Assembly: GCA_014871385.1 (NCBI GenBank)
Contig: CM026426.1
Location: 105,311,281-105,375,280 of the forward strand
Length of the DNA: 64,000 nucleotides
Direction: 5' to 3'
Origin: Ceratodon purpureus
Taxonomy: Eukaryota > Streptophyta > Bryopsida > Pseudoditrichales > Ditrichaceae
Below the pieces are notes generated by a model. That model was given only the letters and a program-made list of their open reading frames with translations, did not search any database and was not told the origin of the DNA. Shown here piece by piece: positions 1 to 64,000 of the stretch. The first letter of the stretch is position 1. Each line of letters starts with the position of its first letter. Both the position numbers and the translations under genes were made by a program.

Positions 1-551
1 GCAGAGGATTTCCACTAGGTGTCTCATCTGCAACCAAGTGTCCCTCATCACCTGCGTCCGGTCGTGCATGAATTTCACGATCAATTTCCGAGCCGGATCC
101 GGTTGACGGGTCAAGAATGCTTGGTAGACGACGTACTGATTTGCCACATCCACCGGAAGGGCTAAGGTAGCCTTGACCTCCACAACAGACTGGATGGCAT
201 GGGCTGCCCGGTCACGGGCGTCATTGAAGTCCTTTTGGGCATCATGCACCTCTTGCTGGAGTTTGTTGATCCTCTCTCGGTACTGATCCATCTGGTCGAC
301 ATGCTGGGCCTGTAGACTGGCCAGGTCCCGGTGTTTGTGAAGGATGACAATGCATTCTTCCAACCGGTTAGTGCCCGTAAGCTAAACTACCTCCTTCACC
401 AACCGGCTCTCGAGCTGCCTAGTTGCATGTAGGTACTGGACATACGCCGCCATCTGTTCCGACAGGTTGAATAGGTCTTGGCACGGGTCCCCGGTGTGGA
501 CCGGTGGCCTAGTGGGTTTGAGGACTTCCGTGTTCAGGTTACGCCTAGTCG
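1..551 (-). pseudogene. Distal half of an interrupted gag-like / coiled-coil gene
   Basis: Reading leftwards from about 551, the frame gives a short basic/proline stretch followed by a long heptad-like coiled coil rich in Q, E, H and D (for example the run LASLQAQHVDQMDQYRERIN) and reaches the window edge still open. One in-frame TAG lies at 382-384; the same frame resumes directly after it. The frame joins exactly to the minus-strand ORF at 5003-5286 if the intervening hAT element and one copy of its target duplication are removed, so this is the 3' half of a single gene. I do not recognise the family; the layout (globular N part, acidic/proline linker, coiled coil) would suit a retroelement gag-like protein or a lineage-specific repeat gene. 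The gene is degenerate and probably not expressed as a full protein. Confidence 0.6.
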
Positions 552-559
552 GTGTGGGA
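552..559. repeat. Left 8-bp target-site duplication of hAT element 1
   Basis: GTGTGGGA here is repeated exactly at 4995-5002. The bases immediately inside the two copies are CAGCCC and its reverse complement GGGCTG. An 8-bp duplication is the hallmark of hAT insertion, and removing one copy plus the element restores the reading frame of the host gene. Confidence 0.9.
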
Positions 560-3500
560 CAGCCCATTTGTTTTAGGCGAAAGGTCGCCAAATAGCTCCG
601 TTCACACTACGCTGGCGAAATAACCCTTTGCAAATAAATGAATGAAAATTATTTTTTCGCCAGGATGATACTCACTTACTTTCTGTGATCGTCACTTTGC
701 GTGGGGGGTACGCAAGGGTTTCGCCAGGGTTAGTGCTCATTTTCCGCTGAATGTGTTTCGGTGATAGCCAGAGTCTCCACCGCGAGGAGAGAGCCTTCGC
801 CGGATGCGGATTTCCTTCTTTGAGTGTCGCCAGCTTGCACTCCGATTGCGATACTTGTTTCGCCTAACTTCGTTGATGTAGTTGCACTAATCCGGCTCTC
901 TGTTCGCCCGGGATTGCGAAATCTGCGCTGACGAAGAAGCCCGCTGAGCGCTGGCGCCTTCCAATGTGGAGCTAGATTAGCAATTTACAGGTGGGTGACT
1001 CGAATTGTGCAACTCCTGCGATCTGCAAGCGTCCTCGCAGGTAAGTATAAACTTCCCCCTCAATTCTGTGAATCACACAATGCATGTCGTCAATTGTGCA
1101 ATTTGCTTGCTTCATCGTTGAGGGTTTTCAATGTGCTTAGGGTTTTGCAATTACTTGCGGTTTTTTGGCCGCCACATTGTTTCTAATTCCCTGTGCTTTG
1201 TTGTCCGAGATGGAGGGGAGTGATTCTATGGCGCAGGAACTCGAAATGAGCCCGATTGCTCAGACAACGGGGGCTGCACCGGATCGGGAGAGAGTTCAGG
1301 AGAGGCTCGAGAGAATTCGGAAATTAAAGGAGGAGTAGAAGATTCGAGCCCAGAAGGCTGCCGCGGGGAAGGACATTCGAAGCCGTTGTTCGAAGGAGCT
1401 CAGTGACCGCGACAAGGCGAAGAAGTTGACAACGATCCAAACATTTTTCAACCGGGGGGGACGGCGGTGCCAAAGCGGCGGAAGTCTGGAGAGTCGTCAG
1501 GGGTCGACGACGAGCTCGAGGCCGGGGCTGTGGAGGGCGCTGCAATTACCCTACTGTCCTCGGATGATGGAGGGTGTCGGAGAAGGAGACGGTCCTGTAC
1601 TGATGAAGAGGGATCCGGTGGCGGGGCAACTTCTGAGGAATCAGCAGAGCTCGATCTCGACGGGCTTTCTGAGGAAGAGCTCGTCCATGTCTCTGAAGGT
1701 GAAGGCAGCGACGACGAATCGGACGATGGGGGACCTGTGAAGCCCCCTCCCTTCAAGAAGGCAAAGAAGTCGTATGATCTGACGAGGAGGTTTCAGATGG
1801 AGTGGGCGGCCAGGCTCCCCTGGGCCGAGTCTATCCTTTCCACCGATGGTCGCCTTCACATGGTGAAGTGCAGAGTCTGTAGCACCGTGGAAGGGAAGCC
1901 CAAGGTGTTGGCACCGAAATTGGACACCTTACTGAAACACGAAGGGCGACGAAGAGCTACAGCTGAAAATCCTGGGAAGAAGATACGAAAGGGGGATGTC
2001 TTTGTGATCAAAACATGCCGGCATCAGGTTAACTTGGGTCTCTACGCTGCGAGGCCTCCACTGTCCGTGGCTTCGCAGCTGAACAAAGTCTCTTCCATTG
2101 AGCGGAAAAAAAAAAGGTCCAGTTTGCAACCATCTTCCATGTTTTGTCAAAGGGTAGGCCGATGTTGGAATATGAACATTTGTTTTCTTTATTTGAGTTC
2201 CTGGATGTTCCTTACCTGCCGAGAGCACACTGGAGTGACAATTCAGGCTGGATCATGGCTGAGTTTCTTTATGACATGGTTCGCTGTGAGATTAAATCCA
2301 GAATCGCATCTGCTGATTTCATTGCTGTGACTTGCGATGAGACCACAAGTGTTGATAACGGATCGTGGTTGAGTTGTCACGCTTATGTTTGCCAGGATTG
2401 GGAGAGAATGCCTTACTTAGTGGCATTGACAAAGGTGACAGAGGCTCCAAATGCTAACAATTTTCTCGAGCTCATTTTACAGTCACTTGAGAAGGGGGCA
2501 GGGGTGGACATTTCGGCAGTGCAGCGTAAGCTTCTATGCTTCGGTGGTGATGGGGTGAGTGCCTTCCAGGGCTGCCGAACTGGGGTGACTGTGCAGCTTC
2601 AGCAGAAAAACTCCCCCTTTATGATAGGAGTTCACTGCTGGGCTCATAGGATAAACCTAGCTGCAGAATCCATGGGCCACCTCCCAATCATCAAGCACTG
2701 CGAGCAGCTTATGCAGAAATGCTGGTCGTTTTTTAACCACAGTCCCAAAAGACTTTCGGAGTTCAAAAAACTAGCTGAGGTGATTGAAACAAAAGGGCTC
2801 AGGCCCCTGAAGAATGTCGCAACTCGGTGGGTTTCGCTCTTGGAGCCCCTGAGGCGCTTGATGTCCGAATACCGAACTTTAATTGCTAAATTCGCAGCTG
2901 AATCGGAGAAGGCAGATGCCCGGGTGAGTTTTTCCTTATGCTGATTTGAATTTTCTTTTTTAATTTTAATGCTTTTAATCCTCCCTTCTATGGACTTATA
3001 TCGCTATTTGACATGTTCTCGTTTGTTTGTGCTGCAGGCATGCCTTGCTATGCTCTTGGACCCGTATACAGTGCTTGGCATAGCCACGGTCATCCCGTTG
3101 TTGGAGACAATTGATGTTCTGTGTGTCTTTGCGCAGCAGACAAATGTCTTTGTCTGTGACATGGTCGCAGCGTTGAAGCTGTGTGAAGGGAAACTATATT
3201 CTCTATTTGTCGACAGAGGGAACGGCTTCTCACAGGACGAGTTTTGGTCGTTGCATGCACTATTGGATTCAAGTCACGAGTCAATCCACCTGAAGTGGGT
3301 AACTGATCTTAATTCGGCTGGTGAGGCTCAAGTAGCCTTCTCTGTTGGCGGAACCCAACACTGGGGTGTTCATGAAGGACAACCTGTTAGTCGAGCCCTT
3401 TGGGCCCAGTTGGTGGCGCGGGTGAAGATCAGTGTGCCGGTAAGTGTTTTTATTTTTTTTATTCTTTTCTGTTTTTTTTCCATTAAATGAATCCGATTTG

Positions 3501-4994
3501 AAATTTCTCTGAAACTGGCCCTGCAGGCTGCCTGCAATGGATCATTTACAGTTTTGTTGCTCTTGTGCGGTAGAAGTGATCAGTAGCAGATGGTTGTTCA
3601 TGTTAATCTTCTCTTTCGCAGTTTTTGTTTTTTTTTTTTTTTCAATTTTTTTTTTTTAAAAAAAATTCTCCTTGATGTTTCATTTACCTGATAGTGGTGT
3701 AGGCTTCTTACTGATCGTTTGTTCTTGTTTGGCAATTGCATTTTTTCTTTTTTAATTTTTAATTTTGTTATTCTCCTTAATCTCTCCCTTACATGACTGT
3801 GTGATTTCAATATGCAGCTGCAGCAACGCAGCTGATCCAGGAGCTGAGGTCGCGCTTTCCAGCGCACTCTGTGCTTGACGCCCTCGGTATTGTGTACCCA
3901 CAATACTGGGCGGTTCCGGAGGCGGAGCAGAACTTCAAAAAGCATCTGGAGGTGCTAAAACATTTCTACTGCGAGCGAAAGCTCATAAGTGACGGGGAGA
4001 ATAAAGGCCAGTCTGTGGAGCCAATTCTAGACTGCTGGCAACTCGATGCTCAACAGGGCTACTTCAAGCTCGCCATGTTGTCTAACTATTCCGCTGCCCT
4101 TGAGCCTCCGTTTCTCTTAAATCCACTCACACGCCTATGGCGTACACTCGATGCTGCAAGTGTATGCGTTTATCCCGAGTACATGAAACTGGCCCGGATC
4201 GCCGTTGTCCATGTGCTCGGTTCTGTGCAGGATGAGCGCTGCTTCAGCAGCTTGAGCTTTTTGAAAAACAAGTTGCGAAATGCTCTAGATACTCATCTGC
4301 AGCTCGTTGTGGGCATGTATAGCCAGCAGTGTTTTACAATTCAGAATTTTCCATACGAGGCATGTTTTGAGAAGTGGGCTAATGCCGGGGAAAGATACCG
4401 GTACTTACTGCAGGATTAGTCCATCTCAGTAGACGGCCTTAGGCTGCCTTATCCCCCTCATGCACTTCAGTGCATCTCCAAGAGTCTACCGGCTCTTTTG
4501 TTTCAATCACTCTAGCTGGGTTTTTAAACTCAATTATAAAAAAGATCTACTTGTTTTGAATTCTGGACTTCATTGCATGGCCATGTATGTTTACTGTACA
4601 TCGCTCACTCACTTGAGCGTCGGAGTGTTTGTGTGTTTTTTGCAGGTCTGTGTGTGTTCGGGAGCCAGGTCGCACTTAGGATCAGAAACTGTCGCCAAAA
4701 CTTTACTGCTGACAATTCCTACATAGCCAGATTATTCATTGGTTTTACAATGTAGTAGCCAGTCTACTACTTCATAAGTACTCCTTGTCGCCACTTGTTT
4801 TCCACCACGAATTTACGATGGTCGCCCTATGTTTCACTGTTCCTTTAATTTAAATCGCCATTATACTTTACTGCTGAAATTCTGTCTCGCCTGCTGTTAA
4901 TCCACAATTTTACCATGTGTAGCCACCCTTGCGTTAAAATTGCATAAAACGGTGCAAATAAGGCTATCGTGTAAAAACGTAAAAAAAAGGGCTG
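560..4994 (+). mobile_element. hAT transposon 1, 4.4 kb, inserted in the gag-like gene
   Basis: The boundaries are defined by the exact 8-bp duplication GTGTGGGA outside and a CAGCCC/GGGCTG terminal inverted repeat inside. The TIR is short (6 perfect bp followed by loosely similar T-rich sequence). The element carries one plus-strand transposase gene (about 1210-4419). Positions 560-1209 and 4420-4994 are subterminal non-coding DNA; the left side has several GGCGAAA/TCGCC-type motifs and the right side TCGCC and GTCGCC motifs, which may be transposase binding sites. The exact duplication suggests a fairly recent insertion, although the transposase gene has at least one nonsense codon and two homopolymer frameshifts. 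Confidence 0.9.
1210..4419 (+). pseudogene. hAT transposase (zinc finger + RNase H-like + C-terminal dimerisation)
   Basis: The first ATG of the frame is at 1210. An N-terminal helix ending in KKLTTIQTFF (PCNA-interaction-like) is followed by an acidic, basic-patched linker and a CxxC...H zinc-finger region (VKCRVCSTVEGK, about 1863). The RNase H-like core follows, with an ADFIAVTCDETTSVDNG block, a LCFGGDGVSAFQG block and VHCWAHRINLA. The hAT C-terminal signature VLGSVQDERCFSSLSFLKNK is near 4206-4280. Introns: 2924-3037 (GTGAGT...GCAG) and about 3440-3830. Lesions: in-frame TAG at 1336-1338, a frame change in a G7 run near 1456 and another in an A10 run at 2106-2115. The protein aligns along its length with the minus-strand hAT at 29-32 kb. 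The homopolymer breaks may be assembly errors; the TAG is a substitution. Confidence 0.85.
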
Positions 4995-5002
4995 GTGTGG
5001 GA
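4995..5002. repeat. Right 8-bp target-site duplication of hAT element 1
   Basis: Exact copy of the GTGTGGGA found at 552-559, directly outside the GGGCTG terminus of the element. Confidence 0.9.
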
Positions 5003-5798
5003 GTCTGAGGCGAACCGGACGGCTGTCCTTTCTCCGGGCTGGGACGGGGTTTCTTAACCGGACTGGGTGAGAACTCCATACAATCGTCATCATCCTCGTG
5101 CTCGGACATCTCCTCCCGTTCCGCGCACCGTTGGTGGCTTTTCAGTTCGTCATACTCCAAGACCGCCTTAGGGGTCAACAACGCCTTGTAACGGTAAAGA
5201 TGAATAAGGAAGGACGGAAGGCAGGTGGCCTGCTTCTTGGTCTTCCGTAGGTTGGCTACCTGCCGGTCGACTATTGTCTTAATCATAAGACCCTAGTCCA
5301 CGGAAATCTCACCGTCCATGGCTCCAACGAAGATGGACGCCCATTTGATGGTGATTAGTTTGGGCTTTTCCGGATGGAAAATTGGGTTCATAAACCCTAT
5401 CACCCTCCTAGCTCTTGGATCGTTGATATCCTCCAGGTCCCACCTTTCCTTCTTGTCTCCAGACGTCTTGATGTAGTTCCGGACGTGGTCCCTGGACTCC
5501 GGAGCCGAAACTTCCCCATCCTTGTTGAAGCCGTACGTATCCCTCCAGTCTTGTGCCGTCCACTATTCCGGCTCTCCACGGATAATTCCTCGATTGTCGG
5601 GGTTCTTGACGATGATCTCCTGTGCCGGAAGGGTCGCTTCCACCTCCACGCCTTGTCTAGTAGTAACTCACAGCCCATGATCTCTAAGGAAGTCCGGAGG
5701 AGCTCCCACTCTTCGTCATCTACCGGCATCAACGGCATGACCCGTTGTACCTTCAACAACTGTCCCTCTTTGACCGGCTCTTTCCCCTTCCTAACCAT
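5003..5798 (-). pseudogene. Proximal half of the interrupted gag-like gene
   Basis: The ORF starts with an ATG at 5798 (MVRKGKEPVKEGQLLKVQRV) and runs left. A frame change near 5650 is needed to follow the conserved-looking frame, which contains WTAQDWRDTYGFNKDGEV and KERWDLEDIND and then the stretch from MIKTIVDRQVANLRKTKKQA to an acidic EHEDDDD tract and a proline-rich QTPTP end that abuts the hAT insertion. Two in-frame TAG codons (5563-5565 and 5293-5295) and the frameshift show decay that is independent of the transposon. The continuation is at 1-551. Function unknown; a retroelement gag-like or lineage-specific repeat protein is possible. No reverse transcriptase follows within the window. 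Confidence 0.55.
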
Positions 5799-6524
5799 AC
5801 TGCTAAATCCTCCTCACTATCACTCCGGTAACACCTGCACGCACAATCCTCACCACAATCCCTCGACTAACGGAAACACTTCCGTCTCACCGTCTCTCTC
5901 CTACCGTCATAACCCTAAATGCAAACTACGCCGAGGAACACAAGGGTCCAGCGCTCCACAAAACGACAAAGGAAAGGAGGAGCACGCTGCTCTTCCTCCT
6001 TTTATACCCGCACTCACCTCAACCCGTTCGTAGCTCATCATGATGGACGGTCGTAGCCTTTCATCATTGGACGGTCGCGGCCGGCGGCGCTTTAATGGTC
6101 GCAGCCACCTTTCCCGCGTGACTCATACCCTCTGGCTGTTACCCTAAGTCCGCTTGGTCAGGGTTCCGTCGTATAGACGGTGCTCCATCTCATCCGACTT
6201 TGTACGACCAGATCTGAATCGGCTGCCCTTCCGGTTCTCTTATTTCTTCAGCCAACCGTCTTAACCGGTTGTTACATTTATCTACGTAGTACTTCCGTGT
6301 TTCTAACACACTTTTTTTAAATTTTATCATTTTTTTTCTACCGGAAATAGTATTCCGGTGTGCCAACCTTGGAAATCACTTTCTTCAATAACCTGTTATG
6401 GTCGGGTTTAGAGTGCAAATCAATAGCTTACGTCCCAGTCTTCCTCGGTTTCTTCAGCTCCAACTTCTCCGTTTTTATTCCGCAACTCCCTCTCCTTCCT
6501 CTTAGCATCTCGTTCAACTTTCAG
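5799..6524. other. Intergenic DNA upstream of the gag-like pseudogene
   Basis: No convincing coding signal. A direct repeat built on TCATnATGGACGGTCG occurs around 6030-6080, and a small inverted pair (CCGGAAATAGTATTCCGG) sits at about 6340. This may contain the promoter of the leftward gag-like gene and the 3' flank of the next one. Confidence 0.4.
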
Positions 6525-7650
6525 TTATATGGCCTCCTCATCTGCCTCTTTCGTTCTCCAGTATCTAACCAATGTCGGAAAAAATCGTGTTGGGCACCAC
6601 TTGTGTTTCGCCCCTCTACCGGTTTTCAACCAGTGCTTGTGCCAGATGTACCTAGCAGTTCGCAGAGAACATTCAACGTAATGTAGTACGTAGTCCTCAC
6701 GAATGGGAGGGTCGAAGAGAAACCTCCGATCCAAATCATCCTTCAATAATTTGATGGCAGAGTTAGGGTGATCTCTGAACTTGATGACGGAGAGATTTAA
6801 CCACCTCCGCGCAGTTGCTCGGAACTGGGTGTGTACAGCTGATCTGAACTCCAACGGGACATCACCCTTTTCGGTGGCTTGGATTTTCATGGGCCACTCC
6901 TGGGATGCAATTTTGAAGGCTCGATGATGCTCCCTTTGAACCCTCCTTTGGGCTGTCTTCTTTGATTCTCCATTATTGACAACTGCGTTTCCGCACTCCT
7001 TCCCTATACCTACTTCTCTGTGCTTCGCGACCTCGGCCATTGGGGTGCATGGCTCGGATATGCTTTGATTAACATTGGTCAACGAGAATGGGAACGGGGA
7101 CAACGAAGAAGGCCCCCTCCAACCAGGCCAAGCAGCAGCCCCGGGATTGAGATAATATGGTGCCTCTGAGCTGTTGAAGGGGATGTGCGAAGGGTGTGGT
7201 TGCTGCCTTGTTGCTGAAGCACCCGTGGGGGTAGAGTAACCATTGCCTCCGCTGGTACCGGTACTTCCCTCACGCTCAAATTGAGCCTGACATGCGGCTA
7301 GGTGCAGGTACAGAATTCTGGTTCTCGGATGATAGACCCGGGAGTGGGGCATTCCTCGACAATACATTCGGCAATGAATAATCCATGTTCAGAACTCCAG
7401 GATTCATCGTCCGAGGGTTGTTCCCTAAAGATCCCATAATCGAAGCCTGTCCATGCATCTGTGACTGCTGAAAGGCTTGGTACAAAAACTGGAGCTGTGC
7501 TGCGTCGATGGACGTCGCCCTAGGTGAAGGATACATGCCCTGGCCGGGCCACTGCTGTAGGTAGGGCGGCCGCGTAGGATATGACGACATGGCAGGCGTC
7601 GGGTCTGTTGGAGCACCGTGTCCTTGCAAGAGAAAGGACCATAATAACAT
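6525..7650 (-). pseudogene. Transposase_24-like (CACTA-associated) protein, frameshifted
   Basis: Two overlapping minus-strand frames make one protein. The upstream part (7650 to about 7300) is proline/glutamine-rich (YPTRPPYLQQWPGQGMYPSP, AQLQFLYQAFQQSQM). The downstream part (to 6525) has a basic core ending in TRFFPTLVRYWRTKEADEEA, which resembles the 'W..LV.YW.s.ea' end of Transposase_24 / En-Spm second-ORF proteins. The switch between frames near 7300 requires a 1-nt indel. The gene lies just upstream of the CACTA transposase gene at 10873-16242 but points the other way; whether both belong to one element is not proven. It could instead be a DNA-binding accessory protein from a neighbouring older element. 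Confidence 0.5.
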
Positions 7651-8167
7651 GCATGTGTATGGTTCCTGAACTCCATAGCTAGAGGCTACAGGTATTTTGA
7701 ATTTATGTATGCGGAAATACTGAAATGAATCGAAGTTCGTGAATGAACCAATTGTCTTCTTACGTGTGATGTATTGCCGGTCGTACCATAAGTGTGGTTA
7801 CTCATCTTCGATTGTAACAGAGGTGATCCTTTTGCAGGTCCGATGCTTGTATTGAAGCCAAGAAAACGTCCCTTCTATACAAATACACCTTAACGTGTGA
7901 GCAAAGAACGTGAACAATTAAACAAGTAGATAGATACATGGGCACAAATGCTTAGACATTGTGATAACAAGTCCCTCTTGGAAAAATCAATCAAATCTCC
8001 GTTAAGAGTATATTAATTTCGAAATCGATACTTGGGCATTCCCAGAGACAAAGGGCAAACAAATGTTGGCCAACTATGCCCTTTCCCTGTGCACGTTTAA
8101 TTGACTTGCGAGGCCTCTAAGGCGAGTGCAACATCTGAAACTTTGAATAAAAAAAACAGAACACGAA
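7651..8167. other. Non-coding spacer
   Basis: Only short random ORFs. The stretch is moderately AT-rich with no recognisable repeat or RNA. It separates the 3' end of the F-box-like gene (right) from the 5' end of the Transposase_24-like gene (left). Confidence 0.4.
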
Positions 8168-8977
8168 CTACTCTGCCTCTGACTGTATGTCGTTGGATTC
8201 CTCTGATTCAGACGCATCCTCTGAATCAGTGGTGTCGTAAGGGTGCTTTGTTTCACCGTAAGGAATCCTGTGTACACCTTCGCACCACGCGTTTAGGCCG
8301 ATACTCCACTCTGGCCTCTCTTCAACGAAAATTTTCCACCCCTTGCAGACGCGACGAAGGTGACAGCAGATCCCGAAGTCTCGAACCCACTCGCATTCTT
8401 TTTCTTGTATAGGATAACAAGCCCTTTTAAGCTCCTCAATGGTGGGGGTCTCCATCACCTTTGGCCACAGCTTGTTCATGACTAGGTCGAAAGGCAAGCA
8501 GTCCATGAAAGTCTCCGCTACTCTCTCCAGTGGGTCGCCCACACAGCAGGGAATAGGGGTATCTCGAAGCCAGTCCTCTTTGGGATAAAACAGACGATCT
8601 TGGAGGTTGTGTTTGAGCATGTACGTTTTTTCTCTAAACCGTTCAAATTCAGCAATAAATCTCATGCGCTCATGAACACATATAACAACTCCTGACCTAG
8701 TAAGCTCGAAAACAGCCCCGTCTTTGTTCGCAATGGCCATGGCTACGAGGGCAATGGGAAACAAGATGGTGGTCTGGGAAACTGAATAGAAGAAGAATAA
8801 CAAACAATGATATACGGACATACGAGGGTAGTCAAGCGCTGGAAAACTAACTTGGAAGCATACGGAGAATGTGCACTGCGTCTCTGTGTTGCGAATATGG
8901 TCTCCTGCATTCCCCTCGGCAAGTAGTCCACAACCTCGGAAGTCGAAGACGCCGCTGGGACTCTCCATCGTCGCCAT
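8168..8977 (-). CDS. Putative F-box-like protein with acidic tail, two exons
   Basis: Exon 1 (8852-8977) starts MATMESPSGVFDFRGCGLL. A GT-AG intron (8743-8851) is followed by exon 2, which is uninterrupted to the stop at 8168. The segment CLPFDLVMNKLWPKVM followed by CCHLRRVCKGWKIFVEERPEW has the spacing and residues of an F-box (LPxDLV...LRxVCKxW...PxW), the motif that docks substrate receptors onto SKP1-cullin ligases. The C-terminus is acidic and serine-rich (TTDSEDASESEESNDIQSEAE). No substrate-binding repeats are visible, so the call rests only on the motif. A similar TDSED...ESE tail ends the Cys-rich ORF at 10172, hinting at a shared origin or a repeat family. Confidence 0.45.
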   Translation of the reverse strand: MATMESPSGVFDFRGCGLLAEGNAGDHIRNTETQCTFSVCFQVSFPALDYPRMSVYHCLLFFFYSVSQTTILFPIALVAMAIANKDGAVFELTRSGVVICVHERMRFIAEFERFREKTYMLKHNLQDRLFYPKEDWLRDTPIPCCVGDPLERVAETFMDCLPFDLVMNKLWPKVMETPTIEELKRACYPIQEKECEWVRDFGICCHLRRVCKGWKIFVEERPEWSIGLNAWCEGVHRIPYGETKHPYDTTDSEDASESEESNDIQSEAE

Positions 8978-9409
8978 CGAAAGTGCAAACCCTAAATAAA
9001 TTTGCACAAAGTGTCACCCACAACTGCAAGTAAAATAAATTTCCCCGATGAGATCGCACCCCCATTAATTGATGGTGGTCGCTAATTACGGGTGGTGGCG
9101 TACGTGCCCTCGCAGAGTAAGCTGAATGTCTCGGTCGTGAGCCCCTTAGACGGTCTCTTCATAATTGGTGCGTCACTGCGTAGGTAGAACTTCAATGTAG
9201 CTGCTGTGATTGACTTGCGTAACGCTCTATGTATGGTCGTCCCCTCCACTCCGACTGAAAATAGCTCGACACGCGGCAGTGTACTTACTCAATCATTGTT
9301 CACTCATTCCATTCTCTGCCTACAATTTCTGAAGTCCGTAGATATTGCATGCTAGCAAATCTATAGTGATAGTCGAAAACCTAATGATAACGTTCCCAGG
9401 TTTAAAACA

Positions 9410-10172
9410 TTGCTCGGCAAGGGGGGCGATCGCAAGCTAAAGCATGTTCTCTCGCATGTGTGGACAAAACGTCATGTACTTTGGGATGCCCCTAAGGTCG
9501 CCCCCCTTGATCGGGGGTCCGCAAAAGGGATTTATTGTTCTCTATGTTTGTCGTTTTCTGTTACCTCCTGGCATGGTTATCCTCAGAACTACAAGCGAGT
9601 CCTCTCAGACACATTAAAGACAACGTCGTTTGCCGCAGGTCGCAGGTATGTCAATTTTAATGATTTAATTTCATATTTGAAACAATCATTCTCTCATTAT
9701 TTCAAATTGCCCAACAACATCAATATGCACAATGTCCATCATAACATACCAGCAGGAGTACGGTACGAATTTGTGCCGAGTAGACAAATTTGGTGGATCA
9801 CCTCGTTGGGTGGAGCATGTGATTCGAGAATACAAACTCGGGCCACACGGTCCAAGACATGATTGCACTTTCACATGTGGATGTGACTCGTATTCAAAGC
9901 TTCGTTGGTTCTCCAATCCTGTTTGTACATGCAAGTTAGGTAACATGCTTGGAAAATTCAGCACTCTCGACGATGCAATGCGGTAGAAATTGTTGTCATG
10001 CCGATGTGAACCTTCCTTGCCGCCATGGACGGACGTTATCTGCCCCTGTTTGCTACTACTCCCTACTCAGGAATTCTTCATCGCGACAGTATGCAACATG
10101 GATACGCAACCTCCGGAGGCGACAACAGACAGCGAGGATGTCCTAGAATCGGAGTGGGTTGTAGATTTGTGA
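9410..10172 (+). pseudogene. Cys-rich hypothetical gene remnant
   Basis: The plus strand carries overlapping ORFs in more than one frame. The stretch 9732-9986 encodes a Cys-rich segment (CTFTCGCDSYSKLRWFSNP then CTCKLGN) that looks like a zinc-binding module, and 9990-10172 ends in ATTDSEDVLESEWVVDL. The upstream part (9410-9650) may be an earlier exon ending near a GCAGGT at 9640. No family recognised. The frame breaks and the lack of a clear start suggest a decayed gene. It sits immediately before the CACTA transposase gene on the same strand. Confidence 0.35.
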
Positions 10173-10872
10173 GGGTAAACCACAATTTCAATTAGGTCCA
10201 ACACCGTATACACCAACGCCAGGGAAAACTATTCTCTAGGGTTATAGACGTACTAGCGACCGCGGTAGGTAGAACGCCGACGTGCCTGAACCGCTATGGT
10301 ATATGTTCTTTGCACGCTGTTATTGTAAGTTCGAGTAAGATGATGCAAAGCAGCCGTCGGCTTCATGTTTTCTTGCGGCCCACTGTAGGCCATATTTTTG
10401 GGAGAATAGCAACCCAGCTTCTGCAGAGGGGTTTGTTATAGAATTTGGAATTTCATTTAGGCGGATACAAAGAACAGGTAGTGGAGCAAGAATAGATGTA
10501 CGTGATAAGCTGAAAACAATAAAGTGTTTACCAATTGAACAATTCGCGTCCTCTTTATATTCCTGTTTAGCGTCGTGGGGTATTGCATCAATTGCTTGTG
10601 TTCTCAATTGTTGTATAGAGAATTTAGGTTTCACTCTTCCTATGATTTGGGTTTCGGTACTGCCTCCAAGTAAAGGCTAGGGTTCAGTGCAAACTATAGC
10701 GCCATAAAGCTTCGTGGGTTATACGCGTTGATAGGGTAATGTTGATAGGTCTTGGATCGGTGTTTGGAGTGTTGAAGTTTGTTTTCTGAACCAGTCCTGT
10801 CTCGGTCCTGAAACTGTACTATTACCCGTGTTGATGTATCCCATGTCAATGTTCACGCAGGTCTAGGTCAAG
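10173..10872. other. Spacer upstream of CACTA 1 transposase
   Basis: No supported gene; the minus-strand ORF at 10320-10634 has no recognisable features. The segment may contain the 5' terminus or promoter of the CACTA element, but I could not find a clear CACTA-type inverted terminus. Confidence 0.35.
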
Positions 10873-11513
10873 ATGGAGGGGATTCGCCGGTCCGCTCCAA
10901 ACGAGCAACATATCCGAAGAAGAGATGCGAAGCTTCTTCAGCAAGAAGTGGCAGCGGCGACATCATTGGGCTTGACTAGAATGCCATGCCCTTGCCGAAT
11001 ACACATGCAGGAGGCTGAGCTTACTATAGCTTTCTACAAGAGATGCGTGAAAACGAATTCAAGACATTCTACGGGGCAACAGAGGTATGCACCACTTTAT
11101 CGCTAATTGTTTACATTATACTTTCCTTCTGTTCTTCATGTGACTCATAGGGCGAGGGTAGACATGCTAACAAAAACGCATGTGTTAGCTTGATAATGAC
11201 ATTGATTTGTGTAATGATTTCTGTTGTAGGGTTTCGACAATGACGAGTCAGACAATGAGTGGGAAGGACACATTTCATGGTTTTACGGGGCACAAGCAAG
11301 GGCCTGCCCAAATACACTAAGGAGACGCCTTGATCCTAGAATGGACATGACGGAGATGGTTGTAGAAGCTTACGACATGGTAGATTGGATTCGGGAAGAA
11401 GCATGGAGAGATGGGCAAGCTCAACACATCCCGCCGCGCGATCCAGAGTCGAATAATCCACCTCCAAGCCCTGTGCTCGAACTTGAAGTCAGGCCAGCAG
11501 AAATAGGGGGCTG
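10873..11513 (+). pseudogene. CACTA 1 transposase, N-terminal exons
   Basis: Exon 1 begins MEGIRRSAPNEQHIRRRDAK and contains a CPC motif (RMPCPCRIHMQEAEL) typical of the zinc-binding start of CACTA transposases. It ends at a GT donor near 11083; exon 2 begins after TGTTGTAG at 11231 with GFDNDESDNEWEGHISWFYG and continues through RMDMTEMVVEAYDMVDWIREE to a stop at about 11513. Frame continuity between the CPC part and the splice site needs a one-base shift, so the segment is probably damaged. It encodes the DNA-binding/linker part ahead of the catalytic core. Confidence 0.5.
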
Positions 11514-11752
11514 ACGCAAGCATAATCTTCGAAGATAACATTCTGAGAGAGGATGGACCCTCCACAAGACCCGTAAGGCCGGGTTCACAGTCGCGGCGTA
11601 CTACACCATCGCCACCCACGTCACCTGCTGCTGGAGGAGACCAGGCACCGGGGTTAGCCGATGCAGCTCCAGACGATGGAGCGGTACAACATAACTCCAA
11701 TGAGGAAGATGACGTACTGTCTGATGACGACCAGGCCATGGATTGAGGGGAC

Positions 11753-12991
11753 TTGGATGATGAGTCAGATGCGGCAGTGACTGCCTTGAAGGAGGCGGCA
11801 GCAACTCCGTTATTCCCTGGATCTAACCACTCTAGCATGGGGACGACTTACGTATTACTTAGTGGAGGCAAACTACACGGCTGTTCCGACGCTTACATGG
11901 ATGAATTGTTTCGGACTTTAAACACCATGATACTTCCACAGCCTAATTTTCTCCCGAAGACCTACCAAGAAGGGGCGGAATATTTGAGGCGCCTTGGCCA
12001 GACATACAAGTCGTATGATGTTTGTGCCAATAACTGTAAGCTATTCAGATGACCACTCAAGAATGCAAGGGTCTGTCCGATGTGCACGGCTCTACGGAAG
12101 AGACGTGTTGGGAGGTCCGAGGTTCCGCACAAAGTCAATTAGGTGTTTCCACTGACGCCCCGCCTCAAGCGAATGTTTCGTAGTCCCATGCAGGCAGCTG
12201 CTATGACCTGGCATGCCACTATAGGATCAGAGGACGGGATCATGAAGCATGTGTCGGATTCTGCTCAATGGAAGTGGATCTCAAGCCGGTTTGCCGAGGA
12301 GTTTAGGTACGACGATCGGATTGTTCGCATGGCGTTGGTGACAGATGGCTTCAACCCAAATTCAGACAAGAGGGGGACCTACTCCATATGGCCTCTTCTG
12401 CTAATGAATTACAATATTGCTCCATGGCTTACCACAAAAAACTACTTTATCATGCTTGAAGTACTGATACCCGGACCGAAATCCATTACCGCTGAGCACT
12501 TCGACGTATTCATTGAACCATTGATAGATGAGCTGTTGGATTTGTGGTTGTACGAAGTTTATTGTATTGATGTAGCTCAATACAAACAGTCCTCGCATTT
12601 TATACTGAAGGCAATGGTGATATGGACGATTGGCGACTTTCATGTTTACGGGCTCCTACCAGGGTGCACGACGAATGGCTTCGTGGGGTGCCCGGTTTGT
12701 GGTGAAGGATTCAGGTCGAGAAGATCAAAGACTCTTCACAAAAACATCTTCTGCGGTTGCGCCCATAGATTTCTACTCAGTCCAGAACACCACATGCGCT
12801 TTGACACAGGAAACTTCGGATCTGTGGAGGATCATTTCGCTCCTCAACTTGTCTCTGGTGAACTTGCTCTTGCCTTGGGCGAGGAGCGACTGCGGTGGCA
12901 GCGAGAGGGAGGTAGACCTGCCCAGAATGACCTCGTCCGAGTTAACGGAATAAAGCGCGTGACTTCCCTGTCTCGTCTACCATATTGGAAG
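11753..12991 (+). pseudogene. CACTA 1 Tnp2 / Transposase_21 catalytic core
   Basis: An acidic lead is followed by KEAAATPLFPGS, MILPQPNFLPKTY and the zinc-ribbon-like pair DVCANNCKLFR...ARVCPMC. The catalytic segment is MALVTDGFNPNSDKRGTYSIWP (first Asp in TDGFNP), then NYFIMLEVLIPGPKSITAEHFDVFIEPLIDELLDLW, GDFHVYGLLPGCTTNGFVGCPVC and RHRF-type HRFLL. It ends at LPYWK with a GT donor at 12992. Nonsense codons: TGA at 12050-12052 and TAG at 12140-12142. The next exon starts at 13792, giving an 800-bp intron; the second CACTA in this window has an intron at exactly the same place. Confidence 0.8.
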
Positions 12992-13791
12992 GTAATGAAA
13001 CCTGTGTGCATTTGCTACTATTCTGTCCTGATTATTAGCCATAGCGCTTCATAATGTGTACCGATCCGAGAGGGTCATCTGCAATGCATGTTTCTGTATA
13101 GTCCAGTTTTTACTCTGTTTTCTGTCGTCTTATTTGATGATTTTTCGAACCTTTGACAATGAGTCGTATTATGATCTCTCTCTTTGTTGTTGCAGTGAAT
13201 GGCATGCTGCCTATTGCATGATGATACAATACGTTAGCTATTTTCAGCAGGAGTTGCTTTCAGAGAGTGTAGTAAATCCTACTGGAACCTCTGTCCTCGT
13301 ACCACTGTTATTGCCCGACGAGATCAGCTAGCATGCACTAGAATTATTATTTTGTAACACCGTAGTCCTCTCCCGTTTTATCGTCCACCTTATTAGCTTT
13401 CATGCATGTTGAACACCTGACTGTCATGTGTGACCCATTATGGAATTGGTCGTTTGACACGATATGTTAGAGTTGTCGATATAGTAGGCTTCTTCACCGT
13501 AACATTCGTGGTTGTATAACAATCGTCCCCTTCTGCTGAGCAATGGTCTACTACAGCGTTCAGGTGTAAAATTTTCATTGAAGTTGACCATGCGAGGCAT
13601 TTGAATTTCCAATGACATGTACCTTAGACTTTGTGTGAAGGTGGCATCTACTGTGGAGCACATGGCATAGAGTCAAACAAAACAGAGTTTCTAATTTTTC
13701 TCTCAATTGTAGGATGACGAGTCAATTTGTTTGACATTACGTGAAGAGACACGGTGAACTACCTAACTTGTGTACCTCTTTACTGGATCAG

Positions 13792-14714
13792 GAGCTTCCC
13801 GTTAGACACACCCTGGATGTAATACACGTTGAAAAAAACGTGGGAGCCACGTTGGCTGGTTTTCTATTTGGAGGTGACGACATCATCGCGGTTCGAAAGG
13901 ACATGCAGGAGTGCGGTGTCATGGAGGACTTGCACTTGGTCAGAGAGGGAGACTCAGACCAATATCTGATGCCACATACACCATACGTGCTTCTGCTAGG
14001 CAAAAAGAGGAGGGTCTTAGAGACGGTTAAAAATGTGAAAGTCCCTTCAGGTCACAGCGCGAACTGGGGCAAGTTGGTGAACTTGGAAAAGGGGAAACTG
14101 CAATTTCTCAAGAGCCACGACTGGCACGTCCTCATTGAGGAGATACTACCAGCAGCGATTCAGGTTCCATGGCTAAGGGTCCGAGAGTAGCTGTGATACG
14201 GTTAGGCCATTGCTTTAAGATGTTCTGCGAGAAGGTCATCAAAGTCAGCGAGTTAAGAACTCTCCAGACATATGTAGGTGAAACTTGGGCTTTGCTTGAG
14301 TTGCACTTCCCCCCGGCTTTTTGGAATGTAATGGAGCATCTTCCTCTCCACCTGCGTCGAGAATTGTACTGGTGTGGACCAGTCCATGCGAGGTGGATGT
14401 ACAGCGTTGAACGGTACTTGGGACACCTCAAAGGCCTTGTCAGGAACAAAGCCAGGCTTGAGGGGTCCATGGCAATGGGTTACATGTACGAGGAGGCTTT
14501 AGGGATCGTCACCGAACATTTTAGACTCTATCCAGTTTCAGCACGGCTCATATGGGACCTGGAGGAAGATGAACAAGAGTGTGGGGAGGTCTTGGAGAAC
14601 CGAGGTCACGAGGAACATTGGGATGACAACGACCTAAAAGAACTCCATAAGGCGATTATCCGCAACTCCAATGTCACAGGTGCTTTATATGGGTATGTAA
14701 TCCCAAATTTGTGA
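13792..14714 (+). pseudogene. CACTA 1 transposase C-terminal half with DUF4218
   Basis: After the AG at 13790-13791 the frame reads ELPVRHTLDVIHVEKNVG, the conserved block following the LPYWK intron. A 1-nt frame change near 14165 leads into the DUF4218 block RVAVIRLGHCFKMFCEKVI, then ALLELHFPPAFWNVMEHL and the highly conserved CGPVHARWMYSVERYLGHLK...GSMAMGYMYEEAL. It ends at a stop near 14714. The domain is well preserved between the breaks, indicating relatively recent inactivation. Confidence 0.8.
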
Positions 14715-15338
14715 ATGTATAAGTGGTGGATGTGTAGGTCCGCGATTGATTAAATCTGTAAGAGGTTGTTTGGTTTATTTGAACTATCTCGCTTTCCTTA
14801 CAAGGGCTCGATGTCTGTACGGTCAATTGGAAAAGGACCGAACACATAGGATATTGAAGTACCGAGGCTATTACGCTCTTAATTTTTTTTTCTATGCATA
14901 TTCTTTGTATGCCGATTGGTAAGCCAGATTCTCTGGTTTCAGCATGTTTATCGCGGGTTAAGTAAACGCAATATAATTTGGGTCGTCGGGTTGATGTGAC
15001 AAGTACATGTTCTCGCATGGGACGAAGTAACGGTTCAGCGACAATGGCGCTGGATATACATTTCATTTATATTTTTTATTTTATAACGAACTTCACTTAT
15101 GCAATGCACACACATGAACACAGTAACATATTTGGGCATGAGAACATCCCGACCTGGTAATGGAAACGTAGGTTAATTTAAGAGCGAATCACGTAAAAAT
15201 TACGGTAAGTTCGTTTATCTTTGTCAAATTCAACTGAACGAGTCATTCCTTCATCGTTACTGCTGTTTGCTCTGACCGCCAGGAGTGTAAATATCTTCCC
15301 TCAATCACTTTTCGCCTTAACCTCATCTGACGCCTCGT

Positions 15339-16242
15339 ACATGGAATGTCGCAGTGAGTACCAAGAGCTCCAGTCTGTGCAAGACCGTTGTAATCGGCAT
15401 CGATTACCAGCATTCTCGGAGTGGTTGGAAGAGCGTGTCCGAGGCATGAGTCAAGACGGCAAGAATCCGTCAGCGGATCTAATCACTATGTCCCGTTTTC
15501 CATCCCCTATTGTAAAACACCACCCTTCAATGTGGGCTTTCGGCTACCATTTCCGCGCTCAAAATGAAAGAAATGGGGAGTTTGCAACCTTCGACGCAGG
15601 TGTTGCGGCGATTATAAATCAGGAGTGTCGTTCTTCAAGGGCAGATCAACACCCGGTAGAAGCTCAGCTACTGTATGTGGGTGTAATTAACGATATCCTA
15701 CAGGTAGTCTATGGTCATATTAAACCGTATGTTCTAAAATTCTCGTGGATAAAGCCAGATTTGGAAGGAGTGGCCACCATGAGGAGGGACGTTGACAGGT
15801 TCTGGTCAGTGAAGTTCATGGCTAGGTAGTCTCCCGCGCTGGAACCGTATTTGTTAGCAGCCCACGCTCGGCAGGTGCGTGTACAGGCATTCAATAAACA
15901 ACATATCATTTGCGTCTCATTTTCAGTATTCTTTGACTCTAATGATTTGTTATTTATTTCGTACCAGGTTTATCTGAGGAATCCCTATCTGCACCTGGAC
16001 GCTTCAATGCGACTCGAATCATTACCCGGGATGGACATGGAGATGGCCGGCATGGCATACCCCGACTGGAGCCCGTGCTAAGAGTGGACGTCCAACAACT
16101 TGATGCCCACATGGAGGACGACGACAAGGCGGCCTACGATGACATCGAACACCCAGATTCATCGGACGATGAGCCAGACCCAAATGTCAATGAACCCCCT
16201 ACTCGAGACCCGATGTTGGACGCGGCAATGGACGATGTTTAG
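15339..16242 (+). pseudogene. CACTA 1 transposase C-terminal (DUF4216-like) block
   Basis: The frame contains MECRSEYQELQSVQDRCNRHRL, FSEWLEERVRGMS, IVKHHPSMWAFGYHFRAQN and a DUF4216-type end VVYGHIKPYVLKFSWIKPD. A TAG at 15827-15829 interrupts it, and an intron (about 15873-15967) appears to precede VYLRNPYLHLDASMRLESLP. The tail to about 16242 is acidic. The order matches the equivalent minus-strand region at 36165-37004, where the DUF4216 signature (DNPYVFPVNVSQVFFV) is clearer. Confidence 0.6.
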
Positions 16243-17660
16243 CGAGATGGAAAGGTAAGTAATGAAATCCGACGACTCTCCCCCGCGTTCTCATATTAAC
16301 CATAAATGCTCGACGGTTCATTGGTGAGGTGAAGAGTAGGGATCTAGTTCACCATATATTCTGTTTTTTCAACTTCCACTAATAACTTGTACTGTGACTT
16401 TGCTTGAAATAAAGCACGAAAAAAGAATGGCAGCCTGATATATACCACCCACTGCATACTACTACTTCGTAATATTCCCAGGATAATGTTTAAGGGGTTT
16501 CTATCATTCGTTGTTGACACAGAGTAGATAACTTGTGCAAATTATTCCAGCATAGTAGTTGGGTGAGTATCCAATATTTTGCTGGACATAATTCCACCCT
16601 TGCTGTACCTCCCCTGATCAGTGTGTCCAAGATTTAGAATCCGTGGTTTGGAGTATTTTAGAACTCCCCGAAAGTCCAATGTATTTTGAGTCTGTGTTAG
16701 GCGCATCGAATGAACAAATCAAATGATCGCTAACACTGTGACAGTAGTAATCTGCTTACTTTGTGCATGTTTTTGTTCCGCTTTGTGGTGGTAATAAATC
16801 CTTCTTTTATTTTAGTTTTTTAGAAAAAGAAATAAAAATTAATTGTTTCTTCTAAACCTCCATCATGTTATCTTGGCAGGACAGCGGTGGTCAATCTGTC
16901 ATCATCCGCAAAGGTGTTCCGTAGGTTCGAGGTTTCTCAAGAAATGTTAGCATTTATCGGTTCCGTGGGAAGAGAACTACACTAAAATGCCGTTAAGAGT
17001 AATAACGAATGAACCTGGATATAAGAACACGCATTTTTTTTTTTTAAAAGACAGAATTAAGATACATTGAATGTTGAATTTCAGTGTAATAGCATTAAGT
17101 GTGCTCTTGAGCATTTACCATTTTGGAAGTAAATTTACGATTACTAAGAAGTTACAGTTTGCAGTCAGAGTGTGCCTTCAAATGGTCCAGAATGGTCCAA
17201 ATGAAGTGTCTCTTCCTTGGCATAGGTTTTTGTTCTTCTGCAAAGTCTATCGAAACAGTTAATGAGTTGATTTTTGTATAAAATGTTTGCGTTCATACTA
17301 GTAAATCCCATCTTCAGTTCGAGATCGATTCAGCATAATACATTTTTGAACAACCACAGGATCTCCTGTTTGTCCAATACTTTACTGACAACCCTTTGTA
17401 TGTTTTCTAATTTCTGTGGGCTTGTTCACAGAGGACGTAGTATCCGAAGGGGCTGATGTTGGAATGATGGGATCCCGAATAAGATGCCACTGCGAAACAC
17501 CGAATTTTACTACTGTAAAGACGTATGCTTGATGCCGGGATTAACGACCCCACTCTGCTAGGTACCCAATTTACCCGGGAATGATGTACAAATCCGCATA
17601 ATCTACAGAATGCTGATTGGCAATGTGACTATAGTATCCGCCTATCATCATGTACTCTTT
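16243..17660. other. Non-coding DNA 3' of CACTA 1
   Basis: AT-rich, with only short ORFs and no recognisable domain. It may hold the 3' terminus of CACTA 1, but I found no clear inverted copy of a CACTA end. Confidence 0.4.
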
Positions 17661-17820
17661 ATTCAGGCATGGTCCCATCTATTATACAATTGAGCATGGT
17701 TTGTCTCACTCGACGGTTCCGCGCCGGAATCCGTCGAGGAGACAACCATGCTAAGACACGTCGACATGCACCGAGGTACCCTCATGCAAGCTGCAGTTCC
17801 CCATCTCAGACATGCAGACA

Positions 17821-17935
17821 TGCCTCCTACGCGAGGGCCAAATGGTTCACAGAAGCGCATGCCTCCTACGCGAGGGCCAAATGGTTCACAGACGCGCATG
17901 CCTCCTACGCGAGGAGCCCAAACGGTGCAGAGATG
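17821..17935 (+). repeat. 39-bp minisatellite, about 3 copies
   Basis: Units begin at 17821, 17860 and 17899, each starting TGCCTCCTACGCGAGG; the first two are nearly identical and the third diverges at its end. In one plus frame each unit encodes a 13-residue repeat MPPTRGPNGSQ(K/T)R, but the surrounding ORF is short and has no recognisable domain, so I treat it as non-coding tandem DNA. Confidence 0.8.
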
Positions 17936-20345
17936 AGGTGCAATGCTAGCTTGAGCAGGGTGAGATTTCAGGGCGGAGTGACTCAAGACGTAAATTCTAG
18001 GCGTTCTCTACAGGTGGAGTTGGGTGGCTTTGTGATAAGGTGATTGGGAGTTTCTCATGTGAGTCTTTTTTTGAGATTAAACGAGCGGGTTTTGTTTTGT
18101 GTTTGTTTGTTGATCGAGATGGTTTTTAGAAGCGTTGTGGGTGATGTTTCTGTGTGTAGTGTTTCGTGTTTTTTCGCCGAGTTAGGATCGTTCTGTTCTC
18201 TGAATTGGACTGAATTTGTCCTGAATGAGCTTAAATTGGTCGGCACTTGATCACACGCTAATTGAATGAGCTTAAATTGTTGGCCCATTTGCAGGGGTTG
18301 AATCAAATTGTGTTTGATCTCCCTTCGAGCACCCGCTTCCAGATTCAAGGCCCCTGAAAGAATTCCTTGGGCACACTCCGCCGCAGGTATTACTTTGTTT
18401 GTTCGAGCGTTCTCACTCACATGCAATATCGGAATCTCTTCGTCTTCTCTAATTCGGAAGCATTTTTGGAGTATATTGGAGTATTTTGGAGCATTTGGTT
18501 GTAGTTTGAGATGGATTTAGGGTGGTTTATGTTGGAGGATGGAAGGGTTTGAAGGGTTAGGAGAAGGAGAGATTATGGCGCATCAGGTTGACGGTCGTAT
18601 GATGTACAGTGTTGAGTAGGTGACACGAATTGGCATTTGTGATGGTGGCGGTGACGCGGTGGTGATATAGAAGAGTCGGTTTTTTTGGAGGTTTTTTCGT
18701 TTTGGGTACTGTGCGTTGTTGTGAGGAGCCTTGAGAATGTGGATTAGGATGTGGGAGTTCATTTGGGAGCTGGGTTTGTGATTCCGGGTAGGGTGGTCGT
18801 TGGCTGTGAAATCAGTCAAGCGTAGTGGTCAGTGCTCGTGTTGGAGGAGCTTTTTATTTTAATCGAGGGGAATCGTGTGTCAGAGGAGGTGTTGTCTTTG
18901 ATATAAGTAGAGGTGGGGTTAGTATTCGTAGTGTCAGAAGCTGGAGCTTCTTTTTGTGGTGCTCGTCATTGCATCTTCTTCAGCATTCACGAGCTTGATA
19001 GGTTTGTGGTTTGGTCTGAGGGAGTGGCTTTTCGTGGTTAGTAGGGACTGCAGGTTTGGACTTCGTGTTGGAGTTTTTGAGATTGGGGTTGGTTGTTATC
19101 TACACGGGAAGTGCGGTTCGCTTAGCTCGAGGGAGGGGGAAATAGTTTTGGTGTCATATTTAGTTGCGAATCTCTTCGTCAGTGTTTGAGGTGCTTGATA
19201 GGGTGCCTGATGTTATATGTTACTTGTAGTTAGATTAGTTGTTGCAGACACGATTCATATGCTTTGTCTCTCACGTTCGTTTGGAGAGGGTTTGTTGGAA
19301 GCATATTTTGAGCCTTCAGATGAGCGTGTCTGAAATGTGTTTCTTGGTTTAAAAGTCTAGAGGTCGCTTGTTGGATAGAGATGGAAGGAATATAAGAGTT
19401 TCTCTTCATAATTCTAGGGAGGTTGAAAGGTACACATGTGTGTTCTCTTGTAAAGACAAGTGAAGCACATGTGGAATGAGGCCTCGAGGCTGTGAGATTG
19501 AATTGCTAATGTGTGTCTGATTCTTCTTTCTTCGGGTCCTGGACTCTGAATTGCATAATGTACCACGGTCTTTGTGTTCGGAATGATGATGTTGATGAAT
19601 AGCCTAAGTGGTAGCTGCTTGTGTGAGAATTCTGAGAATTAATTTAGGGAGTCACTTTCTTTAGGTCAGTGGTGGAGGATATTAATCTGGTTATTTTTCA
19701 TCGGTGTTACAGTGAGGACTTGAGCAGAAGAAGCCGTCAACGAATGCGCCCCTTTCATGAGTGACAATTTTCACAATTTGAGGAATTGAAAATCCACGGG
19801 CCCTTCCACTGGTTTGTCCAACGCGGTCAATGTGCTTGCCGCGACCACATGACCGCGTCTGCTTGAATGTGAAGCCTGTCTGCAAATTCTGCGGGGCAGA
19901 ATGTTCTAAAGTGCATGTTAACTTTCTTTTAGGTGTGCTGCCGATGGTAGTTTTACTGCATGCTCGTTTTTGTGTCTACTCAGATGGTTGTTGCATGTGA
20001 GCTCATGTGATTTGCACCTTAATGATCATCAGAGTGGTTATGTGTTAGCGTTAGTGTGATTATGGCCGTGCAGCTTTTGCAAGCAGGAATCATTTTTTTC
20101 TCAACCTGCATTTTCAGTTGGGTCATCTGGCAGGGAGATACGTGTGTATGCTATTGGAAGTGTTGGTTTTTTTAGATTTGATTGTTATTGAAAGTAAGTG
20201 TTTGCAAAGTACTTTAATTGAGTGTTAAATACTATGTTATGTGTGTCCTGAGTTCGGTGCACACGTTTTATTCTGCTCCTTTTGGCTCCAGCTTTGTGTG
20301 TTTGAAGTTGTAGAACAAGAGCTGAACTTGTTCCTGTCTATGTAG
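17936..20345. other. Host-like intergenic or intronic DNA
   Basis: GT-rich sequence without a supported coding exon. A possible short exon flanked by TTTGCAG (18293) and CAG|GTATTA (18388) can be drawn but its frames contain stops. This stretch may be the 5' UTR introns of the CBM20 gene that follows. Confidence 0.35.
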
Positions 20346-20801
20346 GACGCCACAGCGGTTGGGGAGTCCGTTCAGGAGCAGTCTGCTGTTGAAGCGCGGG
20401 CTTACGAAGGTAATATTTGCGATTTAAACTGCAATCGAATAGTGTGTGTGGCTTTAAAATCTCCTGTAGGGCATGGGCATTTCCTTCTTGAACTGCATGA
20501 GGAGCTAGGTACTTGCATGAAAAGTGGTGACCAACCTTGAGAGTAATGTTACTTCTTCATGTAGTTCTTCATCAATTATGGCCTTGGAAAAAGTTAGTCG
20601 CTGAGAATGTTTTAGAAGAACTTCATGCAGAGTCTTCCAGCGCACTTATTTTTCAACTATTGTGGCATCAGGACTGGCCTTGATTACTGATATATGCCCT
20701 TCTTCAGGTCCTACGGTTAAGGTGAAATTCGAGCTTCAAAGGGAATGCCATTTCGGACAGCAGTTTAAAGTTGTTGGCGGTGACTCTCAATTTGGTGACT
20801 G
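20346..20801 (+). CDS. CBM20 starch-binding domain protein, two exons of a partial gene
   Basis: Exon A (20346-20409, preceded by TGTAG) encodes DATAVGESVQEQSAVEARAYE. Exon B (20708-20801, preceded by CTTCAG, followed by GTGAGG) joins in phase and encodes VKVKFELQRECHFGQQFKVV followed by GGDSQFGDW. That is the start of a CBM20 carbohydrate-binding module (F.....T..GQ...VvG....LG.W), a fold that binds starch/alpha-glucan and in plants is often on plastid proteins. The two GT-AG junctions agree in phase. I found no exon for the rest of the domain (the next conserved block ends in W...D..W) before 21.6 kb, and no start exon upstream, so only an internal part of the gene is supported. The missing exons could be short, far away, or lost. 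Confidence 0.6.
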
Positions 20802-21627
20802 GTGAGGAATATACTTCGGCTTTGTGGTTTCATTTTAGTACTTCCATCGTGACATTACCTCCGATTCGTGTTTAGAGCGGACTCCTTGGGTTTAAGTGCT
20901 AGGATTTTGCGCCAATCGAGTGCTCATTTGTACAGATACCTTGATTACAGTTTACTACGGGGTACGAGAAAATTGTTAGTTTGGCGTACAGAAGCAGGAC
21001 CATTACAAGCTAATAATCTCATCTATTTCTGATGTTCAGGTTGAGCCGATTGTTTGGTGCCGATTGCTTGGTGCTTGTGTATTTTGTAGACGTTGTGACA
21101 GTAGTGAGTCTCATCAGGTGTTGGAAGTTTTGGTTTTGTGATAATTGCAGATAGTTAGCGTGTAGAATTACATTCTTGAACTTCCATGTGAGGGATGAGA
21201 TTTTTTTGACGGTCTTGGAAAATGAAAGAGTTTTATGGTTCCTATCAAGACGTAGTTCTGTTTATGAGGTGTACAGTATGGTAGTCGAAGGAAAATAACA
21301 ACAATTAAAGAAGGTAATGATACATCGATCACATCCCGAAACAATTACATTTCACTGATCATGAGATGTTTTTCAATAGACCGAATACTCTCAAGTCCAG
21401 ATGCTCGATTTTATGCAAATCGTATCAAGCCTGGCGTTGAGGTAAATCTGTATGTATTAAAGTGAACCGGTGTATACATGAAAATTCAATGACAGCTTTG
21501 TACAGATCATGGCGAAAACTCCTGAGGCATAGCTACGATACAACCCCACGTGACTGGGAAAGGAAACAGCAAGGCAAAAAACTCAAACAGAACTACGTCT
21601 TGAGAAGTTAAACTCCAAGTGCAGCAC
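20802..21627. other. Non-coding spacer between CBM20 and flavodiiron exons
   Basis: No domain-bearing exon recognised on either strand. The two exons are on opposite strands, so their genes converge here. Confidence 0.4.
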
Positions 21628-21864
21628 TCAGTAGTAGTTTCCAATCTTGCGGTGATGAGCAGCAGTTTTGCCGTCAGGGTTAGATACGTTGCCATCTGTA
21701 ACTTCGGCATACACAATCCAGTGATCTGCAACGTCGAGACGGCTCTTGACTTCGCACTCCATGTAAGCTAGAGCGTTGATCAGGATAGGGCTTCCATTTT
21801 GCCCAGTCGTCACCTCCACTCCTTCGAATTCCCCGGAAGGCCGAGAAAGCGTTTGATGGAACCG
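21628..21864 (-). CDS. Flavodiiron protein (FLVA/FLVB-type), last exon only
   Basis: On the minus strand an exon opens after GTGCAG (acceptor at 21865-21870) and runs to a TGA at 21628. It encodes the end of the C-terminal flavin-reductase domain: FEGVEVTTGQNGSPIL, NALAYMECEVKSRLDVADHW, IVYAEVTDGNVSNPDGKTA and AHHRKIGNYY at the terminus. This layout matches photosynthetic flavodiiron proteins, which reduce O2 with electrons from photosystem I in algae and non-flowering plants. The beta-lactamase-like diiron and flavodoxin parts should lie at higher coordinates but none is visible; within 600 bp the AT-rich transposon island begins. It could be the true 3' end of a long-intron gene or a stranded fragment. 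Confidence 0.65.
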   Translation of the reverse strand, partial: RFHQTLSRPSGEFEGVEVTTGQNGSPILINALAYMECEVKSRLDVADHWIVYAEVTDGNVSNPDGKTAAHHRKIGNYY

Positions 21865-23036
21865 CTGCACTTTTGCTCTCTCGCTTCTTGTTTGTTATTC
21901 CCGGCTTGTATGTCGGGAGATGGAGAGACATGTGTGTGCTTGACAAAGGAAGCAAAGTTAAAAGTAAATTATCTGATGTAGTATTCGAAATACGAGTGTC
22001 TGGGTAGAGGGCTCGAGGAGAATCAGAGCAGTGAGCTGGTGCCTACCAAGTTGACACACTGCATGTTTCGAACATAGTCTCGGCTGCATTGCTGTAGTGC
22101 GTTTCGTCTATGTCAAAACTCTTTAATTATGCACAATTTTCATAAATCCAATTATTGATTGTTAATCGTTGATTATTGTTATTTTGCAGGACATTGCAGA
22201 CCTTTGTGGAGTTCTACGAATTGGTGTGAAGTTGGGACCCTTTTATTTATTTGTTACTATAATCCACTCCTGGTTAGTCTTTAGAACTCGTGCATATTGC
22301 ATTTGAGTTCTTGGACGGTATCGGGAGTGGGTTGTGCGGACGTTGTTGGATTGACCGAAGGTTTTTAAACCTTTGGACGATCGCGAACGACCGCTTTACA
22401 GACTTTTACCTTATTTTATATCATCGATTCGTTCATTTGGTGGTGAGTGAAAAAATGAATGCCTTGTGATTGTTTTTGAAGGGGGAGTGTTTATTTGGAA
22501 TTGGATGGAATTTTAATTTTGAAAAGGAATGAAAATAATTTGTGATTTGGTTATAATTTTTAAAATTCATTTAATTTTTTTGGTAGGATTTTCTGAATTA
22601 AATTAGCTAATGGTGTGAATGCGTAATAAGAACACAACAAAGGCCAAGAGTTAGACACAAAACTGACATGGTTTTCAGAGAATTAAAATACCTTGAACTT
22701 TTTGAGATAAGCAACACACTCAACATCAGATTCTGATATAGAGCTTTAACTGTTCCTGCAACAAAATTGACTCACATCAGTCGTACAATAGTTCCCATGG
22801 CATGTGGGTCTGTACAACATGACATAGCTGAATGCTCTAAAACAAAAATAAAAGTACTATTTTAAATCATCGGGAGCAATAGAATGAAGTCTATTGAATA
22901 TCTACTTTACATAGTACTATCTTGAAATTTAATTACAACTCCCAAGTTAACACAAATAAAGAAATATACGTTGTAATGAAACTAGAATAACATCTTATAT
23001 AGCTTCTATTATTTGATGATAATATATGAAATGTAG

Positions 23037-23095
<59 letters not shown>

Positions 23096-23481
23096 GAATT
23101 GAGGAAAATTATGTTGTTTCACAAAAATTCATCAAACAATCACTGGTGTTTTACCTTAAATATCTATAGTGCACAAATGATTTTCACTTGAGATTTAAAA
23201 TTGACATAAATCATGGTATACTAAATCATAATCTATTTATTTATTTTGGATTCCAATTATTTCTTTTATCTTCATAAACTTCTTTTTGAGGAGACTCATA
23301 TTTTACCATCACATTTTATATCATATATCTTATCATATAATTCATCACATTTTAATATAATATTGTAAAAGATTTATTGGAGATTTGATTTTGAATATTT
23401 TATTTGAGATTGATAATTTTATCTGATTTCATTTTGAATTACAGAATATTTACAAGACATTTTTTCATATCATTTACCAAT
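21865..23481. other. Boundary into the AT-rich island, with a 54-T tract
   Basis: Composition shifts from mixed to strongly AT-rich at about 22440-22500. A run of 54 T occupies 23041-23094. No coding exon is supported. The exact insertion junction of the island is not visible to me (no clear inverted repeat or duplication). Confidence 0.4.
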
Positions 23482-24105
23482 ATGAATCGATTTCGTCGTG
23501 AAGCTATGAGTGTGCGTGCTCTACGTTCTATGGCTAGAGATCGAGTACAACGACAACAACCATCTCAAATGTCCGTGATTATGTCACCTCAAGGCTCATT
23601 GTTAGGTTCAGAGTTCTTGGAGATTCCAAACTCTATTCCTTCATCTACAGCCTTAGATGTTGACAGAGGAGTTGAACCCTCCCAAAATCATGTAGATCTT
23701 TCCGCCATTGGGCCATTTCTTGCACCGTTGGATCAAGGAATTCCCTCGAGTGATGCGGTGACCATTCCAAATTTTGCTTTGTTACGGTCGGAAATGAACA
23801 GACAAGAGGCTTTGGTTCGACGTGCAAACTCTCAACGTCAACGGATGATTCGAAACAGAGATGCGGCATTGGCAATTCGTGCAACAAGGGAGAGAATCAG
23901 AATTGAGCAACAAGCTCGATCAGAACGGAATAGGGCTATTGCTCTTAATATTCGGAGACAGAGGCTTGAAGATGAACAACGTGCTAGGTCGTTGCAGAAT
24001 AGAAATATAGCATTGGATCGCCTTGCTTTACGAGAAGCTGTAGCTTTGTTGCCGCAATCGCCAGATCGTGTTCCAGAATCTGATGAAGAAGATATTACTG
24101 TTTGA
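23482..24105 (+). CDS. Arg/Gln-rich coiled-coil protein of the AT-rich island
   Basis: The ATG at 23482 (MNRFRREAMSVRALRSMARD) is preferred over the longer frame opening at 23404, whose leader is hydrophobic and lacks an ATG. The protein is about 207 aa. Residues from about 110 onward form a highly charged helical segment with repeated RxxALxIRxxR patterns (AALAIRATRERIRIEQQARS, IALNIRRQRLEDEQRARS), ending in an acidic ESDEEDITV tail. No family recognised. It lies 530 bp upstream of the Rep/kinase ORF on the same strand and shares its AT-rich codon use, so it is probably a cargo or accessory protein of the same unit. It looks intact. Confidence 0.6.
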   Translation: MNRFRREAMSVRALRSMARDRVQRQQPSQMSVIMSPQGSLLGSEFLEIPNSIPSSTALDVDRGVEPSQNHVDLSAIGPFLAPLDQGIPSSDAVTIPNFALLRSEMNRQEALVRRANSQRQRMIRNRDAALAIRATRERIRIEQQARSERNRAIALNIRRQRLEDEQRARSLQNRNIALDRLALREAVALLPQSPDRVPESDEEDITV

Positions 24106-24635
24106 CGTTGTAGTTTGAAAAGACTTTTACATGTTTATTTCCTTTTGTTTATTAGATAGCACAGCGTTCGTTTAATATAAAATATTGTTGTTTTTTGCTA
24201 ATAATTTTATTAGACTGTCAGCTCAATATTCTATTGCAAGGTTTTTGGGAATTTGTGTCTTTTCAATCTCAATGATGAAAATGATTTTTGAAATTGTTGT
24301 TTTGAATGTTAGAAGTGAAAATCATGTATGCCTTTAATTTTATTGTTTTTGAACTCAATTTATACATATTATAAGAATCACATTTTCTTTGAACTTCAAA
24401 GAACCTTGAAGAATTAATGATAATAAAGATTTTGATATTCAAAAATATTTATCCAAACATCTTGAAAGTATCTCTATCTCACATTTCTCATTTTATTTTA
24501 AAGTTTAGATGTTTTTTAAGATTTTTTATTTTAAATTAATATTAAAAAAAATTGATATTTTTAGTTCATATTATTTATTATTACATTTGACATGATGCAG
24601 GTGATTATGTGATATAGATATTTTGTCCATGAAAA

Positions 24636-27577
24636 ATGGACAATTCATTGGTAGAAGAAGAGACTTTGCCTAATAGCCATAGAGCAGGAGGTGTTGCCGA
24701 GGTGCAAAGTCAAAGTATGTACGAACATTTATTGAGGCGACGTGCAGCACGAAGAATTAGCAGAGTCAGAGAAGATGGCAGTGCAAATGAAGTACGCTTG
24801 GAGAGGGCACGATTAGCAAGTGGAAATGCAAGACGTGGGCGAATGGATTTGACTCCTCATTATTTGGGTCGCATGGATCGAGTTTGTACTTACAGTCGTG
24901 GACTACATTGGAGTGATGAAAGATTGACAACCTCAAGTAATCTAAATCCACAATTTGGATCTTGTTGTCTGAAAGGCAAGGTGAGCCTTCCTTTATTGCG
25001 AGATCCTCCACAACGGTTGCGCCAGTTATTTGAAGGTGACAATGAACAAGCTAAAGAATTTCGTACAAATATCTGGAGATACAATGCTGCCTTTGCGTTT
25101 ACTTCTCTTGGAACTTCAAGTTCCAATACACACGTTGCAGGAAATGGTCCCTATGTCTTTAAATTCCAAGGAGAATTAAGACATCTGAGTGGATCGTTGT
25201 TGCCTACTGTTGGTGAAACACCCAAATATGCTCAACTTTATTTTATTGATACTACTGAGGCAACTAACATTCGAATGGAGCGTAATCCAGAGTGTACTCA
25301 AACTACTATGCTGGAGATTCAAGAATTATTACAAACTCATCATGTGTTTCATAGACACTACAAACAAGCGTATGAAATCATGATGGAGTTTGAACAACAA
25401 CAAGAACAACAACAACAACAACGACAATGTGGTAGAAGAATTCCAAATGTTGTTGCGCATTTGCATTTTGAAGGTCAAATGGATCGAAGACGCTACAATC
25501 TTCCGGCAGGCAGTGAAATAGCTGTTTTAATACCTGGAGACGAAGATCGACCACAAGGAACACGAGATATTGTGCTTCGACTAAGAAGGGAAGGTCATTT
25601 TTTGGAGCGTATTAATGAGTGTCATCCTGCTTATTTGCCATTGCACTATGTGCTGTTATTTCCATTTGGGGAGCTTGGATGGCATGAAGGTCTAACCCAT
25701 TCTAATGGTGAAGGTCGGCTAACCCAAAGAGAATACTTTGCTTTTCGGTTATTCCCACGGAATTCAGAATTTTCTACCATTCTTTGTGGTGGGAAGTTAT
25801 TTCAGCAATTCATTGTCGATGCTTGGGCTGCGACCGAACAAAATAGATTGAACTATATCCAAATGAATCAATCGGATTTGCGTGCCGATCTGTATCAAGG
25901 CCTTGCTGATGCACTACAAGATGATGGAGAAAGAAACATGAATCTTGAAAACTTGGGGCGTCGTATTATTCTTCCATCAAGTCATATTGGTAGTGCTCGG
26001 AACATGTTTGAATTGTTTCAGGATTCCATGGCCATAACCAGATTTTTTCAACATCCAGATATTTTTGGAACCATGACGGCAAATCCCAATTGGCGTGAGA
26101 TACAAGAAGCACTTTTGCCTGGACAAACTGCAGCAGATCGGTCTGATATCGTAGCGCGCGTATTTGAACTTAAGCGCAATGCACTCATGGCTGATATGAG
26201 AAAGATGCATTTTTTGGGGAAATCTGTTGCCCACGTTTTTGTCATTGAGTTCCAAAAGCGGACTTTGCCTCATATGCACTTTTTGATCTTTCTTGCTACT
26301 GAAGACAAGATAAGAGAACCTTGCCAAGTTGATAGAATAGTATGTGCAGAGTTCCGTGACGAACAAGAGGATCCTGAACTTTTTGAAGATTATAAAACCT
26401 ATATAGAAAAAATATTGCTATCGGAAATTTTTGATGATAAATTCAAACAGGAAAAAGACAAGTTGTCTGAATTGAGATTTCAGAGTCTGCTTACCGAGTT
26501 GGTTAGAAGTGCAACTGGGCATTTAAAAAATTGGGTTACTCAAATTCTAAGTCCCGTTGATGACGGTTATAATGATTTACTGGATAAAGTAACTTGGTTG
26601 GATAGTGAGTTAGGTAAATTAGTAGTTGAACCTCGAAAATTAGTACATGGTATAAACAAAGATATGTTAAATGGATCTTTGTTGCATTTCCTTCCACCCA
26701 AAGCTGAAGTTATCTTTAGGGATGGAAAGAAGCCGTTTGCTAAAGGTAGCTCTGGTATCATTTACAAATGTGACATTGTGGGTGTTGATTTTATACCAAG
26801 GCATGAAGAATATGCTTGTAAAGCATTTATTACAACTTCGGTTGAAAGAAACCCTATTACAACAATGAATATGGAAGCAATGAGTTGCCCCATCTTCATC
26901 CTTTATTTATTAAGTTGTTTGCTATCCATCCTACTAAAGCGCATGGATATATGCGATGGTGGAATGCCGGAACTTTGAGAACTATGGTGCAAAAGTGTAA
27001 TAAAAAATTATCTACATTGCCAGGAGTGGACAAGGAGAATGTGGAGCTGTTTCAAGGACTAGGACTCAGATTGTCTTGGCACTTTTTACATGGTATGCTC
27101 TTTTTGTATAAAAATGGTAGCATACATTGTGATTTGTCTCCTGATAACATTTTGTTTCATAGAGAAGGGAACAATATGTACATAGGTGTTTGTGATTGGG
27201 GACTTGCATGTAGGATAGACTTTCCTCACCAATCTAATTATCTATATCAAACACAAAAAGATTTGGACGATGATAAGATTAGACGGCCTTGGGTGGATCC
27301 TCCTTTAATGAGCCTTACTGGATCAGAAGTAGCTAAATTCAGTTTAGCCACTGATGTGTATGCTACATCAAAGTTAGCTCTTTGGATTCTAGGTTCTTTT
27401 ACGGCAAAACTTGAAATTTTACATAGAGATTATGATACGTACTATAACGGCCTACAACTAATAGGTAGTACTGCAGATGACCGCTACGATAGATTTCTAA
27501 AAAGAATAGAGACATTTCAAAAGTCAATAGACAAATTGAGGATTGATCCGTCAGAATGTTATCGAATAATAAAATAA
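24636..27577 (+). CDS. Helitron Rep N-terminal region fused to a protein kinase
   Basis: One uninterrupted frame from the ATG at 24636 to 26978 contains, in order: a Helitron-type N-terminal region (FGSCCLKGKVSLPLL, then NIWRYNAAFAFTSLG and PKYAQLYFID); the Helitron_like_N core (GRRIILPSSHIGSARNMFEL near residue 441, ADRSDIVARVFELK, then the HUH motif LPHMHFLIFL near residues 542-551); VDRIVCAEF; then, instead of the Rep tyrosines and Pif1-like helicase, a kinase N-lobe (KGSSGIIYK near 702, YACKAF Lys near 725). A 1-nt frame change near 26878 continues the kinase to 27577 with HCDLSPDNILF (catalytic loop) and CDWGLA (metal-binding loop). The kinase residues look competent; the replicase does not. 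The full helicase is absent. The frameshift may be real or a sequence error. Confidence 0.8.
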
Positions 27578-28740
27578 AGCCAACTTTGAGGCTTGCAATG
27601 TATATTTTATTTCATTAAATAAATCAATATTCATGTTGATGACTAGGGTATATACACCATGCAGTATATGTTCGTAGGATTCAACAAAGACAGCCGTGTA
27701 AAATAAACCAATATTATTGACGTGAATTCAAAATCCATCACAAGGGAATGGATATAATATACTTCATATTTAATTTTAATTTTTTTTTAATAAAATTATT
27801 TAAAGTTTCTAAAAGTCCTTCATATTAATCTAATGACAACGTGCTCAACGGCACGGGTCCCACTAGTACCTATACAGTTTTGTAATTGACTTGTGGTTCT
27901 CCATGTAGCGGGTTTGGAAGGTCACGGAAATAGGATTTTGGGGCACCACGGACGAGACCCATGTCACATCAGAGCGTGCAATCATTTTGCGCTCAATGTC
28001 CATAGGGATATCACATCATGATTGTGGTGATGACATGGAGAACACCGCCGTAATGTATTTATAATTTGACGGGTTGGCACCAGCGGCCCTAGGACAGTTT
28101 TAAGGTATTTAGGGGATATGCTAGGCTTAGGTTTAAAAAAACGCTTCCAGAGCTCCTTTCACGGGCAGTAGTAGAAAAAATAAAATAAAATATGTTTTCC
28201 ATTGTAGGAATTTGACTAAAAATAATAAATAAATGGGAAAAGAGTTTGCGACAATACGTTTAATTTTGTAAAGCAAAAATGACTAAAGGGTGGAATTTTT
28301 GGTGCATGTAAATGCTAAGTAATCAGAAGAAATGTGGAAATAAATGCGAAATGGACGAATGAAGTGTGAACAGAAATGCTAGGTAGGAATATCAGATGTG
28401 AAAAGGACCTTGAAAATTAAAAATTAAAATGTTAAAAAAAAATTCAAGAAATTAATTTGAAAAAGAAAAAATCTCAAGGGAAAACCGCAAGCTCAGCCTG
28501 GGGCCTGCATTGAGAAGTGATGCACAAATGGGATATACACAGCATTGCAGCAACAAGCGTGATGCACAAAGGATATATCATACAAGTAAACTCAGACAGG
28601 CACAAATAAAACCGCATGCACAATTGACAAACAAAAAACCTCATGCACAAAGACAGGCAGAAATGAAACACATGACAGATTTTAAAAAACTCAATGTGAG
28701 AATGTGAAAATGCACTGTATGGGAATGCACAAGTGAAATG
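27578..28740. other. Non-coding tail of the AT-rich island
   Basis: No gene. It is AT-rich to about 28450 and then changes to mixed composition. AAGGGAAAACCGCAAGC at about 28477 resembles the 37-bp repeat unit inside the hAT 2 intron, suggesting the 3' side of hAT 2 begins near here. Confidence 0.4.
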
Positions 28741-28745
28741 TATTG

Positions 28746-28842
28746 AAAACTAAGTTCTTAGTCACTGAGTTCTAAATTCTAAGTGACTGAAAAATCAAAT
28801 TCTAAGTTCTAAGTCAAACACAAATTCTAAATTCTAAGTCAC
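28746..28842. repeat. Short tandem array of AAATTCTAAGT(T/C)... units
   Basis: Motifs built on TTCTAAGTTCTAAGTCAC and AAATTCTAAATTCTAAG are repeated head to tail with small variations. Low-complexity DNA next to a tRNA-like remnant. Confidence 0.65.
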
Positions 28843-28900
28843 TAGTGAGGGAATTGAACCCTTGTTGCAAAGCAACACTGCCCATTGTAGCACTAGTGTT
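28840..28900 (-). repeat. tRNA-like (SINE-type) remnant with B box
   Basis: On the minus strand the sequence reads CACTAGTG...TTGCTTTGCAAC...GGGTTCAATTCCC...CACTAGTG. GGTTCAATTCC fits the RNA polymerase III B box / tRNA T-loop, and TTGCTTTGCAAC resembles an anticodon arm. No full cloverleaf or clear A box can be drawn, so this is a tRNA-derived repeat remnant rather than a functional tRNA gene. Confidence 0.35.
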
Positions 28901-29855
28901 CTGCACACAAACAAACAGCCCACATTAATTTTAAAAAAACAAAACAAGTTAAAAAAAGTGCCGAGAGTTCCACTGTTCAGAAGCCGCCTCACTGCTTGCG
29001 TCCCAGATCCAGGCCACCTCCAACGTCGATGCCGCATCCTGAATTCGGCTGTCAAGGGTGACAAATAAATCTTCACCTTGAGCTTCAAAGCTAGCATAGT
29101 ATCATCGAAACTAAAGCAAAGGAAACGTTGAGGATACTAGAATCAAGCGTCTTCTTGCCGGCCCACCTTAACAGCCTCTTTCCAAGACTGAATAGCCTCA
29201 TTGTAAGGAAAGGACCTAAGGTTAAAATATTTTTGGCCATACATGCGGACAACAAGGGGTAAGTGCTTGTCTAATCTATTCCTTTGGCAGGATTTCAAAA
29301 ATTTAAGAGAGGAAAAACACCTCTCATCCTCCACTGAGCCCCAAGACAAGCATCAAGTACTCTGGAATCAACTTAGACAAATGCCGAGAAGCTGAAAGAT
29401 TCCTCCACAGTCTGATCAGAGGATTCACCCCCAAGGGCGGAGCACAAGCAGCCTTGCAATTGACTTTCATGCTGGATTTAAAGAGCCTTTGTTGTGTATC
29501 CAGCTTTGAGGCATTGAGCAGCTCCGGAGCAGCATAAGGTTTCCCATCCTCAACGAGAGCTTTACCCTCATTCACAGGTCGAGAGCCACAATAAATTTTT
29601 TTCAGAATCTCAAGGTGTTTCTGGAAACTGTCGTCGGCCCCCTCTTGCAGCCAGTATTGCGGATAGATAATGCCAAAGGCATCCAGAACCTCATGGTGAG
29701 GGAATCGGCGATCTAGCTCGTCTGAGAGAGCTTGTGCAACCTCTGCATAAAGACAACACCAGTGGTTAGATACAAGGCACATCAACATAGATACAAATAA
29801 AACACCGCCCCCATACAAAGCAAGCAACCTGAAGCAATGCAAAGAAAAGACCCCG

Positions 29856-29990
29856 GACCCAAACCCCGCAAGGAACCTGAACCGAAGCCAACAGCAAAGC
29901 CCTGACCCAAACCCCGCAAGCAACCTGAACCAAAGCCAACAACAAACCCGTGACCCAAACCCCGCAAGCAACTTGAAGCACAGCAAATAA
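29856..29990. repeat. 48-bp minisatellite in the hAT 2 intron
   Basis: Units start at 29856, 29904 and 29952, each beginning GACCCAAACCCCGCAAG; spacing is exactly 48 bp. They lie inside the long intron of hAT transposase 2. The ORF track of this stretch encodes hydrophobic repeats on the minus strand, but this is inside an intron and unlikely to be translated. Confidence 0.8.
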
Positions 29991-30089
29991 AAAAATTAAG
30001 TTAAAACAAAGCAAGCAAACTGAACCTGAACCAAGATCAAGAAAGCTGAGCCAAGAAAAACAGAGAACAGCGAACCTAGAATGAAAAAA

Positions 30090-30210
30090 CCGCAAGCACA
30101 AATGACAGCAAGCTCAAAGGGAAAAACCGCAAGCACAAATGACAGCAAGCTCAAAGGGAAAAACCGCAAGCACAAATGACAGCAAGCTCAAAGGGAAAAA
30201 CCGCATGCAC
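30090..30210. repeat. 37-bp minisatellite in the hAT 2 intron
   Basis: Identical 37-bp units start at 30090, 30127 and 30164, with a partial fourth at 30201; each begins CCGCAAGCACAAATGACAGC. The core AAGGGAAAAACCGCAAGC recurs once near 28477 outside the gene, which may mark subterminal repeats of the hAT element. Confidence 0.85.
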
Positions 30211-32233
30211 AAAAGTTCAAGCAAGCTGAAATGAAAGCAAGGAAACCGAAAAACAGACCTGAAATTTGACGCTCAACATTAGACTGGCAGCGATAGAGTT
30301 CCTCTTTGGTCACGAATTGAAGTGCCCCAGTTTGCTTGTCGTGGCACCGAGCAAAAACATTGGTGGTACCAAAGTCGAAGTACAAATACTTCAGCCCAGA
30401 ATCCCCGGGAGTTCCTTCCAGGCCATGGGAATAGCCTTATGCTTCAACTCAAGAAGCTCGTGATATTCCTTAAAATCCGTGTCAAAGAAGGCGGTGCGAG
30501 GCTCTATATATTTTGCCGCAAGCTCACCCTGTGCCACCTTAACTGCCTCCAAAAAATCACATATAAAAACATCACGTGATTGTGAGAATTTACAGAGGAG
30601 ATGAATGCAAGAAAACAGGGGCTGCACTATCGACAAGGAAAGCAAAACTTCGATGTCAACAAGAGTCTCAAAATTGTCAGTGGCCGTGGCACTCTGTTTT
30701 TTTCCCGAGGTTCCTTCCATGTCCAACCCCATCTTCATCACCAAAGTCTTGTACTCATCAAAAACACGTAGGGCCGGACTTCTCATGGAAATCCAGCGAG
30801 TGGTAACATTCCTCAACATCTTATTTCCCTTAGTTTCCATGAGGCTAGCGAGCTTCTGGAGCTCAGCATGCTTCTTATTACTCCTGCAAAAGTACGAGTA
30901 GATAGAGGCCAACATCCCTTCCAAACGTGAGATCATCGGGAAATTAGAAAGGGTCTGAACAGCCAAATTAATCCTGTGACTTGTGCAGTGGATTCCGAGC
31001 ATGAAGGGGGCCATTTTCTTAAAGTGCGTGGTCACGCCAGTGTGAGTACCCTGGAACGTACTCACTCCGTCTGCTCCAAAGGAAACGAGTTTCCAAGCCA
31101 CCTCCTCTCGGGTGAGGCCACCCTCATTGAGGAGGCCTTTCAAAATGACCTGGGTCAAGTGATCACTGCTGCCATCCTCCGAAACAGAGGAGAGGTGCAA
31201 CAAGTGCGGCACTCTCTCCCAGTCCTTAAGCACGTAAACATGCACCCTACACCATGCAGTATTGTCTACTGCAGTCACCTCATCTGCCAAGATCGCGATC
31301 ACATCGGCCCCCTGCACAACTGATTTAAGCGCTTTCAGTACCACCAAATGCATGTGTTCACTTATGTTCCAGCCCATGGTCTCAGACCAATGTTTCCTTG
31401 GCACGTTTTTCACCTTAAGGTGATCCAAAAGCACATGACATCTCTCATAGTCTACCATAGGTCGACCATGTGACAGAATTTCAAATAACGTAGCAAGCTG
31501 AACTCCCTTTCTCTTGTTTTCGGCAATCAAACCTCCCGAAACTTGCTCAGCCACCGAGCCAACTTCCTTTCGCCCCGCCCAGAGCTTGCAGTTCTTCAGG
31601 TGCTTGCAGTCAAGCTTCGTGTAGGTGTCCCCCACCCTCATCTCCGCTAAGGGCACCCCATCAAATCTGCAGGATCTCTTCCCCTCGTGCTTCTGCAAAT
31701 TGTCGTCTTTGGGCACCATCACCTTCCTCCTCCCATCAACTGTTGTGCACATGGTGCACAAAACACCCACGATATCGCCCCTTGCATCAAACACCCCCTC
31801 AGCCCAAATGTATTTGGCCGCCCACACCTCTGCCACCGCCGAGTGGCGGCACTCACCCCCGTCCCCATACTCTTCCTCTTCTTCACAGCCACCCCCCCAC
31901 CGAGAGCTCCCGCACCCTTTTGTTTTTTGACAGATCTGAGAACCGCCGAGGCAATGGGCGAAGTCACAGTGGCGCAAGAAGGCTCCCCCTCCGCCGGAGA
32001 CACAATTGTTTGCTCCGATTGGCAATGCAGTGGCCTCTGCACAGGGCGCGAGAGGGACTCTTCCAGCCTTGTCTCCGATACATGCGTTAGATCATCATCT
32101 CCCCCTGCCAAATACCCATCCAACCCAAAACGAGGACTCGGAACAAGATACTTCCCAAGCCCACATGAGTTTCTCCCAGATCCAAAGAACTTAACTTTCA
32201 TGCCCAATGGCAGGGTTAGAGGCCGCGGAGCCA

Positions 32234-33356
32234 TGGCTATGGCCACAAACAGATACGAGGCACAGCAAAAGTACACCAACGATACAAGGCACAGCACCAC
32301 AAGTGAAACAAAACACCACCAACTAAACCTACGCACAGCAAGTGAAACAACAAAGACTGATCACCCCGAAGGGCACAAGAGGATCAGCAAAGCACCACAA
32401 CAGGATCAGCAAAGCACTACAACTGAAACAGCAAAGGATCGGTTCCCCCGGGGTCTTCGCATGAGTTCATGTTTTTATTTTCCGGCGTCGTTTGGTTTGA
32501 TTTCAAGCTGGGACTTCCCCGTTTATATTTTTACGTGGGTTGTACTAATACTTGATTAGTTTTCCACCTTGAATTGGTGTTGGGTTTAGTTGTTTTTTAA
32601 GATACAAGTAGATTGATGTCTTTGGTCTTCCTGTAAGTGTGGCGATATGTGTGGTTTCGTATAATTACATCTTCTGTTTAGAATGTTTAGCTGAAGATGC
32701 TGGTGATTCTCTTGTTGGACTTATAAGCTCTTCCCCCCAAGAGTTCATTAGGGTTAGGAGGGTTGAAGTGGATGGGTAGTTGCGTTTATGTCTTGTTTTC
32801 ATAGCAAGTACCATGTAGCGCTTTCCCCCGGTTATGTGCAATGCGAAATTGATGTTTATTTCGGAGTCGGCTTCCCTACTTTCGAGCACAGAATTATGTT
32901 GTCCTCGTACCTACATTTATGCTTACTTAGGCTGCATTTCAACCTAAGCCCTGTCTGTGTGATTGCTAACCGTTCTTTTGTTGACTGTACTAGGGCGCAA
33001 CATTACAACCGCGATCCGTGGTGGTTTGGTTGTTCGCATACGCAGTCTACAACGACAGCCGTGTTTCCCTGAACCTGTCACCTCCCGGTTACAATCTCTC
33101 TTCAAGCTTGCTCCATAGCTTTCCAAGACTTCGTTTTTGGTGGCATATCAGGACACACAATTCTTACCGGTAAGTCACGTGCGCGACACCGTACCACATC
33201 TTCCTAATTTTCTCGGTATGTAAATGTTGATTGTTGAATGCCGACCTCAATTTTTAAGGCCATAATGGGTGCGGCATTAAAGCAACATGATCGTCATATT
33301 GCATACTAAGTCTGCGTGTGTAGTTACATAATTTGTGTTATACTATTCGTTTACAG
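32234..33356. other. Spacer between hAT 2 and the next plus-strand gene
   Basis: No supported gene. 32340-32440 has AGGATCAGCAAAGCACnACAAC direct repeats, probably the 5' subterminal region of hAT 2. Confidence 0.4.
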
Positions 33357-35302
33357 ATGTCGAGAGGGGACTCTCGTTGGTTCGACATTGAGGTAGGCCT
33401 CAACGACGAAGGCTTCATCCCTGGAGCTCTTGGCAACCACCCTGACTTGCTGCCAAAGAACAAAGTCTCCGAATCCATGTTTTCCCTTTGCTGGGGACCT
33501 CGATCCAGCGGGTCGTTCTGGTATGCAAAGCCCGGCCGGAGCTAGAGTCCTAGGCAGATTTACCGTATAGAGAATCTGTACCAACTAACACATCAGCGAC
33601 CTATGGGGAAGCAGAAGTTTATCGGTCTCGCGTTTGCACGAGGTTTGATCGCGGAGAAGCTTGGTTATGCAGTGAACTGGGCGTCTTTTGCCGCAAAAAC
33701 TTGCACACGGGGGAGGAAGCCATTTGAGACCATCGAAGAACACCTGCGCAGGGTAAAATCAAAGCCAGGCTAGTGCCCGTCCAACAATGTCGTCGATGTA
33801 AACCTGGACAAGAACACACTTGAGGGTGCGGCAGACGACTGGGCGGTGAACGTAAACATGCAATCACTGAATAGGCAACTGATCCGCGGCTCTTACTTGA
33901 AACATGCCCTGCCTGTACCCCCAGCATCGACTGTCAAGGCGCTAGCTTACAAGGGCAACGTTGGAGGAGCTGGTAAGTGATTTTTGTGATAGTATGATAG
34001 TGACTTCGGCTGTGTAGATCAGTTTGAAAACTTAAATTAATACTAATTATGTGATTGCTCGATCTGATCAGTGTACTCTGCCGGCATCGGCAATGACAGC
34101 GAAAAAGGTAAGGGAAAAGCTCACCTTGGAAATAAAAACTGAGATGCTGTTTTGCAAAAGTATCCGTGTTCTCCGTAGGATTGCTATGAGTAGAGTCCAC
34201 TCGTTCTGTGAATGTTTGATGATCTGTGTTTTTTTCTTAACCGGCGCATTATCCCCCACTCTATATACAACATCAGTTCAGCACTTGGTCTTATTGATTC
34301 AATTGTGCTCTGATGAATCGAGTCACAGGCCGTAGGGAAGAAGGAAGCGATGACGATGAAATGAATCTGCCCGGCCTGGAGCCTAATGCAGCCGGAAAAG
34401 GCACAAGGAAGAGGGCACTGACGAGCTTCTCTGTGTAAAGTGAAAGACGAAGCAAGACAGTACGGGTACCCGCATATGAATCCGGGGGAGAAGCTTAATT
34501 GCCTAGCTCACCGATTTTCGAAGCTATACGAGGAAAGGAGCAAGCGGATGTGCATCGAGAATGTGCAGGAGCAGTGGCTTGCCAATGAGAGGAAGAAGTC
34601 CATTAGACGGGACATGGCACAGTTCTGCGCCCGTTACAGTTCTGGACCATCGCGTCTTCCACCGCCGACAGTTCCTGACTCCGAATATGGTAATTATCGA
34701 ACCTTCATTGAAGCCTACAGCCGCGTAGAAAACAAACATTTTGATTAGCGTGTTCATATTATATAAGTGCTATATTGTGTCAGGATCCAAATAACTTGCA
34801 CATACACTAACGACAACCTTGAATGTGTAGAGGATTTCTTCCCTACTCTAGGCAGACTGCAAACCCAAGGATGTTTATCTCACGAGACTCCGACACTTCC
34901 AGTAACGAATCAGCATACACCAGCGGAGGTTGGCAATGCACGCTCGGAAACGAATGTCGTAGAGGGGTCCTTGTTCGATCACATTGTCCTATCACCTTTG
35001 CATTTCAAAGACATACCCCTCGAACTACCGGAAGGTAAGCACATTCTGCAATATGGTCTAACAACTTATTCCACTGTTGAAGTTTAGAAGTTTTATTGCT
35101 GAGTCTTCAAACCCGTCTGTACACATCACTGACATAGCGTCACGTGTTTTCCACAGCTTATAGGAATTTCACGACCAACGCATCAACGTCGAGAGCTGGC
35201 CGAATCGTGGAGACGGAAATTCTATCGTCTACCGATAACAGGGACAGCCTCTTGATGCAAGAAATTGAGATACAAATGGGGTCCACTCTCTCGTGGCTTT
35301 AG
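33357..35302 (+). pseudogene. Unrecognised four-exon gene next to CACTA 2
   Basis: Exon 1 starts with ATG right after TTTACAG (33357-33972: MSRGDSRWFDIEVGLNDEG, LGNHPDLLPKNKVSESMFSL) and has two in-frame TAGs (33543, 33771). Exon 2 (about 34440-34689) encodes a basic helical segment (RFSKLYEERSKRMCIENVQEQW). Exon 3 (34831-35034) and exon 4 (35157-35302, ending SLLMQEIEIQMGSTLSWL) follow, all with GT-AG junctions. The gene converges with the CACTA 2 transposase on the other strand, so it may be that element's second (accessory, DNA-binding) protein, but I recognise no domain. A decayed host gene is an alternative. Confidence 0.45.
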
Positions 35303-36164
35303 CCATACGCTTCGAGATGCATTCAGTGATTTTGGTGGATTTAGATTTTGGTTGATATAGATACAGTGTATAGAGAAAAAACAGAGAACTTGACCGGAAG
35401 CTACTCTATGAGATACTAGAGTAGTGTCTCCAATTTTTTTGATATACATTCGCGTTTCACAAAGAACACTGTGGTTACAGGGCTCTGAACATTATTAGCG
35501 TTACCCAGTTTTACGGACTGTAGTCCATTTTGTTGATGCAATTTCTGAATGACATTGATCACGGCATTTTGTAGACTCAGTGATATCCTGGTAGACATCT
35601 TTGGTGGTTTTCAAAATTTAATGACCTAGTTGGAGAGAGTTATAGTACTAGAAGCTTTTACAAAAACAATATTGTCTTCACGAAATGTGTAAATGCCTAT
35701 AGATACAAATGCCCCTTCAAATGTGCCGGGTTGCAGACGATGAATGTTAAGTGTACAGAAATCGGTGTCTCCCGTAACCTAAAACGTCACTAGAAACAAG
35801 TAATGAAATGCAATGGAACCGAGGTCTACCTTGGGATAACACCTTCCAAACCAGGTCCTACGCCACTCAGTTCCATCGGCACCTCAGTCCAGGTATCCAC
35901 ATTCGTCCTGTCAACGTAGAAAGCATTTGATCTGAGAGTAAAAATCCCCGCATGTATGAGTTGGACACACATTGGGGTAAACTTCCACGCTGGACTAACC
36001 CCCGGCACATGTGTAAATCAATTCTCAAGCCATTGGACGGTATAATAAAAAACCCAGAGAAAGCGGCGAGCCTCGCCCTCGAACCCAGGACACCCAAATT
36101 GTGATGACTCGGAAGTCACCGGCGTCAGGTTCCTGAAGAGCCGGAATTGGGAACGTCAGGTTTG
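35303..36164. other. Spacer between convergent genes
   Basis: No supported coding region; only short ORFs. It lies between the 3' ends of the plus-strand gene and the CACTA 2 transposase. Confidence 0.4.
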
Positions 36165-37004
36165 CTACCAGTGTTCGTCGTCTAGTTGTTCTTCCTCACG
36201 CACTAAAGCGTTGAAGCGTTCCACGGGGACTTCCTCTATTTCAAGTTGTTGTTGAGCTCCCCTTGCTGAGGTGTTTGCATGGTGGTTCCCTGACCAAGTG
36301 GATAAAGTGGGACGGGTAGATCCAGTAGCATCAAAAAAGTGCACTTCTCTTTCCCCTTGAATTCGCCTGGTTCGAGGGTCGTGCCTCAAGACTACCTTCC
36401 AAGCAGGGTCAGCTGCACCTTGAACAAAAAAAACTTGAGAAACATTTACAGGAAATACGTAAGGATTGTCCTTATCTCTAATTTCGCAACAATGGAACTG
36501 CACCAGCCAAAACCCGTATGAGTCCTTCCGCACTACTCGGCGGCCCTGGTCCCGTGTCTTTATCCAAGAGCCCTCCATTAACACGCAATTGACTCCTCCA
36601 TATGTAACCAGTATCATGTTTTTCAAGACTCTTACATCAATTTTAGTGCTAGTAGGAGATGGCGGAATTGCAGCAATTCAGCTGTCAAAGGCTACAGTTG
36701 AAGGTCTTGTCTCCGAATTACATGAGAAATGGCATCCATATGCCCACATGGCATGAAATGCCAAAGCGTGTTGCGAGGGTAGGCAATGCAAGGCGTCCAA
36801 TTCGGACGACACTGGGAAATTACCGTCTTTTAGCTCACGAGCATGGTGGTTGAGCCATGGGCCGAACTTGGGAAATGCGGTGGCAAGATCAGGTGGGTAT
36901 TGAATTGGGTGCCCTCTTTGGCAGCGCTGAGAGTTTGCAAACATCTCTCTGCGTAACTTCAACAGTCGCTTCTGCTCCAACCATTCCCTGCATGAAACAC
37001 ACAA
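36165..37004 (-). pseudogene. CACTA 2 transposase C-terminus with DUF4216
   Basis: The 37004-36678 part encodes a linker (LRREMFANSQRCQRGHPIQ, MWAYGCHF) equivalent to the CACTA 1 segment around 15340-15600. The 36626-36165 part is a clear DUF4216 domain: LVTYGGVNCVLMEGSWIKT, SYGFWLVQFHCCEIRDKDNP, YVFPVNVSQVFFVQGAADPA and WKVVLRHDPRTRR. It ends in an acidic tail at the stop. Short frame interruptions lie between the two parts. Confidence 0.75.
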
Positions 37005-37135
37005 CTCTTCAATACGTTAAGCTGGGTGGATCTGCATACGTTGATGCAATCTGGGTACACAAAGACAGTGATTGCGCACTAAAAAATTATACAATACTTA
37101 CCCCAACAATTCCTCAGTATGTACACAATACTTAA

Positions 37136-37979
37136 TTACATAGTCGTGAATTTGTTCCAATTCTCCGTCCGTTAGTAGCTTAGCTTTGGACTTCCCAAGA
37201 AGACACTCTCCAGAATCTTTTAGCTCCTCTTCAGGATCCCATACTCTACTCTTTCAGTGCTCATAGAGTTCAAAATACTCTCTGCAAAAGCCAATGCTTT
37301 CATCGATCATATACCCCGTAGCTTTTACTTGTCTCGTACATACTTTGTCAAGACTCCTAAATATCTCTCCACAGAATAGCACCACCTCGCATGTACTGGA
37401 CTACAAATCTCGATTTTGTCTACCAAGTGGATGACCAAATGAGTTATAATATCAAAAAAACCCCGAGGGAAATGAACCTCTAGTAAACAAAGAACTTCCA
37501 GTGCGCATGTACGAAGCGGTTCAATTTTTGACAATCGCATCACCATTGAACAAATTCTCTGGAACAAATTTTCCACTCTAATGATTGTCTCCCGTACTCC
37601 TCGTGTAAGGGAATTCCGTAACACTGCATGGAGAATCTACTGAATGAGAATGTGGTGGTCGTGGCTCTTAAGTCCCATCAATCTTTGTTCTCCTATGTGC
37701 TTTGTCAAAGTGGAGCTGAATCCAAAGGGAACCTGAGTATTCAAAACACAAGTCATGAAGTCATTCTTCTCAGAATCACTGAAAGTGTACGGAGCCTTTG
37801 GTTTTAATGTAGTTCCCGGTACGGCCCACGACGAGGTGGAGATCGTGCATTTTGTCAGGTTTTGCCATGTCTCGCCTACACTCCAACGTATCTTTGTCTC
37901 CAAACAGATGCCTTAGCAAATTGTCGGATACGTTCCGCTCAATATGCATCACATCTAATGTGTTGCAAATGGGCAATTC
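37136..37979 (-). pseudogene. CACTA 2 transposase middle block with DUF4218
   Basis: After an acceptor at 37980 the frame reads ELPICNTLDVMHIERNVSDN, then RRDMAKPDKMHDLHL, a frameshift, APYTFSDSEKNDFMTCVL and GLKSHDHHILIQ. After a further break, DUF4218 follows with ALEVLCLLEVHFPRGFFDII and EICSPVHARWCYSVERYLGV. Several stops and frame changes show decay. Confidence 0.7.
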
Positions 37980-39491
37980 CTACACAGCAGGTGTCGATGT
38001 GAGGAGAGAGATGAAAATTTCACTCTGAATGCAATTTTGAATAGTCAGCGGTGCTTTCTGGGCAGCCTAGTATATCAACTCGATAGAGGAAATGGAAGTG
38101 GTGAGAACATCATTGAGGAGAGTAATGTCAATATAACCATGTGCTAGATTTCCAACAGTCTAGCTTTGCGTCAAGTTAGCCTAGTATACCAGACAAAAAT
38201 CCAGCCAAACACTATTGCATGACAGTGTATTGTACGTGAATATTGAATTGAGACCAATCGAGCATATATGCTGTACATGACATACTAGCTTCACTTTGAT
38301 CAATTCATATACATCAGGTGCAAAATGGGGTCATGAAAAGGCCGTGTAAGCCTGCCCAAATTAGCTGAACTTCCAACCCAAAGCCCCTTTGCCGCTGGCA
38401 GCGGATGCCAGAATCGCTGCCCGCAGGGTCCTCGGTGGCGCACTGTGAACAAAGGTCCTCGGAATATGCGAGCTGACATGATCGGGTCGGCTCAGGGTTT
38501 GGTCCCAAGTGGGCCGAATGCTGTCAGCCCGCCACTGTAGCAGCGCCCTCCACACGCCTTGCGCGGAGGTCATTGGTTCGGCCCCCGTGGCGTTTGCTGG
38601 CACCGCGGTGGCACCTTCGGTGCCATGTCAAAAAGTACGCGGGCAACGGCCATTTTTTTCTCTCACGTGCCGCTTACACGGCCTTTTCATGACCCCATTT
38701 TGCACCTAATGCAGAACTACATCGAATAGTCTGCGTTATTCTCTTGGGAAACTACTGAAAGTCCAACTATCTCAAAACGCATTGCTATCAAATAATTTAA
38801 CGCACATATACATTACGTCCTGCTAGTTCAGAGTCTTAGTCAGGCATAAGTGCACACATCCTTAGTATGTTGATACATGGTAGCTGAAACTAACAGAATA
38901 CGGAATGCAAATTTTCTTTAGCAAAATACAAAGTTTGATAGCGAATTGAATAAAACAACAGCCAACCTAAAATGATAAAATTGTTAGACTCGCTGTAAAG
39001 AATTAATTCTCTTCCAGCCAGCACTCGAAAAACAGTATGTTCGTCTTGAATGGTTATGAGACTTGTCAATTACGGAAGGCTAATGGTCTACAGGATCTCA
39101 GTTGGACGTAGCATGTACTCTGAACAACATCCAACGATGGTACCGAAAAGTTTGGCAAGTAACATAAGTAGTGCCATCATTCAGGAATGCTGACCTTCCG
39201 TACAACAAATGACATCTAGAGCTAATTCAAATCTAGATGACAGAAACCAACTCCAATACATGATGCCAAACTATCACAAGGAATACAGCTTGACTGAATC
39301 ATCGGTAGCGGATTTAAGCAGTCAAAGTGAATAGAGCGCATTCTAGAAAAAACTGTGTGTCTCATTTTTCTGGGCAGTATGGCATGGCAAACAAACAATC
39401 GGAAATTAGCGCACACACGAGGATGCATTTTCAGTGATTAAAACAAACGCAAAATAGGAGAAACATACAGGAGAACAGAGTAGCTTGATAC
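37980..39491 (-). other. Intron of CACTA 2 transposase, hosting a MITE
   Basis: The donor follows DLPYWK (GTATCA, upper end 39491) and the acceptor precedes ELPICNTLDVMHIERNV (upper side of 37979). CACTA 1 has an intron between the same two protein blocks. The intron is about 1.5 kb and includes the 392-bp MITE at 38316-38707. Confidence 0.65.
38316..38707. mobile_element. 392-bp MITE with perfect 36-bp terminal inverted repeats
   Basis: The sequence at 38316-38351 (beginning AGGTGCAAAATGGGGTCATG) is the exact reverse complement of 38672-38707. The interior is GC-rich and non-coding. If the TIR is taken to start at GGTGC, the flanks are TCA and TAA, near the 3-bp TNA duplications of PIF/Harbinger (Tourist-like) MITEs; the match is imperfect. 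A PIF/Harbinger transposase gene lies 6 kb away. The MITE sits in the intron of the CACTA 2 transposase. Confidence 0.85.
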
Positions 39492-40331
39492 CTTCCAATA
39501 CGGCAAATCAAAGAGACTGGAAACTCTTTTGATGCCAGACTCTCGGGCCAGGTCTGTGGCTGCTGGAGCTGCTCCATTTTCCACCTAGCTTTTCCTGAGG
39601 CATCCCCAACGAAGGACATCTTCCGCTGATATCTTCGATGGTGGCCCTCTTTGTTCTGCAACCCCTCCAAACTCTGGCCACGCTGCTCTCCACGCATGTC
39701 CCGCTGGCAAAAATCGTCTATGCTGATCATCATATACGTTTTTCCAAAGTGAAAGAGACCGTCTTGAAATTGTGTTTGTCCCGCAGATGGGGCATCCACG
39801 ATATCCCTTGGTTACGCAGCCTACGACGACCCCGTAAGCGAGAAAATCATGCATAGTCTAGAGCAAGATAGCTTTCATGTAGAACTGCGGGCCTCCCTGG
39901 TACTGTGAAGCATTAGATGTTGGAACTCCGGTGCTCCACAAAATCTGTAATTCCTCTAACAATGGCTGTAGGTAAACATCGAAAATTTCACGAGTGATTG
40001 ATCGCTTGCGAGGATTGATTAGACTGAGCATAATAAAATGTTTTTTGATAGTCAATCAAGGGGGCAAATTGAAGTTGAAAATCAGAACAGGCCACGTACT
40101 CCATGTACTACGTTTCACTGGAAATGGGTTAATCCCATCGGTCGCTAATCCCAAACGCAGGTTCCTAGGCTCGAACACAAATTTAGCGTTATATCTCCAA
40201 TTCACAAATTTCCATTGGTGTGAATCTACCGCTCCCCTCATCACGCCGTCTTCACTCGCATGCCGTGAGTGCTCGGTCATATAACTAGCCTGAAGCGGGG
40301 TGCTATACATCTTTTGCAACCTCGGTATCAA
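39492..40331 (-). pseudogene. CACTA 2 Tnp2 / Transposase_21 catalytic core
   Basis: It begins IPRLQKMYSTPLQASYMTEH, followed by LRLGLATDGINPFPVKRSTW and STWPVLIFNFNLPP (catalytic Asp in TDGINP). After a short frame break it continues MTIKKHFIMLSLINPRKRSI and REIFDVYLQPLLEELQILW, then MHDFLAYGVVVGCVTKGYRG with CPIC, and RRFLPAGHAWR. It ends with IKRVSSLFDLPYWK at the intron donor. At least two frame changes interrupt it. Confidence 0.75.
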
Positions 40332-40499
40332 AGGGAAATGGCGAAGGACCTTTACGGGGACCCTAAACTTCCCTACGTGTTTATACCTCTAAGCTCCACA
40401 TTTTGGGCAACAGATTAAGTCTTTCAGGTCATCTCCTCTAAACAATACGCAAGTGTTAGGACTAGGACAACAGTGTATGGTATTGTACGCAAGGCCCCA

Positions 40500-41118
40500 C
40501 TATTTCAGGACTTTTGAAGCTTGATATTCATTATGAGGCAGTGAGTTCACAATAGGTAACATACTTTTGGAAAGGATTATGAAAATTTTGGTAACCAAGG
40601 TGTTGGACGCACCGTGTGTCTGAAGACAATTTAGCATGAGCAGGGTACCTCCAAGCTGTGTTAATCTAGATCCGACAAAGAGAGGAGTCTTTGCACTCTC
40701 CTCCAGGAGCTCTTGCTGGGTAGTTTGTGTGGCGTCCATAGCCGGCAGGTCGTCGTCAAGGAAGTTCTCCTTACGGGCGACTGGTTCTGATGGCTCCTCA
40801 CTCGTATCCTCCATGCCAAATCCTCCGCTCGATTGGAGTGGGTTCGTGTCTAGCTGCTCGCCTTGTGCAGCTTCTTCCCCATAATTGCCTTGTAAGTCCT
40901 CCCCATTTTTGCCTTGTAAGTCCTCCCCATTTGTCATCAAATACGTTTCCGACCATTTTGTCATAACGATTGAAAGTATGCTGAACGAGCCCCTCCATAT
41001 TGAGCCCTTCGTCAAGTCGTCTAGCACCTCCCCTGATATTCATCCCCCCCGGACACCAAATTCCTCTACTATGTTTGCGTCCCACTCTGAGTCCAATTCG
41101 TCTTGTTCAAAACCCTAG
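40500..41118 (-). pseudogene. CACTA 2 transposase N-terminal region
   Basis: Overlapping minus-strand frames contain an acidic lead, a tandem GEDLQGKNGEDLQGNYGE repeat, and the CACTA-typical QELLEESAKTPLFVGSRLTQ...MLPIVNSLPHNEYQASKVLK block that precedes the catalytic core. The frame does not continue cleanly into 40331, so the gene is broken here. Confidence 0.55.
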
Positions 41119-42248
41119 TTTACAAATGAATTTCATATCAACACAAATTCGACAGAAGAACAGCACCTCAAATCATAAATGGTGAATATAGACAAACGGA
41201 TTATCATTGGATTGATAATGTAAGACATGAGCGGGAACTGACCTCGATTGAACCTCGGTGATATAGGTGTCTCCCGTATACCTGGAGATGCTGTGTCCTA
41301 AACCTGAACCTCATTGAATGGCTCTGTCCCATGCAAGGACATGTTCGTTTACTTGCGCCTGCACGGGAAACTATCAGTTCTTCTCTCCGGGCAATTTTTG
41401 CATGGCAACTTGAACTCTTCCGCCATAGCTACCCGCAGCGCAAGCGCATATACCAAGTTCCTCGCAATACGTGTAATACCATGGAGAGAGGACTCTCAGA
41501 CATCTAGAGTGGGGGAAAATTGCTTGCTACGAACAGATTCCAATTCATCCATCAGGTTGCAGACAGAAAACAACGGGGAGGACACGAATGATAAATGAAT
41601 AAATAACAGAGCCTTTATATCATTGATCTGAAGCAACGTTTATAATTCTTAAACGTTCATTAGTGCTTCTTGACATTCCAAGTCGCGCAGTCATTGACAT
41701 GCATGAATAAGTAAGCTACTCAATCAATTTAGAGGGGTCAAGAGCTACAAGCCGCCTGACTAAGCGCGGCCACCTTCCATACTACTGTAAACAAAGTACT
41801 GAGACACCAACTGAGCTATGTGTGCCTCCTTACTCTACGTCGACACTAACAGCTACCTCCCGAGACAAGTAGTATACAAAAATGAATACATCGACCATTT
41901 CGGCAAGTATAGCATTCGGAGTACCAAAAATTTGACAAAGCGCATGCAGAATCACAACATTGGCGACGAGTTCGACGGAACGCGCCCAGACATGATACAC
42001 TGCCCGGGCCATACACGGAACTAAAATCTGTTGATCTCTGGAAACAAAACCCCTCATGTGTCTCACTTCCCCAGATTCTTCCATCGTCGACATGTACCAC
42101 ATGTACGACATCGTTGACAGGTCTATCCACATGTACCTCTACTGCGGTCACTAATTTACTCCTCGTAGTGCGCATCCGTGCCCACTTGCACGAGAGATGC
42201 TGAATCAGAGAGTATAATGCAATCTCTCAACGGGACTGGCTGTCTTCC
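41119..42248. other. Spacer 5' of CACTA 2
   Basis: No supported gene; ORFs at 41314-41598 and 41830-42175 have no recognisable motif. The spacer may include the 5' terminus of CACTA 2. Confidence 0.35.
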
Positions 42249-42611
42249 CTAGTCGGAATGGTCGGATTCGTATTGCAATGAGCAGGGGACGAGGCCATCC
42301 TTCCACAAATCACGAGTTCCAGCGCCCTCTATGCAGATCTCGTCACAATGTGATACATTGTCGGAATCCTCGGGTGATCCAATGCTTTTCAAAACCTCGT
42401 CTAGATCGCCGAAATTCCAGATGCTAACTATGTTGCCCTCATCGTCAAGTCGGCATAAACCGACCCCGAGAAGAGTACGCGGACTCCAACTCTCCATTGT
42501 CAGAAACTTGTGTTCTCTAAGGTCGGACCTCAACTCTGCGCAACTGATTTGGTGACTTGTGACATCTACAGACGATATGGTGAGCAATTTCCATTTGAAT
42601 TTATAAGTCAA
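42249..42611 (-). CDS. Hypothetical small acidic protein
   Basis: A 120-aa ORF (MTYKFKWKLLTISSVDVTSH start) with an acidic, Asp/Ser-rich C-terminal half (IGSPEDSDNVSHCDEICIEG, ending YESDHSD). The frame is intact and amino-acid use looks protein-like, but no family is recognised. Acidic tails of this sort also end the F-box-like gene at 8168. It could be an exon of a larger minus-strand gene. Confidence 0.3.
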   Translation of the reverse strand: MTYKFKWKLLTISSVDVTSHQISCAELRSDLREHKFLTMESWSPRTLLGVGLCRLDDEGNIVSIWNFGDLDEVLKSIGSPEDSDNVSHCDEICIEGAGTRDLWKDGLVPCSLQYESDHSD

Positions 42612-42961
42612 TTAGCTTTGCGTCGAAGTCACTATTAGCCAGCACCTATACTTCAATGTTTTTTCCCCCCGTTCCCTAGTATAGTTCCACCCCGTAACCA
42701 CCCTAGATCCCTAATGCTACAAACCAATCCTCACTTGTAGTACTGCGGCGTTAGAGATCGCAGGTACTTCCGCAGACTTTTTGTCATATGCTCAACGGTA
42801 TCTATTAAAAATAGCCAAGAAGTGACGCTGCCTGCTTCAATCGTGCCAAGTTTCAATCTAGAATAGCTCACTGTCACCTTTTCGGAGCACATCCATCCCC
42901 CTAAACTTTCTATCACTCTATTTTCATACGCATGCTAAGATCGTCACAAATCCAAGACGCT

Positions 42962-42983
42962 GAACCCTAAACCCTAAACCCTA
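42962..42983. promoter_or_regulatory. Telo-box-like (CCCTAAA) repeat just before an ATG
   Basis: GAACCCTAAACCCTAAACCC is followed immediately by TAATGG at 42984. Short AAACCCTA (telo-box) motifs are common in plant 5' regions. Here two and a half units sit directly ahead of a possible start codon at the 5' side of the Harbinger element. It is far too short to be a telomere. Confidence 0.4.
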
Positions 42984-44225
42984 ATGGATACGGTAGCTGC
43001 ATATCGAAGGTTTATGTCAAGGGAGGTGGATCCATGGCCGTCGAGCTCATTGTCCCACGACAGCGCATCCTCTGTTGGCTCTTGGAGCGGGACAGAGCAG
43101 ACATCTTTGGCTACCTCGGGAGATAGATCAATGGCATTCCCTGCCACGATGTCCGATTGCCCATTGATGGATGGTCAGTACTAGGCCAAATCTTCACCGG
43201 AGCAGGTAATGTGCTAAGCGTCATACTCGTTTCATGCCCTGTTCCTACATATGGTTTGTTATCTACGGGGTTGTACATGTTACCACTGTCGAGCGTGAAA
43301 TAGCTCGAACGCATTCCCATAGGGCAGAAGTAGAAGTGGTTTTTTCGGATGGGGTGGGTACGAGGTGACGGAGGTATGGACTTGGCGTTTCACATATACG
43401 TGGGTCCAGACCACTCATAGTTTGATGATGGTTAAAAAGTGAGAAGATGTTGTGGGGGTAAACTCGAAGTGATTGAAGTGGTGACTTCGTGGGTTTCTGC
43501 CGGGCAGAGGGGCAGCATGGGAAATGGCCGAGCAGACAAGTGCAGCCCGGGACTTTGTCTCCTTCACCTGGAACCCCACCCTTGTGTTTCGCCAACGTTT
43601 CTTTTCTTGTGCGCATTTGGTTCCGGAGCTCCCTCAAGCGAGTTGTTTGAATTATGTGCTGCCTGGATTCGTTGTTGCGTATGGGGGATTGATTCGGGTT
43701 CCTTTCGTATTCTCGATTGGGGAGGGCCCGCACTGATATCGTAGCTCCGTGTGTTAGACCGAGGCTTCACTACTTTCGGGAAGGAATTGTATCCTCGTGT
43801 GCGACCTCCGCCGGGACATTGGATAGTTCTGCTTTACTTCGTAGGTTCTCATTTGGATTCTTCGTCGCTTCATCAAGGACTGGAGAACTAGAAACGTGAA
43901 CCAGGTTTGCCAATTTCCCGAGTGTTTTTTTCAATTTTAGAAGTTAATGTTAGAACCTGCTAATTCCGATCATGCATGTGTTCGCTGAACCGCATGCGCC
44001 TTCTGTCTGTGCAGGTTCTAGGGATTAGGTCGACGCTGGATTTATAGTTGGTTCACTTCAGGGATTGGAATCTCGGTTAGCTGGTGGCTTGTAGATTGCG
44101 ACGCAGCCATATACGTTTCATTGTCGCGGCTGAATTCGTTGTGGTACATTCTGGTTTCCTGGAGCGGTAATCAGTAGAGTTAGGGTTTTCTTTTAGTATT
44201 CCCGGTAGTGCTCGATCCCTCCATC
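42984..44225. other. 5' leader region of the Harbinger element
   Basis: Short competing ORFs on both strands (for example 42984-43184 +, 43263-43733 -) but no recognisable domain. A donor-like AG|GTTTGCC (43902) and acceptor-like GTGCAG (44014) suggest 5' UTR introns of the transposase gene. I could not locate a TIR or TNA duplication for the element's left end. Confidence 0.35.
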
Positions 44226-45159
44226 ATGGACCATCGCTTGGATCCCCAGAACGTCGCTTTTTTTTTACCCTCCCTTGTGCTGTTACTGCAAAACGTAGTG
44301 GATTCAATGTTTCGGCCCGAAGAGGCCATTGCTCCCGATGAGGGTGAGGGGTCAGTGGACGTGGGAACTGTTCACGATACTCTGGTTTCCATGAATACAA
44401 TTGTGGCGTCAGTGCTGCATGATTTTCGCATAGCTCATGCGACTACCCTGTTAGACCAAGAGCTTGGATGGTGGGTACTCCCCCGATCCACCTCCGACGA
44501 CAATAGATGGCTAGAAAATTTTAGACTAACAAAATCTGTAGTTTTCAGTCTCACTAATCTCCTGCGCCCCCACATCGAAAAACAGAATACCCGGTACCGT
44601 TTGGCTATCCCTCCTATAGTTCGTGTTGCCTGTTGTCTATTCAAATTATGCCAAGGAGCCAGCTTGCTTTTGTGTTCAGAGTTCTTTGCCATTGGTGTTA
44701 GCACAACGTTTGGAATTATACGTGATGTTGTCAAGGCAGTGAATGATGAACTTCGGCATGAAATTTCATGGCCCACGGGGAACCGGTTAGAGTTGATTAT
44801 GGCCCAATTCAGGGAGTTCTCGGGACTGCCAGGTGTGGTTGGCGCTATTGATGGTACACACTTTCCAATCCAAAAACCTAACGCAAGTCCTAAAGACTAC
44901 TTTTATTTTAAGTCGGGTGGCTACACGATGCAATGTCAAGCCGTGGTAGATTGTGACAGGAAGTTTATAGACTTGTCAGTAGGGATGCCTGGGTTGACTA
45001 ACGACGCCAGGCAATTGCGGAGATCAATACTTTACGAGAGAGCAACAAGCACAGCGTTGTTCGACCCGGCTGACTCTGTTGATGGCTTCACTCCATATCT
45101 GATAGGGGATGAAAAGTACCCAATCCTCCTCTGGTTAATCACGCCTTACACGGATTTGC

Positions 45160-45181
45160 GGGGGGGGGGGGGGGGGGGGGG
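45160..45181. repeat. Run of 22 G inside the Harbinger transposase
   Basis: An uninterrupted G tract lies between the LLWLITPYTDL and RSVQEALFNRKL parts of the protein. It alters the frame and may mask collapsed or low-quality sequence. Confidence 0.9.
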
Positions 45182-45422
45182 AGGTCGGTACAAGAGGCTC
45201 TCTTTAACAGAAAACTTTCCCGTGCGAGGTCAGTTGTCCAGAATGCATTCGGGATACTAAAACAAACTTTCCGGGAGCTCCATAGCACCTTGTATCTTCA
45301 CGTGAAGCTACTGCCTGATGTAGAGGTATGCTGCTGCATCCTCCATAATCTGTTGCTAGGGCAGAGCGTGGAGGAAGTGGATAGACTCCTCGCAATGCTC
45401 CAGCAGGAGGGAATGGTCCCTG

Positions 45423-45436
45423 CAGTCGATAAAGAC
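45423..45436. repeat. Left flank copy of a 14-bp duplication bounding the 17-kb element
   Basis: CAGTCGATAAAGAC here matches CAGTCGATAAGGAC at 62668-62681 in 13 of 14 positions. The two copies lie in the same reading frame of the Harbinger transposase (VDKD in both), as expected if an element inserted and duplicated its target. The true target duplication may be a shorter subset (9-11 bp for MULEs). Confidence 0.7.
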
Positions 45437-45650
45437 GTAGCTTGTACGTGAGCAGAGAGCGAAGAGCAGAGAGCGGTGAGCGCAGATTTGGAAAGCGGAG
45501 AGCACAGAGTGGGGGACAGAAACTAAAAATAGCACTTTTTTTACTAAAAATAAAATATAAAATTAGAAGATTCGAACATTCTCAGTATATTTTTGGAAAG
45601 TTACTTATTTTAGTAATTTTATTGACCCTATAACCATGGACTAATTACAG
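45437..45650 (+). repeat. Left terminal inverted repeat of the 17-kb element
   Basis: Imperfect inverted match to 62525-62667. Landmarks: TGTACGTGAGC (45443), purine units AGCAGAGAGCGAAGAGCAGA and GGAAAGCGGAGAGCACAGAG, then GACCCTATAACCATGGA (45624-45640). The purine (GAGCGGAGAGC) units are internally repeated and may be transposase binding sites. Confidence 0.65.
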
Positions 45651-45949
45651 TATTTTCATTAAATTTGTAGTTCGTTTTGTCTTTTCTTGGTGATTGATTT
45701 TTTAACGTGCACCAATTATTATGCTCCAGCTTCTTCTAACTAGTTCACGCATACATTAATTCCCCTTATCTCCTCAAATTTATATGCAAATTACCGCTTA
45801 AAATGTATTGGTATTGAAGGTCTTAAGAGGGATAAAGTAACATTTAATATCGTAAGATTTTCTTAACATTGTTAGAAATCATCCGCCATGGTCTACATGG
45901 TTTATTTCTTTTATTTTTTATATTAACTTCCATTACTCTATCTATCTTT

Positions 45950-46146
45950 CCTTTCCTTTAATTCTCTTTCATTTTATTTTCTCTTTCATTTTAATTTCTC
46001 TTTCATTTTATTTTCTCTTTCATTTTAATTTCTCTTTCATTTTATTTTCTCTTTCATTGTATTTGTCGCCTTCATATTATTTTCAACCTTAATATTTATT
46101 TTTGCTTTTGTTTACTTTTAATTTTTTAATTTCATTTTTTATAAAT

Positions 46147-46185
<39 letters not shown>
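45950..46185. repeat. Pyrimidine minisatellite and 38-T tract
   Basis: TCTCTTTCATTTTA(A/T)TT units (17-bp period) are repeated head to tail from about 45963 to 46058, followed by a run of 38 T (46148-46185) and ATT repeats. Low-complexity spacer inside the 17-kb element. Confidence 0.8.
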
Positions 46186-46188
<3 letters not shown>

Positions 46189-46430
46189 TTTATTATTATT
46201 ATTATTATTTTATTTTTTTTTTAAATTTTAAATGCTAAATGACTTCTGCTCAACCCTCATCCTTTTCCATTCAGTTTAGGACGATGACAACTTTCAAATG
46301 AATGAAAAGCCGATTTTCAAGGGCGCCAAGCATCTTCTTCAGAGATATTTAAGATAGGATTATGGAATGTCTCTTCCTCTTTTCTGTTGCTGTTTTGTGA
46401 AGCTCTTTTCCATAGTGCGGGACAGTAGTT

Positions 46431-46883
46431 ATGGAAGACGTCAGAGATATTGTTGTTTCACTTGTTGACGATGTTTGTCCATTTCAACCATATGTTGAGG
46501 TGGAGGACGAAGAAGAGGTGATGGCCAACAACCAAGGACGTCCTTTAACAACGGATGTTGACGTGCAACCGGATGTAAGAGCTGACCCTCCACGTTCAGA
46601 AAATTCGGATGATATCATAGTGCTGGAGGAGGACGCAGATGTGCCTTTGCAACCTCATGCATACTCCAAGGTTGGAAAGATCCCAAGGAGAACCTATTCC
46701 AAGGAATCACTGAATCGGAGGCGGGGAGGTGGGCCATTGCTGAAACGTTCATACCAAGGACACTTGCCAAGTGAAGGAACGAAGGTGAACGCAAATGTAA
46801 TTTGTCCTATAGTACAGTCAGAGGTTCGCAGTCCTGCTGATAGTGTAGTGGGCAACCCTAAACGTGTTAGGTTTGAAGATTAG
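46431..46883 (+). CDS. Small acidic protein with SUMO-interaction-like motif
   Basis: An intact 150-aa ORF starting MEDVRDIVVSLVDDVCPFQP. It is acidic in the first half, with DDIIVLEEDADV (hydrophobic core IIVL flanked by acids, as in SUMO-interacting motifs), and basic later (KIPRRTYSKESLNRRRGGGP). No family recognised. It is transcribed towards the 3' end of the MULE-like transposase (convergent). It may be an accessory protein of the 17-kb element. Confidence 0.45.
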   Translation: MEDVRDIVVSLVDDVCPFQPYVEVEDEEEVMANNQGRPLTTDVDVQPDVRADPPRSENSDDIIVLEEDADVPLQPHAYSKVGKIPRRTYSKESLNRRRGGGPLLKRSYQGHLPSEGTKVNANVICPIVQSEVRSPADSVVGNPKRVRFED

Positions 46884-47136
46884 GGCGTCTAAAAACAAGT
46901 ATATGTTTGGTGTAATAAAGGGTACATGTCAGGGGATACGAGGTATATAGTGCACTTGTTCAAAATAGAATGTATTGAAATAGAATGCAATCAATGTGTA
47001 CGACACAGCCTTTAATATAATGAAAAGTCAATACAGCTTCTGTATTGCTGACTTAGTACATGGGATATTATTAAAATCATTCACTACATGATCAATGGCC
47101 AATGTGGAAATGGCAGTTCTAAAGAAGGAGTGCTAC

Positions 47137-50100
47137 CTACTTCTTCGCCAAGGGGTGACGCAAGATTCCACTCTCTAGGAGTAGCTTGACCTCGTTAAAG
47201 CTGAAGGTAGGCGCATGGATGAAAAGCTCGGCATCGGGATCACGGTTGCATACCTTCAAGAGTATGTAGTAAAGGTGCTTACAATACGTGAACTGAGTCT
47301 TGCCTCGGAACGTAGTCATCATCTTCTGGAATGCAGGACAAGTGCAATTAGGGTAAGAACTGATGGTAATCTGGTACCGTGTGATGTGTGGAGCGACTCC
47401 CGAATCCAGCCCAATGATGCAACCGTGGCCCGGCTCAAGTATCATGGTGACGGAACGGAGGCGCGCTTTGAGTGACTTGGAGGAGCCCATGGAGAGTCGC
47501 TGCGCCGGATTGGGACGAGTGGCAGTGCGCTTCACCATCTTATCGTCTCTCTTGCCTGGGTAGCGGTCAGCGTCTGCAGGGACTGGCACCGAGCTGAGAT
47601 TTGCAGGGGGCCGGGCAGAGGAGAAGATGCGTCTTGGGGAGACCGGCTTCTTCGGCGGAAGTTGAAAACCTGCTGCTTCGAGGGCAAGAATCTCGGTGAG
47701 CTTTAGGTTAGTACCTAGTTTCACTGGCCAGACCTCTGGAATGGAGGGGAATTCCTGTTCTTTCGAGTAGTGTGCTACCGACTTGCGCTTAGAGCCTTTC
47801 ACGCAGCGCTCAATATCGTCGGAGCAGAAGAAGAACTCTGTCTTCTCGACTGTGTTCCTGCGATAGTTAGTCCAAAGCCCAGTGTAGGTCGGAGCAGCTG
47901 TGCAATGGGGCCCCCTGACAATTCTCTCAGTGCACTTCTTCTTCGTTTCAGCTCTTTGGGCCCAGCAGCACTTCGCCGAAAATTTGTGAAGTGTGGAAAT
48001 GTGCCATTCCTTCACGTCGACCTTGGTTTCTTCAACCGCGTTGACATGGCGAATGCCGCCCTTGTTCACAGGTGAAGGTAAAGGGGAATCAACTTCCTGG
48101 GCAGGAGGTTGGGTACATTGTACGTCGGTGTCGTGTTCGGAGTCGTCTTCCACAATGACGGGCATCTGCATAGGGCGAGCCCTGACGGCACGTCTTGGGC
48201 CTCTTGGGCGTGAGAAATTTGTCTTGTCCGGGCGATGAGACTCCACGTCAGCTCCGATGGGAACGTCGGCTTTTCGGTTCTGTGAACCGAAGACTTCCGC
48301 TCCAGGCATGATAGGCTGACGGGTGCAGAACTCATCCGCGCCTGGCATATCGAGCATGAGGATTTCGAGCGGTGTAGGATTTCCCCATTTCTTCGCGTTT
48401 CGTTCTGCCATCCGGAGCCTGAGTTCTTTCTTGGACGGTCCTGTTTCGCCCACATCACCTCTGAGAGATGGTAGTAGTTAACAACCTGTAGAAAAGCCCG
48501 AACGAAATCGTCCACGGTAGCAACGTAGAGGTCGTTCCCGTTGTTTCCTGAAGCTTGGAGCCACTTGTTGTGAACTGTTTCGGCGAGGTTACAGGTCGGC
48601 ATTTTAGTGAGTTCTTCTTCCCTAAATTTCTGCAGTGTAGACAGTAGGTGCAGTTAGATTTAGCGATTACAGTCGTGTAGGTTAGGGCTGGGAAACCCGT
48701 ATCAAAAACATTAATTCAAATTGCAGAAATCGTACCGTGGTCATGAATCCTCCCCACTGCCGGAAGCGGTGGTGCCAGAATGACAGCCACTGATCGAGTT
48801 TGATGAGTCCGCTTTCGCCAACGACCCCGGTGGATGCCGACCATGCTCGCAACGCGTGGTACAGAGTTTCCGCCTCTGCCATACTGGTCGCATTTTTGTA
48901 TTGAGTGCACATCTTCTTGTGTTGTTCCCAGAGTTCTTCGGGGAAGTGCTTCTGCGTATACGCCACCATGTTCTGAGTCCGGTGGAACAAGCACGACCTC
49001 TCCCGGTCCTCCATTGGGTCCTCTTTGTTGCCATTGCTGTAAAGGATTCGCACTGCATTCCAATTCGCCTGTGCGTTATCCGCCATGAACCCCTTGAAGT
49101 TCGGCGCTGCAACGCCATTGATCTCCATGACCAGGTTTAGGTTTTTCCAGAAGACGAGCTGGGCGTCCGTGTCCTCGGACTCCATGTCGCAAGTGGCGAT
49201 TGTCATCAAGCGGCAGTAGGTGGCGTCGTACACATGGCACGCCATCGTCGACCAGTCTTTGAAGCGTTTTACATGGTCGAACATGATCCATGCGTTCTCC
49301 TAATCTCCACCAGCTTGCATTCGGCTGACCAAGTCGACACCACTTCCCGGGCCGACCTCCGACATCTTGAAGAGGAAGACTTTTCACGCATAGTTCCATG
49401 ACCAGGAAACCTATTCTCTTGGACATACGCCCAGAGACTGTTTCCACGGAGCTTGGTGATACCGTCCATGATTTCGTACCTTCTGATTTTTTTGAAGGTG
49501 GCGACTTTGTTGCGGATGTTGGGCGACGCCATATCTTTGCATCGATCCAGAACAGGAACCAGCTCCTCCATCGTCAGCTTCCTCGGTGGTGCATCCTCGG
49601 GCTGTAGGAGGTAGCTCCCGATGAGGAGTTTGCTCGCCTCCAGGACAACGGCGCTCTTTGTTGCTTTGTTGTTCATCTCTACCTGCTCTTCTATTAAGCT
49701 ACTAATCTCTGCTTTAGAGTCTCTGTAGTCTCCAACTTTCACTGGATGATCATGTGTTCCTATGTGAATACAAGCTCTAGTCTGATTAGGTTTGCCCACA
49801 ACGTAATAAATCTTAGCCTCGCATGTAGCTACACATGATGGAGGTTCTTTACATACCTTGCACACTAGCGTGGAGTCAGATTGAGGAGGCTGATCCATAA
49901 GAAAAGCTTGCAGGGTACACCCTTCGAACTGAGTCTTGTTAACCTCAAAGATCTTGGGAACACGCTTCAGGAAGTCACACTCCTTGTTGCTGCAGCGCAG
50001 CCATCCGACGCAGTTGGAACTTCGAAAAGAGAGTCCCAAGTCGTTTTTGATGTTTGTTGTGATGGTCTTGGTCCACAAGTGTCCGTCGTATGGTTTGTCC

Positions 50101-50543
50101 ATTCCCTGCATTGACTTGGCGGCGAGCTTAGAGGATCCTGCAGCAGCTGGGGGCAACTCAAAAAGAACCGGACCATCAAACTTCGCAGGCAAGTACTCTA
50201 CTCTCTCGTGTCTAATAGTGGAATAGTCTATCTTCTTCAAAATGTTTTTGGACCCACGCGTCTTAGCAATCTCTTTAAGGAGGGGGACAATGCTAACTGT
50301 GACTTGAGACAATGGACTAGACACATTGGAAGGAGGAGCATCAGTGTGGACCTTAGGCACCAACTTGACGAGACTAACTTCGTCATCAGAGGAGAAAGAA
50401 ATGACTGTCGGAGGAGGAGGTTTCTCTACGTCTGAAGTTTTAGTACCAGGCTCGACTTTGACCTTGACATCACGAGATAAGGGAGTCTGAATTGTGCAAG
50501 TAGAAGAGCGACGGGGGGTGAGGATCTCAGTGGATGCAGCCAT
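47137..50543 (-). pseudogene. MULE-type transposase with GCM/WRKY-like and SWIM zinc fingers
   Basis: The ATG at 50543 (MAASTEILTPRRSSTCTIQT). An acidic linker (ISFSSDDEVSLVKLVPKVHT) precedes a GCM/FLYWCH-like finger (VGWLRCSNKECDFLKRVPKI ... ACIHIGTHDHPV). The MULE catalytic region has CHVYDATYCRLMTIATCD (first Asp), FKGFMADNAQANWNAVRILY (second Asp), RSCLFHRTQNM (C/H pair) and EAETLYHAL. A GT-AG intron (about 48736-48634) precedes MPTCNLAETVHNKWLQASGN. The C-terminal SWIM finger is PNCTCPAFQK...FTYCKHLYYIL. Lesions: a missing base in an A run near 49387, a TAG at 49300-49302, and a frame change near 48450. It is the likely mobilising enzyme of the 17-kb element, or of a parent copy. Confidence 0.75.
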
Positions 50544-50591
50544 CAGAGAATCAGTAAGACCATAGACTCTATAGGATCCAGGGAAGAGTCT

Positions 50592-50915
50592 TCACTGCAA
50601 CATATTGTTCTCATCTCTCACTGAAGGTTGCCCGAGGGTGTGGGTAACCTCCGCAGTAACGTCATCAAAGATCTCCTCCTCTACACTGATGGAATCCTCA
50701 CGAAAATTGAATCTGAGACTCAGGCGAAGAGAGGACACTGTAGCTAGACCATCGTCATCTACGCGAAACCTAAGAGGGATTCTTATGCCTTGGGCGTACA
50801 GACAAACCATTCCCATGTTCGCAAGCAACTCGGTGATGATAGAGGAAGAGGAGAGAAGAGTGAGTGTACTAGCGAAGCGGTATCGCGAGAGCAAAGTGAG
50901 AGGAATGATCACCAT
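50592..50915 (-). CDS. Small ORF between the inner TIR element and the transposase
   Basis: A 107-aa minus-strand ORF (MVIIPLTLLSRYRFASTLTL) with a hydrophobic/Ser start and an acidic middle (FREDSISVEEEIFDDVTAEV); it stops 49 bp before the transposase ATG. Its start codon touches the left tip of the inner TIR element at 50916, so that element may have cut its promoter or an upstream exon. A plus-strand ORF overlaps fully; the minus frame looks more protein-like. No family recognised. Confidence 0.35.
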   Translation of the reverse strand: MVIIPLTLLSRYRFASTLTLLSSSSIITELLANMGMVCLYAQGIRIPLRFRVDDDGLATVSSLRLSLRFNFREDSISVEEEIFDDVTAEVTHTLGQPSVRDENNMLQ

Positions 50916-53285
50916 GGCAGAGATGCGTTAAACTTGACGTAAATCAACACTATCCTGAATTAGTGTGGAAAAAATATCCAATTAAACGTGGCGCGCGTCA
51001 AGCGTTTTAACGTGAAAAAGTCACCAATAACGTCACTGCCTCAAAGAGGATATGGGTGAAACGCGAATAAAATTTATACGTTCCAAATAACGGCATCACG
51101 TTAAATTAAACGGACACGTTCCTGTTGGATAGTAATTTTTTCACCTACTTTTTTACCTCAAGGAACTTTAGATATGACTAAATATAGTAAGTCTCCACGT
51201 CAGCACATTTCTTATGACAGGAAGGACGTCAATCTTAACAGGTGCTACGTTAAAATGTGTTAAAAAAATCGTAACACATTGACTGACGTGGAATGAGTGC
51301 GCTGACGTGGAATGTTTGAAGAGTCAATGGCTGACGTGGAAGGTAGTTTTGACTATGGTTGACCATAGTAGTATCCAGAGCAGCGCGTTTCTTATAACAT
51401 TGAGGCGTCATAGGTGACATGCGCCACGTTCAAGTGTGTTAAAAAAAACGTACCGAGAAGTCTGACGTGGAATGACTGTGCTGACGTGGAATGCGTTGTA
51501 GGGTGATAGGCTGACGTGGAAGGTTTAGGGTTTTACCGGTCAAGTAATGTTTGAGAGCCCGGGGGGGCTGTCAACATTGACGTGCGCGTTTCTTGCAACG
51601 TGATAGTGCGTTAAGATGTGTTACAAAAAACGTATGAACATATCTGACGTGGAATGCGTGCGCAGACGTGGAACGTGTGCGTGGAGGAATTTGGTGACGT
51701 GGAATGTAAGATTTGACCTGCAATATTTTATTTGGGAGTCTAGGAGGCTATCAACAGTGACGCACGCGTTTCTTGGGTCAGAAAGTGCGTTTCTTGTAAC
51801 GGGAAGTGCGTTTCTTGTAACATAAAGTGCGTTCAAATGTACTACAAAAAATGAAGGCAGCTAGGGTTGGCGGCTAGGGTTTGGCGGCTAGGGTTTGACG
51901 GCTAGGTTTTTGAGGGGGTTTTAGAGTGAGGATTGACTCTTTTTCTCTCTATCTGGGTGTTTCAGCTGGAGCTAAAAGTGTGTGTGTGTGTGTGAGTATG
52001 GAGCAAGGAGTGTGTGTGAGTAAGAAGCTAGGAGTGTGTGTGTGTGTGTGAGTGTGGAGCTAGGAATGTGTGTGTGTGTGTGTGAAAGTGTAGAAGTTGA
52101 ATATTACTTTCATGAGGCCATTACTTTCCTCTATCCTAATGATGACGCAATTGTGTATACAGGAAGAAGTTGAGGGTTTGGAGAAATTGCTTGGACAGAA
52201 TGCTACAGTGCCGGTGAAGACCTTTAAACGGGTAAGAGCTTCTTGATACTAAACCTTCAGATGGGATTGATTGGCTGATTTATTGCTGTGACCTCACCGT
52301 TGGCTTGATCACGTGGGCTGTGTAGATTAAGAAGAATCTAGCGTGAGCCTCTTGGGATGTACGCACCGTTTGTGTCCTCTACATGCTAATCGCTCCTCCA
52401 AGAAGTGGACGAGCTCATTTTGGTAGAAAGCTGTATGCCATGGCAATGTAGAGGTAGACTTTATGTATTTTGTATTTGAATAACAGAACATTGTATCAAA
52501 AAAGTTACAGCGTGTTTAATTGTGTTTTAATTGATGTTTCGTTTGCGTTTTAAATGACGTTCTCTTGTGTTCCAGAACGTTATTGCTTACGTTCAATAGT
52601 GTTTGTATGTGTTATAATGATCATGAGCTATGCGTCCGGATAAACATTAAATTGCGTTTCAGTGAACACCCAAAATCCACTTTAATGTTACAAAGAGTTG
52701 ACATTGCGAACGTCAACTTCCGTCTAAATGCGTTTTTCAAAACGCATTCAAATACGTGACACATGCGTTTATCAGCGTCCAAACACATCATAATGAACGT
52801 CCACACTACGTTTACGTAAACACACAAAAACCGTCACCCTAAACCGTTTTTGTAAACATACAAAACCCGACACCATAAACGCATCCGCGAATATTCTCGG
52901 ATCCGTGATCATGACACGTGTCACCATCTCAACCGTTGAAATCAAGTGCCACGTCAACTGCCACGCCATATCTGACGTGGAATGGACAATGGAGGGAAAT
53001 ATCCACGTAAACTCTAACGTGGAATGAAAAATAGCGGGAAATGCATACGTGGCAAAAAGTAACTCCCTCGATTTACTGACCCCATGTAACTTCTGGCAAT
53101 TCCGAGTAACGTGGTTTAACAGAGATGACGTGCGCACGTTAAAACGTTTTAACGTGCCATGACGTGCCGCGTCATAATCAAAAGACCGATGTGACAGGGC
53201 GCGTCACTTTGGACTAGTCAAAAAATCCACGTTAAACCGCGTTAAAAACCGCGTTAAACGGCGTTATCTTTGACGCATCTCTGCC
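50916..53285. mobile_element. Inner 2.4-kb TIR element rich in ACGT boxes
   Basis: GGCAGAGATGCGT at 50916-50928 is the exact inverse of 53273-53285, and similarity continues weakly for about 11 more bases. No clear target duplication was found. The interior has no recognisable transposase but is packed with ACGT motifs, CGTTTCTTGTAAC repeats, (GT)n tracts around 51980-52085 and GGCGGCTAGGGTTT units (51855-51905). A plausible small exon EEVEGLEKLLGQNATVPVKT lies between CAG (52162) and GTAAGA (52231). It occupies the divergent region between the transposase and the accessory/methyltransferase genes. It is either a nested non-autonomous element or a specialised divergent control region. Confidence 0.6.
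51285..51705 (+). promoter_or_regulatory. Array of TGACGTGG boxes in three about-180-bp modules
   Basis: TGACGTGGAA(T/G) recurs nine times in three clusters of three; the first box of each cluster is at 51285, 51463 and 51645 (one member degenerates to AGACGTGG). TGACGTGG is an ACGT-core site of the kind bound by plant bZIP factors. The modules are tandem duplications that also contain CGTTAAnATGTGTTAnAAAAA. More copies (both orientations) occur at 52940-53170. Confidence 0.7.
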
Positions 53286-53773
53286 TTAGTGGATGCATCG
53301 CTGTTGATCATTTTATTGAAGTTGGAATGTCCATGTGGACGACTAGGTAATGATTCATTCTGTTACGTAACGAATGTATGATTAAAGAGAGACGGCGCTA
53401 ACTAATTAGAATGTTGCTTTTTGCAGGCCCGAGTTAGCAGGGTAGGGATTTTTAGAACTACGCATTTAATATATGAATCGTGGAACCGATTCTATTCGAT
53501 GTGGAGGTTGGTGAGATTAGACTGAGCCGTCAGTTGTTTCCTTATTTAATACAAGTATTCCAGTGCTTAATTCAAAACTTTTATTATTTTGTGGGCTTGG
53601 TTTATTCTCTTCCAATATAGATTGATCTTATGAGCTTTAATTCAAAATACAATTATTTATAGTTTTCATTAATTTAAATAGGTTTAGAATAGGGTAAGTA
53701 TTATGGGCTGAATCAGAGGACTTGAAGGTTTGGGATATATAAGAGGAAGGGAAGTTAGAAGGAGAGCAATATT
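53286..53773. other. 5' region of the accessory gene
   Basis: No ORF of note; probably leader and promoter of the rightward gene cluster. A possible short intron ends near 53430 (TTTTTGCAG). Confidence 0.35.
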
Positions 53774-55058
53774 GTGAGGAGAGTTCTCTCGTTAGTTAGA
53801 CACATGAAGGAGAGTGGAGGGTCAGCTCCCTCCACTTATGTCACTCCTAAACCTAGAAGAAAGGCATACGGTACAGATTTTACGAACAGGAGAGCGAGGA
53901 AGAGGAGAGAATTACGTAGGAAGTCAAAGTCGAAAGGCAACCTCTTGAGTGCACCTCTGAAGGTTCGAGGAGCTGGGCTGCCTGTGGCAATTAAATTTTG
54001 TAGCATTCGTAAACTCATTTTAGAGTCCATAGTCGAGGTGAAAGATGAGGTTTTAGAGGACATCGCAGTTGAGCATCAGGAGCATGAGGTAATAAGTAGC
54101 GGAGAGAAACACCTAGAGATGACGGAAGAGCTAGGGTTCAATTCCAGTCCGACTTTGGAGACCCCACAACCTTCGTTCAGATTCAAGGAGTGTTCAACAA
54201 GAGGGACGAATTCACAGTCGGCCGACCATTCTAACACGGATGCGGTAAGTTTCATAATCGATACATTATAACATGCTAACTGTAAATAATGTATTTTTGA
54301 GAGTTACCTTCATTTTTATGTAATGTCTTCGCGTTTTAATTTTTTTACTATTTAGAGTTATAATGCCGCATCAAACCGAGTGGTTGTTTACAATAAGAGA
54401 TCCGAAGTATAAATACTGGTCATAGTCTTAAATATTTGTGCAGATTATCGATTGGTTTAGGATTGATCAAGAGGTTTTAGAGGAAAAGACGCAAGAAGTG
54501 GATGCGGGCGAGGAGTCCGATCCTGAGACATTGATAAGAGTGGCTCGTAGAGCAAGGCGAGAAATTATGGAGGCGGGCGAAGGTGGGGAAGCAATAGCTG
54601 CAAGACAAGCGGGACGAGGGGACCCCGGAAGTCCATCGTAGATGAGTCTAGACGAGGACCAATCGCCCGGTAGAATGGCGGGGCCCGTTGATGACATAGA
54701 TTGTGAAGAGATAGAGGTGGCGGATCGAGGGAGAGGAATACATGGTCCAGGGAGAGGGAGAGGTCGAGGTAGTCGAGGGAAGGAGTCAAGGGAAGGCAAT
54801 TTGCAACTCAACCTTGCGAATCTGGGGTTGGAGGCTACTGACGGGAGAATGGCCGCGCGTGAAGAGAACCGAGGGGCGGAGGAGATGGACAGCGCGGGCG
54901 GAGATACTGATCGTGGCACAGCCACAGAGGAGGTAAAGGTTCGGGTTTGGGATTCTTGGGATGTAGGGTTGTTGAATGTTGAAGTGGGTGAGGTTCGGGA
55001 TTCGTGGATTGTTATGCTGAGGGTTGCGGAGTAAGAGATTTGGGTTGCAATTCCCTCT

Positions 55059-55820
55059 GCAGCTCTGCCTGCGAGAGCGAAGGTCGCGGTTTGGGCATTG
55101 ACAGTTGAGTTTTTTTGTTGGGTTTTTGGTGAGGTTGAGGATCAAGAGGGAGTGGGGGAGTTGGGGGAAGGAGAGCTCAAGGCCGCAGCTCTGCCTGCGA
55201 GAGCGAAGGTTGCGGTTTGGGCATTGACTGTTGAGTTTATTTGTTGGGTTTTTGGTGAGGTTGAGGATGAAGAGGGAGTGGGGGAGTTGGGAGAAGGAGA
55301 GCTCAGGGCCGCAGCTCTGCCTGCGAGAGCGAAGGTTGCGGTTTGGGCATTGACTGTTGAGTTTATTTGTTGGGTTTTTGGTGAGGTTGAGGATGAAGAG
55401 GGAGTGGGGGAGTTGGGGGAAGGAGAGCTCAGGGCCGCACCCCTGCCTGCGAGAGCGAAGGTCGCGGTTTGGGCATTGAATGTTGAGTTTTTTATTTGGG
55501 TTTATGGTGAGGTTGCGGATGTAGAGGGAGTGGGGGAGTTGGGGGAATTAAAATTTTGGGGTGCCGCGGCTGCAGCAGGGGACGCGACCGCGAAGGCTCG
55601 GGGGCAGGGCAGGCCACATTCTGTACAGAATGTGGCCCATTGGGAGGAAGGGGAGGTTGCGGATCTAGAGGGAGTAGGCGAGTTGGGGGAAGGAGAGCTC
55701 AGGGCCGCAGCTCTGCCTGCGAGAGCGAAGGTCGCGGTTTGGGCATTGAATGTTGACTTTTTGATTTATGTTTATGGTGAGGTTGCGGATGTAGAGGGCG
55801 TGGGGGAGTTGGGGGAATCA
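55059..55820 (+). repeat. 126-bp in-frame repeats, with a 270-bp composite unit
   Basis: Copies of GCAGCTCTGCCTGCGAGAGC (or close variants) start at 55059, 55185, 55311, 55437 and 55707: spacing 126, 126, 126 and 270, all multiples of three. Each 126-bp unit encodes 42 residues. The 270-bp unit adds a segment containing AAATTTTGGGGTGCCGCGGC and a palindrome. Confidence 0.85.
55612..55637. promoter_or_regulatory. Palindrome 1 (26 bp) built on CACATTCTGTACAGAATGTG
   Basis: A perfect 26-bp inverted repeat centred at 55624/55625, first of four copies. In the repeat-protein frame it encodes PHSVQNV, so it may also be a coding repeat. Its symmetry would suit a dimeric DNA-binding protein or a hairpin. 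Confidence 0.7.
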
Positions 55821-55886
55821 AAATTTTGGGGTGCCGCGGCTGCAGTAGGGGACGCGACCGCGAAGGCTCGGGGCAGGGGGAGGCCT

Positions 55887-55902
55887 CATTCTGTACAGAA
55901 TG
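55887..55902. promoter_or_regulatory. Palindrome 2, 16-bp core
   Basis: CATTCTGTACAGAATG, perfect core of the same palindrome, centred 270 bp after copy 1; the outer arm is broken by one base. Confidence 0.7.
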
Positions 55903-55998
55903 TGGTTGATTGGGAGGAAGGGGAGATGGGGGGAGGCCGCGAGTGTACAAATGTGGGGGATGCGACATCCATAGCCGCGGGGTCTCGGGGGCGGGGAG

Positions 55999-56024
55999 AC
56001 CCACATTCTGTACAGAATGTGGGT
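55999..56024. promoter_or_regulatory. Palindrome 3 (26 bp)
   Basis: A perfect 26-bp inverted repeat with the same core and different outer bases (ACCC/GGGT), centred 117 bp after copy 2. That the outer arms differ from copy 1 yet remain complementary suggests selection on symmetry. Confidence 0.7.
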
Positions 56025-56115
56025 ATTGGGTTGGTGGGGAAGGTGGGAGGAGGCCGTGGGGATGCGAAGGTGGGGGATGCGAGAGCCATGGCCGCGGAGA
56101 TATGGAGTGGGGAGA

Positions 56116-56139
56116 CCCACATTCTGTACAAAATGTGGG
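56116..56139. promoter_or_regulatory. Palindrome 4 (24 bp, one mismatch)
   Basis: The same inverted repeat with one A-for-G mismatch in the right arm, centred 116 bp after copy 3. It is the last copy before the ParB-methyltransferase gene. Confidence 0.65.
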
Positions 56140-56992
56140 GATTGGGGGTGGGGGGCAGAGAAGTTTAACATCTCATGACGATATTATTTGTTTGGATTGC
56201 AACTGTTTGTTGGAATCTTATAATTAGTTTGTTGTCTGTGTTGTAGGAGTTCACAGATCAACTCACTACAACTGAAGCTGATGGTCCAACTTCTGCATAA
56301 ACTGAGGTAATTTAATCTTATTTTCTTTTTGTATTGAATATTGCAATGTAGATTAAACTTCTTTAAGTAGTTTTGTAAACTAAATTGGTTAATTGACAAT
56401 GTATTTTTTCCTCTGCATGTAGGTATTCTCAGATGCACCCTTGTCCATCAGTTCCACGATCACAGTGATCAATGTTTCCGACCTCTCGGATTCATTTGAT
56501 CAGCCCCATTTATGTAGGTGTGATTTAGGAAACCCTGTAGGTTTAGGTAGTGGACCTCTCGAGGTCCACTCTCCTCAGTACATGCCTACGTCTCCTGTCT
56601 ATGAGCCTACATCCCCGGGCTACATGCCTACTTCTCCACGACTTCGTACCCCGCCGATGTCTCCACCTTCTCCTTCCTCGCCTATTAGAGTGAGGAGGCC
56701 AGCCCATGTTGTCTTTGCCCTACCGGCGATATTGCCTTGCCCTGTCCAGCAGACCAGGCGTTTTTGGAGGAGGCGCCGTCATTGGAACTGTAGACAGGCT
56801 AGGGAGTATTATAGCCGTGCTCCACGTACATAGTGGCCTATGTACTACTTTCTATTGTTTGGGTTTAGAGTTGGTTTTCCAGAAGAGATGTATCAGATCA
56901 GAAAGCTATTGGTTTATTCTTCTTCATAATTGTTTTACTTCTTATGATCCTTGTCTTGGAATCGAATTTGAACATGTATGACTTCTGGCAGG

Positions 56993-59900
56993 TAACTCAG
57001 ACACAGGATATGTTGCCAGCGCCATCTTGTCCTCCTGATTTAACGAATGCAGTGGACGGTGAATTGGGACATCGTGTACAGTACAAAGTGGACTCCATAG
57101 GCGTCATCAACAAGCTCCGAATACTTCCAAAGACGAAGTCGCGTATCCTAGTTCCCCTTTGCAGAATGATCTCTATGGCAAGAGTGAGACCTGTGGGGGA
57201 AATGGGAGTTCAGCATTTGGAGCGCGAGTTTGTCAAAGGATATAGAGATGGAGACCGAGTCATGTACATTTCCATCTACGACCATGAAGAGAAGACAGCC
57301 GATGTCACAGAGGAGACCAAGGCTGCGTGGAGCCCTTGTTGGCAAAAAGCGAATGATGCTTTCGAAGATGAGCTCTTGGCCGACTCGGATGGGAAGGAGT
57401 TTTCTGGGAAGATGTTCTATGTCTGGGAAGGTAACCATCGCCTTGCCGCATGGTACAGACATATCAACAAACATCACAGCGAAGATCCAGCATGGCACAT
57501 TTCTGTGCATTGCATTGTTCTTGACCCCCGCGGTCATGTGGGAAACCTTCTACATGCCATGCACGACATAAACTGGTGAGGATTTAAACCCTCTATTTTG
57601 TCCATTCCTCTTGCACGCAGCTTGAACTCGTTCTTCATGCATTGTACTGACCATCGACTATTCGTACAGGTCTACAGAAAATGATCATGTAAAGAGCAAT
57701 ATTCGGGCAAAACTTTTCCGAATTCGCTCCTTCGGTGTGATGAAATTGGAGGAATTCAAGGATCTCCTCACACCAGCGGAGTGTCATTTATGTTTGAACC
57801 ACAAACCGTCCAATCCATCCTGGTTTACCTTGCCAACCAAAGTCTTCATCGCGTTTCTTTATCGTGTAAGCTCTTCTTTCTCCCTCCCTCACACTTCCAT
57901 ATCGACAAATGATTTGTGTTTGTTTGTAAACTTACAATTTCATAAATCTGTTTTCCAGAGAGAAATCACGGCTGCTTCTGACGAAGCTGCCCGAGTCTAC
58001 AAGACGAAAACAGCCACTGAAGACCAAACCGCAACTGGTGTTTGGGATGCCATGAGTGCAGCTTCAAACAACATGGTGGAACTCATTAAGAGGAAGGACT
58101 TCACCAAGTATTTGGCAATTGCAAACCAAGAACGGTGACGACTTCCTCAATGAAGTGAGACCCTGACCCTGGTTGACTTAAGTATTTCGTTTGACTACAT
58201 CGATTTGTATTCATATTTTCTAAAACTCCTGTACTTGTTTCAGATTAATCGGCATTTCAGTGAGAACAATAAACCTGAGATGTCCCTCGATAAGCTTCAG
58301 AAGATTGTTCCAGCGGCCGTGGAGGCCAAATACAAGGCTCGTTGGTTGAGGTGGTGGAACTCATCTCTGAGTTCCCGAATGTCTTACAGATTTTTACTAA
58401 CTCAATTCAAGGATATCGATTTCGACCCTTGGTTGAACAAGGCCTCATTCTGGGCTAGGGTATAGTTTCTTAAAAACCTTTTCAATGATTTGATCCTTTC
58501 TTCTCTTCCTCGATTCTCTCTTACTGCTAATTAATTGAATTCTGAATTACAGTTGGAGGACGCCGTCATCAACGAATTTGAGGACATATGCAAGGCGGAG
58601 AACCTCGTTATTAATTGGAAGGCATTTCAAGATGTCCAAGAGCCGGGCAATTATGTGGAGAATGCACGTATTATGTTGTGGGACAAGGCCTTCCCTACGT
58701 TCATTGGAAAGAAGGCTGATAAGCCCTTCGACAAGAAGTCCATTTTTGCTAAATTTCCTGGAACCGCTCAGGTTGTCAAGCGGGTTACTTACCGGTACGA
58801 TACATACCTTTTAATCAGATTCAAATTCCAGAATGACGTCTCTTTATCTTCTTGATACTAACCTTCTACATATTGGTTTACTTAGGTACTTCAAGCGAGA
58901 GCTTGTTTTGAAGGGGGCCATCACGGTCCTGCAGCTCCCCAACTACTTCCTTGCTTGGACGTCGAAAACCTCGGACCAGTGTATCTATTCTCCCCAACAG
59001 TTGAAAAGGTACAAAGCTCCTCACTTGCTTGAGGGATGCTGGTATCTTGATTGCTCTTGTGGTTTCACGATTGACTCAGAGGCGGACGTCAAGACTCTAC
59101 ACGATGGGGGTGAGGTTGTGGTGGAAGACTCCGTGGATGATGCAGAAGGTCGTGAAGGAGAGCAGGATCAGTCTTCTGCTCCACCACCGAAGAGAGGGAG
59201 AGGAAGGCGACTGAAATCTCTGCGTTCTCAGTCAGAGGCATCACAGCAAACTGGTGCGGAGTCTTCCGCGCCAGTTGAGAAGGCACCAGAGCCCTCTCCG
59301 GGTATTGTCGTTACGAAGCCTTCTCCAGCTTCTTCGCCGGCTCCTTCCTCAATCAGTGCTTCCGAGGTCACCAGAGGTCTCCTCGAGCAGAGGAAAACCA
59401 AGAAATTCCTAGAGACTACCTCTTTTTCCCTGGAACTCTCAATTCCTCTCAGGTTTATGTCATCAACTCCTCTGTGAATTTGGTTCTATCCCGAATGTTG
59501 AATGTACAAGGAACTTGAAGACGTTGGTGGCGATCCCGAATGAAACAAGGCTCTGGACATCATTCGAATGGTATGATTCGTTGTTTCATTCTTTCCCTTG
59601 AATACTTATATTCTGTAAACCTTATATTTTCTAACTCTGATATCTTGTTTACTCAAGTTTGGAGGAGGCCGCGAGAACCGAGTTTTCGATAGATGCAAAG
59701 AGGAGAATCACTTGAAATTTGACTTAATCATTGCCGACGTTCCTCAGAATCTTCCGGTCCCCACGATATCCAATCCTGCCTACGTCGCTCTGTCTTGGAA
59801 CAAACGCGGTAAGGATTATTTGGAGGACCTCTTCAAATTCGCAAGACATTTCTTGCAGTTTGATGGTGCTCTCTGCATCATCCACAACAACGACCAACGT

Positions 59901-61004
59901 GTGGCTTCGAAGATTTCCGAAGTGGCTACTGCTGATGGCTTCGTGCAGCATCGAGACTGGTGGGGCTTCAATGCACTAGGCTTGGCTCACCCAACGATGC
60001 CCGACTCCTTGGTATGTACATCATAATCTTCGCTTGTCTTTGCATTCTACTAAGTTTTCTTTTTAATTACACTCACATATTTTTGTTTCTCGCAGTCTCT
60101 TCGATTCTGGGTGCGCGTCTTCATTCGTGGTGGTTCTCCCTCATCCAAGTTTTCTTTTCAAAGGAAGAAATCCGATGTCGTTTACAACGACCTCCACATT
60201 ACCGAGAGTGATGCCATTCTCAACTTCACCTATGCAGACTCGCAGCTCATGAATGGGGAGGTGCCGTGGAGAGGCCCGAGGGAGAAAGCCCCTGAGATGA
60301 TGCAGGCCATCATTGAGGAGATGACCAAGCCCGGTGACATAGTCTTCGAGTGGTCGGCAGGAACAGGTAATCCTCCATTAGCAGTTTCTGCATTTCCAAT
60401 CCTCTGATTTTCTCCACAGGGACTCACTACTTTTCTGTGCTACGTGTTTTCAGGTGCCTCCCTCAAGGCTTGCCAGAGTATTGGTCGTCATATTATAGCT
60501 TGTGAGGAGGACAAAGCCATATTCAACGCCCTTCTCAAACCGTATATGGCTACGTCAACTGCCATGGGCCCTCCTAAACATCCTAGGCTGGCAGCAGCAG
60601 ACGAAGCGCCTCCAAAGAGATCAAGAAGACCTGATAACTGGTGTAAGTCTTCTATTTTTTGTTCAAATTCTCCAAGCATTGCTTCTCTTTGCACCTCTAC
60701 GTACTCAATCTAACCACAATCGGTTTTCTATTGCAGAGTAGTTTCGGCAACACCGCCACGTGGGCCAACATCAGTGTCCACTCCATCGTGGCGTCTTCAT
60801 TCCAGCCCGATTCAGCCTTTTATACTTCCGGACTACGCAGAGGACTTAGCACAGGCGTTTCAATCTGGAGCCCTTACATATGTTCCTAGTCGGCCAACTA
60901 CTTTTGATCCCAGGGCCCTTCTATTCGTCGATGACGAGGCGGTAGAAGGAGATTCTGAGACATGTAGTTCTGAGAGTGGAAGTAGCGATCGTAGCATGTT
61001 CTGA
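56993..61004 (+). CDS. ParB-like domain fused to beta-class DNA methyltransferase, multi-exon
   Basis: Exons with matching GT-AG phases: 56993-57575, 57670-57865, 57959-58134, 58261-58459, 58553-58794, 58886-about 59452, about 59550-59571, 59658-60011, 60096-60366, 60454-60642 and about 60738-61004. The N-terminal part has the ParB-like box MFYVWEGNHRLAAWYRHINK (57415 on). A long middle part is followed by a proline/serine linker with KRGRGRR. The methyltransferase part has LIIADVPQNLPV (motif IV position, 59727 on; DVPQ instead of DPPY) and, C-terminal to it, KPGDIVFEWSAGTGASLKAC (motif I, AdoMet pocket) and IGRHIIACEED. Order IV before I marks the beta class (N6-adenine/N4-cytosine). A TGA at 59541 is avoided if the acceptor at 59549 is used. 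The role is unknown; possibly element-DNA recognition or marking. Confidence 0.7.
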
Positions 61005-61518
61005 GTTTGAAGGAGGCTTCGGTTTTTCATTGTTTTCATCTGATTTGATTTGATTTAATTGGAGTTCATTGGGTAATCCTTCGTCTACTCTACTACCCTA
61101 AACCTAAACTTGTTATGATTCTCATATCCAATTTGTCTCCGTGTTTGTAAAGGATGAAATGTCACAACTATAATGCTCAAAATATAATATGAAGAATGAA
61201 ATGTTACAAAAGAAATGCTCAAAAATAATATTGTGCTGTTATTTATATTTTACTCATTCAAAATCCCACATTTGCATAACCATGTTACCTATTCTTGACT
61301 TGGTGTACATCTTGGTTTCTGCTACTCCATTATTGTACAGGAACTCTGAAATATTCCACGAACTTTTAAGACCATTTCTTTTAGTTGGTTTCGAGTTCTC
61401 TTATTTCTAGAATCATCTATATTATCTAAAACCATCATGCTGGAATACTCGTATCTAGATCCAATAAAAGACCAAATCTTAAGGATTGTATTCGAACACC
61501 ACGCTAGACTTCACAGTA
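61005..61518. other. 3' flank of the ParB-methyltransferase gene
   Basis: AT-rich and without a supported gene; likely 3' UTR and spacer. Confidence 0.4.
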
Positions 61519-61902
61519 TTAATCCTTTGGAGGATATACAGTCCAACTCTTGTCCATATCAAACCAGCAAGTTTTGCCATCCGATATTATCACTTTGGGC
61601 AGCTGAACAACTGGATTCTCATCGACGTTCGATGGCAAGGGATACGGGATTAGACACAACTCCATAATACGGAGAAGCTCATTGGTACAAAGCACTGTCC
61701 AACGCCATTCACCTTCACCAACATGGAGGCTTCCGATGTGCCTAAACGGTGGCAGGTCCATGCCTCGTTCCCTGGCGCGCTCCACCTCCAGCAGCGAGGG
61801 CTGCAGCTCCTGATAACTCGCCGGTGCGTTTGGGGGCAAACCTACAGCCGCTCTCGTCCTCCTCAATCTCGCATTACACACCGTCGGCATCGCGCAACAC
61901 AC
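61519..61902 (-). CDS. Hypothetical protein near the right end of the 17-kb element
   Basis: A 127-aa minus-strand ORF beginning MCCAMPTVCNARLRRTRAAV, with LRIMELCLIPYPLPSNVDEN and a C-terminal TCWFDMDKSWTVYPPKD. No family recognised. It converges on the ParB-methyltransferase gene. An upstream minus ORF (62118-61918) could be an earlier exon. Support is only an open frame with fairly protein-like composition. Confidence 0.3.
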   Translation of the reverse strand: MCCAMPTVCNARLRRTRAAVGLPPNAPASYQELQPSLLEVERARERGMDLPPFRHIGSLHVGEGEWRWTVLCTNELLRIMELCLIPYPLPSNVDENPVVQLPKVIISDGKTCWFDMDKSWTVYPPKD

Positions 61903-62524
61903 TAAATTGTTGTAGTCTTAAAACGTTCCACGCAAGCTTGCAGATTGACCCCCTCGAACTCCTACGCTACCTTCGCATACTGCACAGAATGCCAAGGACT
62001 GTGTCACTATCCTAATACGCCACCTAGAAACAAGCTCAAGAAACCAAGAGTGACCTCCTTCTCTAGAACCCAGCTTACCAAGTGCTGTTTCATGATGAAA
62101 TTCTCCTACTTGTATCACTCAAATGAAGATGCTTCGCTGCTTAGGAAGAGAGAGTAATCTTTGATGAAGACAAGGACTCTAACAAGGTATATCTTGGTTT
62201 CAGCAGTTAAGATATTATACACGAATTTTGAAATATTCCAGGAAGTTTTCAAACCTTGCCTCCTTTATGTTCTCTGAAATTTGTTTCTTTCCTTGTGCAT
62301 TTACATAAACCTATGAAAGAATTAATTGTTTGATCTAAAACGTAACGCCTCATCATTGTATCTTGCCTAAACCCAAGACAAATCTATGAAAATATATGCA
62401 TGACGTCATCATGACATCAGCCCTAATTCGTATCTTAGAGAACAAACGTAATAAATTTTTACCAGAGATAACCCTGATCTCCACGGTAATATACTCTTTT
62501 CCAAAAAAAAGTGTCAAAGTCAAG
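61903..62524. other. Right subterminal region of the 17-kb element
   Basis: No supported gene. The AT-rich sequence leads into the right terminal inverted repeat. Confidence 0.4.
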
Positions 62525-62667
62525 CCTTATTTTAGTAATTTTCCACGGTTATAGGGTCTACTTTGCTTTTGAAAATTTTGCTAATTGTCAAATCTGTGCT
62601 CTCCATTCTGTGCTCTCCGCTCTCCACTCTACGCTCTCCGCTCTCCGCTCACATACGAACTTTCCCC
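62525..62667 (-). repeat. Right terminal inverted repeat of the 17-kb element
   Basis: Imperfect inverted copy of 45437-45650. It contains CCACGGTTATAGGGTC (inverse of the GACCCTATAACC landmark), several GCTCTCCGCTC units (inverse of GAGCGGAGAGC) and GCTCACATACG at the outer side. Confidence 0.65.
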
Positions 62668-62681
62668 CAGTCGATAAGGAC
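62668..62681. repeat. Right flank copy of the 14-bp duplication
   Basis: CAGTCGATAAGGAC, one mismatch from 45423-45436, placed at the point where the Harbinger transposase frame resumes. Confidence 0.7.
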
Positions 62682-62786
62682 CTCGCCGAGGAGCGTCCAG
62701 GCGAGGACGGGGCTCCTCGTGATGAGGTGCAAGGTGAAACAAAAAGAGGAAGGCACGCTGCATTCCTTGTGCAAGACAGGGCTTGA
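62668..62786 (+). pseudogene. PIF/Harbinger transposase, displaced 3' end
   Basis: The frame VDKDLAEERPGEDGAPRDEV continues the protein that was cut after VPAVDKDV at 45436, and ends QDRA then TGA at 62786. The shared VDKD is encoded by the duplicated 14 bp. This continuity is the main evidence that the 17-kb unit is an insertion. Confidence 0.75.
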
Positions 62787-63237
62787 CTGTTACGGTATTC
62801 CGCATAGAGGCAGCGGTGTACCATGAGCAGGGGGGTTTCTCGAGCTGAATTGACTTCTGGTGGATGCGGGGACGGTGGGAGGGTGGGCATCCTTGCAGAC
62901 CGCAGCTGTCACTGAGGTAAGGCATATGGTCGGAACTCTTATCTATTTGCATGCCCGGTATTTCAAAGTAGATTTTTATTTAGATGATACGTTCCATTAC
63001 ATGGAACATAGATGAAGCAGTAAACGTTTTTTTTTTTTGTGCCTTTTCGGCATTTCTTAATAGTGCAAGCTATGGACTGTAATCTAACTTCTACAGTGCC
63101 TGGTGCACTCTAACAACACAAGAGGAGTACGCAAGGAGGAAGATAAACAAAGGCTACTGCTTATTGTAAAGGTACGGACCCTTTACTTTGAAGTACTCAC
63201 TATTTTTATGAAGCGGATTTCATTACGATAATTGCCG
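62787..63237. other. Spacer between convergent Harbinger genes
   Basis: No gene. The 3' ends of the transposase (+) and of its partner ORF (-) face each other here. Confidence 0.4.
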
Positions 63238-64000
63238 CTACTCATTGATGAATTCGACGCTTGTACTTGGTCCAGGTGAACTCGGCTCATTAGGTGGAGG
63301 TACCTGCATTGGAGGATTAGCTTTAGGTGGAGGAGTCGGAGGGGGCGGGTGTCCTACAGATCGCAAAATGGCTGAGGCTAGATTTGCGATTGACTGTACT
63401 ACCATCGATTGATTCATTAACCCCAATCGTGTGTGCTCCTGTGCTATGCGGATGTTTTCTAAATTCAGTCTATCTCTCTCTCTTTTATATTCCAAGTTCT
63501 GATGGAATAGCTTGGACTGTACCTGTAGCTTCTCTTTTTCCTTTGTTTTTTGAGTTTCATTGATGTTGCTAAGTACCCTCACCATCTGTTCGACACTCTT
63601 GGTAACACCATCCGCAATTGTACTTGCTTCGGCGGTCCTCTTCCTTTTATGACCAGTATTGCCCATTACTTTCCTCAGTTCGGCTGCTGCACATGTGGCG
63701 GTTGACGACAAGACATGGATTTCATCTGGTTTTCGCCCTTGCCTAGACACGGCAGGGACTGTTCCTGCGGCTGCTGAGACTGAGGCACGTCCACTTGCAG
63801 ATCCCGCTGTCACAGGGGCCGGGGACCTCAGAGGCGTTCTAGTAGGGACGAGGGGTGCATTGAGGTCCATCTCTTGCCGCACCCCCGGTTGGCTCCTACT
63901 CTCGACCCTGTTTCTCACGAGAGCTGCTGATGCGATGAATGTTGGTTGGTCTTGGCTCGGCGTGCCTCCTGCCATGGCATTCATGAACAGTCCTCGCTGG
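63238..64000 (-). CDS. Harbinger partner (Myb/SANT-like ORF) C-terminal part, cut by window edge
   Basis: The frame is open at the window edge; a Met occurs at 63984, but codons upstream to 64000 are also open (QRGLF before MNAMAGG), so the start probably lies outside. The protein has a Pro/Ala/Ser linker, KPDEIHVLSSTATCAAAELR, a basic GHKRKRTAE patch, a coiled coil (TQKTKEKEKLQVQSKLFHQN, LEYKRERDRLNLENIRIAQE) and a proline-rich end (GHPPPPTPPPKANPP). PIF/Harbinger elements carry a second Myb/SANT-like DNA-binding protein with a helical C-terminus; position beside the transposase supports that identity. The SANT domain itself would be beyond the window. Confidence 0.5.
   Translation of the reverse strand, partial: QRGLFMNAMAGGTPSQDQPTFIASAALVRNRVESRSQPGVRQEMDLNAPLVPTRTPLRSPAPVTAGSASGRASVSAAAGTVPAVSRQGRKPDEIHVLSSTATCAAAELRKVMGNTGHKRKRTAEASTIADGVTKSVEQMVRVLSNINETQKTKEKEKLQVQSKLFHQNLEYKRERDRLNLENIRIAQEHTRLGLMNQSMVVQSIANLASAILRSVGHPPPPTPPPKANPPMQVPPPNEPSSPGPSTSVEFINE

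Follow-up and report, generated by a model that had tools for sequence, protein, structure and literature searches.

A reading frame in the moss Ceratodon purpureus, that of a Harbinger-type transposase gene, breaks off and resumes about 17 kb downstream, which raises the question of what the intervening DNA is and whether the methyltransferase-domain gene within it belongs there. We analysed the window, a stretch of 64,000 nucleotides that contains this locus, together with further copies from the same genome. On balance, we lean towards reading the insertion as one decayed member of a family of giant MULE-like transposons, present in many copies, that would carry a self-recognition system.

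A giant MULE-like element in a Harbinger gene

As originally predicted, the Harbinger reading frame is interrupted by the element: residues encoded at 44184–45260 match DDE_Tnp_4 (2.1e-14), a downstream frame (45113–45451) extends across the left junction, and at the right junction the frame is taken up again as part of 62490–62786. Joined without the insertion, the flanks would read ...CAGTCGATAAGGACCTC... That a Harbinger element should hold a MULE-like one is the ordinary part of this arrangement and unsurprising by itself.

The element is 17,235 bp long. Its right end lies where it had been placed, at 62667, whereas the left end, put at 45437, is at 45433. The junction does carry a duplicated sequence, but this had been overcounted as 13/14 bp and is perfect over 10 bp only, because the element's own first bases resemble the next host bases by chance (AGAC/GGAC); when ends were compared between copies, other copies began with GGACGTAGC or GAGGG(A/T)AGC. 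The element has the long terminal inverted repeats of MULEs, in imperfect form, with a local alignment score of 62 for 45437–45640 against the reverse complement of 62541–62667 and a maximum of 27 among 1,980 random window pairs. Of the units said to be common to both ends, GACCCTATAACC(A/G)TGGA is indeed found at both, whereas the exact unit GAGCGGAGAGC occurs three times at the right end only and is degenerate at the left. The predicted inner TIR element is a CACTA-type insertion (Table 1). It is a separate insertion, missing at the junction in all six copies compared; its stretch 50933–52932 has no match in any of nine other copies.

Table 1. Features of the insertion and its flanks, in window coordinates
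Feature	Position	Strand	Remarks
5' part of interrupted Harbinger-type transposase gene (DDE_Tnp_4)	44184–45432	+	own frame change within
Left target-site duplication copy, CAGTCGATAA	45423–45432		identical to 62668–62677
Whole element, A-end to B-end	45433–62667	+	ends and gene order recur in copies from contig C1
A-end terminal inverted repeat, AGACGTAGCTTGTACGTGAGC...	45433–45520	+	degenerate GAGCRGAGAGC units
Left subterminal motif, GACCCTATAACCATGGA	45624–45640	+	17 nt
155-aa ORF	46416–46883	+	in 12/12 first-subfamily copies
MULE-like transposase gene	47137–50591	-	N-terminal, DDE-like and C-terminal SWIM-like parts
Inner CACTA-type insertion	50910–53291		2,382 bp; 3-bp duplication GAT at 50907–50909 / 53292–53294
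170-aa ORF upstream of array	53759–54271	+	in 12/12 first-subfamily copies and f1
Tandem-repeat array	55059–56153		palindromes around TTCTGTACAGAA at 55614, 55884, 56001, 56117
ORF with RNA-polymerase-II CTD-like heptads	56423–56833	+	YMPTSPV YEPTSPG YMPTSPR
ParB-like exon (originally called ParB)	56992–57575	+	GNHRLAAW motif
Exons P2–P6	57670–59452 (57670–57865, 57959–58134, 58261–58459, 58553–58794, 58886–59452)	+	taken as same gene as ParB-like exon; boundaries approximate
Methyltransferase domain, exons M1–M3	59658–60642 (59658–60011, 60096–60366, 60454–60642)	+	motif IV DVPQ, motif I EWSAGTG
Last exon, M4	60738–61004	+	
132-aa ORF near B-end	61519–61917	-	in 9/12 first-subfamily copies
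Right subterminal motif, GACCCTATAACCGTGGA	62542–62558	-	inverted
B-end terminal inverted repeat, GGGGAAAGTTCGTATGTGAGCGGAGAGC...	62590–62667	-	
Right target-site duplication copy, CAGTCGATAA	62668–62677		identical to 45423–45432
3' end of Harbinger reading frame	62678–62786	+	

The 17-nt subterminal motif matches the genome 1,371 times (664 forward and 707 reverse), and a reversed-pattern control gave no genome match. On C1, the one contig on which facing pairs were counted, 27 pairs within 25 kb were found among the 91 matches listed (mean 10.4 and maximum 19 with shuffled orientations); 22 of them are spaced 14–19 kb apart, and the median of all 27 is 16.5 kb. We read 12 copies beyond the window copy, ten from C1 picked from facing motif pairs 14.8–18.6 kb apart and two, e30 and f1, picked for their methyltransferase, so that short or one-ended copies are under-represented. 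Twelve copies, including that in the window, form a first subfamily; f1, with transposase parts 65–72% identical to these, represents a second of the same architecture. Six of the eight M1 places listed on C1 are without motif ends, and the one read is f1.

Copies in the family measure 15–19 kb. Perfect 10-bp duplications flank 11 of the 12 first-subfamily copies (the exception, e18, is without the A-end) as well as f1, giving 12 of 13 copies a target-site duplication of the size expected of MULEs, which is about 8–11 bp, or 9–11 bp as originally stated. Both end sequences were recovered in 11 of the 12 first-subfamily copies, and f1 has related ends. Copies with both ends and cargo exist, the absence of which had been named as evidence against the original prediction, and its giant MULE-like element is supported. 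Carey et al. 2021 reportedly found that the sex chromosomes of Ceratodon carry cut-and-paste transposons of a superfamily not described before; the present family may or may not be the same.

In the window copy, a frameshift and a stop codon disrupt the transposase within a stretch that the 11 other first-subfamily copies keep open. The transposase belongs to a large family (223 homologues, 26 of them aligned), and its exons are 94–99% identical within a subfamily. A D...C..H layout and a CTCPAF...YCKHLYYI pattern can be recognised by eye, the SWIM model PF04434 scoring 13.8 bits against a cut-off of 19.6; a C-terminal SWIM zinc finger is frequent in MULEs. The Pfam MULE model gave no match to the transposase. 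Its fold model was weak (pLDDT 68) and, searched against the PDB, found no match at E <= 0.001; the best 50 matches were mostly phosphatases, with TMq below 0.3, and included the transposase ISCth4 at E 0.09. The viral contigs searched held no relatives of the transposase, and the one contig found in the prokaryote collections, of 4.1 kb and from a cyanobacterial bin, was taken as eukaryotic contamination.

A methyltransferase-domain gene beside a tandem array

The transposase, the CTD-like ORF and a methyltransferase-domain gene interrupted by introns recur in the same order in all 12 further copies. The three transposase parts and exons M1 and M2 are present in all ten C1 copies, in e30 and in f1, with cargo gaps in one C1 copy without M3–M4 and one without P2–P5. 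The gene is therefore resident, as had been proposed, M1 and M2 being found in every copy read. In the window copy it is broken, as the transposase gene is: relative to e30, the interval from P6 to M1 contains frameshifts and a stop codon.

The methyltransferase half of the originally predicted ParB-methyltransferase gene is supported. The domain matches the beta-like N6/N4 DNA methyltransferase family PF01555 (3.3e-7; 30.9 and 34.4 bits against a cut-off of 26.7), and over its length it matches the bacterial N6-adenine methyltransferases DpnA (5hfj, 5hek; 1.8e-6) and CcrM (6pbd; 0.0017), or 9.6e-6 and 4.8e-4, respectively, by profile. It differs from both in having D(I/V)P(E/Q) for DPPY, eukaryotic introns and fusion to other conserved exons. 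Motif IV reads DVPQ, DVPE or DIPE in all 12 first-subfamily copies in place of the catalytic (D/N/S)PP(Y/F/W), so that the aromatic of DPPY/W is missing; we therefore speak of a family-derived domain and claim no activity, and that it still transfers methyl groups is doubtful. The gene's introns appear, by eye, to share positions with those of metagenome relatives, and no relatives of the methyltransferase were found in viral and prokaryote genome collections.

The ParB label fared differently. ParB homology was found neither in Pfam nor in PHROGs, nor as a meaningful PDB profile match, also with a six-copy profile, and the identity, read from the GNHRLAA motif alone, which we take to be ParB-like, is unsupported. 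The fold model of this exon was too poor (pLDDT 36) to bear on the label. Among 7,998 candidates scored as protein homologues of the ParB-to-P6 part, none reached E <= 0.001. The CTD-like ORF scored 20.1 bits with PF05001, just below the 20.3 cut-off; by eye, the first-subfamily copies, 12 in all, have about 3–5 heptads.

A tandem array lies beside the methyltransferase gene in all 13 copies. This region had been taken for a repeat-rich accessory gene, a reading that we rejected for most copies, whose units contain stops in every frame; some units of e10 and e12 have open frames, and open stretches of over 1,000 codons cross the region in e10, e12 and e26. Inverted repeats are significant (2-mer shuffles, 100 each) in the arrays of ten of the 13 copies, not in e10, e12 and e18, and most arrays contain about one such site per unit. 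In the window copy, the palindrome at 56117 has a change in the TTCTGTACAGAA core. Chosen independently, the best inverted repeat per unit is CCTACTGTCGT...GACAGTAGG in six of the 13 copies, where it occurs 10–21 times in the array and nowhere else in the same element. A pile-up of sites involves some circularity, since the search pattern itself fixes 16 of the 20 columns that do not vary, and our argument thus rests on the per-unit inverted repeats and on a comparison of 11-mers. Those that two groups of type-A arrays have in common, at least five copies each, consist of the site and A/T-rich runs only, which argues that the site has persisted through turnover of the sequence around it.

In terms of the gene's upstream, ParB-like block, no class of site extends beyond a single clade, with some clade members lacking it: e10 and e12 belong to the same CTD-to-P4 clade as the window copy and e26 but are without their ATTCTGTACAGAAT site, and e18 is without the type-A site of its clade. 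Because the array adjoins the CTD-to-P4 block, linkage alone could explain their agreement.

Cargo blocks are constrained and assort independently

The cargo is under purifying selection, with dN/dS of about 0.1–0.45. By a simple count method that included the broken window copy, median dN/dS was 0.10–0.15 for the transposase, 0.13 for the ParB-like exon, 0.45 for M1 and 0.29 for M2, and 0.51, 0.30 and 0.19 for the 155-, 170- and 132-aa ORFs, respectively. Pairs with dS <= 0.02 or saturated were dropped; P2, for instance, retained 20 of 55 pairs and the ParB-like exon 60 of 66.

In contrast to the closely similar transposase exons, the cargo blocks are old; their assortment is independent, and they have also reached the second transposase subfamily. 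Across 12 copies, Spearman correlations of pairwise identities were 0.93 for P5–P6 and 0.89 for M1–M2, and -0.11 for the ParB-like exon with M1. The tested clades were chosen after the identity table had been seen, so that the following p values are not pre-planned: f1, the window copy and e30 group with 100/100 support in the M1–M3 tree, a clade rejected for the transposase (p-AU 0.0038) and for the CTD-to-P4 block (4e-5), and the window copy groups with e26, e10 and e12 with 100/100 support in the CTD-to-P4 tree, a clade rejected for M1–M3 (6e-7) and for the transposase (1e-64).

A candidate self-recognition system and its alternatives

The mechanism that we propose begins with a cut-and-paste element that the transposase would insert, making the 10-bp duplication. 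The C-terminal domain of the intron-rich gene descends from N6/N4 DNA methyltransferases, and the protein may bind array sites of its own type. Such binding would tell self DNA from host DNA, and the bound protein would recruit or perform a change in chromatin or DNA that helps elements of its own family to be expressed or to transpose. By analogy, its role may be anti-silencing or marking, like that of VANC for Arabidopsis VANDAL elements; VANC is not known to be a methyltransferase. The inverted-repeat site arrays adjoining the gene lend indirect support to putative DNA recognition. Block exchange would alter specificity, by analogy with subunit swapping in restriction-modification systems. 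More tentatively, self-recognition could be modular: a methyltransferase-derived protein would read site arrays that only its own type of cargo contains, while elements and transposase subfamilies would exchange modules for specificity and for effector function.

Several other readings bear on these proposals. The resident gene may be catalytically dead, its methyltransferase-derived domain serving as a SAM- or DNA-binding scaffold with no DNA methylation of its own, a role for which METTL14 beside METTL3 is a precedent. We give this close to an even chance: D(I/V)P(E/Q) stands in the place of DPPY in every first-subfamily copy and in P0122, the only one of three metagenome relatives that spans motif IV, and the glycine motif and family match persist; M1 and M2 are constrained, but their dN/dS values do not distinguish catalysis from binding. 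A further reading is that marking of the element's DNA by the methyltransferase sets the timing of transposition, as Dam does for IS10/Tn10, and does not serve to counter silencing; this fits with DpnA and CcrM as the nearest solved relatives but sits poorly with the lost catalytic aromatic, and we regard it as improbable.

The arrays, in turn, could be ordinary minisatellites whose hairpin-like units persist by replication slippage, as small-RNA hairpins or as recombination hot spots, block agreement being due to linkage. An array next to the ParB-like block would travel with it, and e10, e12 and e18 lack the site of their clade; against this stand the retention of the type-A site amid turnover and its confinement to the arrays of those elements. 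We consider minisatellites a possible explanation that we do not favour. Capture of genes by MULEs is known, but chance capture of a host or bacterial gene by the window copy alone is already refuted for the copies read, and we accord it almost no weight: the same genes recur in the same order in 12 other copies and two transposase subfamilies, and intron positions seem to be held in common with metagenome relatives. The recurrent gene order likewise rules out a composite of unrelated insertions.

Known systems resemble the proposed self-recognition system in part. ParB-parS partition systems of plasmids and phages exist, as do ParB-methyltransferase fusions, and the moss elements likewise have a putative DNA-binding protein beside an array of inverted-repeat sites, with the differences that ParB homology drew support from no search here and that no ParA came to notice. 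VANDAL/Hiun MULEs of Arabidopsis encode the anti-silencing protein VANC, the transposase VANA and accessory genes, and the VANC target motif YAGTATTAY lies in tandem repeats that differ greatly from one related copy to another (PMC5735166). The moss elements are like these in being plant transposons with a transposase, accessory genes and a short motif in tandem repeats, and in the divergence of accessory protein and targets by type (PMC5735166). The moss elements differ from that description in their size of 15–19 kb, terminal inverted repeats and exchanged cargo blocks, and YAGTATTAY is not an inverted repeat, whereas the moss sites, at which binding is putative, are. DNMT-encoding retrotransposons of Symbiodinium and Klebsormidium also have numerous methyltransferase genes that evolve under purifying selection, with Ka/Ks < 0.2 in K. 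nitens, but these are C5-cytosine DNMTs in retrotransposons and ours is an N6/N4-type domain in a DNA transposon; the same paper notes that DIRS retrotransposons can carry Dam-like adenine methyltransferases and that marine viruses have DNMT-bearing DNA transposons (PMC5890265).

New here are the independent assortment of cargo blocks, their transfer between transposase subfamilies and the inverted-repeat arrays by the gene. To our knowledge, few transposons have their own DNA-modification or anti-silencing genes, the plant case being VANC. These copies bear on how such systems change their target: since transposase, recognition block, methyltransferase block and array occur in one genome in several naturally arisen combinations, which part reads which site is directly testable. 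If modular self-recognition holds, competing element types would address only their own copies, with modules shuffled like restriction-modification subunits. The family may also throw light on how a moss genome accommodates elements so large and numerous.

Insertion, ends and copies of the element

The reading frame of a Harbinger transposase (profile match to DDE_Tnp_4, 2.1e-14) is split by an inserted element whose ends are inverted repeats (alignment score of 62 compared with a maximum of 27 among 1,980 random pairs), both as originally predicted. Alignment with further copies fixed the borders, which carry a perfect 10-bp target duplication; the extra bases of the longer duplication in the original prediction come from a chance likeness between the first bases of the element and the host. 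The predicted inner TIR element proved to be CACTA-type, with internal repeats about 181 bp apart, and sits in the window copy (present in 0 of the 6 others compared). The window transposase is disrupted by a frameshift and a stop codon, in a region that reads open in all 11 other first-subfamily copies. Relative to the outside copy e30, frameshifts and a stop codon also fall between exons P6 and M1 of the window's methyltransferase gene. The stretches broken here are open in other copies, and the window copy is probably not autonomous.

Positions of the element and of other features in the window
Feature	Position	Ends or evidence	Duplication
Inserted element	45433–62667	Inverted repeats	CAGTCGATAA
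CACTA-type inner element	50910–53291	CACCATGGCAGAGATGCGTT / CACTAAGGCAGAGATGCGTC	GAT
Direct copies of TTATTTTAGTAATTTT close to each end, next to the inverted motif	45607–45625; 62525–62541		
CTD-like heptads	56570–56640	About three to five, by eye	
Helitron-like protein; ORF with protein-kinase domain overlaps it downstream	24633–27577	Helitron_like_N 2.4e-57; kinase domain 2.6e-8	
CACTA-type transposase remnants	12143–14714	Transposase_21 7.7e-50; DUF4218 9.3e-28	
Two related-looking ORF sets	1407–4419; 29324–32091	hAT-type transposase likeness by eye; no Pfam match for three tested pieces	

A Ceratodon transposon superfamily has reportedly been described. In the 362-Mb genome that contains the window, the single one searched, the end motif GACCCTATAACC(A/G)TGGA had 664 forward and 707 reverse matches, compared with 0 for its reversed control pattern. 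Among the 91 matches listed for one contig, C1, which are part of the total, adjacent matches at most 25 kb apart formed 27 facing pairs (median spacing 16.5 kb, range 8.7–23.2 kb, 14–19 kb in 22 of 27), whereas shuffled orientations averaged 10.4 pairs and reached 19 at most. Beyond the window, ten copies on C1, fetched as facing pairs, were read, together with e30, a motif pair picked for the likeness of its methyltransferase to the window's. Of the 12 first-subfamily copies compared, counting the window, 11 retain the two ends together with a perfect 10-bp duplication; e18 is without its A-end (the left end in the window). A perfect 10-bp duplication also flanks f1, a second-subfamily copy fetched as a methyltransferase place without the motif.

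A genome search with the transposase gave 150 scored and listed matches from 2,037 first-look candidates; among those listed, 23 lie on C1, 21 with the A-side motif at 3.0–4.6 kb and 16 with both motifs. Eight M1 places on C1 were among the matches listed (of 372 in total), two with both motifs and six with no motif at the expected distances, f1 being the single place read among these six. Further pieces flank f1, a transposase part before it (L032, 1–1123) and an ORF53759 match after it (L033, from about 7475), indicating that elements of this kind cluster there.

A resident methyltransferase gene

All ten C1 copies contain the small ORF46416, three transposase parts, ORF53759, the CTD-like ORF, the ParB-like exon (a partial match in e14 and e18), P6, and the methyltransferase-domain exons M1 and M2. 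P2–P5 are present in nine (not e14), M3 and the last exon, M4, in nine (not e24), and ORF61917 in seven. Gene order in f1, whose transposase parts show 65–72% amino-acid identity, is that of the first subfamily up to M4; no ORF61917 match was found in it. This recurrence of content and order, f1 included, shows that the methyltransferase is a resident gene, as proposed.

The methyltransferase domain matches PF01555 (3.3e-7 in the window, 2.9e-8 in e26) and, in the PDB, DpnA and CcrM. Its motif IV reads DVPQ, DVPE or DIPE where DpnA has DPPY, making methyltransferase activity appear doubtful. Its metagenome relatives (P0121–P0123) seem by eye to have introns at the same positions as this gene, which is thus probably eukaryotic and old. 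The element's eukaryotic transposase (51% identity) also occurs on contig L001 (1523–3548), filed in the cyanobacterial bin AVDCRST_MAG81, probably as contamination of the bin. The exon preceding the domain, originally labelled ParB, contains GNHRLAA, and no database search backed that identity. Between the array and this exon, the CTD-like ORF varies in heptad number from copy to copy and scores just under the cut-off for PF05001.

Constraint and block exchange

The genes are constrained. Median dN/dS is 0.10–0.15 in the transposase and 0.13 in both the ParB-like exon and the CTD-like ORF, with values of 0.09–0.25 across P2–P6, 0.45 in M1 and 0.29–0.34 in M2–M4; the small ORFs gave 0.51 (ORF46416), 0.30 (ORF53759) and 0.19 (ORF61917).

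Pairwise identities divide the cargo into three blocks that have been exchanged between copies: CTD to P4, P5–P6 and M1–M2. Identity between the window copy and e26 is 91% in the ParB-like exon and 92% in P6 but 67% in M1, whereas between e26 and e16 it is 70%, 68% and 96%, respectively. In its transposase f1 is 71% identical to all other copies, but it has a CTD-to-P4 block 93–95% identical to e20 and e24, and M1–M3 93–94% identical to the window and e30. Tree tests for the transposase, CTD-to-P4 and M1–M3, with groups picked after the identity table was seen, concur; the P5–P6 tree did not resolve the placement of the window copy, e26 and e30. Median dS is 0.08–0.14 in the transposase compared with 0.5–1.5 from the CTD-like ORF to M2, dropping downstream to 0.20 (M3), 0.12 (M4) and 0.07 (ORF61917). 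This would mean that the cargo types long predate the elements now carrying them, or else that the transposase side was homogenised by conversion. Both cases need exchange, with homologous recombination or gene conversion among copies as its likely cause.

Tandem arrays and candidate binding sites

A tandem array lies between ORF53759 and the CTD-like ORF in 13 of 13 copies, spanning 0.8–4.6 kb with periods of 171–404 bp (best-scoring repeat row per copy). The sequence of the repeat unit varies from type to type, the overlap of array-unit 9-mers being 0.00–0.20 in all pairs except e28–e14 (0.86). In ten arrays an inverted repeat was equalled in no more than 1 of 100 shuffles; those of e10, e12 and e18 had none at this level. 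Chosen separately within each repeat unit, the repeats were identical, CCTACTGTCGT...GACAGTAGG, in six copies (type A: e30, e28, e14, e20, e24 and f1). In these six, CTACTGTC(N6)GACAGTAG occurs 10–21 times per array and 0 times elsewhere in the element. A pile-up of the sites is partly circular, 16 of its 20 invariant columns being set by the search pattern. Apart from the site and A/T-rich runs, no 11-mer occurred five or more times in both the e30/e28/e14 and the e20/e24/f1 arrays. Other sequences are common to the window (3) and e26 (9), ATTCTGTACAGAAT; to e16 (20) and e22 (15), CTGCTTTCGGAGCAG; and to e10, e12 and e26, CATGGCCGCGG.

In the CTD-to-P4 tree each site class falls within a single clade, and the classes track neither the transposase nor the methyltransferase block. 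A strict match is contradicted by e10 and e12, which belong to the window/e26 clade without carrying the window/e26 site, and by e18, which belongs to the type A clade without type A. Because the array adjoins the CTD-to-P4 block, linkage is a full alternative explanation of this agreement. The reading we propose is that a cargo protein would bind the array of its own element. VANC binds a short motif amassed in tandem repeats that differ among related copies (PMC5735166), and the parallel with VANDAL elements is close in logic. Such self-recognition could let the array-bound protein act on its own element family, with a possible effect on chromatin or transposition; the proposal would be weakest in taking methylation to be that effect.
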